DNA from: Harmothoe impar
Taxonomy: Eukaryota; Annelida; Polychaeta; Phyllodocida; Polynoidae
Assembly: GCA_947462335.1 (NCBI GenBank)
Contig: OX381710.1
Coordinates: forward strand, 26,319,772-26,383,771
Reading direction: 5' to 3'
DNA: 64,000 nucleotides
The position numbers and the translations under genes are program-made. The notes beneath the pieces are model-generated. The model was not told the DNA's origin. It did not search any database and saw nothing but the letters and a program-made list of their open reading frames with translations. This document shows positions 1 to 64,000 of this stretch, piece by piece (position 1 is the stretch's first letter; the number at the start of each line of letters is the position of its first letter).

Positions 1-327
1 TGGTCAATATTGGCATATGAATTGCCAGAGATGCATCGTCACCAAGTCTCATTATAACACTTCAGATGGCTGCTTATCTTGAAAATGGTTGGACATAAAG
101 GTGTTGATGAGCTTGTGTATGGACTGGGGTCACACAGAATTCAAGTGCATTCTACTCTCTCCATAATTTCCTTCTATTCCCTCACGTTTTATGATTCCAT
201 TAGTAACCATGATTTCCTACAGCATTCAAATCAGCTATACCTGTTTTGGGTCAAACACAGGATATTCAACTGACAGTTTGCTGACAACCATTAAAGAATA
301 ATACCATATGTACAATGAATAACTTAC

Positions 328-478
328 CTGCATCCACCACACTCTCGATTGTGTAGACAATGGGTGCTGTTCCGTTAGCTTCGAGTGTCAGCACGGCTGT
401 GCCGACTGCCACACTTTCTGTGAGTGTTGCAGTAGTGGCAGATGTAAAGACAGGGTCGGTGTCACTCACATCAGTTAC
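328..478 (-). CDS. Cadherin gene exon 15 (block exon A), last in window
   Basis: This 151-nt copy of exon A has ATLTESVAV where the other copies have ATLAESVAV. It ends in phase 1, so at least one more exon must lie left of the window. The sequence at base 1 is still inside a repeat unit, so the array probably continues. Confidence 0.88.
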
Positions 479-3400
479 CTGAACACCAGAAACAAGTGGT
501 CAACAGCAATTCATTCAAATATGACATTGCTATATGAGTGCAGCTACATGTGACATTTTGATTTTGACAAGACTTCTTTCAGCTAAGATATGTCATAGTT
601 TCAGACAAAAGATCTGTACATAGCATACTGAAAAGCATACCGCCATACTTAATAATGACAATTACATCCTACCTCTCCAATGGAACTGTATGTTGCTTAC
701 CTGGACCTGCACTGTTGCAGTTGATGATTTTGCTGGAGAACCTGCATCAGTTGCTGTGATCACCAAAGAATATGATGATTTTGTCTCATAATCTAAGGCA
801 ACATTAGTAGTCATAATGTTAGCACCAGAAAAGCTGAACTTGAGAGCTCCCCCGTCATCTCCAGAAGTAATGGCATAGGTAAGAGTGTTACCGGTTGTAT
901 CTGCATCATTGCACGTTACTGTAAGCACTGCTGTATCTGAAATGCAATGAGATTAGTGGTTCACCTCTTGCATCAATTAACACAAAGTTGTGTAGACTTT
1001 GCAGTTATTGTTGTAACTATAGTTTCCGCTATTTTCTTACTTTGTGTTCTGATTTCTTTAAAATCCTTGCTGCCTAATCCTCAAAAGTGCCAAGAATGGA
1101 CGATGGCTATATGTATAAAAGCTACATCTAGTCTACAAATAGGGATAATTGTACATAAAAGAATTTCTGCAAAGGTCATTTCCTTACTTCCTGCTGTCTT
1201 CTCAGCAATGCTTGTGACATACACTTGTGGATTAAAGATGGGATAGTTGTCGTTGACCTCAGTGATAGTCACAGTGATGTTCTGTGTCACTGTGTGAGAT
1301 GCTGTAGCTGCAGCCTTCACAGTTAGAACATATGACCCTCCATCAGTTACATCTCGCTCCAATAACAGAGTAGTCCATATCTTCCCTGTGCTTCCTCCAA
1401 CTGTGAATGGTGATGATGCCACTGCAGCACCACCTGTTAACACAGAAAACAATCACTTGTGGCTGTAAACATGTCCAATTGACATATAGAAGGCTAAATG
1501 TAAAATAGGTCTTTCAATTGGGGTAAATTAAAACATTGTAAGACAGTACTTTGAGCTATTTTAGGACATTTTCAATTTCATCAACCAATCTATAAAGACT
1601 CATGGGCTATGACTTGCAGTTTTGACTGCTTGGAGCAATCATCATACCCCCTGGTCAATATTGGCATATGAATTGCCAGAGATGCATCGTCACCAAGTCT
1701 CATTATAACACTTGAGATGGCTGCTTATCTTGAAAATGGTTGGACATAAAGGTGTTGATGAGCTTGTGTATGGACTGGGGTCACACAGAATTCAAGTGCA
1801 TTCTACTCTCTCCATTATTTCCTTCTATTCCCTCACGTTTTATGATTCCATTAGTAACCATGATTTCCTACAGCATTCAAATCAGCTATACCTGTTTTGG
1901 GTCAAACACAGGATATTCAACTGACAGTTTGCTGACAACCATTAAAGAATAATACCATATGTACAATGAATAACTTACCTGCATCCACCACACTCTCGAT
2001 TGTGTAGACAATGGGTGCTGTTCCGTTAGCTTCGAGTGTCAGCACGGCTGTGCCGACTGCCACACTTTCTGCGAGTGTTGCAGTAGTGGCAGATGTAAAG
2101 ACAGGGTCGGTGTCACTCACATCAGTTACCTGAACACCAGAAACAAGTGGTCAACAGCAATTCATTCAAATATGACATTGCTATATGAGTGCAGCTACAT
2201 GTGACATTTTGATTTTGACAAGACTTCTTTCAGCTAAGATATGTCATAGTTTCAGACAAAAGATCTGTACATAGCATACTGAAAAGCATACCGCCATACT
2301 TAAGGCCACACCAAATTAAAAAGTTGGTCTACGGATTTCCCGCACCATATTTTCGAAAATGGAAATTTTTTTTTTTTTTGAAAAAATTTGTGTCTATGGA
2401 CTGCGCCCGCATCATTTTCTGAGAAATTGGATTTTTTTTTTTTTTTTTTTTTGGTGGTCTTTTCTGCCATCGTTAGCCTGAATATATCAGTTTGTAAAAA
2501 TTTAAAAAAAAAGATTTTCCCTCAGGAAAAAAAATAATTCGTCCGCCCCCCTAATTTAAGGTTGAAATCCATAGACAAAAAAAAAATTTGGAAAAAAAAA
2601 AAAAAAAAAAATCGCCCTCCCGCACCTATTTTTGGAAAACAAAATCCATAGACCAACTTTTTAATTTGGTGTGGCCTAATAATGACAATTACATCCTACC
2701 TCTCCAATGGAACTGTATGTTGCTTACCTGGACCTGCACTGTTGCAGTTGATGATTTTGCTGGAGAACCTGCATCAGTTGCTGTGATCACCAAAGAATAT
2801 GATGATTTTGTCTCATAATCTAAGGCAACATTAGTAGTCATAATGTTAGCACCAGAAAAGCTGAACTTGAGAGCTCCCCCGTCATCTCCAGAAGTAATGG
2901 CATAGGTAAGAGTGCTACCGGTTGTATCTGCATCATTGCACGTTACTGTAAGCACTGCTGTATCTGAAATGCAATGAGATTAGTGGTTCACCTCTTGCAT
3001 CAATTAACACAAAGTTGTGTAGACTTTGCAGTTATTGTTGTAACTATAGTTTCCGCTATTTTCTTACTTTGTGTTCTGAATTCTTTAAAATCCTTGCTGC
3101 CTAATCCTCAAAAGTGCCAAGAATGGACGATGGCTATATGTATAAAAGCTACATCTAGTCTACAAATAGGGATAATTGTACATAAAAGAATTTCTGCAAA
3201 GGTCATTTCCTTACTTCCTGCTGTCTTCTCAGCAATGCTTGTGACATACACTTGTGGATTAAAGATGGGATAGTTGTCGTTGACCTCAGTGATAGTCACA
3301 GTGATGTTCTGTGTCACTGTGTGAGATGCTGTAGCTGCAGCCTTCACAGTTAGAACATATGACCCTCCATCAGTTACATCTCGCTCCAATAACAGAGTAG

Positions 3401-6400
3401 TCCATATCTTCCCTGTGCTTCCTCCAACTGTGAATGGTGATGATGCCACTGCAGCACCACCTGTTAACACAGAAAACAATCACTTGTGGCTGTAAACATG
3501 TCCAATTGACATATAGAAGGCTAAATGTAAAATAGGTCTTTCAATTGGGGTAAATTAAAACATTGTAAGACAGTACTTTGAGCTATTTTAGGACATTTTC
3601 AATTTCATCAACCAATCTATAAAGACTCATGGGCTATGACTTGCAGTTTTGACTGCTTGGAGCAATCATCATACCCCCTGGTCAATATTGGCATATGAAT
3701 TGCCAGAGATGCATCGTCACCAAGTCTCATTATAACACTTCAGATGGCTGCTTATCTTGAAAATGGTTGGACATAAAGGTGTTGATGAGCTTGTGTATGG
3801 ACTGGGGTCACACAGAATTCAAGTGCATTCTACTCTCTCCATAATTTCCTTCTATTCCCTCACGTTTTATGATTCCATTAGTAACCATGATTTCCTACAG
3901 CATTCAAATCAGCTATACCTGTTTTGGGTCAAACACAGGATATTCAACTGACAGTTTGCTGACAACCATTAAAGAATAATACCATATGTACAATGAATAA
4001 CTTACCTGCATCCACCACACTCTCGATTGTGTAGACAATGGGTGCTGTTCCGTTAGCTTCGAGTGTCAGCACGGCTGTGCCGACTGCCACACTTTCTGCG
4101 AGTGTTGCAGTAGTGGCAGATGTAAAGACAGGGTCGGTGTCACTCACATCAGTTACCTGAACACCAGAAACAAGTGGTCAACAGCAATTCATTCAAATAT
4201 GACATTGCTATATGAGTGCAGCTACATGTGACATTTTGATTTTGACAAGACTTCTTTCAGCTAAGATATGTCATAGTTTCAGACAAAAGATCTGTACATA
4301 GCATACTGAAAAGCATACCACCATACTTAATAATGACAATTACATCCTACCTCTCCAATGGAACTGTATGTTGCTTACCTGGACCTGCACTGTTGCAGTT
4401 GATGATTTTGCTGGAGAACCTGCATCAGTTGCTGTGATCACCAAAGAATATGATGATTTTGTCTCATAATCTAAGGCAACATTAGTAGTCATAATGTTAG
4501 CACCAGAAAAGCTGAACTTGAGAGCTCCCCCGTCATCTCCAGAAGTAATGGCATAGGTAAGAGTGTTACCGGTTGTATCTGCATCATTGCACGTTACTGT
4601 AAGCACTGCTGTATCTGAAATGCAATGAGATTAGTGGTTCACCTCTTGCATCAATTAACACAAAGTTGTGTAGACTTTGCAGTTATTGTTGTAACTATAG
4701 TTTCCGCTATTTTCTTACTTTGTGTTCTGAATTCTTTAAAATCCTTGCTGCCTAATCCTCAAAAGTGCCAAGAATGGACGATGGCTATATGTATAAAAGC
4801 TACATCTAGTCTACAAATAGGGATAATTGTACATAAAAGAATTTCTGCAAAGGTCATTTCCTTACTTCCTGCTGTCTTCTCAGCAATGCTTGTGACATAC
4901 ACTTGTGGATTAAAGATGGGATAGTTGTCGTTGACCTCAGTGATAGTCACAGTGATGTTCTGTGTCACTGTGTGAGATGCTGTAGCTGCAGCCTTCACAG
5001 TTAGAACATATGACCCTCCATCAGTTACATCTCGCTCCAATAACAGAGTAGTCCATATCTTCCCTGTGCTTCCTCCAACTGCGAATGGTGATGATGCCAC
5101 TGCAGCACCACCTGTTAACAAAGAAAACAAACACTTGTGGCTATAAACATGTCTAATTGACATATAGAAGGCTAAATGTAAAACAGGTCTTTCAATTGGG
5201 GGACATTAAAACATTGTAAGACATTACTTTAAGCTATTTTAGGACATTTTAATTTCATCAACCCATCTATAAAGACTCATGGGCTATGACTTACAGTTTT
5301 GACTGCTTGGAGCAATCATCATACCCGCTGGTCAATATTGGCATATGAACTGTAAGAGATGCGTCATCACTAAGTCTCCTTATAACACTTTGGATGGCTG
5401 TTTATCTTAAAAATGGTTGGACATACAGGGGTTGATGAACTTGTGTATGGAATAGGGTCACACAAAATTTAAGTGCATTCTACTCTTTCCATGATTTCCT
5501 TCTACTCTCTCACGTTTTCTGATTCCATTTGTAGCCATGATTTCCTAAAGTTATCAGCTATACCTGTTTTGGGCCAAACACAAGATATTCAAATGACAGT
5601 TTGCGGACAGCCATTAAAGAATAATATCATATGTACAATGAATAACTTACCTGCATTCACCACACTCTCGATTGTGTACACAATGGGTGCTGTTCCATTA
5701 GCTTCGAGTGTCAGCACGGCTGTGCTGACTGCCACACTTTCTGCGAGTGTTGCAGTAGTAGCAGATGTAAAGACAGGGTCGGTGTCACTTACATCAGTTA
5801 CCTGAACACCAGAAACAAATGGTCAACATCAATTAAGGCAAATATCACATTGTTATATAAGTGTCGTTATGGTTCATATTGTCCAAGACACACTTCTTAC
5901 AACTTAGAAGTTCCACACTTTCTACATCTTTTCAGTCTTTCTACATCTTTTCTGTAAATAGTTAGGGCAGTCAAGTAAGATGCATATCACACACATCCAT
6001 ATCTGATAACCTGTTATTTTGGCGTCTTTGCCAAGTTTGTGTAATACAGATATTAAATATTTCCTTGAACACATATGCCAATAATCTTGTTCAAATACTG
6101 ATAATAGATACTCCCACATTAAAAGAAGTCTCAAAATTATAGATAGATAATCTATGCTCCTAGGGACTAACTGAAGCAGGTGACTGGACATTAACATATT
6201 TCATGTATTCTCAAACTACATACATCACATAGTCTCAGGCTACAATAGATGCACTTCAGCTAGATTTTAAGATTATAGTTGATGATCTTATTGATTATAT
6301 TGGGAGGCTCTCAGGGGTAGACACCAACATTTGAGGCCATGGGCCACCCGGGCCCGCAGCCTCTGAAAGTTGTGGGCCCGGGAATAAAGCTGTGGGCCCG

Positions 6401-9400
6401 GGATTTCTGAAGTTAGTACAGTAAAATGGACCCCTACATTTAGAATCAACATAATATATGCTTTTCTCTTCTATCTATATGTTTTGAAGTATTTTTAACT
6501 GTAATTGTGACCGACTTAGTTGCTAATGGCCTGTCATTTTTCTTGAATTATATTTTTGAATGTCATCAATCCCTTAATTTTCAACAAAATAATAAGGCTC
6601 TCTGTTTTACTCTCTAGAAACCTTGATAATGGTCCGATTCACAAACCGTAAAAACTGGCATGTAGACAAGTATTGGAGCCGTGCTACGGGCCACCCAGGC
6701 CCGTAGCAGAGCAAATAGCCTGAAAACTACGGGCCCGGGCCCAAAACTACGGGCCATTGGCTCCCGGGCCAGCGTTAGTGTCTACCCCTGGCTCTGCCTC
6801 AGAACTCCATTTTGGTTCTTTTCCTTTTTTGAAACTGATGACAACATTTTTAACTGAACCCATTTAGTTTAACAATACACAAGGGAAGTAAATGTACCTA
6901 GTTCGGTCATTTCTTTTTGCATTATCCACAATAACATTAAACAGTAGCATCTGCAGCACGGCATAATGCTATTCATATCTATCAGATACACCGGTTACAA
7001 ATAATTTTGGTTGCAACACAGTATCAAGCTGGTCCCAAGGGGTTCTCTTCCACCAAGTTTTACTGTAACACTAACACTCATAGTATGGTGTCATGATCTG
7101 TTCAGGATAAATGTATTGTAGTATTAACCCTGAAGTACTTTCATGATCATAAAGCACTAGTACTATCTCACCTCTATTTGGACAGTTGCAGTTGCCGTTG
7201 AACTTCCATCTGTGCCTGTCACCTGTAATGTATAGGATGTGGTGGTCTCAAAATCCAAAGCGGCAGCTGTGGTAATCATTCCTGATGATGTGTTGATGGT
7301 AAACTTGCTGCCATCACCAGAGGCTATGGCGTATGCTATAGTGGCACCTGTATCCGCATCTGTACAAGTCACTGTAGCCACTGATGTTGCTGAAGGAAGA
7401 ATGACATAAAAGTATCATATATAATATTAGAATATGGGAGTTTTTTGTATCAGGGCTCATTCAAAGAAATGCATTTTCTTCTTCTTAAAGTAGAGGGGTT
7501 AGCTCATAGGCGGAGTTTAATTAGATTGGATTGTACTTATAGACGACACCATCAAGGAAAGAATTAACCTGCAATCTTTGAAGTGAAAAATCTGAACACA
7601 AACTTATTCTCGAGGTAACCAAATAGCCTTAGAGAAACATTTAGCATACTGATGAGACAACCAGCTTATAATCTCCCAAAAATATTCAGGCCTATTCCCA
7701 CCCCCCCCCCTCCCCAAAAAGAAAAGAAGAAAAGAAAGAGAAGCAATGACAAAGTATACAGTAAAACATCTTACAAGTACTGCTGTCCTCAGCGATTTGG
7801 GCATACAGACTGGAAGGGCTGCATACAGGTGCATTATCATTGACCGGGTTGATGGTAACAGTGAGGCTGACAGTAGCAGAGTTTGGTGTTGTAGCTTTAG
7901 AGTCAGAAACAGTGACTGTCGTTGTGAGACTCGTTGTACCCGTGTCATAGTCATACTTCTGAAGTGAATACAACTTTCCATCTGATGGATTGATGTGAAG
8001 AAGTGAAGCATCTCCTCCTGGAATACAATCAAGGGCAAATATGAAGACGATTTATTTTATGAAAATAATCGCTTGAAATCCTAGCAGACCAAAAAACAAA
8101 CATGGAAAATAAAAATGACAACCTGATTATTCTTGGTATTCGTGTATCTAGTTTCATTCAACCTCACACCCAGAAAAAAGGACAACTTGGTGATGATTAA
8201 TATTTTCCATACTGGAGATTTCGAGGACAAAAGGGAAGTATTAAAGCTTCACTCTCACCATTAACATGCCACTAGTTGTTTGACGAGAACAGTACCAGAT
8301 AAACTAGCATACAGTGCATGTAGACCCTCAGTGAGAATGCTGCTTTACAGAGACATGATATTTTCAGATGGTTCATGAATTGAGAAGTCAATTTTGTGGT
8401 TAATTTTCTTGCTCTGTGAAAATATAAGGACACTTCTACAAATACAAAATACATGAAGAATTTAAATGTGTACACCCCTGCCTTGCTGGTAGCATGGTTT
8501 ACCGGCTTTTAGACCTAAAGCTCACTCTGTGTTATAAACATCTTGTTGTATCATCGAGAACTATCACCAGTAGACCTACCTGATATGGCGTAGGTTAGGG
8601 TATCTCCACTGTCAGCGTCAGTCGCTACCACTGTACCGATCAGGGTGGATGGATTCTCATTTTCGTTCACATTCAGAGTTGTCGTTGTGATAGTCGGCGT
8701 CTCATCATTGATGTCATTTACCAGGATGGTGATTGTAGCTGTAGCACTATCAGTCAGAAGGGCGCTGTCTGCCGCCCTGTATAATCAGGAAGTAAATACC
8801 AAATTAAGGAGGAGAGTGAGTTGCTGAGTGCGTGGGTGAGTGACTGACTAGATTAGTGAGCACGTTAGTTACTATTTGCGTGTATGGATGGGTGAGCAAG
8901 TGAGTGAGTGAGTGAGTGAGTGAGTGAGTGGACGAATAACTCTGTAAGTGAATGACTCTTCGGTGGAGTGACTAGGGGCGTGGCAAGCACTTTCAAAGTG
9001 TGGAGGGGGGGGGGGGGGGGCAAGGGGTGGTTTCTGACCAACTTTGATGTGTTTCGGCTTGCTCTTTTGGGTTTGACCGGTGAACCAACACACACCAGGG
9101 GCAGTGAGTTTCTTAAGATTCTGAGAATGTCCACTGGTGTGGTTAGTGAGTTTCTGAAGGTTCTGAACATCTCCATAGGGTCCCTCCACTAGTTTCTCAG
9201 AATTATCTTTTTAAAAAGATGGGCCTAGACTTTAAGATTGTTACGTTTTTCAAAGTGGCATAATCACTGAGCGTATCCCACTCACAGTTCTAGTACTGTT
9301 CTAGTCTACAATGTGGTTAATGGTTAATTGTGAGTGGTGAGAACGCCCCTTTAAGATTGGTCATTTTAAGATTGAACAGACTTCCTTGTTGACGCTCCCA

Positions 9401-12400
9401 CGTGAGTGTGTCCTGACGAGCCATTGTGAGGGCTTTTACTGACGTAACTATGTGAGATTTGGGAGAGTTTTCATATTTTAACTTGTGACTTAAAAAAATA
9501 TAGGTGAACCCCTCTTTGCCTAAAGTACCCTAAAAGTACCCCATATAAATGTGCTCCTCTAATATAACTAATACTGCTGCTCCCCGTCACTGCATGATCA
9601 TTAATTGATAAGTTCAGAGTCCAACCCCTTTCAAGTATAGCTTACATTATCATGTTCTTATTTTCAGCAATAAATAAAGGTTTGCGAATACTTTTTTTTA
9701 ATTGCGAGTGAACAGACGCACTCACACTCGTCTTACAAAAGGTTTGCGAATATAGTTCAAAATTTCAGATAATTAATCTGTAAAAGCTACTGTGTAATGG
9801 TTAGATGATCAATTATTATGTGACAGGCCATGAAATACCGGCGAGGGTTATTTCAGAGCATGTCTGAAATACATCGTTCTTTGCTATATTTACCATGAAA
9901 TAAATGAGACTATACCAGTAGGCCACATTTCAGCGATTATAATTTTAAGTTTTCAATCCTACATTAGAACTATATTGAATATGTCTTTGTCTATCGAATA
10001 GGGTATTTACTAGTCGAGTTAAAAGAAAGATTGATTGTGTGATATACATCACATGTGACCCAGGGCTATGATAACCCATTAAGAAACAAATAGGCAATTT
10101 GATGTAGATCTAATGTAATGCACAGTGTCCCAAGTCTCCATACCCAAGTCTGAACACCCATGCTATAAGGATGTCTTGTGTACCTGAGATATCCTAGAAA
10201 CAAGTGTACCTAAGATACACTGTGGATGCCTTAAAGTGACATAATCACCAAAGCATATCCCATATTGCACATCCCATATTGCAAAAAGTTCAGGACGTTG
10301 ACCTCAGTCAAATGCCATAGTGCCAACATAGTTTATGCGATCACATGTAAACACTGTGGCATACAATATGCTAGCCAAACCCTTGAATGCCTTATGGACC
10401 GGTTTCAAGGTCACAGCGGGGACATAGACAACAACCGAGATAAATCAGTTGGCAGACACTTCAACCTATGCCGCCCAAATCCACAACAACCATCAAGATG
10501 GAAAGGCTTTGATACCACAGTGCTTAGCTTTATCAAGTGCCCACCAAGATCCGCTGCTGGCATCTTAGAACTCAATGTGGAGGAAAGATTGTAGATGCAC
10601 CGACTTGGCAGCATCACACCAAATAGGTTAAACCTACTAGATTAATCTAGACCTAGGCCTAGGACTCTCATTTATCCGTATATCAAACAGATCAAAGCAA
10701 AGAGGATTACACATACCTAGGTACGGAAGCCAGGCCAAAAAAAAAAAAAAAAGTTTTTTTTTTTTTTTTGGAAGGCATTTTTCTGTTTTTTTCTACAAAT
10801 TTTTTTACTCAAATATGTTTTTTCCGAGAATTATACGAAAATGAGAGGAATTTCGTCTCATAATTCTTTAAAAAATTTGGTAAAAAAAAAAAATCAACCT
10901 ACCTACCCTATTTTTTTGGGCCATGTTACCTGAACACAACTTCTTTTTTTTTGGCCCTACACAACTTTTATGCTGTGCGGACATTGTCCAACTGAAATAT
11001 CCTATGCTTTGTTAATGTCACCAGGGCAACATACTAATATTTTGCCCCCATCCACTAGTCTCCTCTTTGATGGATACCAGATCTACCATTTCACATGCGG
11101 CCGACCAAGTGCCATATAAGGCCAAAAAAGAAAAGTTGTGTTCAGGTATCCCTAGCGACCCTATTTTTTTGGCCCTACCTTTTTCTTTTCTTTTTTTTTG
11201 GAAGGCATTTTTGTGTTTTTTCTACCCAAAAAACACTTTTTTTGCTGAAATTATTATTTTTTCAAAATGGTACGAAAATGGGAGGAATTTTGTCTCAAAA
11301 TCCTTAAAAATATTTGGTAAAAAAAAATCGACCTACCTACCCTATTTTGCTGAAAGATAGTTTCCATATGAGGCAATCCACCCACACTCTGCTAGGAGAG
11401 GGCATTCAACTGGATGCAGGAAGTAAGGTCATAGACTAAATCACTGTGCCCTGATTGGTCAGAGCTAGCCACTGGGTAACCATGGTACACATAAGCATAG
11501 AGAGCCTTGTCAACAAGGCATTCAGTGGTTGTGTAAAGTAGGGACAAGAAGTCTTTTCCCGTTTTTCCCTGTATGCTACCTTAGATATACTAGGGGCGGC
11601 TTCTGTACTTCAGATACACCAGAGACGCCTTCTGTACCTCAGATACACCAGAGACGCCTTCTGTACCTCAGATACACAAGGGACACCCTCTGTACCTCAG
11701 ATACACCAGAGACGCCTTCTGTACCTCAGATACACCAGAGACGCCTTCTGTACCTCAGATACACCAGAGACGCCTTCTGTACCTCAGATACACCAGGGAC
11801 GCCTTCTGTACCTCAGATACACCAGGGACACCCTCTGTACCTCAGATACACCAGAGACGCCTTCTGTACCTCAGATACACCAGAGACGCCTTCTGTACCT
11901 CAGATACACCAGAGACGCCTTCTGTACCTCAGATACACCAGGGACACCCTCTGTATCTCAGATACACCAGGGACGCCTTCTGTACCTCAGATACACAAGG
12001 GACACCTTCTGTACCTCAGATACACCAGAGACGCCTTCTGTACCTCAGATACACCAGAGACGCCTTCTGTACCTCAGATACACCAGAGACGCCTTCTGTA
12101 CCTCAGATACACCAGAGACGCCTTCTGTACCTCAGATACACCAGGGACGCCTTCTGTACCTCAGATACACCAGGGACGCCTTCTGTACCTCAGATACACA
12201 AGGGACACCTTCTGTACCTCAGATACACCAGAGATGCCTTCTGTACTTCAGATACACCAGGGACGCCTCCTGTACCTCAGATACACAAGGGACACCTTCT
12301 GTACCTCAGATACACCAGAGACGCCTTCTGTACCTCAGATACACCAGGGACGCCTTCTGTACCTCAGATACACCAGGGACGCCTTCTGTACCTCAGATAC

Positions 12401-15400
12401 ACCAGAGACGCCTTCTGTACCTCAGATACACCAGGGACGCCTTCTGTACCTCAGATACACCAGGGACGCCTTCTGTACCTCAGATACACAAGGGACACCC
12501 TTTGTACCTCAGATACACCATCAGGGACGCCTTCTGTACCTCAGATACACCAGGGACACCCTCGGTACCTCAGATACACAAGAGACGCCTTCTGTACCTC
12601 AGATACACCAGGGACACCTTCTGTACCTCAGATACACCAGGGACACCTTCTGTACCTCAGATACACCAGAGACACCTTCTGTACTTCGGATACACCAGGG
12701 ACACCTTCTGTACTTCGGATACACAATGGACGCCCTAATGGATATTGTTATAAAACATGACCAGTTAGAAGCTAGAATTCAAGGGCTTTCCAACACTTTT
12801 TGAATCAAAGTGCTGCCACAATTCTAAGTGATACCCACCAGTGTACTGACTTCCACCAGTGTGCCCCCAGAATACGGTATACTCCCCCTGAATAGGCCAC
12901 ATGCTATTGTTTTGGGTAAAAAAAGAACATCTATACACAATGATGCCAATATGTAATCATCAAATCTAAGTGGGTGCTATAGTTTTATCATTCTTTTATA
13001 GACTATTTAATTCCAAGCAAAGCCTGATTCATGGTCCCACTACTGAAGTCACCTGGCCAGGACAGCATGATCACCTAGTCCCACACTCTCGTTCCCAAAT
13101 CCTTCCGAAGGAAGGCTCTGGGGACAGCCAGTATGACCTTGAACTTGGATTTTGCTGGGTTTAGGCAGTCCCTGTAGTTAGCTTGGAACCACCGAACAGG
13201 AACCAGAAATGGAACCAGAAAGTATGATGGGAAATCCAGGTAAAACTACCATCATACATTTTGGTTCCTGTCCACTGGTCCCAATTAAGCTACCAGCAGC
13301 GATTGTCCAAACCCAGCAAAATCTCAAATTCAAGGTCATACTGGCTGTCACCAGAGCCTTCCTTCGGAAGGGTTTGGGAACGAGAGTACTGGTCCCACTG
13401 CTCACTGCACCCTTCACCCAGACACTGTAAAAAATGTGTATGAAATTTAAACACTTTCACCCAAACATTTTTTTCTTCTGTGAACATGTGTAAAAATAAT
13501 GGGTGTGGACCACTAAGGGGCCGTCCATAAATGACGTCACACTAATTTGGGCCATTTTCAAGACCCACCCACCCCCCTGTCACACTTTGTCACACACTAG
13601 CCAACACCCCTTAGAAAATTATGTCACAAATGTGTAGACACCCCCCCCCCCTACTCTACTTCCCAAATCCTTCCGAAGGAAGGCTCTGGTAACTGCCAAA
13701 TGTTTGGATTTTGCTGGGTCTGGGCAACCCCTGCTGGTAGCTTGGAACCAGGGAACAGGAACAGGAAATGGAACCAGAAAGGCTGATGGTAAATCTACCT
13801 AAAACTACCATCATACATTCTGGTTCCATTTCCTGTTCCTGTTCGCTGGTTCCAGCCTACCAGCAGGGGTTGCCCAGACCCAGCAAAACCCAAAGTTCAA
13901 GGTCATTTGGCTGTCCCCAGAGCCTTCCTTCGGAAGGATTTGGGAACGAAAGTACCCCCCCCCATGCATGAGTTATCTATTGTATCATAGTTTTATAGAA
14001 GATCAAACATGCGTCATGATAAAGCAATAGAATATCATGTATTGAATAAACCATATTCTTAACCAAGTGTTTGTTTAAAAAGGTTTATTATACATGTAGT
14101 TTAATTGTTACTTAAATGGCTTTTTATCACCCTGGTCAAATATTGCACCTGGTCAAAGACTTTCCCAGTGGCCCGATCTCGTGAGACACAGCCATCAGTC
14201 AAATTATGCAAGTCCTTCTAAATGGGTGGTGAACAATTTTGCTGTAATACATGTAGCGTATATTAACTAAAACACTGTCCAAAGTGACAATAACATATTC
14301 ACATGAGTATTCATGAGTTTAGGGAGTGGACATTGTTTAAAAACATTCTGCACAAGCACACAGAAATCTTTCTGCCCCCCTTTAGATGCGTCAAGATTTT
14401 TCTGGCATCCCCCCCTTGGGGTGCATCAGAATTTTTTTCCCGCCTGTCCTGTTTGAACTCTAGAATCTCGCTGGCTTTTTAACATGGAAAGGGTTGAAAT
14501 TTCTTTGATCCCCTGCCTCTAGAGGGGTTGAAAATCCTAGCGTTTTGTGAATTTCATGGCGATACTGCATGTGCAAACTGATGAATCCCTAACAGTGTTG
14601 AACAACAGGTGTGCCACTGTTACCCTGCGACTCCTCAGGTCTTAGGAGACCATTAACGCATGTCTTTGCATCTGAAGTGACTAACTTAATGGCTGCCAGG
14701 TACACACAACATTCAGTGCAGATTATTTTGGATAGCTTATCCTGTACATTAGGATGTGCAAAGTCACAGGTCCAATGGTTATCCATAATGATACAACTTC
14801 AAAAGAATTTCCCAGGGATGCAGGCTGCTATGTTTTAGAAAATGGATGGAGCTTACAAACTATCAAATGGATGTAGAGCTGGAGACACAAATAACACAGG
14901 CTTGTATGACTGGGATGTAACAATGGTGGCTGACTTCCCAGCAAATTGGCGTGAGCTTGAGACAGCCTTGCGTTCTACCTCACACTTAGTGTTAGAAACG
15001 TGTACATAGGGTGAGGTTTGCGTCTGGCACAACCTGACCCAACCTGACACATGCCCTATACATGCATTTAAACACAACCCCACACAAGCTGACGCAACTC
15101 TGATGCTTGCGTTAGGCGCATAGCTCTCTCTAACTGACACTATACATGTGGTGCGTTAGTCACGTGATCAAGGTGGTGGGGGGGGGGGGAGGGGGGGGGG
15201 GGGGGGGTAGAACGTACATCGTTTCAGACTGGGGCAGATATCTTTATTCAATTGGTAGCATCAATTTTAAGGGAGTCTTCCTGCAGCGTTTTGTAGTGAG
15301 GTATCTCAGTGACTAGTCTCCACGTTCTTCTGCCTGAAAAAAAGAAGAAAAGAGGAAATATGGATTAGAATATAGTTGAGACAGAAGGGTAAAACATTAG

Positions 15401-18400
15401 GAATTGATAGTGAATATTATGTCATCCCTATGAATTTATCTCCTGTACAATAGAATAAACACATTAGATAACGTTACTGATAAACATATGATGACAGGCA
15501 CATCTTCTTGTCAATGTGTATGCATATAAATTATAATTTCAACAAGCTACAAACAGGAGAGACCTACCATACATCCTTCCTTCAGTAAAGCTCTGCCCGT
15601 TCTAACTGCCACATCTCCAGGACAAAGAGACTTCAAACTTGAACCACTGACCAATCAGGCCACTGGATAGCGTCATGTGACCTATTGAGTGTGGTCTTGC
15701 GTGGGTTTGCGTGGGTTTGCGTGGGTTTGCGTGGGTTTGCGTGGGCTTGCGTGGGCTTGTGTGAGGCAACATGGTGATGGTGACAGTCAGAATATTCCCC
15801 TATTATCGTCCAATGCAATGTTCATGGCCTTCATCCTTAGAATTCTGATACATTAACCATTATTATATGATGCAATGTGTACCACTGCATATCATATTAT
15901 CTCATCGTTGTCAAACCTAAACCAGCTGTGTTCCCAATACTGAGTAAAACTAAGATACTTGCACTTTAGTGTTATATCCCATAGAAGACAGAAATTGTCG
16001 ATTAAGAATTAATTATGAATAGTACATCATACCTATGGATATCACTACGTTCTTTGTTTACAGATGCTTACCAATGTAAAGAAATTATGTCGATTCATGG
16101 AATAAAAGCTATAAAATCAACAATATTCTATATAATCTCCTCTCTGCAAGACACAACCAATGTAGATTCATACATTTCTCCTTGTATCTGAATGCATACA
16201 GGTGCGTGGAGATGCGTGGGGATGCGTGGGGATGTGTGGGGATGCGTGGGGATGCGTGGGGATGCGTGGGGTATGTGGTACCTCACTCACTGCTCACGCA
16301 TCCCCACACCTTTTACCCCCGTATATTTCATTTGATGCGTGAGCTTGAGTGGGGATGCGTGGGATATGTAGTACCTCACTCACAGCTCACGCATCCCCAC
16401 ACCTAGTGTGTGAATGCAGAATACCCAAACTCATGCCCACGCACCTTCACTCTTGATGACGGAAATTTGCTGGGTTACTCCAGAATTGACACTAGGTGAA
16501 GCCAATGAGGTTAGTTGATAGAATTTCCAATCTGCAATAAGCTTAACCTTAGACTCTAACTGTCGTATAAAAGCTTATGTTTTAAAATAGCTCTTATTTG
16601 TATTTTCTAAAGTGTGACATCACACTGGGCTTGACACCCCCCCACCCCCCTGTCACACTTTGTCACACTCGGACCAACACCCACCCACCCCCTCCAGTGT
16701 GACGTTATTTATGGACGACCCCTAAATTTGACATGGCGACATGGGCCCTTTTCGGCTTAGTGACATGCGACATGAGAAATATAAGAGATAATGACATGCG
16801 ACATAGCCTTTTCTTAAAATCGACATGGTGACATGGACCTTTCTTAAAATCGACAGGGAAAATCGGGATCCCCATCCAGACCCCCAAAATAGCGCCTCTG
16901 GTCACTATCTGTGGCTTAACCGCCATCTGTGTTAATAACATATACCGTATTCGACGTAATAAGCGTACAGTGTGCTTAAAAAATAATTATAGACACGTTT
17001 TAGTAGTCAAGAGTTTAATTGGGGTCAAAAATTGAGATATTTTTGATTATTTGTAGTATAAAAATCGCCCAAAAACGGGGGGTGTGCGCTTATTAGGGGG
17101 TGTGCGCTTATTACACTGAATACGGTAGAGGTTGACCATGCAACCGCTATCTGTGTAAAATAATACGCTCTTTGTACCCATGGAACCACTATCCGTAGTA
17201 TTAGTAACCAATGCTATCTGGCACAGTGTGTAGGCCTATTGGGACATCCAACCGCTATCTGTGTAAAAAACACACATTATCTGTAGGCCCTATCATGTGT
17301 TATATATCTATATTTAAGAATAATGGGAACCTTTTGAGGGGGTCTGGATGGGGGGTCTCAATTTTCCATGTCGATTTTAAGAAATGGTCATGTCGCCCTG
17401 TCGATTTTAAGAAATGACCATGTCACCATGTCGATTTTAAGAAATAACCATGTCCCATGTCACTAACTCTTATATTCCTCAGGCTCATGTCGCATGTCAC
17501 TAAGCCAAAAAACGCTCATGTCGCCATGTCGAATTTAGTGGTCCACACCCATTTTTGATTCTCAAACCAATTTGACACCAACATTGCTTTTGACACAATA
17601 AAAACAACGATTTTGACGCCTTAAGGTTGATCGCTACTCATGGAATATGGACTGCTGGGCAGCTTTTTGCGCATATAGATTAAACCTGTCAGAATGAGCC
17701 AATATTAGAGGACCGGATACATATACATGCCCACTAAGCCATATTCAAATATTGGACAATTCCGAGCAAAATTGAGCATTTTATTGCACTTTGAACATTT
17801 GATATATTTGGAGCCAACGATATTTGATAATTTTAACATATTTTAGAATATTGGAATTATTTACCAATAAATCATTATCGAGATTGATATAGATCTGATG
17901 ACTGTGCTTCAAACAACCAAGAGTATAAAATATATACAATTTTTACCCCGATCCTTGGCTTTTCACCCATTATTTTGGCCTTTAGATATGAGATTTAGAC
18001 AGTTTTTGTCCTATTTTTTAACTTTAGAGGCCCAAAACCCTAAAAATATGCTCGGGACCCCCTATCAAAATTATTTTTTTATGTTAGCAAATGATCTAAA
18101 CTATTTTTTGAGAAAGTAAAAAAAAAAGTCTATGGATTTTTTTTGCTATTATTTAAGATTTTGTTGAAAAATTTATCATCAAATGTTATCAATCGTCCTA
18201 TAACCACCCCTTTTTTTTCACGAAAGGGTTGTTTTTAGACCATAATTTTATTTTTCCTATTTAAGGACACAATATAGAATTATTCATCTCAAATATAACA
18301 TTGATGTGGGCAGTGGTTCACTAAGAAAAAAAATCGTGAAGATTTTCCAATTTTTGGTATTTTTTGCCAAAAATAGAAAATACTTTTTTTTTTTCTTCAA

Positions 18401-21400
18401 AAATCTGTATAAAAAAAGTAGCTCGGGACCCCCTAGAATGAGTATCAGTCTGTATCCGGAGGAATTTACTGACGTGAGAGGATCGGGAGGCTTAGTAGGG
18501 GTACGAAAGTGGCTAGGGACCCCCCCTATTTTTTTACGTTTTCCATTTCTTAAGGTTGATCGCTACTCATTGAATATGGACTCCTGGGCAGCTCTCTGCG
18601 CATATAGCTCAAAACTGTCAGAATGGGCTAATATTGGAGATATATATACATGTATATGCACACTAAGCCATTTTCAAAAATTGGACAATTCCGAATAAAA
18701 TTGAGCATTTTATTGCACTTTAAATATTTGATGTATTTTGGGCTAGTGATATTTGCTATTTTTAACATAAATCAGAATATTGGAATTATTTACCAATAAA
18801 TCATTATCAAGATTGATATAGATCTCCTCACTGTGCTTAAGACAACCAAGGGTATGAGATGTATACACTTTTTACCCCGTTCCTTGGCCTTTTACCCATT
18901 GTTTTGGCCTTTAAATATGATATTTAGACCCTTTTTGTCCTATTTTTTAACTTCAAAGGCCCAAAACCCTAAAATTATGCACGGGACCCCCTATCAAAAT
19001 TCCTTTAAAATGTTAGCTATTGATCTGAACTAATTTTTGAAAAAATAAAAAAAAAAGTTCATGGATTTTTTTCTGTGATATTTGGATATTGCTGAAGAAT
19101 TATGCATTAAATTTGAATAATCATCATAAAACCATGACGATTTTTCATACAAAGGTACATTTTAGGACCATAATTTTATTTTTCCCATTCAAGGCCATAA
19201 CCTGAGACTATTCATGTGCAATACAAAATCAATGTGGGCATTGGTTCACTAAGAAAGAAAATCATGAAAATTTCCCATTCTTTTTAATTTTTTGGCAAAA
19301 ATAGAGAATACTTTTTTTTTTCAAAAATCTGTAATAAAAAAAGTAGCTCGGGACCCCCCCTATTTTTTTACATTTTCCATTCCTTAATGATCTAAACTAC
19401 CATGAGGCAAAAAATTAGGAAATTCTATGGATGAAAAGTTAAGAGTAGCGATCAACCTTAATGATCTAAACTAGACCATTAGGCAAAAAATTCTATGGAT
19501 GAAAAGTTAAGAGTAGCGATCAACCTTAACTTAACTTCGCTGGTTCCCACGGGTGCCGGGGCTATTAAAGTAACCCGCAGGCCCTGGCTAACTAGTACCA
19601 GTACAGCCTACAGTTTGTGGCAGTAGTACACCGGGTGCGGTTTATACTTACAGTATTTCCACTGTGTAACTCGTAGTTCCAGATTCATAGTCCAAATGCG
19701 CGCTGGATAAGATGCTCAAATCACAACTGGCCGCAGTACACATGCCCCCACCGGAGGACAACTCGAAATCTCCCGGCGAATTTGACGAAACTTTGGTCCA
19801 TGTGAAAGCCGATACACCACTTTTCTGAGCAGTCAATGTGAGTTTCCACGATCCTGCAATTTCGTCATTTTCATCCACAGTCGCGCTGTGGGGAAGTGAC
19901 GCTGGGGCTGAGAACGTCACGGTGGCACCCACATATGTGGATCCTGAAGGAAAACAAATGTGAATGAGAAAAAGCACTTTGATCACACAGTAAGGCGTCG
20001 ACATTTACCCGAGTTAGGACTTAGGTGTGGTGTGCAGGTGCGTGGCCCTTTACGTCTTGGACGTGACCATGACAACCAGCCCGACGTCAAGGTGACGGCA
20101 CCTTTGTGACGCGACACAGCCCTACACTGATGACGGTAACGCGCGTCACCAACATCCTCTGAACAGACCTGGGAGAATTGGGACAAAGGAGAAGTTCTCA
20201 GAACTGGGACACCCGCTGGGACACCGTGTATTCTACCAATAACTTTATTGCATAACCACTGATGCTATTTTTTGGGCCAATAATATTTAAGTTTTTTATG
20301 ATATGGAGTGGCCTAGATATATATGTAGTGGGAGGGTACCCGGTAGCTTTAGGCCTATATGTTGTCTAACACTGGTGTAAATTTGGGTAAAGTGCCCCTC
20401 ACCATACAGGTGTGAGAGCACCCTGTTTTCACGTTTTTAGGTGTGAAAACAGGTGCGCGGATATAGCCAAAGGGTAAAATAGGCCTAGGCCCTATATCAA
20501 TGGGTGAGCGATATTACACAATGGTGTGAGCGATATAGGGGAGAGCGGGGCAAAACGGACCCCCGGGGCAAAACGGACCCGACCCCTAACTCAGTTCTCA
20601 GCTATAAATTCCAAAATATTGTCAAATTGGCTCATATAATTGATAGAAATAACATGTTTTTAAAAAAAAAATTCGATGCTACCTATGGTATTCCGGATTT
20701 TATAAAGAAAAAACTGAAACTAGAGATCTTGATCTAATTTTGCAAAAATCAGTTTATAAGCTTCTGAGAATTAAAAAAGAGGTACAGTAAAACTTCGTTA
20801 TAAGGAGGACCTTGGGACCAGTGCAATTTGCTCCTTATAAGCAAGGTCTCCTTATAAGCAAGGTCAGCCTTATAAAGGTCCAGCAACAGAACACTCCCTA
20901 CATGTGTCTCATATACCCTTACAGACTTGATTTGAATACAATTCGTGTACGATTTGAATACAATTCATGTATCATTTCAAGTAAAACCTCCTTCTAGATC
21001 CCCTTCATGGAGCTTTTGATCTCCCTTCCTCCCTAGGGAAGCTACAAACATATTCTCCCCACCTCTATGGGATGGGGCAGCGGGCAATTTTAAGTAGTAT
21101 GTAACTGTAATCCTGAGAAATAACTTCCTTGGGTTAGGTTTGCACGTACGAAATAAGGAAATGAGCCAAAATTACCTCCTTATATCAGAGGTTAAGGTAA
21201 AAACACCTCCTTCTAAGAGGGTTTTCTTACTATATAAATGTATAGAGAAAAATCGGGACCACACAAATCTGCTCCTTATAAGCAAGGTCTCCTTATATCA
21301 GAGTTCCTTATAACAAAGTTTCACTGTATATGTTATTGTTAATGTTTTATGGCTAAAACAATAATATTTTATGGCTAAAATATTGTGTAACATATTTCCA

Positions 21401-23050
21401 AAGTCATTGCAAAAAAATATTACCCTTCATTTATTTATTTTGGCAAGATCATTTTTTCACATATTTTTCATGAAGCTGGGGCAAAACGGACCCCCCCCAT
21501 CACAATCACAATTCCTATGGTGAAACCCCATAGAAATGATCAAAACATGAAAAAATAGCCTAACCATGCTTGGCCTAAAAAATGAGACATGCTTTTTTGA
21601 ATATGAAATTATTTCTTATAAGCCAATTTCTATTTTTGGGGGGTATTTTTTGGGTTTTGGGGAATTTTTCCTGAATTCGGGGAAATTTGATTGAAATGCA
21701 TGATATTCAATGGTCATGAAAATCAATTAAAATTGAAAAATGTTAGATAATGGTCATGCATGACAACAAAAAAATACCTAAAGAACTGAGTAATAACATA
21801 GCTAAAAGATGGGGGCAAGCAAATTATGAAAAAAGATAATAATTCAAATTTAAGAAATTTCCAGGGTCCCTTTTGCCCCGGCCCGAAAACCCTTTTGCCC
21901 CGGGACTTTTAGCCCATGACCTTCGTAGGTCAGAATTTGTTATGCTATCCCACTATGCTATTAATGATACTAGCACAATATTAATTATTTTCATGGATGG
22001 TATACTTCTATGCTTTGTTGTGAAAAAATAAATGTTTCAATTCAGGGGTTTACCTCTGAGCTATATGCCATCTTCCCTTAAGGGGTCCGTTTTGCCCCGG
22101 TCTCCCCTAACAACAACTATAGGCCTAACGATATAACCCAAACATTTTGTTACTGTTAGACCCCTGCTTAACATACAGGGGGTTGCTATTGGCATACTTT
22201 TTTTCTAGTTTTTAGTGACAGAAAATCACCTACATTAATACTTATGTAGGCCTACAGCATTGGGGGTGTTGGACCATCTAAATTAAAATGTACAGAAAAG
22301 GGGGGGGGGGGCGCAAGGGCACCACCTCCTCACGTCCACCACCTAGCTCCTCCTCACGTCCACCACCTCCTTCTCACGTCCACCACCTCATTCCCTCACG
22401 TCCAGTAGGCCTACCGTCCCCCTCTCACGTCCAACCCCTCTCACATCCAACACCTCTCTCACACCCAATCCCTCTCTCACGTCCAACTCCTCTCATATCA
22501 AGCCCCAGGAGGTGGTCGCTGACATGAGGAGCAGGTAGTGGACGTGAGGGAAGGCGGTGGCCGTGAGGGGCAGGTAATGGACATGAGGAGGGAGTAGTGG
22601 ACGTGAGGAGGGGTAGTGGACGTCGGTAGCAGGTAGTGGACATGAGGATCAGGTATTGGATGTGAGGAGGGGGTATACCCTGTGAACACAAATACGTAGA
22701 GCAGACATAAATTTACGTTGGTTCTAAGCCAGAACTATGTAACTTTACAAGGTTTGTCAACGTCAAAACGTTAAGGTTTAGTTACGTTCAACAGATGTAG
22801 GTCTCTGAATTACGTTATCTTACCTCTTTTAAACGTAAATAAACGTAGTAAAAGCACATAAATAAGCATATTTTTAAGTCTCCTAAATAAAGGAAAATAT
22901 TAGCCGCACTGGCATTTGATTCCTCAGTACAACGGTTGTGTTTTGTTATGAGAAAAAAAGCTATGTAATTATATTTCATTTCATATTGGATTTGTTTAAG
23001 CTGATTGTTGCCTGTTGGAACAGCCTGGTACACAAAGTATCCCCTGGAAT

Positions 23051-23122
<72 letters not shown>

Positions 23123-26100
23123 TCTAGGCCATGGCTGCACTGAGGATTTATATATATATCTTGATTACCCACAATATGGTGTTAAATTAGTTAGGTGCCC
23201 TAATGTAGGCCTATATATTACATGCAAATTATTTTTATCTACTCTCCTATGCATGACTGTCCAATGATTTGTGACTAATAAAATAACATTATATTCATAA
23301 TCATTAAGAGTTTACTGCTTTAAATCGGGTAGATTTACCCAGGCGTTGTAAGATTATTTCCATACTTGATAGTGCTGGCACCTAGTGTTATATTTGGGAG
23401 GTATCATGAGAACCATAAGATAGAATTCTACCTCTGAAATACGTATCTTAACGTAGATTTATTACATAAATTTACGTCTGAATGAGGTAGACCAACGTAA
23501 TTCAGATTTAAACGTCTGTTGAACGTAAGTAAACCTTAACGTTTTGACGTCCACAAACCTTGCACAAAAACGTAGTTCGGACCTTTGGTTGGAAACAAAC
23601 CTATACAAACCTCTGAGCTACGTAGGAATTACGTAGTGTGTTTACAGGGATAGTGGCTGTGAGGAAGTGGTAGTGGACGTGGGTAGTAGGTATCCGGTCC
23701 TTGCACTTGGTCTGAGAAACTACACCATCCATGTTACGAAAACGCCGACAGAGGGGTACTTTTTCACTCACTCTGCACGTCCGTGAAATTCGGAAATAGG
23801 GGGTATTTTTCAGACAAATCTCAGTGAAAAGTAGAAAAGGCGGTAAAACTATCAGCCCAGTGAAAACAGAGACATAGCCGCTGGTAAAAATAATAAAAAG
23901 GGGCAATATTCTGGTCCCTCTATGTCTATGTGGGGCCTCATTACATGTATTTCTGTGGCAAATTCGGCGACCTTTACTTTAGCTTTGCAGAAAATGGGAT
24001 ATTGCCTGAGGGTTGGCCTTTGCAGAAAAAAGGGGGTGTTTATAGGCTGAAAAGGTCTGTGTTGTGTAAAAGGGGGGTATTATCAGGGGCCAAAAAGTCA
24101 GCGTTTTTATCTTAACAGGGGGTATTTTACACTCAAAAGTCAGTGATAGGAGGGTATATTTCAAACCCCATAAAACGGATGGTGTTGTTTAGGTATTCCA
24201 GTGCAGTTAGTCTAGTGAATTAAGGGAACGAATTGGCATTATACTTTATTTCTGGATAAAAGTGCCAAATCACTTTTACACATTGTTTGAACCAATAACT
24301 TTCACTTTTTTCCTTGCTCCAAAATTTTTTCCATGCTATCACCGTTTTTCAGCCATTTTAAAATGTGATCACCAAAATCATTAAAATAGAGAGGAAATCT
24401 TAATTTGAAGAACTATTATAGAAATATTTAGGACTGAAACTGTAAAAGATGCTTAACTAGTAACTATATATGCAGGATAATGTCCAAATCTAAATCTATG
24501 CATTAAAAATTCAAGATGGCTGCCCTTCATGAAGATGAACGTCAGATCACATGAAGCCATATTTTTCAGGTTCCTTTAGTTGTTTCTTTGATTTGAATAA
24601 AGCCCTATAGCAGAATGAGATACAATATACCAGGAACAATATCATGGAACCCATAGATGTTTATGGGATGACAAGAAATGTCAGATAAACTGATAAGGAA
24701 ACAGCAGCAGTATAATTATCAGTCACTGTTGTTTTAATTTTCTGCGCCCACTGGGGATGGGGCTGCACCATTCATGCTACCTGCTGTATATAAGTTTCTA
24801 TGATTGGATCTATGACTGCCCGATTCCTCTCCTCAGGTGTGGGGGGGCATGCTGCAGGGTGAGGGATGTGTTGAGGTTTGAGGGGGGACATGGTCCCTCC
24901 CGTACCATACACCTCCCTCACCCTAACCTTCCATCCCATGTCCACTCTCCTCTCCTTCAGGTCCTTTTCTTCAAGCATATGAAGAGAAGAGCAGTTGAAA
25001 AGTAAGGGATGGAAGACAAGAGAGTGGGGAATCAAACTCCTCCTTTTTGAAAGAAAAATACCAACTAGAACAACCCCTAACTGGTGGCTGTAAATAAATC
25101 TGTAAAGATCTCAGAACCCACCAGAATGAACCATTTGGACTCAAAGTTTTGCTTGGGAGTACCAAGCTGGCTGTACCCTTCTTGCAACTTTATATGTGAT
25201 CTTATAGTTTTTATAAAAGGTCCACATGTTCAGTTAAGCTCTCCAACCCCACCCTTCCTTTCCTCTAAACGTCAATCCCTCACTCTCATTGTGTTCAAAT
25301 ATTTTGTAGATGGCATGCCCCCCCCCAAACCCCGCAAGTGTGACCCCTGCACTTAGTTTTCTGTAGCCACGGTGTTTCACTTGTGGTGTTCTGCTGCAAT
25401 ACACAATCCCTCTAGATTGATCACATATCCCCCCTAGAGAGTCCTCCCTCCAAGCAAAACTTGGGAATTGAACGTTCGCAACTGGGTAGAATCCGGGTAG
25501 GTCACAATGACACAAGAAAGGCACAGGAATTGAACGTTCCCAACTGGGTAGAATCCGGGTAGGTCACAATGACACAAGAAAGGCACGAGATATTCCCAAG
25601 AATTGTGAACATATCCTTATTACAATAAATACTTGGGAATTGAACGTTCATAACTGGGTAGAATTCTACCCAGTTGTGAATGTTCAATTCCCATGCCTTT
25701 CTTGTGTCATTGTGACCTACCTGGATTCTACCCAGTTGTGAACGTTCAATTCCCAAGTTCTGTTTGATATAAATAACGTGGGATTCCACCGAATATGACA
25801 CAGTCAAAACCTGTTCACATATTCTCGTGCCAGATACGTGCACAATTCTTGCAGGGATCCCGAGTTGTGACTCAAGAACCGCGTGAGTTCTGCCTGAGAT
25901 CTTGTTTGCAGGGCTACTACCAATTTTATACCATTACAGGATATAACATGCATAGAAATACTTTGAGTTACCCTTAAAACATAGGAGAAGTTAAAAAGTT
26001 CAATTGACTGCTGTTGAAAGCAATTAAAATAAAAGAATCAAGTCACAATTAATTTAGCCTTTCAGCTTTAATTTTGCACCCATATTGCATTTTTTTAAGG

Positions 26101-27630
26101 GATAATTGTTCCATATTCATGACAATTATTGTCTATTATGGCAATATTATTAGGTCTTAACACTAGAAACCCGCAAAAGATTGACTTATAAAATAGTTTT
26201 TGTCATATTTCACATTTTCCAGGAAAATGACCCAAAAATGGTGTTGCAGGACACTTTTTTTTTGGAGCAAGGAAAAATATTCAATAACACATATTTATCT
26301 ACCTATAAACCAACTTTGGTACTTTTATCCAGAAATAAAATAAATTTCCCTTAATTCACTAGACTAAGTGACCTTGAGTAGCAGGTAATAGACGTGAAGA
26401 GCAGGTAGTGGACGTTAGGAGGGGGTGGTGGATGTGAGGAGAAGGTATAGTGGACGTGAGGAGGAGGAAGTGGACGTGAGACTTGACAAAGGGGGTTGGA
26501 CGTGAGATAGGATGTTGAATATGAGACAGGTTGGACGTGAGAGAGGGATCGGACGTGAGCGATTTTATTAGAGATTGGTCACCAAAACTGCATAGGAGAA
26601 AATGGGCAACTGTGGTAACCAAAAGATGCAGGAACATGGTGGAAGTTAAAGTTAGTCAACCCGCCATAGGGGTTCGCGCAATTGAAAGTAAAATTAATTG
26701 GAAAACCTTTTTTCCGTTAAATTCTGTCGCATATTTTGACAACACATGGAAGGAAGGTGCAGATTTGGGGGTAGGCCTATATAAGGGGGGGGGGGGGTGC
26801 CCATGTCGCATGTCGATTTTAAGAAATGGCAATGTCGCATGTCAATGTCGCTTAATGATGCTCATGTCCCATTTCGATTTTAAGAAAGGGCCATGTCCCA
26901 TGTCACTAAGCTTTTAAGCCTTCGATCTTAAGAATAGGCCATATCGCCGTGTCGAATTTCGGGGTCTACCCCCATAGGTTTGGGGGAGAAATAATTGGAT
27001 CTTAACTACAAATGAAACGGAGTGGGAGGTACAGCAGATAGCCTATACACTAAAAAAAAGATTCTGAATATGTATGAAATTCCACCCTGTACACAGGTTC
27101 AAAGTATAGCCGGTCAAAAACGGACCAATGTCGTTTCTCAAACAAGAACTTAAATGGGGTCTGTAGGCCTACAGGGGGTAGGCGGCATTTCTTAACCTAA
27201 CCCAATAGCAGGTACTGTTCATATATGTATGAACACTCCCAAAATTCGTGTTATTTGGCCGAGCAGAAACGGACAGAGAGGCGCCCAACAGACAAGCAAA
27301 AACGGGCCGAGCATGCAGAAACGTACTTTTATCACTCTCACGGGACTAAGCCATTGCCTAATATGAGAAAACTATACATACGGCATGTATGGGTTGGGCC
27401 TAAAGAGAGCCAAATAATTGCTAGGCCTAACTAGGTTAGTTACTAAACTGACTACGATTTTTAGCATAGAACTACGTATCCAACAGTTCATTCGTTACAA
27501 AATGGTAGATGTATAGGAGACGTCGCTAATGAGGTTATAATACACGACTGACAATTTGATAGTTAACAATATAAGTGGACTTACCTATCAAGACTACGAG
27601 CAGTGTGAAGAGAATCACCTGTGTTGACAT
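328..27630 (-). CDS. Cadherin-repeat protein, 5' part (15 coding exons in window, gene runs off the left edge)
   Basis: This is a secreted or membrane-anchored protein made of cadherin (EC) repeats, the calcium-stabilised extracellular modules used in cell adhesion. Joining 15 exons with consensus splice sites and matching phases gives about 1,015 residues: a signal peptide, one EC repeat from exon 2, then EC repeats each spread over two exons. Typical motifs are visible: ILVNDINDETP and INPVNDNAP linkers, TDADSGDTLTYAI and TDADTGATIAYAI calcium/strand motifs, and LDYES, LDFET and LDYET near the strand before the linker. The coding order is 27585-27630, 19652-19943, 8580-8776, 7775-8017, 7172-7389, 5651-5801, then three rounds of the 246/236/151-nt exon set. 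No transmembrane segment or cytoplasmic tail is in the window, so the subfamily (Fat-like, Dachsous-like, CDH23-like or other) cannot be decided. The family assignment is firm and the gene name is open. Confidence 0.9.
701..936 (-). CDS. Cadherin gene exon 14 (block exon C)
   Basis: This 236-nt copy of exon C has TTGNTL, as in the copy at 4379-4614. Confidence 0.88.
1188..1433 (-). CDS. Cadherin gene exon 13 (block exon B)
   Basis: This 246-nt copy of exon B is essentially the same as the copy at 3215-3460. Confidence 0.88.
1979..2129 (-). CDS. Cadherin gene exon 12 (block exon A)
   Basis: This 151-nt copy of exon A has the same splice sites and phases as the other copies. Confidence 0.88.
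2304..2676. mobile_element. PIF/Harbinger-like MITE in one unit of the cadherin array
   Basis: The terminal inverted repeats are about 35 bp and begin GGCCACACCAAATTAAAAAG. It is flanked by TAA on both sides; the same site in the sister units reads CTTAATAATG with a single TAA. A 3-bp TAA duplication and a GGCC start fit PIF/Harbinger, but the interior is homopolymer-rich with no transposase. The 376-bp excess in unit length equals element plus duplication. Confidence 0.8.
2728..2963 (-). CDS. Cadherin gene exon 11 (block exon C)
   Basis: This 236-nt copy of exon C has TTGSTL where the other copies have TTGNTL. A 373-bp transposon sits in the intron just downstream in transcript order. Confidence 0.88.
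3215..3460 (-). CDS. Cadherin gene exon 10 (block exon B)
   Basis: This 246-nt copy of exon B carries the ITEVNDNYP linker and has FTV near its start. Confidence 0.88.
4006..4156 (-). CDS. Cadherin gene exon 9 (block exon A)
   Basis: This 151-nt copy of exon A has ATLAESVAVGTAV and is nearly identical to the next downstream copy. Confidence 0.88.
4379..4614 (-). CDS. Cadherin gene exon 8 (block exon C)
   Basis: The 236-nt exon encodes VLTVTCNDADTTGNTLTYAI, LDYETKSSYSLVITATDAG and a Ser/Thr-rich end, finishing phase 0 at a gtaagc donor. A second GT further 3' (after 28 more bases) would shift the frame, so it is not chosen. Confidence 0.88.
4866..5111 (-). CDS. Cadherin gene exon 7 (block exon B)
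   Basis: The 246-nt exon completes one EC repeat (GGAAVASSPF, LLLERDVTDGGSYVLTVKA), passes the linker ITEVNDNYP and starts the next (VTSIAEKTAG). This copy has FAV where the two downstream copies have FTV. Divergence of flanking DNA begins just upstream of it. Confidence 0.88.
5651..5801 (-). CDS. Cadherin gene exon 6 (block exon A, oldest copy)
   Basis: The 151-nt exon begins VTDVSDTDPVF and ends with VNA plus one leftover base. It is the outermost copy of the repeated exon A. Its flanking introns differ from the other three copies noticeably more than those differ from each other, so it marks the older edge of the array. Confidence 0.88.
6312..6790. mobile_element. hAT-like MITE with CAGGGGTAGACAC ends
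   Basis: The left end CAGGGGTAGACACCAAC mirrors the right end GTTAGTGTCTACCCCTG. GCTCT flanks both ends as a 5-bp duplication. The interior repeats GGGCCCGGG-type palindromes. It sits in a cadherin intron. The class call rests on CAGGG termini and a short duplication only. Confidence 0.6.
7172..7389 (-). CDS. Cadherin gene exon 5: rest of EC3
   Basis: The 218-nt exon encodes TVTCTDADTGATIAYAI and SGMITTAAALDFETTTSY, a standard EC body, ending QIE in phase 0 at a gtgagata donor. It corresponds in position to the 236-nt exon of the downstream tandem block. Confidence 0.88.
7775..8017 (-). CDS. Cadherin gene exon 4: end of EC2, linker, start of EC3
   Basis: The 243-nt exon encodes GGDASLLHINPSDGKLY (the LxINxxxGxLY strand typical of EC repeats), then TINPVNDNAP (the linker) and the opening of EC3 (YAQIAEDSST). 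The acceptor is TTCCAG and the donor is gtaagatg. Confidence 0.88.
8580..8776 (-). CDS. Cadherin gene exon 3: end of EC1, linker, start of EC2
   Basis: The 197-nt exon has no in-frame ATG but is open throughout and fits the phases on both sides. It reads through ATITILVNDINDETP, a near-canonical DxNDNxP calcium linker, into the next repeat (VNENENPSTLIGTVVATDA). The donor is gtaggt. Confidence 0.85.
8901..8930. repeat. (TGAG)n microsatellite
   Basis: Seven to eight TGAG units run in a cadherin intron, followed at about 9005-9020 by a poly-G run. Confidence 0.9.
9200..10264. other. Intron sequence with nothing recognised
   Basis: AT-rich sequence in the 11-kb cadherin intron. I see no exon, RNA gene or clear repeat boundaries here. 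Confidence 0.5.
10265..10645 (+). pseudogene. Penelope-like retroelement remnant (GIY-YIG endonuclease region)
   Basis: The frame reads SANIVYAITCKHCGIQYASQT, then RFQGHSGDIDN and VGRHFN. This is the usual layout of the C-terminal GIY-YIG-type endonuclease of Penelope-like elements: a Cys pair, a QYxGQT-like turn and an H..DI helix. The expected Gly after Tyr-Val is replaced (YASQT). A stop at 10592-10594 interrupts ERL, but the frame continues with MHRLGSITPNRLNLLD, which resembles the normal end of such proteins, so a Trp codon has probably become TAG. No reverse transcriptase is present upstream. It is a 5'-truncated, dead fragment. Confidence 0.6.
10733..11350. repeat. Two copies of a homopolymer-rich interspersed repeat
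   Basis: Segments at about 10733-10925 and 11130-11345 share GGAAGGCATTTTT, a GAGGAATTT block and CGACCTACCTACCCTATTTT. A related piece with CGACCTACCCTACC lies near 31020. All are framed by AGGCC and GGCC ends, so this is probably a degenerate MITE family. Confidence 0.5.
11583..12735. repeat. 29-bp minisatellite, about 40 copies
   Basis: The unit is 29 bp and reads AGATACACCAGAGACGCCTT followed by CTGTACCTC. Common variants are CAGGGAC, CAAGGGACACC and one 2-3-bp insertion near 12518. The unit has no stop codon in any plus-strand frame, so all three frames stay open for long distances. The longest runs from 11529 to 12803 with a 29-residue protein period (three DNA units). It lies in a cadherin intron on the non-transcribed strand. 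I do not regard it as a gene. Confidence 0.93.
13086..13386. mobile_element. Palindromic MITE-like element, copy 1
   Basis: The arms pair over about 110 bp: the left arm CTCTCGTTCCCAAATCCTTC matches the reverse complement of the right end, including the CCTTCCGAAGGAAGG core. The middle includes an inner inverted repeat around AACCAGAA and TGGTTCC. Confidence 0.7.
13515..13640. repeat. Fragment of a CGTCCATAAATGACGTCAC repeat
   Basis: GGGGCCGTCCATAAATGACG leads into a C-rich stretch with CTGTCACACTTTGTCACAC. The same C-rich stretch recurs at about 16616-16722, ending GACGTTATTTATGGACGACC, so these look like ends of one family. Confidence 0.5.
13651..13955. mobile_element. Palindromic MITE-like element, copy 2
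   Basis: This is the same palindrome as the copy at 13086-13386 in a similar 0.3-kb length, with arms ending TTCCCAAATCCTTCCGAAGG. The two sit about 265 bp apart. Confidence 0.7.
15177..15208. repeat. Poly-G tract
   Basis: Over 25 G bases are broken by single A residues, in a cadherin intron. Confidence 0.9.
15693..15765. repeat. 10-bp repeat GCGTGGGTTT
   Basis: About seven copies of GCGTGGGTTT or GCGTGGGCTT lie head to tail. Confidence 0.85.
16200..16400. repeat. 10-bp repeat GATGCGTGGG with an inverted copy of its end
   Basis: About seven units of GATGCGTGGG lie at 16207-16270. Two short blocks of TACCTCACTCAC followed by GCTCACGCATCCCCACACCT come after and are partly inverted relative to the repeat. 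Confidence 0.75.
16723..17537. mobile_element. Inverted-repeat element with CATGTCG-rich arms
   Basis: The left arm TAAATTTGACATGGCGACAT is mirrored by CATGTCGCCATGTCGAATTTA at the right end. The arms (about 170 bp) consist of short repeats of CATGTCGATTTTAAGAAA and meet at a TCTGGATGGGG segment on both sides. The middle holds a nested smaller element. Related single arms occur at 26798-26965 and 34596-34772. Confidence 0.65.
16945..17125. mobile_element. Small TA-flanked MITE nested in the CATGTCG element
   Basis: The ends CCGTATTCGACGTAATAAGCG and CGCTTATTACACTGAATACGG form imperfect inverted repeats flanked by TA. A direct repeat of GGGTGTGCGCTTATTA lies near the right end. It is 181 bp with no coding content. 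Confidence 0.65.
17625..19525. mobile_element. TTAA-site MITE A (host of a same-family insertion)
   Basis: The element begins GGTTGATCGCTACTCATG and ends AAGAGTAGCGATCAACC, with TTAA on each outer side (17621-17624 and 19526-19529). Without the nested element it is about 993 bp. TTAA duplications occur with piggyBac and Kolobok families. No transposase is present. Confidence 0.85.
18554..19457. mobile_element. TTAA-site MITE B, inserted inside MITE A
   Basis: This 904-bp element has the same ends and the same interior order as element A (for example the CTATGGATGAAAAGTTAAGA tail). It is flanked by TTAA at 18550-18553 and 19458-19461. The interrupted sequence of A resumes with TTAATGATCTAAACTAGACC, and B itself contains the matching intact site CCTTAATGATCTAAACTACC. 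Confidence 0.85.
19652..19943 (-). CDS. Cadherin gene exon 2: first EC repeat
   Basis: This 292-nt exon has a TTTTCCTTCAG acceptor and a gtaagtat donor. It encodes a divergent EC repeat with a VDENDEIAGSW segment and LDYESGTTSYTVEI near its end. It contains a Cys pair (GGGMCTAASCDL) that could form a local disulfide. It ends with two leftover bases (CT) that complete a Leu codon with the next exon. Confidence 0.8.
20538..22107. mobile_element. 1.57-kb inverted-repeat element with GGGGCAAAACGGACCCC ends
   Basis: The left end GGGGAGAGCGGGGCAAAACG and right end CCGTTTTGCCCCGGTCTCCCC are inverted and flanked by TA. Further GGGGCAAAACGGACC and TTTTGCCCCGG copies lie inside. It has no transposase frame and carries a pogo-like element. 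Confidence 0.65.
20785..21326. mobile_element. pogo/Tigger-like MITE, copy 1
   Basis: The ends CAGTAAAACTTCGTTATAAG and AACAAAGTTTCACTG are inverted and flanked by TA. Subterminal CTTATAAGCAAGGTC is repeated several times. CAGT ends with TA duplication fit the pogo/Tigger branch of Tc1/mariner. It is nested in the 1.57-kb element. Confidence 0.75.
22315..22677. repeat. GTGGACGTGAGG minisatellite, two opposed blocks
   Basis: About 22315-22495 runs in one orientation (CTCACGTCCACCACCT) and 22505-22677 in the other (GTGGACGTGAGG variants). Matching sequence resumes at about 23650-23690 after a transposon and again at 26385-26570. Confidence 0.75.
22678..23649. mobile_element. Long-TIR element with CCCWGTRAACAC ends, copy 1
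   Basis: The ends CCCTGTGAACACA and TGTGTTTACAGGG are inverted. The arms extend over 100 bp with CGTCAAAACGTTAAGGTTTA on both sides. It interrupts the GTGGACGTGAGG minisatellite and is flanked by ATA. An (AT)n run sits in its middle. Confidence 0.75.
23052..23116. repeat. (TA)n microsatellite
   Basis: About 32 TA units lie inside the long-TIR element. Confidence 0.95.
24204..26370. mobile_element. 2.2-kb inverted-repeat element, TTAGTCTAGTGAATTAAGGG ends
   Basis: The left end TTAGTCTAGTGAATTAAGGG (from 24207) is mirrored at the right by CCCTTAATTCACTAGACTAA. Subterminal TTATTTCTGGATAAAAGT is also inverted, as is TTGGAGCAAGGAAAAA. No clear target duplication or transposase is seen, so the class is unknown. 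Confidence 0.6.
25457..25760. repeat. Compound direct and inverted repeat
   Basis: A block of about 64 bp (GGAATTGAACGTTCNNAACTGGGTAGAATCC then GTAGGTCACAATGACACAAG) occurs twice directly. A shorter copy and an inverted copy meet at GGGTAGAATTCTACCC. It lies inside the 2.2-kb element. Confidence 0.8.
26385..26570. repeat. GTGGACGTGAGG minisatellite, second locus
   Basis: Loose repeats of GGAGCAGGTAGTGGACGTGAGG, the same family as at 22315-22677. Confidence 0.7.
26798..26965. repeat. CATGTCGATTTTAAGAAA repeat, single arm
   Basis: Runs of CATGTCGCATGTCGATTTTA and GGCCATGTCCCATGTCACTA match one arm of the element at 16723-17537. Confidence 0.65.
27585..27630 (-). CDS. Cadherin gene exon 1: start codon and signal peptide
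   Basis: The exon reads MSTQVILFTLLVVLI and ends with one leftover G before a gtaag donor. A short polar start followed by a hydrophobic run is a typical secretory signal peptide. The start has A at -3. The leftover G joins GA of the next exon to give the Gly of GSTYVGATVTF, which supports the long intron. Two short upstream ATGs (one with a stop soon after, one overlapping and out of frame) lie in the presumed 5' UTR. Confidence 0.75.
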
Positions 27631-27777
27631 GTTGTCATTCAGGCAGAATGCCTTCACGTCCTTAAGGGGTTGCTGCTCAGACTGTCTATGTCTCCATTAA
27701 TGCAGGCATTTAAAGGACTCACAATAGTCCTGGCAGCAGGGATGTGTCCTGTCTTCTATAAGACCTCAATGTGTGCC

Positions 27778-27784
27778 TATATAG
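27778..27784 (-). promoter_or_regulatory. Possible TATA box of the cadherin gene
   Basis: On the minus strand this reads CTATATA, about 148 bp upstream of the start codon, which leaves room for a roughly 120-base 5' UTR. It is based on motif and position only, and an upstream non-coding exon cannot be excluded. Confidence 0.25.
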
Positions 27785-28239
27785 ATGCCTCCAGATTGTC
27801 TTTCTATAAAGAGATATTAGATGCGCATGCCTTTTGAAAGAGGTGGTTCCGGCGTATGCATTATACGTGCAGTATCTAGTGTCTTTTAATAGTTCTAAAT
27901 CTACGTTTTGAGAGGTGTTACAACATGTTAACACGACTGGTGTAACATGTAGGACCTCTTGTCCAGAGTCTGCCTATCTTCCACAAACAGGGAAGAGTCA
28001 AGGCAATAACAGGATCCATGTAAACTGGTACCATGTAAGCAGACCATGTATATTTGGACCAAGGCTGTATGTCCCACAGAAAAATAAAGTAAGCAACGAA
28101 ATAATGTCCCTTTAATAGGGCCTAATTATCTGTTTAAAAAGGGAAAAATGGCTTTCGTGCACCCTAGAGCCTCAATCCCTGTGGCATTGACTGGTTAATA
28201 CGAGGTGTGCCCCTAGACTACTGGAGGATGTTCACGGCG

Positions 28240-28345
28240 TCTTTGTATCTGTTTGGGAGGCACCATGGTTAGTGACCCCCCGTGGAGGCGGCTCGCTGCT
28301 CCAGGTGCCCGGCACCACCCGGCGTGGGCTGCACGTGATAGATGA
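28240..28345. other. GC-rich patch in the intergenic region
   Basis: A short GC-rich block (GGAGGCGGCTCGCTGCTCCA, then TGCACGTGAT) stands out from AT-rich surroundings. It could be regulatory DNA or an unrecognised repeat. The stretch from 27,800 to 28,780 otherwise shows nothing. Confidence 0.25.
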
Positions 28346-28781
28346 GCCGGCAATACTACATAAGGTGTCTAATGAGGTACCTGTCTCAGATAAGGTAGAG
28401 CATTTATAACGCCTGTGTAATGTACAGTATTTTATAATGGATTGGACTCATTGTGTTTGACCCTCTTCCATTATGATATGGGCAACGGTTTCAGACGGAC
28501 ATACATTTTATGGAATATTAGCTGGGACCTACATGATTTTTCATAGTTTCTCTTTATATCTACAAAGGCCTATATATGTATAGTATTCACATCGGCATAT
28601 GTACGGTATTTGTAATATGGCCCAATTGTTAACTGTGCCCAAGAAGCAGACAACCGACACTAGTGATAGTTGTTCATCAGGGGCAGACAGAACTGGTAAA
28701 ACAAATTCGACATCTGTTGGGTAGGGCACAGCCATTCACAGATCATTGGGAAATTAAAATGAAAGGAGCGGGAAGTGCATG

Positions 28782-29632
28782 CCCAGTAAACACCCTACGT
28801 AGTTCCAACGTAGCTCAGAGGTTTCTCTAGGTAGATGTCCAACCAAAAGGTTTGAGATTGGTAATTTTGGAAGGTTTGTAGACGTCAAAACGTTAAGGTT
28901 TATTTACGTTCAACAGATGTAGACGTCTGATTTACGTTGATCTACCTCATTCAGACGTAAAAATTCTACGTAGATCTACGTTAAAAGATGTAACTTTTCA
29001 ACTTCAATTGGGTAGATGACTTTTCCGTGTCACACTAGGTGGCAGCACTATCAATTATGGAGAGTATATTACAGTTCCTTAACAAATCTACCACATTCAA
29101 GCAGTAAATTCTCATTAATTGTGAATTCAATATCATGCAAATAAACCACATTCAATAGAATATTTATATATAAAGGACAGGTGATTAAAGTATTGTGCAA
29201 AAATAGGTGCTTTGAGGCACTTTACTGTGAGGACACCACATTGGTGGTAATGGAAGAAATACAAAGCCTCTCTGCAGCCAGAACTATTCAACAGATCTAT
29301 ACTCTCAGGCTGTTCAATTGAACTACAAGAATATACTATGTAGAATGAGATGAGATTGAAAATTATAGTAGTTACTTTGTATGAATATTGTTTGTAAATG
29401 TAAATTTGTCTGCAATATTACAAGTCTTTGTCTGAGTCCCACTATGTAGAATTATATGTAGTGTGTTAAACATAGATTTACCTCTTCAGGAGCTACGTAA
29501 ATCAGACCTGCAGGTTTGAGATTGGTAAATGAACCTTAACGTTTTGACGTTGATAAACCTACTAAAGTTACGTAGTTCAGACCAAAATTCAACGTAAATT
29601 TACGTCTGACCAACGTCGTTGTGTTTACTGGG
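28782..29632. mobile_element. Long-TIR element with CCCWGTRAACAC ends, copy 2
   Basis: This is the same family as 22678-23649: CCCAGTAAACACCCTACGTA at the left, GTGTTTACTGGG at the right, and CGTCAAAACGTTAAGGTTTA within both arms. The middle is unrelated AT-rich sequence. No certain target duplication is seen. Confidence 0.7.
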
Positions 29633-30479
29633 TGGGCAGCCAGGATACTAACGCAGCATGCCCGAGACTGATATACAGTCAAAATGATTATCATAATAAT
29701 TCATGTACTTGTGAAGACGTAATAATTGTGATTTGCCAGACATCGTATGAACCACGTCACAACAAATTATATCATCATCAGAACAAGGCTTATATTACCT
29801 ATAGATGCGGAATGAACATTGAGATGCCTATTTATGTTGAATGAATCTCCTGTAAGCCTATATATGGGTGAATTATAGTACTGTCTTTTTCAGACAGGTA
29901 GCTGTCGTGTGCCTTTGGTTTCATTATCTCCTATATTCGGCATATTGCATATTAAGCTATACAGTTAGAACCAATTGCAATTATTTTGGCAGAGGTACTT
30001 CATACATCTCTAATGAGGTTTGGCAAGCCTTGGCATGAAGAATCCTCACACAATTAGGCTGTACCATTGATTATGAAAACCAGGAACTTAAACATTAACT
30101 AGTCTATACTTGCTTCGTCCAGGACACCGTGTGCTCTGCATGGGTTAGGGACGTACGGTTTCCAAAACAGCTGAGTTGCAAAGTTTTGTATTATTGCGTT
30201 TCTGCTGGAGCTATGCACTATCTAAATGCACTACTACATTCTTCTGAGCGATATCTATATGGAAAGGATCAGAAATAAAAGAGATTTAAAAAACAATTCA
30301 AAAACGAAATTGCACAGCCAGTCCAGATATAGCATCAACGTTTTACATTTTTAACCTTTTATTTATCAACATTCAAGAGCGTTCAGTGTACCTGTATTAA
30401 TGTTGACTATACCATATTGACCTTTTAAGTGAGGTGAGGCGACACAGTATTTCCCAGCTAACAAAAAACGTTTTCCAAA

Positions 30480-30685
30480 CATTTGCAAACCCTTAACCCT
30501 CAAACGAGTATCCGTTCGAGGGTTAAGGGCACACCATGGGACACTGTCCCTAAAATATGGCATTAAACTTTAAAGCACAAACGGCCTTATTCCTCAAACG
30601 GCCTCATCCTTCAAACAGCCTTAACCCTCAAACGGTCTTAGCCCTCAAACACCCTCACATAGCGTTTGAGGGATAAGGTTCCCGG
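30480..30685. repeat. CCTTAACCCTCAAACG repeats, direct and inverted
   Basis: At least six forms of CCTTAACCCTCAAACG are present, two of them inverted (CGAGGGTTAAGG, GTTTGAGGGATAAGG). Confidence 0.7.
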
Positions 30686-30764
30686 CCCTACCTAGAAGAC
30701 AGGGCCGACCCTAGAAATTTTTATCCAATTTCGAAAAAATATCTATATTTTATGTAATTTTGAG

Positions 30765-30990
30765 ACTATTAGAGAGTCAATTTGATAGTCTGTGAGTCTA
30801 CGCTGTCGTCGGTGAGTCAGCGCTCAAGTTTGCGAGTCAATTTTTGGGTACTTTTCAGGCCATGGGATCAATTTGTCTTTATAAAACAATTTTGGGGCTG
30901 TTTCAGAGTCAATTTGATAGTCCACGAGTCAACGCCATTGTCAGCGAGTCAGCGCTGAAGTTTGCGAGTCAGTTTTCGGAGACGTTTCAG
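30765..30990. repeat. Tandem duplication of about 135 bp
   Basis: AGAGTCAATTTGATAGTC, followed by GTGAGTCAGCGCTCAAGTTT-type sequence, occurs twice with modest divergence. Confidence 0.7.
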
Positions 30991-31607
30991 GTCCAAGTAA
31001 AAAAAAACAGTTAAAAAAAAACGACCTACCCTACCTAAATTCTCAGACTGTGTAACCTGAAACACACTTTTTTTAGGGGGCCTGATTTAGGGCAATTCTA
31101 TACTAGTATGATATATTCAGCTATAGGCCCCCCTACCATTTGAGGCATAAGAAGTTGGTGTCTTCTCCTTTTCAAAATTATGTAAAGAGACCATGTCGGC
31201 AATACTCTCCCATTATCCTTTCCCACTCATTTACTATTGGAAACATTATTTGGACCTCCAATGATGGGTCTGGAGATGCAAAATTGATAGTTCTTCAAAT
31301 ATTTTAAGACAGTTGGTCAACATCACTCTCCCAGCACAGTCTCAAATAAGACTCTGCCAAAACGTAGTGAATCTCGGAACTCTCCATGTGGAAGAAGGGG
31401 TAAAAAAGTATTACATGTCTGCTTTTCTATCCCCATCATCCATACATCAATAATGGTTCTCAGGAACATGTCCAATTTAGACCATGAAATTACGAGCAAT
31501 ACTTCTAAAACGTTTAACATTTGTTATTTTATACATTCCTTCAAATATTTGAATCAAGTAATAGTAAAATAAATGTGTATTTTAAAAGTGTGGCGTAGGT
31601 AGGTTTT

Positions 31608-31955
31608 CAGTGGCGTAGGAAAGGGGGGGGGGCCAGGGGGGCCAGGGCCCCCTCAATCACAGAGGAGGGGGGGGCTGAATATGTTTGGGCCCCCCCAAAA
31701 TTTACCAAGACCCTATGATGTAATATACAAACTTTCCAAAACATACCTTTCCAACATAGGGAAAAGTGGGGACATTGGCACTGACATTGGGGCCTGGTAG
31801 CTATTCATAACTAAAGGGGGCTCAAATACTACTTTGCTATACAATTCCTATATGAGATTGTATATGCACTTTCATGATTGAAAGCCGATATTTAAGGCAG
31901 GTTGAGTTGGGCCCCCCTGGGCCCCCCCAATGAAGATTTGCTTCCTACGCCTCTG
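31608..31955. mobile_element. hAT-like MITE with CAGTGGCGTAGGAA ends, copy 1
   Basis: The ends CAGTGGCGTAGGAA and TTCCTACGCCTCTG are inverted, and GTTTT flanks both sides. The interior has G-rich and C-rich runs and GGGGGGGCTGAATAT, shared with copy 2. Confidence 0.75.
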
Positions 31956-32299
31956 GTTTTCATGGTGATCTGACGCCTTCTGGCAGAGAAGGAAGTAGTG
32001 CCGCTAAAAATGGATGGGAGAATCTGCTGGGAGATTGGGTTAACACAATAACTGCCAACTGCACAGATACCATCTACGAGGAAACTGATGAACCATCATA
32101 ATCATTCTTGGTATTATATTCAATGATTTATATCATATCTTTTGAAACTCAACAGTTCTGACAGCATGCATGAAAAAACTCCATGCATCAGAACACTACC
32201 AAATTATATAGGGGCGGATACAGGTATTTGGGAGGGCGTGATAATGTGTTAGCAAATAATAATCCTTGAGAAATGAGGGTTACATTCACTCAAAATAGG

Positions 32300-33110
32300 G
32301 AGGGGGGGACACACCCCATGCGGCTGTACCATCCCCCTTGAATTAATATGTGGCTATATAGCCTAATCAAAATGAGTCCAAACATGTTATCTGCGGGAAT
32401 TAAAAAAGCACGGATCTCCCTAAAATCTGGTTGTTCTGAAACAGCCATAGTTTCCTGGAGGGGAGGGGGCGGGGGGCAGATATTACTGCCGGTCCACTAA
32501 GAGTCGGGATGGAGCGAAGATGTGAACACAATGTACTCCTGTTATACCCCAGCTGTGGGGTTTACTACTACTGATAATAATCTTTTAAGCTTTATATGAT
32601 TATATAATATACCATACACACTAATACCCTAACTGTGCTTGTTGATGAGAATAATATTGATGATATATTGAGTTTGAGTTGCAACACTTTTTTTTTATTA
32701 CTGAGATCACCCCAATGGCCACCTATAGAAAAAGTAATATTAACTCTCGGATCGTAGTACTGAATGTCATAAGATACTTAATCAATCAACTGTCATGTAA
32801 GGTAATGATCGATTAAGATAAATCATGAAGAAGACTAGTAAATAATAAATTCATTCGAAACATCGATATCATTCAACAATTTCTCACTTCTGACTGAATA
32901 CCGCCCTGTACATACTCTCAGAAATAATTGCCACGTTATTGTATTTGACTGTGTCTGTTTTTTTTTGTGTGCATATATCAAACCCAACCTTACCAGTGAT
33001 TTCTTTTCATAATTATTCCACGTTTGTCTATCCTAACAGGTATTTCTCAGCTAGAGTGGCCCTATCGGCATGGCATCTCGTAAACAAGATAATTAACATG
33101 TTCTATACCC
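32300..33110. other. Intergenic sequence with nothing recognised
   Basis: AT-rich DNA with no exon, RNA gene or repeat boundary that I can support. Confidence 0.45.
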
Positions 33111-33129
33111 AGGTAACAAGAAACGCACC

Positions 33130-33420
33130 TATACCCACCCAACAAGAAACGTTAACTGAACCTTAACCAACGTCCACTAATGGTCAACTTATGGTTCACT
33201 GGTTGATGTTAGTTGAATGACGTTGTTTCAATGTTGACTTAACGTTTTTTGGGATAACCTGGTTTTAGAAATGTTGATTTGATGTTAGAAATTAGTTTAC
33301 AAACTAACGTTTGTAACGTAACCTATATCTAACATGGATCAATGCTCATTTGTGGACTCAAACCGACGTTGATTTAAACATTTGGTTAAACGTTGATTTA
33401 ATGTTTTTTGGTGATTTCAA
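33130..33420. repeat. AACGTTGATTTAA-rich interspersed repeat fragment
   Basis: It begins CCAACAAGAAACGTTAACTG and repeats AACGTTGATTTAA-like words. Only one end is recognisable, so it may be a truncated MITE. Confidence 0.35.
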
Positions 33421-34049
33421 GCTAACCCACCAGATGACAGTTTAGCTGGTGATGGAAATGGGTTCAATGCTTCCCTCTTATGGCGGTAATTATAATCTAT
33501 TATGAAGATAGATTATCTAGATGAAAAAGACACGTTTTTGCACTCTTTGAATTAGTTTTGAATACCGTTTAAACAACGTTTAAACTTAACTTCTTACATG
33601 GGTATGCATTCTATATACTAGTACACTATTTAAAACATTTCTATTCAACCGCTCATTGCATAGAAGAAAGTGTACATTAAGATCTTGCCAGTTAATTTTT
33701 GCGGGGATAATTGTCAATTAGGAAAATCACATGTCGTACAATCATATGTGCCGTTGATTTGAATTTATTAATCATGTAAGGAAAGGTTCCATGTATAAGA
33801 ATAAATTACAAATATGATAAGTGTAAGAAGTATTAATTTACCACTAGCCACAGTATGTGGCGTGCACGTATAAATACAATATAGGCCCTATTCCTTAAAG
33901 TTGGTGGCACCTTGTGCCTCCTCTGAGTTGGTCCACTGTGCCAGACCATAGAATGTACAGGGAGCCATAGCTTCCTCTGGATACCGATAGATGGCAGGTC
34001 ACCTGCGTCTATCCCTACCTGGCCGCCTCACCTGGCCTGGAGTGGGCCC

Positions 34050-34100
34050 TGGCAACGCCGGGTCACGTGATAACAACAATCCAAGCACCTGCTGGAGTTG
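34050..34100. promoter_or_regulatory. GC-rich patch with a GGTCACGTGA E-box
   Basis: A palindromic TCACGTGA core lies in a GC-rich stretch (about 33,950-34,350) upstream of the anoctamin gene. It could be promoter or enhancer DNA; the support is motif only. Confidence 0.2.
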
Positions 34101-34595
34101 ACACAGTTTTGGAGAAGTGGGATTTCAGGCCTTGGCGTTTCTATCATATATCGGTGCTGGTGCCGTATCAAAGTACCCCCTCCCCCAGCACCCGGCTACA
34201 TACTCTGCCAGCTTATCTGGCGAAGATCCAGGGGGGAGCAACCCAGGTTCTCATCCATAGACAACACGATCTGGACATGGGGATCTGAACATGTGCAGTG
34301 CATGAACTGGGACTGGTGACCTGTACAGAACACACCTTTCACACCCACTGGAGTGGGCTGGTGGAGTGGACATGTCACTGCCCCTTCATAACAAGGCCTG
34401 CGTGGATTGATTTGAGGTAGGTGGCACTGCCAATCATGTTTCTCAATTTCTCCATAACGGTTTCTGTTCTGTGGAAAATATAGTTCAGGCCCTAACTGAG
34501 TTAGGAACCATTCAATCTAGTACTACGATGTAGACCTACTTACTAGTAGGCTACCGATACTACAAGATTGTGCCTCTACATGGGTACCCACAGAA

Positions 34596-34772
34596 TTGAC
34601 CGTGTCGCCAGGTCGATTTTTAGCAAAAGGGCCGTGTCACTGTGTCGATTTTTATGTATATAGAACAAACTAGGGCCTTGTAAAGAAGTCTGTGTCCGTC
34701 GATTTTTAAAAGGGCCGTGTCGCCCGTGTCGATTTTTAAAAGGGCCGTGTCGCCGTGTCGCCCGTGTCGATT
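34596..34772. repeat. GTGTCGATTTTTA repeat
   Basis: Several copies of GGGCCGTGTCGCCGTGTCGATTTTTA are present, a variant of the CATGTCGATTTTAAGAAA family. Confidence 0.6.
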
Positions 34773-35529
34773 TTTAACCCATATAGAGGCACAAGATTGT
34801 ACAAATAAAATAATGAATGATATGATCTCTCTAAATATATTCAGAAGTTAACATGGTACTGTTATTATGACCCATTGCTTATCAAGAATTAAATAATAAT
34901 TGGTAACATCTACCTAGATTGATTAATATAGTCCCACCCTACATACTTCTTTACAGTCTTATCAAATAGGCAATTGACCCCAGCACACATTGATACAGAT
35001 ATAAAGAGGCCTCCTACACCTATAACCTGCACTGACATATTGATTTGATTGGTTCCAATATAGGCTATTGATTGATTACAAAAGTACATAGTTGGGCTTG
35101 AAAGGTATTATATGAACCATGCAGATGATATAAAATGCATACACGTCTATACCCGCTTGTAAAGGCTGTATCGTTAGAATTGGGTTTCATGTTTGATCAA
35201 CAAATAATTGCACTGGGGGGGGGGGGGGTCATGATATGGTCCATTTAATTCCTCGCAACAATACGTAATACGAGGAGGAATTTAAAACTTTGATATCGAG
35301 TGTGAACAACTGGCTTGCCACATGGTCTTCTGTTATCTGCATTGCTGCAGATCACGTTAGTTACTGCAGATCACGGTTTGTCCAGCCTTTTGACGCTGTT
35401 TCTTTTCTCTGTGTGAGAGTGCCTTTTTCCCCTTTATTAACTGGCTTCAAATTTAAAGAAATAAACACAAATCCCAACTAATGCCAACTACCCAGCCAAC
35501 AGACTAAAACTCGTGGACCTTTGTCTATA

Positions 35530-35650
35530 TAATACTGCTCTCTATGTTTAAAAGTGGCATGTATAAGCTAATACACTGCCATATATGATTAAAAGTGGCA
35601 TGTATAAGATAAAATACTGTCGCTATGATTAAAAGTACCATGCGTAAGCC
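35530..35650. repeat. 40-bp tandem repeat, three copies
   Basis: TTAAAAGTGGCATGTATAAG recurs at about 40-bp spacing (35549, 35590, 35630), with the last copy diverged. Confidence 0.8.
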
Positions 35651-36305
35651 AAAAGCATTTCCATCGTGTATAAAAACTGGCAATTGCTACACTTATACTA
35701 CGATATAATGTCTGTCAAATTCCCTAAAGAAACGAAAGTAAAAATACAGAACAGATTCCAAGTAAAGAAAGCGGGCCCTGGCCTGGGCGGACGGGTCCCG
35801 GTGTTAATCTCCTCTATGCAGGCACCTCTTGGCAAGCAAAACAAGGATTAAAGGAGCAGAAAAACAGTTATAATATGCTAAGAATAGGATTACCAGTTCC
35901 ATAAATGGATTAACTGTAACTGGTTACAGATACAGCAGAAGGGCAGTTTTAACAGGTATAATTCATTGAAAAAACCCATGACAAATTTTCAAGATGTTCG
36001 AACGATTAGGGCTAGCTAAAACTAAAAGCCTTCTCTATAGTATTAAGCATTTTATTTTGAAATTATTTTAGCTACCAGGTGCAAAGGAGAATACAATGCA
36101 AGCGTTCCAATTTTGGACCCCGGGTGCCTATATTGGACCACCAGGTATCCAAAATTGAACCAATGTTTAATTCAGTTTCTATTTCGTCATATATTCTTAG
36201 GGCTAAATCATTTTCTTCCAGGTATATATGGCCAAGTTTGAACAATACTGCACACTATGAATCTTTCCAGTTATACCTTACATATTATAAGTTTCTTTTC
36301 GTCTA

Positions 36306-36369
36306 GGTCCTTTGTGGCTTGATGTCTCCTTGTTCCTGATGCCAGTAACGTAAGCACACACATTTCACA
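36306..36369 (+). promoter_or_regulatory. Possible 5' UTR of the anoctamin gene behind a splice acceptor
   Basis: TTTCTTTTCGTCTAG at 36292-36306 is a good acceptor 63 bp upstream of the first ATG, so the start codon may lie in the second transcribed exon. No first exon is identified. Confidence 0.3.
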
Positions 36370-36861
36370 ATGGACGACAGGGTGCCATTACACGAATATG
36401 ACTCTCCCACCCATGGTCGACATCGTGACGACTACGATGGTAGAAATAGTCGCGGTCGCGACAACTATGACGGCAGAAACAACAATCATGCGGACGACCC
36501 GGATATTAGACATCGGACGCCCTCCTACAATGATGGGGAAACTACAGTGCGTTTCTCAGAGAGCCCCAAACCCAAGAAATCTCCCAAATCCATGTTGAAC
36601 TGCTTTAAGGACAGCAGGAGGATTGACTATGTGCTCATCTACAAGGACAAGTCATTGGATGAGTCGCTCTCTGCCGATGACCGGAAGGAGATGGAGATGA
36701 GGGTGGACTTCCGGGAGCGGTTCCGGAAGGCGATGCTGTTGGAGGGAATAGAGATCCAGACGGAGCGGAGTAACGACCTTATATTCTGGAAGCTCCACAC
36801 CCCATTTGACCGACTGTGTGCAGAAGCCGCCTCTGTCTGCTTGGAAATGCCACTAAAAGGG
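36370..36861 (+). CDS. Anoctamin exon 1: start codon and N-terminal dimerisation domain
   Basis: The 492-nt exon encodes residues 1-164: a D/R/N-rich low-complexity start with [19 protein letters not shown] repeats, then [16 protein letters not shown] and [15 protein letters not shown], the anoctamin dimerisation fold. It ends in phase 0 at a gtgagt donor. Confidence 0.93.
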
Positions 36862-39800
36862 GTGAGTAAGAACTTGCTTAATTCAAGGTGTATCTAAAAA
36901 AGTACTAAGTTTAAAGCTCTTGTGAAATGCATTCATAAATCTTCTGCCAACGTTTTGTGGAAACTGAAACTAGAAATAATAACCCTAACAGTGTTGCCTC
37001 CACTCATGTGTTTCAAAGCATAAACGCATTTTGAATATAGGCCTACGTGAAACTAAATTTCCGTAATTGTTGCAAATGTATTACACTAGTTGAAAGATCT
37101 TGGGATATGCAAGTCACATCTTGGGTGATATTAACCCCACTACATAACAGAAATGGTCTCTTGGATGAATTCAACACTGTTGTTAAACAGTGTGGACTAT
37201 GATGCTAATGTTTTCTGTATTTCATCTTGCCTATAAACAGAAAGAAATATCAGAAGATGATGTACTACAACTTGACATATTCATTTTGGTTCAGATAGTT
37301 ATGTGGTCTCTTCTGATCAGTGCTTGTATTGAATTGAAAATGACGAAACTAGCTTGCCTTCATTTATGCTTGATCTCACATTCTTATCTCGCAGTATTGC
37401 ATCTATCGTTGCTGTCCTTGATCCCTTCTCCTCAGAATATAACCAACATGGTACATTTCTGTGCCGATAATTCTTTTAATTACAGCTTTGACACAAAGTT
37501 TTATTTTATTTTGCCATTACTTTTATTTTGAAACGTACAGTATAAATAGTGAAACCAAAAATACGTCCTTCTATACAATAAACCAACATTTCATTCTACT
37601 GCCAATACAACGACAGTAGATTATTTTCTTATTAATTATATGATTCTTTCGTTAATGGTGTAAGTTTATAAAGTGTGTCTAATAAACATCAGCTGGGTAA
37701 ATGCAGATGAAGAGGTCCTACTCACGGCAACTACAACGAGGTCGTCTTGTCAGCTGCATAGACCCCAAAGACATTGAACGTCTTCAGGTTAGAATCAGGA
37801 TATACCCCTCTGTTTGAGAGTTGTATAATTAAGGACCTAACGACTTCACCTGAGGCTGAGTGTAACACTAATAGCATGGATTAGGAATTAGAGGCTGAAG
37901 ACATTCTTTGAACAGCTAGGGAATGACAGTCGGGGATCTCATCTTAGTGTCCATGTAGAATTGATTAAAAAGAAAAGATTCTGATTATATAAGATTTACC
38001 TTAAAGATGGATTAGGAATTAATTTGGGTAGATTTCTTTCTCAGTTACTCAATGGAGCTCAAAGGTCGATATGAACATTAGTGTGACCTTAAATTTAAAA
38101 TCCTTCTGATACTTATAGATGCATGGGGAGAAAAAGAGACAATGGTCGAAGCGGAATGGACCAGGGGACCCGTCTCTATTCGTCTATAAATGTCCTGTAC
38201 ATATAGAAAATTAAGTCCACAAGAGATAACTCCTAACCCATCCTTCACTAAAATGAAGATGTAATGATAGACGTTCTGATGTATCCGTTTATCAACCTGA
38301 GAGAGTATGCTTTTAATACTTTGGCACTCAGTCGTCATACTGAAGTTTGGTGTTTGTTTTTATTGCATTGCAATAGCCACTGACTATAATTATACAGCAA
38401 TCAATCATACCACTTCTAATGTAGCTTAGATGTCCACGAATACAATACTGGTTCAGTAAATGTATCTTTTTTAATACGTTTATGGGCCACAATTCATGTA
38501 GAAGAATGGAATGATAATTATATTATTCATGACATACTAATTATCATTAAAAAATGTCTGGTCACGTTCCATATCTTTGATTTGTTAAATACTGTCAGAT
38601 TGTGGTTTTGATCTTTCATAGTTATGTGTTTGGATTATTTGTATCATTTTACAGTTTCTACTCTTTTGTGCTATTGACATTGTGGGTTCTTTCTTCATTT
38701 CACGACTTTTATTTTCTGTTGAGAGGTTCTGGTATTTTGAGTTCTTCATTTTTGTATTGGTGGCTTGGGTTTGCTTTCCAAAGTTTTCAAGTAAATAGGC
38801 CATTTGAGATCAAAGTGATGAAAACTTTATACATCATTCGTATTTGTATCATGGTGGTTGTTCAAAGCATAATAAAACAAGCTAGAATAATAGAATAGCA
38901 GGAATTCATGGTAATACTAAATAACAAGTCTTGTGGATGACAAACTTAACAGAATAATCTATATAATATCCCTATAATTGGTTTCTACAGGTGGCCTGGG
39001 AAATATAATCGGTACATCAAAGAAAATAGATGCTTCTGAAAGATATATTTAACATACCCCCTCCCCTTGGAATGGATCAAAATAGATTAATCCGGAAAAA
39101 GGAAAGACTTGAGGAGAAAGCACCTCAAGGTTGGAATGATGTCTTCATCGACAAACAAAAACAAATCAAAACAAGACGTAGCCTACATCAGAATATAACA
39201 CTAATCAGCACTTTCCCTCACAATACTGGTACTAACTGTGCTCTACCCTTTATTAATATCACCAACATTGTGAGAATATTAACTTGAAGGTTTCATACTC
39301 TTTTTTATTGTATTTGTTCCATTGTTGTATCTAATACAGTAATGTTACCATGGTTGCAGTGCGAGATTTACGATGAGACGCCCCCTGGTTGCTTAACGAA
39401 CTTTAGCGAAAAGTACCTGGAAACAGATAACGAAGGTCAGTTTAATAGCTTTCATCATATAAGTTATGCCCAAATAGCTAGAATGGTACTACACAGCTTC
39501 TCGTGTTAGATAGTTGTGACTATATCATAGCCGTGCTAGCACAAATGAATGATTGAACATGTTTTTCTCGTAACCGTCTAAAACAGTTCACGCTTACTGG
39601 GCAGGCATCACAAACCGTCCAGCCTGTGGACTCATGTTCAGATAGCAACAGAACTTAGAGGCATGATAAACAGTTGAATGTATTATCTATGCAGGGCCCG
39701 ATTCAGGAAGAAATACACTACAATACATGATCAGCACCCTGTGTACATGCAGTTATTTGGAAGACAGTTCAGTAGGGAACAGAGAAAGTGCCTCGACATT

Positions 39801-42800
39801 TCGTTAACATGTGGGGTATCTCTAGTCTCAGCAATAGCCCAAGGGGAGGGGATGATTATTTATTATGTCGAATATGTTACATAACAGAATGTCAGGAGGT
39901 TTATTTCATCTGAGAAAAGGTAGATCGACAGAAGGATAATTATATGGCTTGCAATTTTCTTCTGCTAATTTTAGAAATCTATGCTCATATGTGTTTGATT
40001 ATTGGACTGATTAAAACCCAATAACTCAATTTGACCAGAAGCACATTAATTTCAGCATTATTGTCAAATTAATAGCAATAAATCAGAATATAGTATCCAA
40101 TCTATCCAGGTGCATCATGTAAACACAGTCAGCTCTATATAGAGCGGCCTGTGGTAACAAAGGCAAGTGTGATGAGTATTTTGGTAGCGAACACGGCCTC
40201 TTTATAAAATATGAATGGACTATTGATCCACTGTTATAGCAGCCACATCACTAACTTCACAACACTCTGATCTAGATCTCATGCTACCTATCAACGACCT
40301 AGAGGCTTTGAATAGGGCTGAGTGCTGACCGCATTAGATTTTAGTGGGTGGGAAGCAGGCTACAATAATTTATATAATATTAGAGTGATGGCTCTGTGCC
40401 CATTACATATAGTATATTAGCAACATTGCCTAAGTCTCACTAACTGTGGGGGGCTGCCTATGTGTTTACTATATGTTGGAGACTTAAAGCTTTCACAACA
40501 AAACATGTGGATCCGTAATGTGCAGTTCAGTATAATTACAATTCAGCGTAAGGAAGGCGTTTCTCGTTTATGGAGCTGAATTAGGACGTCAAAAAGAAAG
40601 TTATGGACTCCATAAGACAATTTATGGACTATGGACTTTTTTTTTCAAAAAGTGCTCTAGAAATGCGTGACCAACATGGTATAAACTATGCCATGGGGAC
40701 CATCAGACTGGGTCTTACTTCCTCATGCTCTCTTTAGCCTAGATGACGAGAAGTTAAAGAAAGGGGAGAAATATGAATGCACTATACTGTATATTTCTAT
40801 CATCCAGGACAACATAACAAGAATAAAGGGGGAATCAGCTACCTCATATATCATTTTGTATACACCTGGTATCGTTCCCTGTGTGTTAGTTGCCAGGTTG
40901 GTTCTCCAAGCTTTAAGGTGGGGAACGCAAAGACTTATCGACTTCACTTCTCTTACTATTGGACCAAGAGCATGTGGTGTTAACACATCAAGTAAACATG
41001 TCCATTTTATACAAACCAGTGCCAGTGTTTGCTTTTGTTGTTTGGCCGATACAGGTACACGTGTATGCAGGAGAGAACACCAATTGCATTTGTCGCAATA
41101 GAATGAAGAGAGAAAAGAAACTTACAAAAATACGCAACTATATATAAAACAAAAGTAATAGAGAATGCAAAAGATGAATTTCCAAAACAACAATGCTTCC
41201 ATATATATTTTTTATTACTTAGTACTTGCTTTAAAAAAAAAGTAAAAATAAGTGCGTTGATATAATGTTCTTTGCCAGTTATCTTCAAAGATGCAGGAAT
41301 TATTCATGATTATGTATCATCCTTTGTTATCAGCATATACAAATCATGTATGTGTAGGTTGGGTAACTTGGGTTACCACCCTAGTCACAGCATACCCTCC
41401 AGGGTATAGTCATGATGGAGGAATTGACTGTTTTGTGTGACGAGCTGACCCTTATTTAAGCTAGACAAATATATACATATACTTCCAAAATCTGTATATC
41501 CTTTTTTGCAGTTGATTTCGTATCCGCTCCATTTCAATACGATAAAAAGCAGATTTTTGAGGGAGTTGAGCAACATGCGACATTCTTCCGTCCTGCCCAC
41601 AGGAGTCTCCTTGTAAGTATCAACTTTAAGATCTAAAGATTTAGCGATGCGTATAGGTGACAGCTATGTGTACAAAGACCAAAATGCAAACCTGTAATTT
41701 ATACATCACCCTAATGGGCACACATCGTATGGAATCTACCTTAAGCTAATACGAGATCACATGGCCATCAGAACATAAAGTTCTGGTTATTTGGAGTTCG
41801 AATTTAGCCAGAAAAGTTGTACATTTATTGACATTCCCTTCACAGACTCATCACATCTTAATCAACATTGATGTACGCAAACTCGATCAAGAAGCCAAAG
41901 ATGACGATCCCCTCTCCCGAAAAGGTATGATTTTCCAAATAAACACGAACAATATTGACTTTCAGCTTTTATAACTGCCCTGCTTTCCTTTATTAGAGAT
42001 CCCTTTTTTTCTGAAAGTAATAAACACACATATTCTATTCAACTCATCAATCATGTTTCGCTCCCCTCCCCCTTTGTCTGCCCTCTTCTCCCCCGCATAA
42101 AAACCTGAGATAAAATGAATTAATTGTTGTGGAGGTAAACTGATGACTGGTTTTATGTGCACATATTATAGCTACTCAGTTCTCAGACAGGACTGCTAGC
42201 AATAGAGCAATAACTGCAATGTCTTCGAAACAGAAAGTAAGCTCTAGTGTCAATCTCCCCAGTTGATCTCTTGGTTCCATTCCCAGTGAGGTTATTATCC
42301 TGGTTGGTGTACAGACATGTTTGACTACAGCCGTGAGCATGGCCCACATGCTGCCAATTCAGATTGCATAAACATGTTTGTGCAAGAGATGAGGATAAAG
42401 ATTATCATGTCCATATACTACAAATTTGAGCAATATGCTAAGATCTCAATACCCTAATAAACACTTCAGACCCGTTTACCTCAAGCTGCTATGATACCCC
42501 AGATACAGTTTCTCCATTTCTATCTCAAATGTTTATAACCCTTTTTTTCTCTTATGATAATTCTATTTATTCTGGCAAGGAATGATTATGAACATACACA
42601 GTGCAATCTTCCAATTTCAATTATTCTCTACTTGAGGTGGCAGCACTGAGTAGTCCCTGGCCAATAGACTACTAATGTCTGTGGTGACTACAGATGAAAT
42701 CAAAGGATGGATTCACAATATCGCGTGTCTATAACTATGCAGGAAGTGAAATATCTATATATAATTGTGAGGGGTATTTTAGCAGCATTAACACATGTGC

Positions 42801-45800
42801 AGTTCACCCTCAGGCCAAAAAGTATTGTTGAGGTTCACAATTAAAAAGAATTACTGTACCCGAGAAAGAGACTCCATCATTAGCACCTCAAAGCTGAAGA
42901 AATACCTTAAAATTATTCCTAGGATCAAACACACATCCTATTCCTATAATTCACCTATTGTTAAGTTAATTGTCAGTGAATTCTAATTGTTGTTATCAAT
43001 ACAGTGAAACTTCGTTATAAGGAACTCTGATATAAGGAGACCTTGCTTATAAGGAGCAGAATTGTGTGGTCCCGATTTTCCCCTATACATTTCTATAGTA
43101 AGAAAACTCTCTTAGAAGGAGGTATATTTACCTTAACCTCTGATATAAGGAGGTAATTTAGGCTCATGCTCTTATATTGCACATGCAAACGTTACCCATG
43201 GAAGTCATCTCTCAGGGTTACAGTCACATACTGCTTAAAATTTCCCACCACTCCAGTCCCGAGAGGTTGGAAGAATACTTTTGTGGTTGCCTTAAGGAGA
43301 AAGGGAGATGAAAATATCCAGAAAGAGGACCTAGAGGGATTGTTGACTTGAAGTAATAATGCTCCCGTCTGAATTGTATTAGAATCATGTCTATTAGTGT
43401 ATAGGAGACACCTGTAAGGGGTGTACTGTTATCTGGACCTTAATAAGGCTGACCTTGCTTATAAGAAGGCCTTGCTTATAAGGAGCAAATGGCACTGGTC
43501 CCAAGGTCCTCCTTATAACGAAGTTTTACTGTAGTAGCATATATTTTATGGGGCTGCATCATATCTTTTTTATAGTACCTATATGTGTGAACAAAACCTC
43601 AAATTAGTTTTACCTATTTAAATTGTTATATATATTTTGTATATGTTAAATCTCACCAAGCTGTCCTCTCTCTGCAGGTTTACCCTGGATGCTTCATAAA
43701 GGAGTGTTTTCTGACTGGTTGATCTTACACGATGAATCTGCCAAGGACCCCGCCGAACGGGAAGAGCTAGCCGAGAAACTTGCTGCCTCTGGTCTAAATA
43801 AAGATGAGGTAAGCCACATTCTTAGTCCTAAGTAACAAGTGAAAAACATGTCATATTCTGGAGAACTAACGTGACAAGACATTGTTGATATTTGCCCTAA
43901 ACCCAGTGGTGTAGGAAAAGGGGGCAGCTCCCCCCCCCCCCGAGCACAGAGGAGGGGGGGGGCTGAATATATTTGTTAAGACCCTGTAATATAGTGCGAA
44001 CAATTTCCAACCTTACCATCGCGCATAGGGAAAAATGGGGGGGGGGAGGGCCGGGGTCCCCAATTAAAACTAAAGGGGGATCATAATACGACTTTTTATA
44101 TAAGTCCAACATAAGCGTGTATATGCTATATCATGCATAGAATATGATGCTTATTAAAAGAGGGAAATGGGCCCCCTGCCCCCATGAAGATTTGCTTCCT
44201 ACGCATCTGTAAACCTATGCACGCATTGTGGTATATAAATACACACACACAAAAAGTTCTTCATTCTGGCTTGGTGAAAGCAGCGCTCCAGTGACTAGGC
44301 TACCTATGGAAAAAGAGTTAGTAACCCATACTATACTGCCATATGCCGCACACATCTTACATATCATTATCTAATTGTGTCTATTTTTGTATTTTCTTTA
44401 ATACTTTGTATCATAGACCCCGATTAACAAACTCATATTCTTGTTGCTTTTTCAGGCCTCAATTAAGGTATATGGTGTTCACATGTAATACTGTAGGAAT
44501 AGAGGAGCCTGGATAGATGTCTTGCCTATTGGACAAATTAGAGAATTATGAAACTCATATATATATATATGACACTGACTGGGCTAATGGGTCTTATCTA
44601 AACTGAAAATAAGACCCACTTTTCCAGTCATATAAAAAGTATGTTCTTTGACTCTCATATAAGTGCTCTGTGTGTGGGCTGTCTAGCATGGTGAAATATG
44701 TTTCCAATGGCTCTAAATACTTACATGCTAAGCTTCCAGCATGGTGAAAGCTGTCTTCAATGGCTCTAAGTTCTTACTTGTTCAACTTTCTTCACCAACA
44801 TCTTCCTTCTGCAACACACGGTAGACATAGTGGTTCTCCGGCATTAAACTAATTCCAGTAGCATTACATACAGGAATGTACATGTATTTCTACTTGGTCT
44901 CATCACTTTTTCTACTGGAATTGAATGTGATCACTACGTTTTCAAAGATACTGAACAATGTATTTAGGGAAAGGTAATATAGCCTCTGTTAAGGGTGAAA
45001 ATATATCATATATACCGCAGTATCTTTATTCATTTCATACGAAGAAATTATAGTAGACTATAGAGATTGTCAAATAATTAAACTTAAAAATAAAATATTG
45101 CAGAGTGCAAAAGATACTGAAAGTGCCCCAAAGGTTGGTAATAGTATTGTATGGTGTACTTGTTTACAATGCGTACTTATGTTGTAATGCACCAGATTTG
45201 ATAAGAATCTGTAATACCTTAATTAGGTATAGGTTCTTATTGATTGGTCTAAAATTTATAGGAATCATTTAAGTTAAGCTAGTAGTGTTGCCACAACACT
45301 CGTTTCAGATGATTTCATATTGATAGAACCTGAAGCTGAAGGGAAGGTAGAAACTTACAATATCGCACTTGACATAATTATGGGTTACGTGTTATGGAAT
45401 TAAGCTTATACTAGATCTTATACGGAAGCACTTCTCTGACAAGAACCTTACATTAAGATATAGTAAGAATACACATGCCCATATCATAGACGAATCCAGA
45501 TGAATCAGAAATATGGACATAAGAAAAAAGAAATGGAAAGGGAGGTTGTAATATGATAATAGAATCAACATGAATCAGCAGTACACAATAATTATAATTC
45601 ACACAGTAATTATAATTACAAATAGATATACAGAGTGCACGGTTCGGTATATATGTTAAGTACAGTGTGTGTTTACAATATGAATCTACACCTGCTGCTG
45701 CGATACACCAGTACTAGTATACTACACTCAAAAAGTAAACTTGTCTCCAGACTCTTCAAAGTGACGGTCATAAAATAAACAAGTCAAAAGCTCTTCTAAG

Positions 45801-48800
45801 TGACAAGGAAGCGGGTCTTCTAGCTGGAGAGATAAAAGACCCACTTGGCATGTGCCAGCCAAAAACCCGACATTTGCCAGCTCCAGATTCTATTTGTGGG
45901 ATTGTAACCTGATAGGTTAGACAACTTTTTATTTTATGATAGTCACTTCGACGAGTCTGGAGAAAAGTTTTTCAGTGTAGCATGTATCTCACGGGCAACA
46001 CTGTGTAGCAATGTATCAATGCTCTATCACCATGCTTCACATAATATGCCATTGCTTAGTGTTGCTACTCACACGTATCAAGAGTCGCTAAAACAATTTA
46101 CACAAAACTGTCCACGTATATAACCAGTAATGTGATCAATACTATTGCATGAGTATATGGATTTAATAGATACAGAAATGTCACCTTATTCAGTTGATGC
46201 GACAATGTCATTCTCTTTTTCAATATGGTATAAAATGGCCTTTGAATTTGGCAGGAGGACATGGATGCAATGATAGAGGAGAAGGAGCTGTTAATGCCAG
46301 ATACACGCCGAGAATTAGCAAAGACATGGGCTACTTTCAAGTGAGTTAACTCATTATTGTGCGATTTGGGGTGATTTGAGACAAAGTAATAGCCCCATGA
46401 CCTAAATAGCTGCCACTTTATCTAATCATGAATAAAATGTATTCTTCTATACCTTATATGCCGATACTAAATAAATATCCAGACCATAATTGCCATCGGA
46501 AAATCTGTATTGAGGTACAATACCTTTGTTTCAAACAGTAATAATGCAATCTAAGACACTATGTACATATTACACTATTATTGCAGAAGTCCTGTACACG
46601 GTTCACTGTACCCCCATAGGATCGTAATATCTATATGTGTAAATTCTGATCTTTAAGGGTGAAATATCAACCTCTGTGGAAGATCCGGAACTACTTTGGT
46701 GAAAAGATTGCGCTCTACTTTGCCTGGTCAGGGACTCTCATCACATCCTTGTGGATTCCTACGATATTTGGACTCGTTATATTTTTCTATGGTCTAGGTC
46801 TCAGGTAAGATTTATGATGGACTGGTTATGCCTGGTGCTTAAAATAGACAGGCGCCTATTTTTAGTGCGCAAAGTCACCGCTTATTCAAAACCTGGTGCT
46901 TGAACGTGATGGTGCGCTAGTTTTGCAATGTACATTATGAAACAATAACACAATACCGGGAAACATATAATAGTATATATCCATCACAAATCATTCAAAA
47001 AAATGTACAATCTTAGAGTATAAAAGCAGGATTAACAAGAAATCCATTTACGTCATGAACTGGAGTATAGATTGACTAATTAATTTAAGGAAAAAATATA
47101 AATATATATATATATATATATAGGCCTAGTATAGTTATAACTAGTAATGGGATATATCATAGTATCATATCTGAAAACTAAATCTTTTACAGCATTGCAA
47201 AGCGAACCAATGAAAACACTCCAAATAACATTACTATCAGTGGTAATGCGACAGAAACCGAAGATGATATTATTAGAAAGTAGGTCCAATATTTCAAGAT
47301 ATATATTATATTTCTTGTAGCAGCATATCGCAATTACGGTCTATACGACATTTATATAGAAATAACCACTCTAAACATTTAACTATATTCTTTGACACTT
47401 GATGTATTTTTAATTAATTTTTTTAGTAATGGTCGCATTATGACCAAATGAGAGATTAAGATTATTTGTGCTGTCTAATGAATGTGACTTTATTTGGTAT
47501 ACCAGAAGTCATAATATCATTTACAAAAGGATAGAGGAAAGATAGATACATATACTACAGACAACTATTTAAGGAATGATTCAGCTATGTATATATTTGC
47601 ATTTTTTGTAAATAACGATGTATATGACACTATTCATCATTGGATGCAATACGATATTATCTCTAATTACTTTTCAGGGTAAAAGAGGCTGTAGAAAATT
47701 CCCTCGCTGTGATAAAGGAAGCGTTCGACAATGATGTTACACCATTCTTTGCATTAGTGATTTGTCTATGGGGTAAGCATACTATTTTTCTTGTCTAACT
47801 TTTCGGGATTTTCCCCCCATATACTCTGTTAACATACTTTCCATAGGATATATACCGTCTGCTGTGGGGATTGGCAGCCTGCGGTGCTCAGTAAAGGGCA
47901 ACCCCCCACCCCCCTCAAACACCTGTACCTATAGTGAGAGGACAAGTTTTTCTTTTGGTCTACTAACTGATCGCTCCTCAGCGAGCCACTTCAAGAAACC
48001 AGTGGGTAAGGGATGTTTATACTTATTTAACCTTATATTCAGGTACTGTTTTTCTGGAAGTGTGGAAGAGAAAGAATGCCACGCTTGCTTACGAATGGGA
48101 TGTTGATGGATATGAAGACTTGGAACCAGACCGACCTGCTTTCTATGGCACTCAGCAGAAGCCGGTAAGTGTTATAGTTAATACGGTACATCTTAAGCAC
48201 TTTATTGGCTTTGGGACCTTGTCCCCAAAGCCATTTACCTCACAGACCAGAGTGTGAGCTTTTCGACAAGAAATGACTAGCATAGGCCCCCTTGGTCATT
48301 GTTAGATATAGCCCTAGCTGGCCCTTAAACCTTGCCTAGGACTGGCATGCCCATGTGTCCTTGTAGGTGTGTGCAAGACTAATTTATCCTAGATCTTGTT
48401 TTCAGTTACTGCATGTAGAACCAATGTACCTTGTGGTAAGGCCTAGACATCTTGTGAACAGCCATATTTTGAGTTCTCTAATGTAGCTGTCAATGGCAAG
48501 GATAGGTACCAGCCTAATAACTATTGACTCCTATGTCAAGCCAAGCTGTCAATGTCAATGCCAATTCCCATACTTTGCACATACAGGACCTATACTAGAA
48601 GTGGAATGGGTCCAGGGTGGCTCTTGAAATCACTCAAGCCCGCCCAAAGACAAACTGTGAAGTCCAACATAATTACCTTCCCCCACCCAACACACATGCA
48701 CCAACCCTGAAATAATATTTTACAGTCTTTAAAGGAAGGCCATCACAAGTCCTCCTTGTGCCCCCCTCCTCCTCCCTGTGCCTCCCTGTGCCCTCTCCTC

Positions 48801-51800
48801 CTCCTCCTCCTGCCTCTGCCCTCTCCTCCTCCTGCCTCTGCCCTCTCCTCCTCCTGCCTCTGCCCTCTCCTCCTGCCTCTGCCCTCTCCTCCTCCTCCCT
48901 CCTTTCTCTGCCCTCTCCTCCTCCCTCTGTCCTCTCCTCCTTCCTCTACCTCCTCCTACTACCCCATCTACCCCTCTCCCCCCACTCTACCCCATTTTCC
49001 TCCTTCCTGTTACCTCCTCCTCCCTCTGCCCCCTCCTACTACCCCATCCTTCACCTCCTCCCCCACCTCTACCCCATTTTCCTCCTTCCTGTTACCTTCT
49101 CCTCCCTCTGCCCTCCCTCTGCCTTCCCTCCTTCTGCCCCTCCTCCTCCCTCTGACTGCCAAGATGGCTGCCGAAAACTCAAGATTGTCTGATTTCCTTG
49201 TGTGATACATGGATAAGAGGGTTTTCTGGGATGTAGAATCCATTTTCAGGCTCACAATTTCAATTCGGGAAATTTCCAAGATGGCTGCCAAGATGGCCAC
49301 CAAAAACTCAAGATTGTCTGATTTCCTTGTGTGATACATGGATAGTAGGGTTTTCTGGGGTGTAGAATCCATTTTCAGGCTCAGATTTTCAATCTGAGAA
49401 ATTTCCAAGATGGCTGTCAAGATGGCCACCAAAAACTCAAGATTGTCTGATTTCCTTGTGTGATACATGGATAGTAGGGTTTTCTGGGGTGTAGAATCCA
49501 TTTTCAGGCTCAGATTTTCAATCCGAGAAATTTCCAAGATGGCTGCCAAGATGGCCACCAAAAACTTAAGATTGTCTGATTTCCTTGTATGACACATGTA
49601 TAATAGTTTTTTCTGGGGTGTAGAATCCATTTGTAGGCTCCGATTTTTGATCCAGGTAATTTTCAAGATGGCTGCCAAGGTGGTATTTGCATAGGCATCA
49701 ATGGAGTGCATCGCCACCAATGGAATTGCATTGGTACCTATTTGCTTCCATTGGCACATATTGGGTTCTATTGTTATACCAGCTGCAGTAAAACCAATAG
49801 AAATTAAAAAGATTTAGCTAAGTGCATGTAATTTACTGACCATGCAGTGTTGCTGCAAACCATCAAACATGAATTGCATAAGAACCCCAGAAACACCAAA
49901 AATTATAAATCTATGCCCCCTCGTTTTCTCACCTGTAGTTCATAACAATCCTATAAAACCCAAAGCCACTACGGCTTTGCCGTAAAATCCTTGAATTTGT
50001 CCCCTTGTATGGTTTTTAGGGGAGATGCGCTTAATATGTCTAAAATGTTAAAGTTCTAAATATGTTTGTTCATTTGTTTCCAATGACTTGTCAAGCAAGG
50101 TGTTATATAGCGGCCAGAGATTACACAGTTTTCCTTTGTTATTCACAGGACCCAGTAACGCTGGAACCCCAATGGTTCTACCCACTCAAACAACAACTGC
50201 TGAAATATGCTATATCTGCTACTGTGCTTATTTGTATGGTAAGTTATAACTTAGAAGCATGTTTTCAATCGATAGTCTTTTTAGCAGACAGAATGAACAC
50301 TACTATAGAGGTCTGCACTCTACAACAATACACATGTTTCCCACATGAAGAGCTACTGCCACACTCTTCTGTTTACTATTACATATATATCTAAGTAGCA
50401 GGTTCCCTAATTTTTCCTATGACAAATCAGACTTGTGACAAAACGTGGGAAAACGTGACATTAGGGGAAAACACCTTTATTTAAGTTCATGTCTTCAGCT
50501 ACAATTTGATGCTTCAAGCATCAGAATATTTGAAATAGTTGCTGTGAAATGACATCTCAAACATGGGATGGTAGGGACATGTAGGAATTCAGAATAGACT
50601 GCAATGTGATCACATATCAATCTATTTTCAAATAATCCATATAAATCATAACTATTAGAAATTAAACCAATAAATGCATATTATTGTACATAGATTTGGA
50701 TCTGGTAGGAATATTGGTATTCTGTTTTCAGTTCTGAAATCCTCATGGATGGGGCAATTGGATAGGAATAATTTATTCCGAAATAATGAATTGATGTTTG
50801 GCATGGCAACCAGACGTCAACAAATGGGCTAAAAATGGCTAAAAACGTTCTTTTGACATTCCAAATAAGACCAATTTAGAATTAAAATAGAATTTTGATA
50901 TTAGCTTCAAAAGATTCATTGGGAAAAGTTAGTCTTAGATCATTTTCTCTTAAGTATTCACATTTTTAGCTGTATCTCCTGAAATATCATGTTTAGAGCA
51001 TTTGTGACAAAACATGGGAAAACATGACATTAGGGGAAAACACCTTTATTTAAGATCATATCTTCAGCTACAATTTAATGCTTCAAGCATCAAAATATTT
51101 GAAATACTTGCTGAATAATGACATCTCAAACATGGGATGGTAGGGACATGTAGGTATTCAGAATAGACTGCACATACATCAATCTATTTTCAAATAATCC
51201 ATATACTGCACATATATCAATCTATTTTCAAATAATCCATATGAATCATAATTATTAGAAATTAAACCAATAAATACATTATTATTGTACATAGATTTGG
51301 ATCTGGTAGGAATATTGGCATTCTGTTTTCAGTTCTGAAATCCTCATGGATGAGACAATTGGATAGGAATAATTTTTATTCCAAAAGAATGAATTGATGG
51401 TTGCCATGACAACCAAATATCAACAAATGTGCTAAAAATGGCTACAAACGTTCTTTTTACACTCCAAATAAGACCAATTTAGAATGAAAATAGAATTTTG
51501 ATAATAGCTTCAAAAGGTTCCTCGGGAAAAGTTAGTCCAAAGTCATTTTCTCTTAGAGGGGCCGATCTCTGAGAGTGGAGGAGAGTGGATCATGTAGTTC
51601 ATGTAGTAAAAGTGGTCTGCATGGATCACTAGTCACCCCTGTGGTTATAATTACCTTGAAGTATTCACATTTTTTGCTATATCTCCTGAAATATCATGTT
51701 TAGAGCATTTATAGCTATTCCCCCCAATGTTACAATTTCCCAGGTTTCGTCACATTTATGGCTATTCCCCCTAATGTTACGATTTCCTAGGTTTCGTCAC

Positions 51801-54800
51801 TATTCTGTTCTGAAGGGATTCCTAGTAAAGCCTTCCAGTTTTCCAGTATCTAGGGATGTTCTGTTCCAAATACCTACATATTAACATATATACCGCCCAG
51901 GAGGAGCTGTATTGAGGGGCCTCCATTTGTATATTTCAAGTTGTATTTTTGAATTATCCTTCATATTAGTAGGTACCGCGCATAAGCGAGTCATAGCGGC
52001 GAAATCGCCGATCCTCAGAGAAAGAATGTCAATCTGTACAAGCCTCCAGAGACCAGGAAAATTAATGTACAGAAATCTCAAACCCCTCAATAGAAAGATA
52101 TGGATCTGATCGTTTGAAATATCATTGGTATTGAGTAGGTTGTACTTGCTATGCATGTGCAAATGGGTCTTCACTGGGGGTCACTTTGGGTCAAATTACA
52201 GGTTTTGTCACCTGTTTTCCTGCAGCTGATTTGACTCTCTGTCATAAAAACTGGATTTCCCATTGCACCATACATTGCATATGAAATATACCAGCACCAT
52301 TGATTAGGATACACATCAGGCTTCACTGTGGTCCCCGGGACGAACAAAAATTATTAAAAATTATTACTTTTGTAGCATTTAATAGATACAAATTAGGTTA
52401 AAAAACATATTATTATTGAAAAAAAATGTTCGTCCCGCCCCTCACACTGAAGTTTAAAATAGTTATTACAACCTTATGAAGAGAGCTAAGCAATCCTATG
52501 GATGGTGCAGTGGCAAAATTAAATCATAGTTATTTTTCTATACAAATCCTAAATAGCATACTGGTAAGCTTAAAAAAAAGAAGTTAATTTCCATAAAAAA
52601 TTATCATGGTATTGATGTTGACATGTCATGGGTAGTATGTGTTTCGAATTACAAGAGGATTGGACTGCTAGTTAACGATCTATGGCACCATTTGCAGTAC
52701 AGCATTTGTGACAAACATACATATTAGTGATCTGGCCATTTTTAAATGAATATGACTCAAAAGATACACATAGGAAATGATCTGAGAAAAGTTATTCATG
52801 CTCTATGTAACATGTAGATACATTACATGTAATACCAAAGTCCTCAAGTATGTATTACTTGAACTAGGTATGGGGTCAAAATGGCAGAATGGCCATATTC
52901 AGTTGTAAGGGATTGGTATTTCTGCCATGTTAGAGGGTACAATATTTCAATACAAATATGTCTGAACATAAGATATTTATGCAATGTCCATATATATAGT
53001 TGATTGGGAAATATCTTTTTTCAACTGCGAATTGTCATCAAAATAAGTGTAATATCTCTCTGAAATTGGCCCATTGGCTATTGAAAATGAAAGATGCTAA
53101 ATGGCTGAAACTTTTATTTTTGGAAAATTCATATAAAATTAACTACTGAATGGATCTTAACATAGTTACCATCATTCTTCAGCATTCTTTATCAGCTTCC
53201 TAACCAGTATAACAATTTTGTTCAGGGAAGGGTTTCTGTAAACTATCCGTGGTACCTAATATTAGTCTTGTTTTACCCTAGGTGTTAATGGTGTTTATCA
53301 GTGCGGCGGCTGTCATCCTCTACCGGGTCTTCATGACCGTAGACTACTGTACAGTGGTAGACAGTAACACGTGCCTCCTCATCACTACTGTAGCATCCAG
53401 TATACTCAACGCTGTCTCCATTCTTCTATTAGGCAGGGTAAGATTGACTTTACATTTACCATGGTCTTTTTGAATTTTCATATTACATGAATTTTTAAAT
53501 CAGCAAGATAATCATATTCATCTGAGGAATCCTTTTTCGGACACTGCACTATAGAAAGCAGGTAATTTGTTTATCATCGCGATGGCTCTTGCTTTGCATA
53601 GGAAATATTTCACAAGACCCTCCGTTACCAAAAACAGCCAGGGGGGACATTTCGGGACAATACTTAAATCGATGTTACCGACTCATCTGATTATTTGTCT
53701 CTTATACAATTGTTTCTTCCATTCCACAGCTATATGAAAAGTTGGCATATGTTTTAACTAATTGGGGTGAGTATTAAGTGAAATCAATTCATTTTTCTAA
53801 TAGAATGAGGGTTTAAATGAATTATTTGACAATCCTGAGCTGTCTCATTATATTAGCAGGTACACTTAAATGAGTAATTACAGTAGGCCTATATGTAAGG
53901 GCTTTTATGGTGCAAAGTTCTAAAAACCAAGTAAATATCCTAGTATATAATAGGGTAAAGGTAGTGTTATCTATCTTGCATTCTGTGCGGTATTTACTAA
54001 TAATCTACCGATGAATAATAATCATACTACTAAATCTTATACATGACATGAGTGCAGTTATTTTGGTATCATTAACCTATTGACCTTTGCTCTAACAGAG
54101 AACCACCGGACCCAAACTCAATACGATGACGCGCTCATCCTAAAGTTGTTTGCCTTCCAATTTGCCAACTCCTACACATCCCTATTTTATATAGCATTTT
54201 TCAGAAAGGTAGGTCACCATTTCTCTTGAATCACATTACAGTATAAACCTTGGTATAACGGCTTGATGAGACATTGGAATGGGTGATATGAAGTCCTTGT
54301 AGGGCTGTGAATTCTTTTGGCATTTAAAAGAAATAGGCTTATTGACATATTTCTCGTAATTTAAACACTCCTTCGAGGATGTCGGGTGAAATTTGAGTTT
54401 GAACACTTTCAATTTTGGCCTCGAGGTGGCTGTTTTATTGATAGTAATTTGTGGTTTCTAATTCAGGACGACTGGCCGAATGGTATATTCGGAATGGGTC
54501 CCAAGTACCAAGATGGCTGCACCGGCAACTGTATGTCCATGCTGTCCCTGCAGGTTCTCGTCCTAATGTTGATGAAACCGCTGCCCAAATTCCTAAAGGA
54601 TGTTGTTCTTGCGTAAGTCTTTAACACTAAAATTAAAAATGATGTAAACAGACTGGCAAATGTATTGTAATTTTGTATGTAACATAATAATCAATAGATA
54701 TCTGAGCTAAAGCATAATAGATTCTTTCATAAAGAACTAAGACAACATGATTTCCTTAGATTTAGAATTTGGAATCTAAACCTTATCTTATTACATACAG

Positions 54801-57800
54801 ATACGTAAATAACATTTATCTTATGGTTTCCAGAGGAGGGCTGATTTTGAGAAGCCTAGTAAATTCCTTTGTTTGCCTTTGATATTTAACTTAAGCATGT
54901 TTCACAGGCGGAGAGGAGCCAATATAAAATGTCCAACATATGTCTCTATTCAGGTGGGTGTTAAGGAAGTGGAGGAAGAGGAAGTGGTTCAGAAAGGCTG
55001 TACAAATAGAGCCCCAGGACAACGGGAAAGTCATCCTCAGCTCGTTTGTGGAACGTGAACGTCTAAAGTCAGAACTTGGTGACTTCACGCTGGGGGAGTA
55101 CACCGAGAAAGTCATCGTATACGGCTTCCTAATGGTGAGTTGACTGTATTTTGATGTAGCAGATGGTGCTTTTGTTGATGCTAGTTTATATAAGATACAT
55201 ATAATATCTATCATTGGCATAATAACTATCATCTAAGATTTATAGCTTAATTTTCCTTGCTGGAATCTTTTGGGGCAAAATGGTGGAGTACATGATATGA
55301 GTTCCATCCATGGGTCATAGACATTGATTGAGTTATCATGGATAGTGAAAGCTGACCGGTGGCACCACCACTGAACCATGCAGACACACTCCAGACACAC
55401 AGCCATGACCACTGGTCAGCCATTGACCACTGGATGCCATGAGAGCTCATTCACTTCAGCAGAAGAATCCGCATATATGAAGTCATAAATACAGTAGCAG
55501 GAAGCAATTGAAACCCTGAAATAAATTAATGTGCTGTAGATATTGAATGTGTTACTTTAATTTGACAGCTGTTCGCGGCATCCTTCCCACTGGCCCCGCT
55601 CATCGCTCTGCTCGTTAACCTGTTTGACATCCGGGTAGACGCTCGGAGGATGCTGTGGTTAAACAGGAGGCCACTGAGTACTATTGCTCAAGATATAGGT
55701 AGGTCATATTAACATCAACAACTGATCAATGCATTATGAAGCTGCAGAAAGCCTTTCAGATTAACCACGATAGTTCATCACATAGTGAGGGCATACACAG
55801 GCTCGACGGGACAGACTCACACGGGAGCGTCAACAAAATAATCTGTCCAATCTTAAAAGGCCACTCTTAAAAACGTTACTAACTTAAATTCAATGGACTA
55901 TCTTAAACAAAACATTTATTTAAGATAACCGGTTCTACCCCTCTCTTTTCTAGATGGCGCCAGTGATGAACCACTGGTTAGACTATACACTCCATTGTAA
56001 GATAGGCTAGTTGACTAGTATGTAATGGGGGGCTCTGCCCCCCCCCCAACCCCCCATTTCTTTTCTTTTTTTCTTTTAGATGTTTATGTTGTCTGATCTG
56101 GGTGTAGGGTATATACTATAAAGGCAGACCCCAGCTAGAATAGTGTGGGTATGTGGCAGATACAAGTCTCAATACAAAACAGTACATTCTTAAATCAATG
56201 ATATTACATGTATCTTAAATAAAGTGTTTAAGATTGGACAGTCTAAGACAGTTTAAGACTGGACAGATTATTTTGTTGACGCTCTCGGGTGAGTCTGTCC
56301 ACTTGTGCCATACACAGACATATAGTATGTTTGTCTATGGTGAGGGTAAACCTGGTTATCTAAATGATAATCCTACTCTACTGGAATATATTCTTATTCA
56401 AAAAATAGAATTTGATATCATCTCTGTGTCTATACTCCTATTCAGCATGGGTTCTATTATTTCAGGGATGTGGTACAACATCTTGCAGTTCCTGAACATC
56501 GCGGGAGTTATCAGCAACTCATTCCTTGTCGCCTTCACATCCAGCTGGGGTTCCAAGTACACCCTCGTCGAGAAACTGTGGATAGTCGTTATCTTTGAGG
56601 TTAGTTCTCCCACTCCCCCCATTCTTTTAGATGGTAATTCAGATGGCCTTTGCTCCTTTGGATATATATGCTGATGATAACAATATACTTTATGACCATT
56701 ATTGGCTAAAACTTGTAAAAGAAAGACAATTTCAGTATAATAATTATTATATCCGAATTGAGAAGAAAGATGGACTTATTTGAAACTAGTAAAGGTTGCT
56801 TTTCCTATTACAGACAAATTGATATTTAACTATATCAAAATTGTCCGGTTAACACAAAGTCCATTTAGAAATATTCACAACTCGGCAGTTTATGCACTTT
56901 GACCTTGATCAAATGGCTTATTGATAGCAACCGATGATCATTTCGCTCATTAGCTCAGTGCCATATAAACCTTGAAATCACCTGGTGAAGCCTAATTCTG
57001 GTGAAATGTTGTGAGCTTTGATTTTCAAATACACTTTCCACCTTGTGAAATTATGTTTTTTATTAATCTGTTGATCATATCAAAATAGGGATATAGGATT
57101 TCTACAGAATACTCTATGATAAATTGTCCAATTGATTGAGTTATTGCAAATGTGAATATGCATAATGCTATAAAGATGAATACCTATGTTGTCACTATAT
57201 CTTATAGCATAGCGTGTTTGGGCTGAAGTTCTTTTTGGCGTCTCTTATACCCGACGTACCTAGTAATGTTGAACTGGGTGCTCGTCAAGTAAGAACATTG
57301 AAACATAAAGGATTGCCTATGTGAGACTACTAACCCCCATGAAGCTGCACTCCCATTATATAAATAACACAAATATAAAAACTACATATTTTATTTTGTT
57401 ATCTGCAAATGGTATTTTCCAAATATCATAAACAGAATTGTAAATCTCTTTCCAAAAATTATTTTCCATCCAACAAGTTATGTATAATGATAGTGCAGTT
57501 TGTACAGTAAGCTAAGACATGGTTACGGTGTTGGCATCGGCCAAGGGCTGAAATATGTTCAATACATATTCACATGCATGCACGTTGTGAGGGAAATTGA
57601 TTGATCTAATTACTAAAACAAACAACTTTTTGTTCAAACTCATGACAGCATACCATATTCGGAATAAAGCTTGGCATAAAAATATGGTTCCCTGATGTTC
57701 CTAAGGGAGTTGCTCTAGCCCAAAGACGGGTAAGGTCATGATGTCCGAGTGAAGGTCGCTATGTCTTTCGGTCATACCTGTTATCATTGCCTGTCACTGC

Positions 57801-60800
57801 ATGTGCACATTGCATGGCTACAGCACAATTGCAACACGCTTTAGATCATACAAAAGATAATAATACGGTTAAATGCTCTATATTCTTTTGCAGTATGTGC
57901 TTTATTTGGGATTGCAGGCTAGAGTTACTGTCAATACAAAAGTTGACTTCACTATGTCCCTAAACTATTTGTCGAAAAGCACCCAATTCGGATTGTGAAA
58001 TATTGGAATATGATCCAACTTTTGGCTGATTTTATCTAACTACCTAACACACAGTTGTTTCAGTGCATGCGTATTGCTAATACATACCCATATAAGGAAA
58101 GGCACTGCTCTGCATGGAATATTCTCATATTGAACACTTCTGCACAGATGTACACGCATGCATTGTATTCATACTGGGGCTGTTGCGCGCACTGCAATAA
58201 CGTTCAGAAATGTTTGGTTTTGCGACTTCCTATAAACCCAATTTAAGCAATAGAGGGTTTATATATTACTATCTATGTAGTAACATAGCAACCAACTTTA
58301 TTTGTGACCAAAACCAAAGTCGCAAAACCAAGAAATGTGATTTCTGGTATAATGTCTATTTTGTTTATCATGTTTGTTTACTTACACGTCACCTTAATAG
58401 TTTGATCACTAACACGTTGCTAATTTCTCCTTGTTTGGCACCAGCATGTGATATTTGCCGTCATGTTAGTCATTGCCATTGCTATTCCTGATGTTCCGGG
58501 TCATGTGAGGCTATCACAAAAGAGGGTGAGTTACTTCTCCATGGGTGACACAGGTGCGGATTTAGGGGGTATCTTTTTTTTTTACCAAAATCTGTCCTTT
58601 TTTTTTAAATGTATACAATTTTAAGGGATTTTTCAGAAATAGAAGGCCTAAGTCCCCTTTTCAAATACCCGGATCCGCCCCTGTTAAGACACCACCAATA
58701 GTATAGCTAGTATGATCATGTATGCAGCTGTACGTAGGCTTAGAAAGACCCTTCAGCTGATTTTAAAGGTATAAAAAATGTACCTCAACTGCGATCATAG
58801 CTATCAATACAAAATATACAATGAGACATATGACTTTGGCTTGAGTGGAACAACTTGCATATTCCATGATATTCTGCCATTAAAAATATCAACCTCCAAC
58901 TTCAACCTGTTAACAAATCTTTTTAAAGCTGGTAAAAATGTCTTTGGACCTATGGAAACGTGAATTGAATTGATCACTGCTTCTCCTTCTAGGCACAATG
59001 AGATGCACACACATTGGCTTGGCACCCTCTGTTTATTTTACAAATCCTGCCTGTGAATTGCTATGTAAAGATCTATATTAAGGGCTTTACATTCTTCTTT
59101 AAATCGAATACGCCTAAACATGAGGAGGGGGATGTTACAAGGAGATAATATGTGCTTAGACAAGAACTATTACTGGGGGAATGGCGACTTTCCACCAAAT
59201 GAGTGTTAGTGATGCATGGAGGGGGCTGGAGGCTTGCGGATCTGGGGAACACACTTTTGGACCATCAAAGGGACAAAAAGAAATTGGATTCTACTTAGGA
59301 GGGGGTAACATGAATTTATCACTATTCAGCCTCAAATTCTGTGCGTTACTAGATGTATATATATATATGTATATGTATATATATATATATGATAAGGGTT
59401 GGCCGGGGAAAATAACGCTTTGGCGCTCACAGGGCCGCATCAAGACCGTTCCCTAATGTGTTAAACACCTTTGGTTTGATGTGTAAGGAGTGTGATATAT
59501 ATTTGTGTGGTATTTTGTACAAAATGTTGACATACGACTAAACATGTATTCATGTTCCAAAACAACCAAAATAATATCATGTACGGCTACTCATACTTAT
59601 GAAACGTAATATTTAAATAAGTTGCTTACTGTGGGTACTAAGAGGCATCAACTAAACCAATATGGTTATAGTATTTCATTCATTTTTATGTCGATTGAAA
59701 GTTCATAAACGTTAATATTTCATATAGATGATCGCTGAAATAATAATGCTCATATGTATTACTCAACTATTGATTGCAATCTGAAGTAGATTTATTCAAT
59801 AATCGCATATTTGAGATTTACTTTTAATAAAGCTTTTTTAGCCTGCTTGTTGTAGAGTTTGATGATCTACAATGAATCTGCATATATTTTTTTAGGAAAA
59901 GTACCAGGTCGGTAGGATATTGGAAGTGGCAGCCAAAGCGCCTTTCACTGACGAAGGGAAAGAGTTCAAGTAAGCAGATTCCCGTTTCTCACTACATGCC
60001 TCTAACATTCTGTCCTCTTTCCTGTCCTGAGTCCTAACATGCAGGGATGCCAAGTGTGACGATCTTTTACAATTTTTGCCCTTATTACGCCCATTACGAT
60101 TTCAGATGTCAAATTATGATTTTTAGCACCTCTGAGGTGTTAATATACAAAATGTACAAACACAAAACGTTTTTTTGGGGTCCGGAATTGTAACAAATAC
60201 GATTTTGGGATAGGGTAACTTGACATATCTGTCAAATGTAATGATAGTTTCTACCAGTACATCTAACTTTTGTACGGGTATTTCTTGAAGTGGTTCCCTC
60301 AAAGGTCTGACTGAGTCACTGTCAGAGTCACACAGGTCCTGGTCCATAGAGGCTATGGATATTATTTATTGGCTTTAAGGCAGGGTCCCAAAGAAAGAAA
60401 GAATTGAAATCTTATACACGTTAATAGAATGGTTATAAACAACAACTGTAACAAAAATGAAGAAAATCGGTCCGTCCCGATTTAGTTCTTATCACATCTA
60501 TATTGGTGCAATTAGACAATCAGATGATAACGTCATTATCCACATTTTATTCATCTTTTTAGAATCTATCAAAGTGTAATGAACTCTAGTTGCATATCTC
60601 TTATAAGTTGATCAGGGTAATGAGAACTGACATATTCATAACGCTTTACAAAATAAGGCTTTACATCAATAAGTGTTTTTTAAACCTTCTTCGCTTACTT
60701 TCACTCATACTTTATATGTCTATAACTTGCTACTAGCTTTTTGCTGTTTTTACTGTATGTATCACTAACTTGCTAACATAGTTATTTGCTTTGTACATGC

Positions 60801-62521
60801 AAAAGTACACTCTGGCAAAAAGAAAAACACGCTAGAAGGCTTGGTGGTTATATCATGTAACTGCTATCCAATATATCTAAAAAGAGATCTTAATACGATC
60901 TTCATATCAGGCAAAATAGTTGGTACATAATATATCAGCAAGTTGATAACCTGGCTCATATCATACTAATCTCTATACTCTTGCTTAATGTTGCTTACCA
61001 CTCACTCACAACTCAGCTTTCTGTCACCTGCTACACTTTTGCGAAATGAGTCACAAATGAAGGTAGAGAAGAGGTATCTTGATTATCTGAACGAGGTCGA
61101 CACTGAACCAAGGTAACCAGATATTTCCCTGGAAAAAAGTTGGTTAGATAAGAGATTGGAAAAGGGTAAATTAAGGAGGAATGGAAGATATAAGAATATT
61201 TCATTTATATATATATATATATATATCGGCTTAAGTATTTGACCCATGTTATATTACCAGTTACCATGCATCTTTCATAGTTATAAGGTCTGTTGCACTA
61301 TTTTCCATGTTGCACTAACACATTTTGTAAGTTATTCATTGTGCATGTATACATTGTATCTACTATACTCATGTTTCAGAGACTCAAAATTCGGCTTACG
61401 AAACTTACTCAAAGCCATTCCCGAAGTTCGCCCTAAGAGGTATAGAATTGGGATAGAGTTACAACTGGTTAATCTCCAAGCCTGTTCCTAATTTATTGAG
61501 CCTACCTGTTTGACTTATTTTAAAACATTATTCCATTATTCATATTTTCGGCTAATATTATTCATTCTCATGGTATTTATAGATCTATACCATCAGTTTG
61601 AGAAAGTGATTCCCTCAATATTGAATGGCATTACAACATGATTGTTTTTCATGAGATATGTAAAAAAAAGAATAACACCAAAATCCTGTACAAAAACATA
61701 ATATTTACAGTATGGCAACAGTTTTTGTATGGTCTCTCATCAACATATTAGTGACATGAAGGTTCACTATGTTTTACAAGGAACAGGCTTATACTTATCG
61801 AGCATTAAGGTGTGTGTGATAACATAGGGTATTTCAAATAAAAGGTCCATTTTTGTTGCTTGACTAACCCTCTTTAGGATGACACATGGATAACAAATAG
61901 AAATCCCGCATGTAAATTATGGTCATTGTAAATAGTCATGTGTTAATTTGATTGATTAGTCAACCACGAGACTTCAGGCTATTGCTTTTGCAAACAAGCC
62001 ATTTGTAAAACAGAATTATCTGAGTCAAGAATTAAGATTATTTTGAACAAAAGGCACATTTTGAAGGAGACAAAATGGAGTGTTTGCTTTACCCCTATAA
62101 GTGTTTTGTCCGCATATAAAAGTTTTCGAAGTAGACCCTATATCTAAACCTGTGAGAGCTTAAAGTATATACGAGGGTTGACTATCATAGATATTGCGAA
62201 AAATAATGATGCCAAACTTAATTGATTGCCTCATATATATTGCTTCATTTGGTCTTGCCATCTTTCTGTTTGCACTGAATAAGTATTTTGTAGGATTGTC
62301 TTGATACTATGAATTTGCTTAGTTTCATACTGGTAATCATCTTGACTAACCCCCCCCCCCCCCGACCACGCTATAGGCCTATATATAAGCTTTGCAAAAC
62401 ACAGAATCAAACTTATTGAAGACACATTTAAAAAATTCATACTTTCCAGTTAAATCTCACTTAGTTTGAAATAACACTATCATCATCATCATTATTATTA
62501 TTATTATTATTTTTTTTTTTA

Positions 62522-62574
<53 letters not shown>

Positions 62575-63651
62575 CATCATCATTATTATTATTATTATTA
62601 TTATTATTGTCGTCATTATTGTTGTTGTTATTATTATTATCATTATTATTATTATTATTATTATTATTAGCATCATCATTATTATCATTATTTCAATATT
62701 AAAAGACACTATATCTATATGCCCTGTATTATGCTTTTGACAAAAACTTCCAATCTTAAATCTACCCTATTAGAGGAATACTGTTTAATAACTTAACCTC
62801 CCATGCTTCAGTGCTGCGGATAACTCTTCAGCTGCAATAGTCTCTGAAACAGACCCAGAGGGGAGGAAAAGAAAGAAGAAGAACAAGAAGAAAAGGAAGA
62901 ACAGCGATGGAGGTGAGTAGTACTTGTCAATAAACGCTGAGAAAAGTATGAATGATGCATGCTTCTTGGTTAAATTCATGATTAGTCATCAGGACCAATG
63001 GTTAACGATGACCAATCAAAACTTGCTGTAGTATGCATCATTAGTATGAATTCTTCATAGATCATTTTCTTTTTTGGTTGAGACTTTTAGGTGCTTTTGA
63101 TAGTAAAATGGATACACAGCATTTTAACCACTGACATACCTTATTCTCTGTCTATGTTGTTGGATTAGCTGTTACACTGAAAAGTTAAAATCGTAGATTG
63201 TCCTGTAAACATCTCTCCCTTTTAACTAACCCCCTTTTCGTGAAGTAATTTTCCTAGACTGATTTCACCATTAGTTGAGACTATGCAGAGTGATAACAGA
63301 TCATCATGTTATCAGCGTCACCATCTAACTATCGTTCTTGATAGCCTTCTATAGAAGTTCACCGTGAGCGGGCCTTCGGGAGTAGATTCATAATATTGTA
63401 GGTTTGGTTCCTTCGTTACACTGATGGCATCATAAATTCTAAGATAAATGGATTCCACAAAATGTTCCTTAAAATGAAAGATTCATGCATCTGCTGCTAT
63501 ACAAAACTCAGTACAGACTTTCAAATAAAACCTGTTAGTAGTCTAGAAAGCGAATACATAATTCACTTTTCGGTATTTGATGCTAACGTTTCAGAGAGTG
63601 ACTCTTCAGAAATCAATCGAGACGACTCATTATCTTGGTCTTCAGCACCTG
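36370..63651 (+). CDS. Anoctamin (TMEM16) family membrane protein, 25 coding exon positions
   Basis: Anoctamins are dimeric ten-helix membrane proteins that act as calcium-activated chloride channels, lipid scramblases or membrane tethers. Exons joined in matching phases give about 983 residues. Residues 1-164 include a disordered charged start and a dimerisation domain ([25 protein letters not shown]). Then come [15 protein letters not shown] and the first helix with [12 protein letters not shown] (about 349-398), a loop with N-glycosylation motifs, [16 protein letters not shown], a [20 protein letters not shown] loop, [66 protein letters not shown], and the last helix with PDVP. The family call is certain. 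The paralogue is not: WENHR and the very short loop before the last helix recall ANO8/10, while the N-terminal domain and GCxxxC region recall ANO1-7. Confidence 0.97.
37707..37787 (+). CDS. Anoctamin exon 2
   Basis: The 81-nt exon is phase 0-0 and encodes [20 protein letters not shown] and onward, a basic stretch of the cytosolic domain. It has an ATGCAG acceptor and a gttaga donor. Confidence 0.8.
39360..39435 (+). CDS. Anoctamin exon 3
   Basis: The 76-nt exon encodes [20 protein letters not shown] and onward, and leaves one base for the next exon. Confidence 0.83.
41512..41612 (+). CDS. Anoctamin exon 4
   Basis: The 101-nt exon encodes [15 protein letters not shown] and [12 protein letters not shown], the conserved xFxxAPFxxxxxxxF ... 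FFxxAxRSxL block before the first helix. It has a TTTTTTGCAG acceptor and a gtaagt donor. Confidence 0.92.
41846..41924 (+). CDS. Anoctamin exon 5
   Basis: The 79-nt exon encodes [20 protein letters not shown] and onward, continuing the RSxxxHHIL block of the family. Confidence 0.9.
43002..43531. mobile_element. pogo/Tigger-like MITE, copy 2 (inverted relative to copy 1)
   Basis: The ends CAGTGAAACTTCGTTATAAG and CCTTATAACGAAGTTTTACTG are flanked by TA. Its reverse complement matches the copy at 20785-21326 end to end. It lies in the intron between anoctamin exons 5 and 6. Confidence 0.78.
43678..43808 (+). CDS. Anoctamin exon 6
   Basis: The 131-nt exon encodes [20 protein letters not shown] then an acidic helix ([14 protein letters not shown]). 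It matches the GLxxLLxxGxxxxxxPLHD region of the family and ends in phase 0. Confidence 0.92.
43904..44209. mobile_element. hAT-like MITE with CAGTGGYGTAGGAA ends, copy 2
   Basis: The ends CAGTGGTGTAGGAA and TTCCTACGCATCTG are flanked by TAAACC on both sides, a 6-bp duplication. It is the same family as 31608-31955 and lies in the intron after anoctamin exon 6. Confidence 0.78.
44456..44467 (+). CDS. Possible 12-nt microexon (Ala-Ser-Ile-Lys)
   Basis: TTGTTGCTTTTTCAG precedes GCCTCAATTAAG and gtatat follows. It is phase 0-0, so it could be added between exons 6 and 7 without frame change. This is sequence inference only. Confidence 0.35.
45104..45133 (+). CDS. Possible 30-nt microexon ([10 protein letters not shown])
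   Basis: ATATTGCAG precedes ten open codons, followed by gttggt. It is phase 0-0 between exons 6 and 7. The acceptor tract and donor are weak. Confidence 0.3.
46255..46340 (+). CDS. Anoctamin exon 7
   Basis: The 86-nt exon encodes [20 protein letters not shown] and LAKTWATF. It is the charged segment just before the first helix and leaves two bases for the next exon. Confidence 0.92.
46658..46804 (+). CDS. Anoctamin exon 8: first membrane helix
   Basis: The 147-nt exon encodes [20 protein letters not shown] and the hydrophobic run [16 protein letters not shown]. The KYQP...[12 protein letters not shown] block is a family hallmark. Confidence 0.96.
47097..47122. repeat. (AT)n microsatellite
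   Basis: About 12 AT units lie in an anoctamin intron. Confidence 0.85.
47193..47279 (+). CDS. Anoctamin exon 9: first extracellular loop
   Basis: The 87-nt exon encodes a hydrophilic loop with two N-glycosylation motifs, Asn-Ile-Thr and Asn-Ala-Thr, in [11 protein letters not shown]. It ends AGAAA before gtaggt. Confidence 0.88.
47678..47772 (+). CDS. Anoctamin exon 10: start of second helix
   Basis: The 95-nt exon encodes [20 protein letters not shown] and [12 protein letters not shown] one-base overhang completes the Gly before [10 protein letters not shown]. Confidence 0.93.
48043..48164 (+). CDS. Anoctamin exon 11: second helix and cytosolic loop
   Basis: The 122-nt exon encodes [19 protein letters not shown], the family's FLExWKRxxAxLxYxWD motif, then RPAFYG. 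It is phase 0 at its end. Confidence 0.96.
48755..49160. repeat. Polypyrimidine minisatellite
   Basis: A C/T-only tract built from CCTCTGCCCTCTCCTCCTCC units with few purines on the plus strand, in the intron between anoctamin exons 11 and 12. All three plus-strand frames stay open because of composition. Confidence 0.9.
49161..49690. repeat. 129-bp tandem repeat, about four copies
   Basis: GATTGTCTGATTTCCTTGTG recurs at 49183, 49312, 49441 and 49570, exactly 129 bp apart. Each unit starts with CAAGATGGCTGCCAAGATGG. Because 129 is a multiple of three, the minus strand shows a long open frame with a 43-residue period; I treat this as non-coding. Confidence 0.93.
50149..50238 (+). CDS. Anoctamin exon 12: loop into third helix
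   Basis: The 90-nt exon is phase 0-0 and encodes [20 protein letters not shown] and the start of the third helix (ISATVLICM). Confidence 0.94.
50434..51720. repeat. Tandem duplication of about 570 bp in an intron
   Basis: GTGACAAAACGTGGGAAAAC at 50434 recurs with changes at 51004, and sequence matches throughout (for example ACATCTCAAACATGGGATGG). The second copy holds an extra segment of about 100 bp at 51555-51655. Confidence 0.88.
51900..53270. other. Anoctamin intron with little recognised
   Basis: AT-rich intron before exon 13. The only structure I see is a weak inverted repeat ending GGGACGAAC / GTTCGTCCC at about 52336-52436. Confidence 0.4.
53282..53437 (+). CDS. Anoctamin exon 13: third and fourth helices
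   Basis: The 156-nt exon encodes [18 protein letters not shown], a short loop with [11 protein letters not shown], and the fourth helix [14 protein letters not shown]. Confidence 0.95.
53730..53766 (+). CDS. Anoctamin exon 14 (37 nt)
   Basis: This small exon encodes [12 protein letters not shown] plus one base, the LYxxxAxxLTxWE motif that ends helix four. Confidence 0.95.
54099..54208 (+). CDS. Anoctamin exon 15: loop and fifth helix
   Basis: The 110-nt exon encodes [20 protein letters not shown] and [18 protein letters not shown] is typical of ANO8/10 and RTQTxY of ANO1-7. Confidence 0.97.
54467..54612 (+). CDS. Anoctamin exon 16: extracellular loop and sixth helix
   Basis: The 146-nt exon encodes [20 protein letters not shown] and the helix ending [12 protein letters not shown]. 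By alignment from memory with ANO1, the calcium-site Glu654 position is Asp here and the Asn650 position is Lys. Confidence 0.95.
54954..55134 (+). CDS. Anoctamin exon 17: basic cytosolic loop and start of seventh helix
   Basis: The 181-nt exon encodes a basic run ([12 protein letters not shown]) and [18 protein letters not shown] keeps both acidic residues that bind calcium in helix seven (Glu702 and Glu705 in ANO1). Confidence 0.96.
55569..55698 (+). CDS. Anoctamin exon 18: seventh and eighth helices
   Basis: The 130-nt exon encodes [20 protein letters not shown] and [13 protein letters not shown] matches ANO1 Glu734 and Asp738, with a conservative Glu to Asp change. Confidence 0.97.
56466..56599 (+). 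CDS. Anoctamin exon 19: ninth helix and start of tenth
   Basis: The 134-nt exon encodes [33 protein letters not shown] and [10 protein letters not shown]. The loop before the last helix is only a few residues long, unlike the long Cys-bearing loop of ANO1-7. Since both sides are in one exon, no exon has been missed. Confidence 0.96.
57208..57288 (+). CDS. Anoctamin exon 20a: alternative last-helix exon, version a
   Basis: The 81-nt exon is phase 0-0 and starts [12 protein letters not shown] and ends [15 protein letters not shown]. It is homologous in length, phase and motif to the next two exons. It has a TATAG acceptor and a gtaaga donor. Confidence 0.92.
57649..57729 (+). CDS. Anoctamin exon 20b: alternative last-helix exon, version b
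   Basis: The 81-nt exon is phase 0-0 and starts [12 protein letters not shown] and ends [15 protein letters not shown]. Of its 27 residues, 11 match version a and 14 match version c. It places Lys five residues before the PDVP Asp. Confidence 0.92.
58445..58525 (+). CDS. Anoctamin exon 20c: alternative last-helix exon, version c
   Basis: The 81-nt exon is phase 0-0 and starts [12 protein letters not shown] and ends [15 protein letters not shown]. It has a TTTGGCACCAG acceptor and a gtgagt donor. A small hAT-like repeat lies 25 bp downstream. Confidence 0.92.
58551..58683. mobile_element. Short hAT-like MITE fragment next to exon 20c
   Basis: CAGGTGCGGAT at the left and ATCCGCCCCTG at the right are inverted ends of a 133-bp T-rich segment. 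No clear target duplication is seen. Confidence 0.5.
59353..59391. repeat. (TA)n microsatellite, imperfect
   Basis: ATATATATATGTATATGTATAT and following units lie in an anoctamin intron. Confidence 0.85.
59896..59969 (+). CDS. Anoctamin exon 21: start of C-terminal tail
   Basis: The 74-nt exon encodes [20 protein letters not shown] and onward. The EKY start matches the helix that follows PDVP in the family (xxREKYL). Confidence 0.88.
61017..61112 (+). CDS. Anoctamin exon 22
   Basis: The 96-nt exon encodes [20 protein letters not shown] and [11 protein letters not shown]. It fits the incoming two-base overhang and leaves two bases. Confidence 0.75.
61205..61228. repeat. (TA)n microsatellite
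   Basis: About 11 TA units lie between anoctamin exons 22 and 23. Confidence 0.85.
61380..61439 (+). CDS. Anoctamin exon 23
   Basis: The 60-nt exon encodes [19 protein letters not shown]. It has an ATGTTTCAG acceptor and a gtatag donor, and its phases fit both neighbours. Confidence 0.7.
62481..62693. repeat. (ATT)n microsatellite with ATC variants
   Basis: About 70 trinucleotide units, mostly TTA/ATT with blocks of ATC and GTT, lie between anoctamin exons 23 and 24. Confidence 0.95.
62812..62912 (+). CDS. Anoctamin exon 24: polybasic tail
   Basis: The 101-nt exon encodes [17 protein letters not shown], then a run of 14 residues that are nearly all Lys or Arg ([12 protein letters not shown]). 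Such tails bind acidic membrane lipids in Ist2-type anoctamins or act as nuclear signals; its role here is inference. Confidence 0.75.
63595..63651 (+). CDS. Anoctamin exon 25, last seen in window
   Basis: The 57-nt exon encodes [20 protein letters not shown], an acidic Ser-rich segment. A gtaatc donor follows. If the donor is not used, the frame stays open to a stop at 63813-63815, so this could also be the terminal exon. No polyadenylation signal is evident before the window ends. Confidence 0.6.
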
Positions 63652-64000
63652 GTAATCACTTCTCAAGTGTGGGACTTATTGAGGCCTATAGCCGGCGTGG
63701 CTCTTCTTTAAAAATCGAGGGTATTTGCAGTGAATCAACTCTCATATCTCACAGATATACCTTCACTGCATACCCGCATGATAAAAGATCAGAAATGCTA
63801 GAAGTATATAACTAAGTATTTACCATCTCCATACCAATCCCGCCATTCTCTAGATTTAAAATGGCGCTCATTGTATTATATCGCCTCAATTCACAGGGGA
63901 TTTTACCCTGTGTTTCATATAAATTTTGTTACATAAATTTACTTTATTGAATAGTCTTTTTTGACAAAATGACCACTGGCATTTCTGACAAACTAGCATG

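What the first reader, a model, noticed from the sequence alone, without database searches (positions are those of the whole stretch)
57208..58525. Three homologous 81-nt exons form a probable mutually exclusive cassette for the last anoctamin helix
Seen directly: three consecutive open segments of exactly 81 nt, each with its own AG acceptor and GT donor, all phase 0-0, each starting His and carrying Phe at residue 4 and PDVP at residues 15-18. Pairwise they share 10-14 of 27 residues, so they are old duplicates kept under selection. Only one copy of this helix segment makes sense per protein. Since each is a multiple of three, skipping or doubling would not shift the frame, so exclusivity must come from splicing control. 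I do not know of such a cassette described for TMEM16 tenth helices.
Basis: partly seen in the sequence, partly recalled or inferred. Interest (0 to 1): 0.88.

Follow-up and report, generated by a model that had tools for sequence, protein, structure and literature searches.

The report
Three swappable helix exons in anoctamin
An animal gene, perhaps from a segmented worm, for a calcium-activated membrane protein of the anoctamin family carries three old, constrained versions of the exon for the inner half of its last helix, most likely swapped one at a time by splicing, which would let one gene make proteins that differ at a calcium-sensing site.

Summary
Three consecutive 81-nt exons (57208-57288, 57649-57729, 58445-58525), phase 0-0 with AG/GT borders, sit between the TM9 exon and the C-terminal exons of an anoctamin gene model (36370-63815; 929 aa with any one copy). 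They are the three best matches to a TM10 profile in the window (54.6, 38.2, 55.4 bits; next best of 127,840 27-mers 3.5). Codon positions 1-2 are kept far better than position 3: old duplicates held under protein constraint.

Each copy encodes the inner half of TM10 and the start of TM10', with the TM10 ligands of the third Ca2+ site known from TMEM16F. The aspartate is in all copies; copy B has Lys and Phe at the two backbone-ligand positions, seen in 0 of 91 homologous segments.

Of six other anoctamin loci found in the same genome, five show one TM10 exon in the 9.8-9.9 kb scanned; the sixth has two homologous TM10 terminal exons.

One copy per mRNA is inferred: no RNA was at hand, and no docking/selector pairing was found. 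New member of a known kind (mutually exclusive exons); not seen for anoctamins in the searches made.

The parts
57208..57288 (+). TM10 exon copy [28 protein letters not shown], phase 0-0; the copy closest to the family consensus (16 of 27; B and C 13)
   Evidence: borders tatag|CAT...CAA|gtaaga
57649..57729 (+). TM10 exon copy [28 protein letters not shown], phase 0-0; Lys at residue 11 (57679-57681) and Phe at residue 14
   Evidence: borders gacag|CAT...CGG|gtaagg
58445..58525 (+). TM10 exon copy [28 protein letters not shown], phase 0-0
   Evidence: borders accag|CAT...AGG|gtgagt
56466..56599 (+). upstream exon: TM9, short loop and outer part of TM10 (...LWIVVIFE), ends phase 0
59896..59969 (+). 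downstream exon, rest of TM10' ([11 protein letters not shown]...), starts phase 0
48043..48164 (+). TM2 exon; FLEVWK aligns Glu (codon 48057-48059) and Lys (48066-48068) with E395 and K398 of mouse TMEM16F, the TM2 side of the third Ca2+ site
   Evidence: alignment; roles from passages of PMC9484709 and PMC8640346
36370..63815 (+). whole gene model: E1 36370-36861, 39360-39435, 41512-41612, 41846-41924, 43678-43808, 46255-46340, 46658-46804, 47678-47772, 48043-48164, 50149-50238, 53282-53437, 53730-53766, 54099-54208, 54467-54612, 54954-55134, 55569-55698, 56466-56599, one of A/B/C, 59896-59969, 62812-62912, 63595-63815
   Evidence: all phases agree, one terminal stop, 929 aa with A, B or C. 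Pfam Anoctamin 7.5e-128 and Anoct_dimer 4.8e-14 on an earlier partial model. The last exon rests on an open frame and an AG border only.
58214..58331 (.). 118-bp element in the B-C intron with 15-bp perfect terminal inverted repeats and a 7-nt direct repeat (GAAATGT) at 58207-58213 and 58332-58338; read as a small transposon (MITE-like), not a splicing element
   Evidence: other copies in the genome not countable (request unanswered)

Best explanation
A cluster of three tandem-duplicated, probably mutually exclusive exons in a TMEM16 (anoctamin-4/7-like) gene of a lophotrochozoan, perhaps an annelid. Shown: three homologous in-frame exons with splice borders, old and protein-constrained, at the place where homologs have one TM10 segment. 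Inferred: one copy is spliced per mRNA, joining the TM9 exon to the C-terminal exons, and the choice varies by tissue or stage. Inferred function: the swap changes the inner half of TM10, the third Ca2+ site and the start of TM10', and so tunes the Ca2+ sensitivity and dimer coupling of one channel or scramblase. Copies A and C have Ala and Ile at the two backbone-ligand positions, as most homologs do; copy B has Lys and Phe there and should weaken or alter that site. Undetermined: how exclusivity is enforced; frame shift cannot do it, because every copy is 81 nt in phase 0.
For: Architecture; gene model in frame with A, B or C. Profile ranks the copies 1-3 of 127,840. Identity at codon positions 1+2 against 3: A-B 31/54 vs 5/27 (one-sided Fisher P 0.0008), A-C 30/54 vs 7/27 (0.010), B-C 33/54 vs 10/27 (0.035). 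Random drift from one copy to the observed divergence never gave an open segment with the other copy's profile score (0 of 5000 in each of four runs). Inferred AG border before TM10 residue 1 in 6 of 6 paralogs. In three gene calls from other sources (P0124, P0128, P0129) the frame runs into unrelated letters right after FE, and in P0125 a stretch stands between RR and EKYQ, as retained introns would give; both borders so look older than this genome. A second gene of the same genome has two homologous TM10 terminal exons after one set of upstream exons. Third-site residues S854, I857, D859 (TM10) and E395, K398 (TM2) of TMEM16F map to exon residues 11, 14, 16 and to TM2 of this gene (passages). 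Hydropathy: skipping leaves no TM10 peak.
Against: No RNA evidence of any kind. No intron pair pairs better than shuffles (the best of six was reached by 3 of 40), and the one strong hairpin looks like a transposon. Copy B is the poorest match and has the lowest acceptor score, so it could be little used. Leave-one-out splice scores (14 acceptors, 15 donors of the gene; exons found later not included) put the acceptors of A, B and C (2.9, 2.0, 4.3) in the lower half of the gene's others but inside their range, and donor C (10.7) above them; the sites are not distinctive. My first scoring, which put the acceptors below all others, was biased by self-inclusion. Joint inclusion is not excluded by hydropathy: combinations holding C as a later copy show a second peak near 2.0. 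No homolog isoform with a B- or C-like exon was recovered, though the protein set is clustered at 90% and would hide it.
Confidence: 0.78

Rival explanations
1. One copy (probably A or C) is the working exon; one or two others are relics or minor exons rarely spliced in.
For: B scores 38.2 bits against 54.6 and 55.4, has residues at 11 and 14 seen in none of 91 homologous segments and the lowest acceptor score of the three. No RNA to show use.
Against: No stop or indel in any copy, intact splice borders, positions 1-2 kept better than 3 in all three pairs, 0 of 5000 in four neutral runs. A very recent loss of function would not be seen by these tests.
Confidence: 0.15
2. Two or three copies are included together, giving a protein with repeated TM10 segments.
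For: All are phase 0-0, so joint inclusion keeps the frame; a later copy C would give a second hydropathy peak near 2.0.
Against: Each copy is only the inner half of TM10, so repeats would disturb the topology (inference). A TM10 pattern matched once in the second half of 110 of 120 listed homologs and not at all in 10; printed segments of those 10 showed no repeat by eye (one region each). The only repeat seen, Ixodes P0001, doubles the whole core.
Confidence: 0.04
3. Assembly artefact: two alleles or paralogs stitched together.
For: None found; one genome assembly only.
Against: The copies are 10-14 of 27 identical in protein and share no long repeat in their introns, so they are not alleles. 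A DNA search with 81 bases from 57209 gave one place in the 1.51-Gb assembly (B and C not searched). The contig is 84 Mb long.
Confidence: 0.03

Closest known systems
Mutually exclusive tandem-duplicated exons in ion channels (e.g. NALCN exons 15a/15b, Slowpoke, voltage-gated calcium channels)
   Same: Tandem homologous exons encoding one functional element; in NALCN the swap places Lys against Glu in the selectivity filter (PMC3557258, abstract and passages). Human tandem-exon substitutions are enriched in ion channels and membrane proteins (PMC9741552, passages).
   Different: Here the protein is a TMEM16 and the swapped element is the inner half of TM10 with the third Ca2+ site; three copies; no RNA proof.
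Dscam-type clusters with docking/selector RNA pairing (seen in listing abstracts)
   Same: More than two copies; here each is a multiple of three, so something other than frame shift must enforce exclusivity.
   Different: No docking/selector pairing above chance was found in this single genome.
Splice variants of vertebrate TMEM16A, B and F (PMC8835819, passages of its splice-variant section)
   Same: Anoctamins diversified by splicing with effects such as altered Ca2+ sensitivity; one TMEM16F variant (V3) has an alternative 3'-terminal exon, an analogue of the paired last exons of the second gene here.
   Different: The TMEM16A/B segments described lie in the N-terminus and first intracellular loop; no homologous TM10 copies and no mutually exclusive exons are mentioned in the passages seen.
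Second anoctamin of the same genome, C5:66.38 Mb (L037, L038)
   Same: Two homologous TM10 exons after one set of upstream anoctamin exons, both starting AG|His; 26 of 50 residues identical.
   Different: They are terminal exons with their own stops, so exclusivity would follow from last-exon choice.

Membership tests
Mutually exclusive exons (criteria as in PMC5740500, passages) | neighbouring internal exons with sequence similarity, same reading frame and similar length | tested here: met
   81/81/81 nt, phase 0-0, 10-14 of 27 identical, shuffles 0 of 20,000
Mutually exclusive exons (criteria as in PMC5740500, passages) | compatible splice sites and no in-frame stop | tested here: met
   AG/GT borders, open frames
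Mutually exclusive exons (criteria as in PMC5740500, passages) | junction reads from every copy to the flanking exons and none between copies | not testable with these tools
   no RNA reads of this species at hand
Docking/selector-controlled cluster | one docking site complementary to a selector beside each copy | tested here: inconclusive
   no excess over shuffles in 6 of 6 intron pairs by whole-intron duplexes, a test weak for short sites; two 14-nt pairs with at most one mismatch, a number reached in 7 of 30 shuffles; one genome, so no conservation test
Anoctamin/TMEM16 | Pfam Anoctamin and dimerisation domains | tested here: met
   427.7 bits (cut-off 28) and 53.2 bits (cut-off 22), partial model with copy A
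Anoctamin/TMEM16 | third Ca2+ site: Glu and Lys in TM2, Asp in TM10 | tested here: met
   FLEVWK aligns with E395/K398; PD at residues 15-16, aligned for A and B with P858/D859 of TMEM16F, and at the same place in C by sequence
Anoctamin/TMEM16 | channel or scramblase activity | not testable with these tools
   needs expression

The most novel reading that the evidence does not exclude
TM10 with its third Ca2+ site is an evolutionary hot spot for exon swapping in anoctamins of this lineage. Two of the seven anoctamin loci found in one genome duplicated the TM10 exon in different ways (internal triplet, paired last exons). In the triplet, copy B puts Lys beside the third-site Asp, as a built-in charge that could replace or repel the ion, making an isoform whose gating no longer depends on third-site Ca2+.
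Probability: 0.25. Interest if true: 0.78.

Novelty: new member of a known kind. Interest (0 to 1): 0.6.

Why it matters
The third Ca2+ site of TMEM16 proteins is known from structures and mutants as an allosteric site whose role still needs to be worked out (PMC8640346, passages). A gene that swaps exactly this segment while keeping the rest constant would be a natural experiment: three isoforms differing within 27 residues, one with a charged residue at the site. It would also add the TMEM16 family to the channels tuned by exon swapping.

Tried and rejected
Weak acceptors as a signature of alternative splicing: one search put A, B and C below every other acceptor, but that profile had been trained on those acceptors; leave-one-out scoring puts them in the lower half, within range. 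Rejected as evidence.

RNA-structure control: whole-intron duplexes show no excess. The 15-bp perfect inverted repeat 58214-58228/58317-58331 (0 of 30 shuffles) has a 7-nt direct repeat at both ends and reads as a small transposon. Genome-wide copies could not be counted: the request failed; no second copy of its inverted end was found in the window (exact search).

Isoforms in other species: a search with copies C and B in the query returned nothing at E 10 among 54 candidates, not even ordinary TM10 segments, so it says little. Short homologs (49 of 78 candidates at E 0.001) gave border information only. Residue sharing of C with the clade nearest the window is a weak hint at most (C above A in 2 of 5 of that clade and 9 of 88 other segments).

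Comparative DNA: two genome-contig scans and two viral-contig scans found no relative.

Extra 81-nt segment 37707-37787 (phase 0-0): no match in the 169 homologs held beyond a 5-residue word at E 3.0; left out of the final model, though it was in the queries.

Structure prediction was not run: spliced proteins are not a letter-for-letter translation of the window, which that tool asks for.
Full report
WHAT IS THERE. They lie in an anoctamin gene on the + strand, 36370-63815. I assembled 21 exon positions by reading the window and by tblastn with homologs. All phases agree, and with A, B or C the model is 929 aa with one terminal stop. An earlier partial model gave Pfam Anoctamin 7.5e-128 and Anoct_dimer 4.8e-14. 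Named homologs are anoctamin-3/4/5/7-like proteins of molluscs, annelids, a brachiopod, nemerteans, echinoderms and others (1424 proteins at E 0.001 among 7992 scored, 120 listed). A tree of 41 of the 120 plus the window puts the window next to Dimorphilus gyrociliatus, support 98/81; the window row, taken without TM10, fills 44% of the columns. Dimorphilus is an annelid, but Owenia, also an annelid, falls elsewhere in that tree, so the phylum is a guess. The own genome has 1.51 Gb in 736 contigs.

CHANCE AND CONSTRAINT. Identities are A-B 11, A-C 10, B-C 14 of 27, each BLOSUM62 score reached by 0 of 20,000 shuffles. A profile of 49 non-redundant TM10 segments gives A 54.6, B 38.2 and C 55.4 bits; the fourth-best of 127,840 27-mers in the window has 3.5. 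The segments were cut from the 120 listed homologs (91 unique) with a pattern that itself asks for H/N at residue 1, P/A at 15 and D at 16; all 120 matched it. Nucleotide identity by codon position (1,2,3, of 27 each) is A-B 15,16,5; A-C 13,17,7; B-C 16,17,10: third positions are near random for A, somewhat above it for B-C, and the others are kept (one-sided Fisher 0.0008, 0.010, 0.035). The duplications are therefore old, and the copies were coding for most of the time since. Drifting one copy at random to the observed divergence never produced an open segment with the other copy's profile score (0 of 5000 in four runs); the observed amino-acid identity was reached in 1, 17, 0 and 0 of 5000. 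A very recent death of one copy is not excluded.

WHICH PART OF THE PROTEIN. By alignment to mouse TMEM16F, residue 1 of the exon is H844 and residues 11, 14 and 16 are S854, I857 and D859. In TMEM16F the third Ca2+ ion is held by the side chains of E395 (TM2) and D859 and by the backbone carbonyls of S854 and I857 (PMC9484709, passages). The outer part of TM10 makes the dimer interface, and its extension TM10' is implicated in contacts with the other subunit (PMC8640346, passages). The window's TM2 has the matching Glu and Lys (FLEVWK). So the upstream exon 56466-56599 holds the outer part of TM10, and the swappable exon holds its inner half, the TM10 ligands of the third site, and the start of TM10'. 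The Asp is present in all three copies. Residues 11 and 14 are Ala and Ile in A and C; in B they are Lys and Phe. Among 91 unique homologous segments none has Lys at 11 (Ala 71, Arg 1) and all have Ile (87) or Val (4) at 14. B thus keeps the ligand but changes its surroundings.

HOW IT PROBABLY WORKS. One copy per mRNA is the best reading (inference). Skipping leaves no TM10 hydropathy peak; A followed by B gives no second peak, whereas a later C gives one near 2.0, so hydropathy alone does not forbid joint inclusion. Frame shift cannot enforce the choice because each copy is 27 codons in phase 0, and the introns between copies (360 and 715 nt) are not short enough for steric exclusion (recalled rule). 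I looked for docking/selector pairing: none of six intron pairs pairs better than shuffles (a microsatellite in the last intron was cut out), and the short cross-intron pairs are at chance level. One strong hairpin, 58214-58331, has 15-bp perfect inverted ends and a 7-nt direct repeat outside both, so I read it as a small transposon. The mechanism of choice is unknown.

PARALOGS IN THE SAME GENOME. A Pfam search of the whole genome gives 31 exon matches, which I group by position into seven loci (counts are lower bounds). I fetched 9.8-9.9 kb from the TM7/8 exon downstream for the six others and scanned the gene's strand. In 6 of 6 the TM10 segment is preceded by AG, at His or Asn. Five have one TM10 segment in that stretch (next best score below zero), and in all six the frame runs on past residue 27. 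The sixth, C5:66.38 Mb, has two: L037 3895-4104 and 7025-7219, each with its own stop, 26 of 50 residues identical; identity at codon positions over the first 39 codons is 29, 30 and 19. tblastn finds one set of upstream anoctamin exons before them and none between or after them in L037-L039. An AATAAA follows the first stop by about 380 nt; none was found in about 880 nt after the second. So TM10 exon duplication happened in two genes of this genome by two architectures, and in the second, last-exon choice would allow only one TM10 per protein. Copies further away would be missed.

BORDERS IN RELATIVES. Gene calls from other sources run into unrelated letters right after FE (P0124, P0128, P0129), and P0125 has a stretch between RR and EKYQ, as retained introns would give. 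Both exon borders therefore look older than this genome. No relative's DNA could be reached.

WHAT IS KNOWN. Mutually exclusive tandem exons are a known kind, enriched in ion channels (PMC9741552, passages), with NALCN as a close analogue (PMC3557258, abstract and passages). A review lists splice variants of TMEM16A, B and F in the N-terminus and first intracellular loop, and a TMEM16F variant with an alternative 3'-terminal exon; its text does not hold 'mutually exclusive' (PMC8835819, passages). Searches for anoctamin or TMEM16 with mutually exclusive exons, exon duplication, annelids, fly gene names and TM10 showed no such cassette in the titles and abstract starts listed; some searches listed 20 of 58, 20 of 830, 20 of 73 and 8 of 12 papers. 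The phrase hit with most mentions of anoctamin (PMC12592175) is a cited title on a calcium channel; the other paper (PMC10003467) was seen in the listing only. The main texts of PMC5740500 and PMC9741552 hold none of the anoctamin gene names that I looked for; their supplements were not seen. Absence from print is claimed for these searches only.

VERDICT. Observation confirmed; interpretation likely right but unproved at the RNA level, with the helix part refined. A new member of a known kind with a specific functional prediction.

Noticed in passing
L037 3895-4104 and 7025-7219 (own genome C5:66382100-66392000): A second anoctamin gene has two homologous terminal exons for TM10 and the C-terminus, each with its own stop; an AATAAA lies about 380 nt after the first stop, none in about 880 nt after the second.
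   Followed up: yes
58207-58338: A 118-bp MITE-like element with 15-bp perfect inverted ends and a 7-nt target-site-like direct repeat in the intron between copies B and C.
   Followed up: partly
37707-37787: An 81-nt open segment, phase 0-0 with AG/GT borders, between the first two exons of the model ([27 protein letters not shown]); not matched by the 169 homologs held, perhaps an optional exon or chance.
   Followed up: partly
11469-12800: A long minisatellite that is open in all three + frames (repeats of ...LYLRYTRDAFCTSDTPETPSVPQIHQ...).
   Followed up: no
P0001 (Ixodes scapularis anoctamin-7 record): The protein holds its TM2-TM10 core twice in a row, which probably explains its top bit score; a gene-model fusion or a real tandem duplication.
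   Followed up: partly
P0010 (Tubulanus) and P0059 (Lineus): Two nemertean homologs, both labelled isoform X3, have strongly deviant TM10 segments; possibly alternative copies there too.
   Followed up: no
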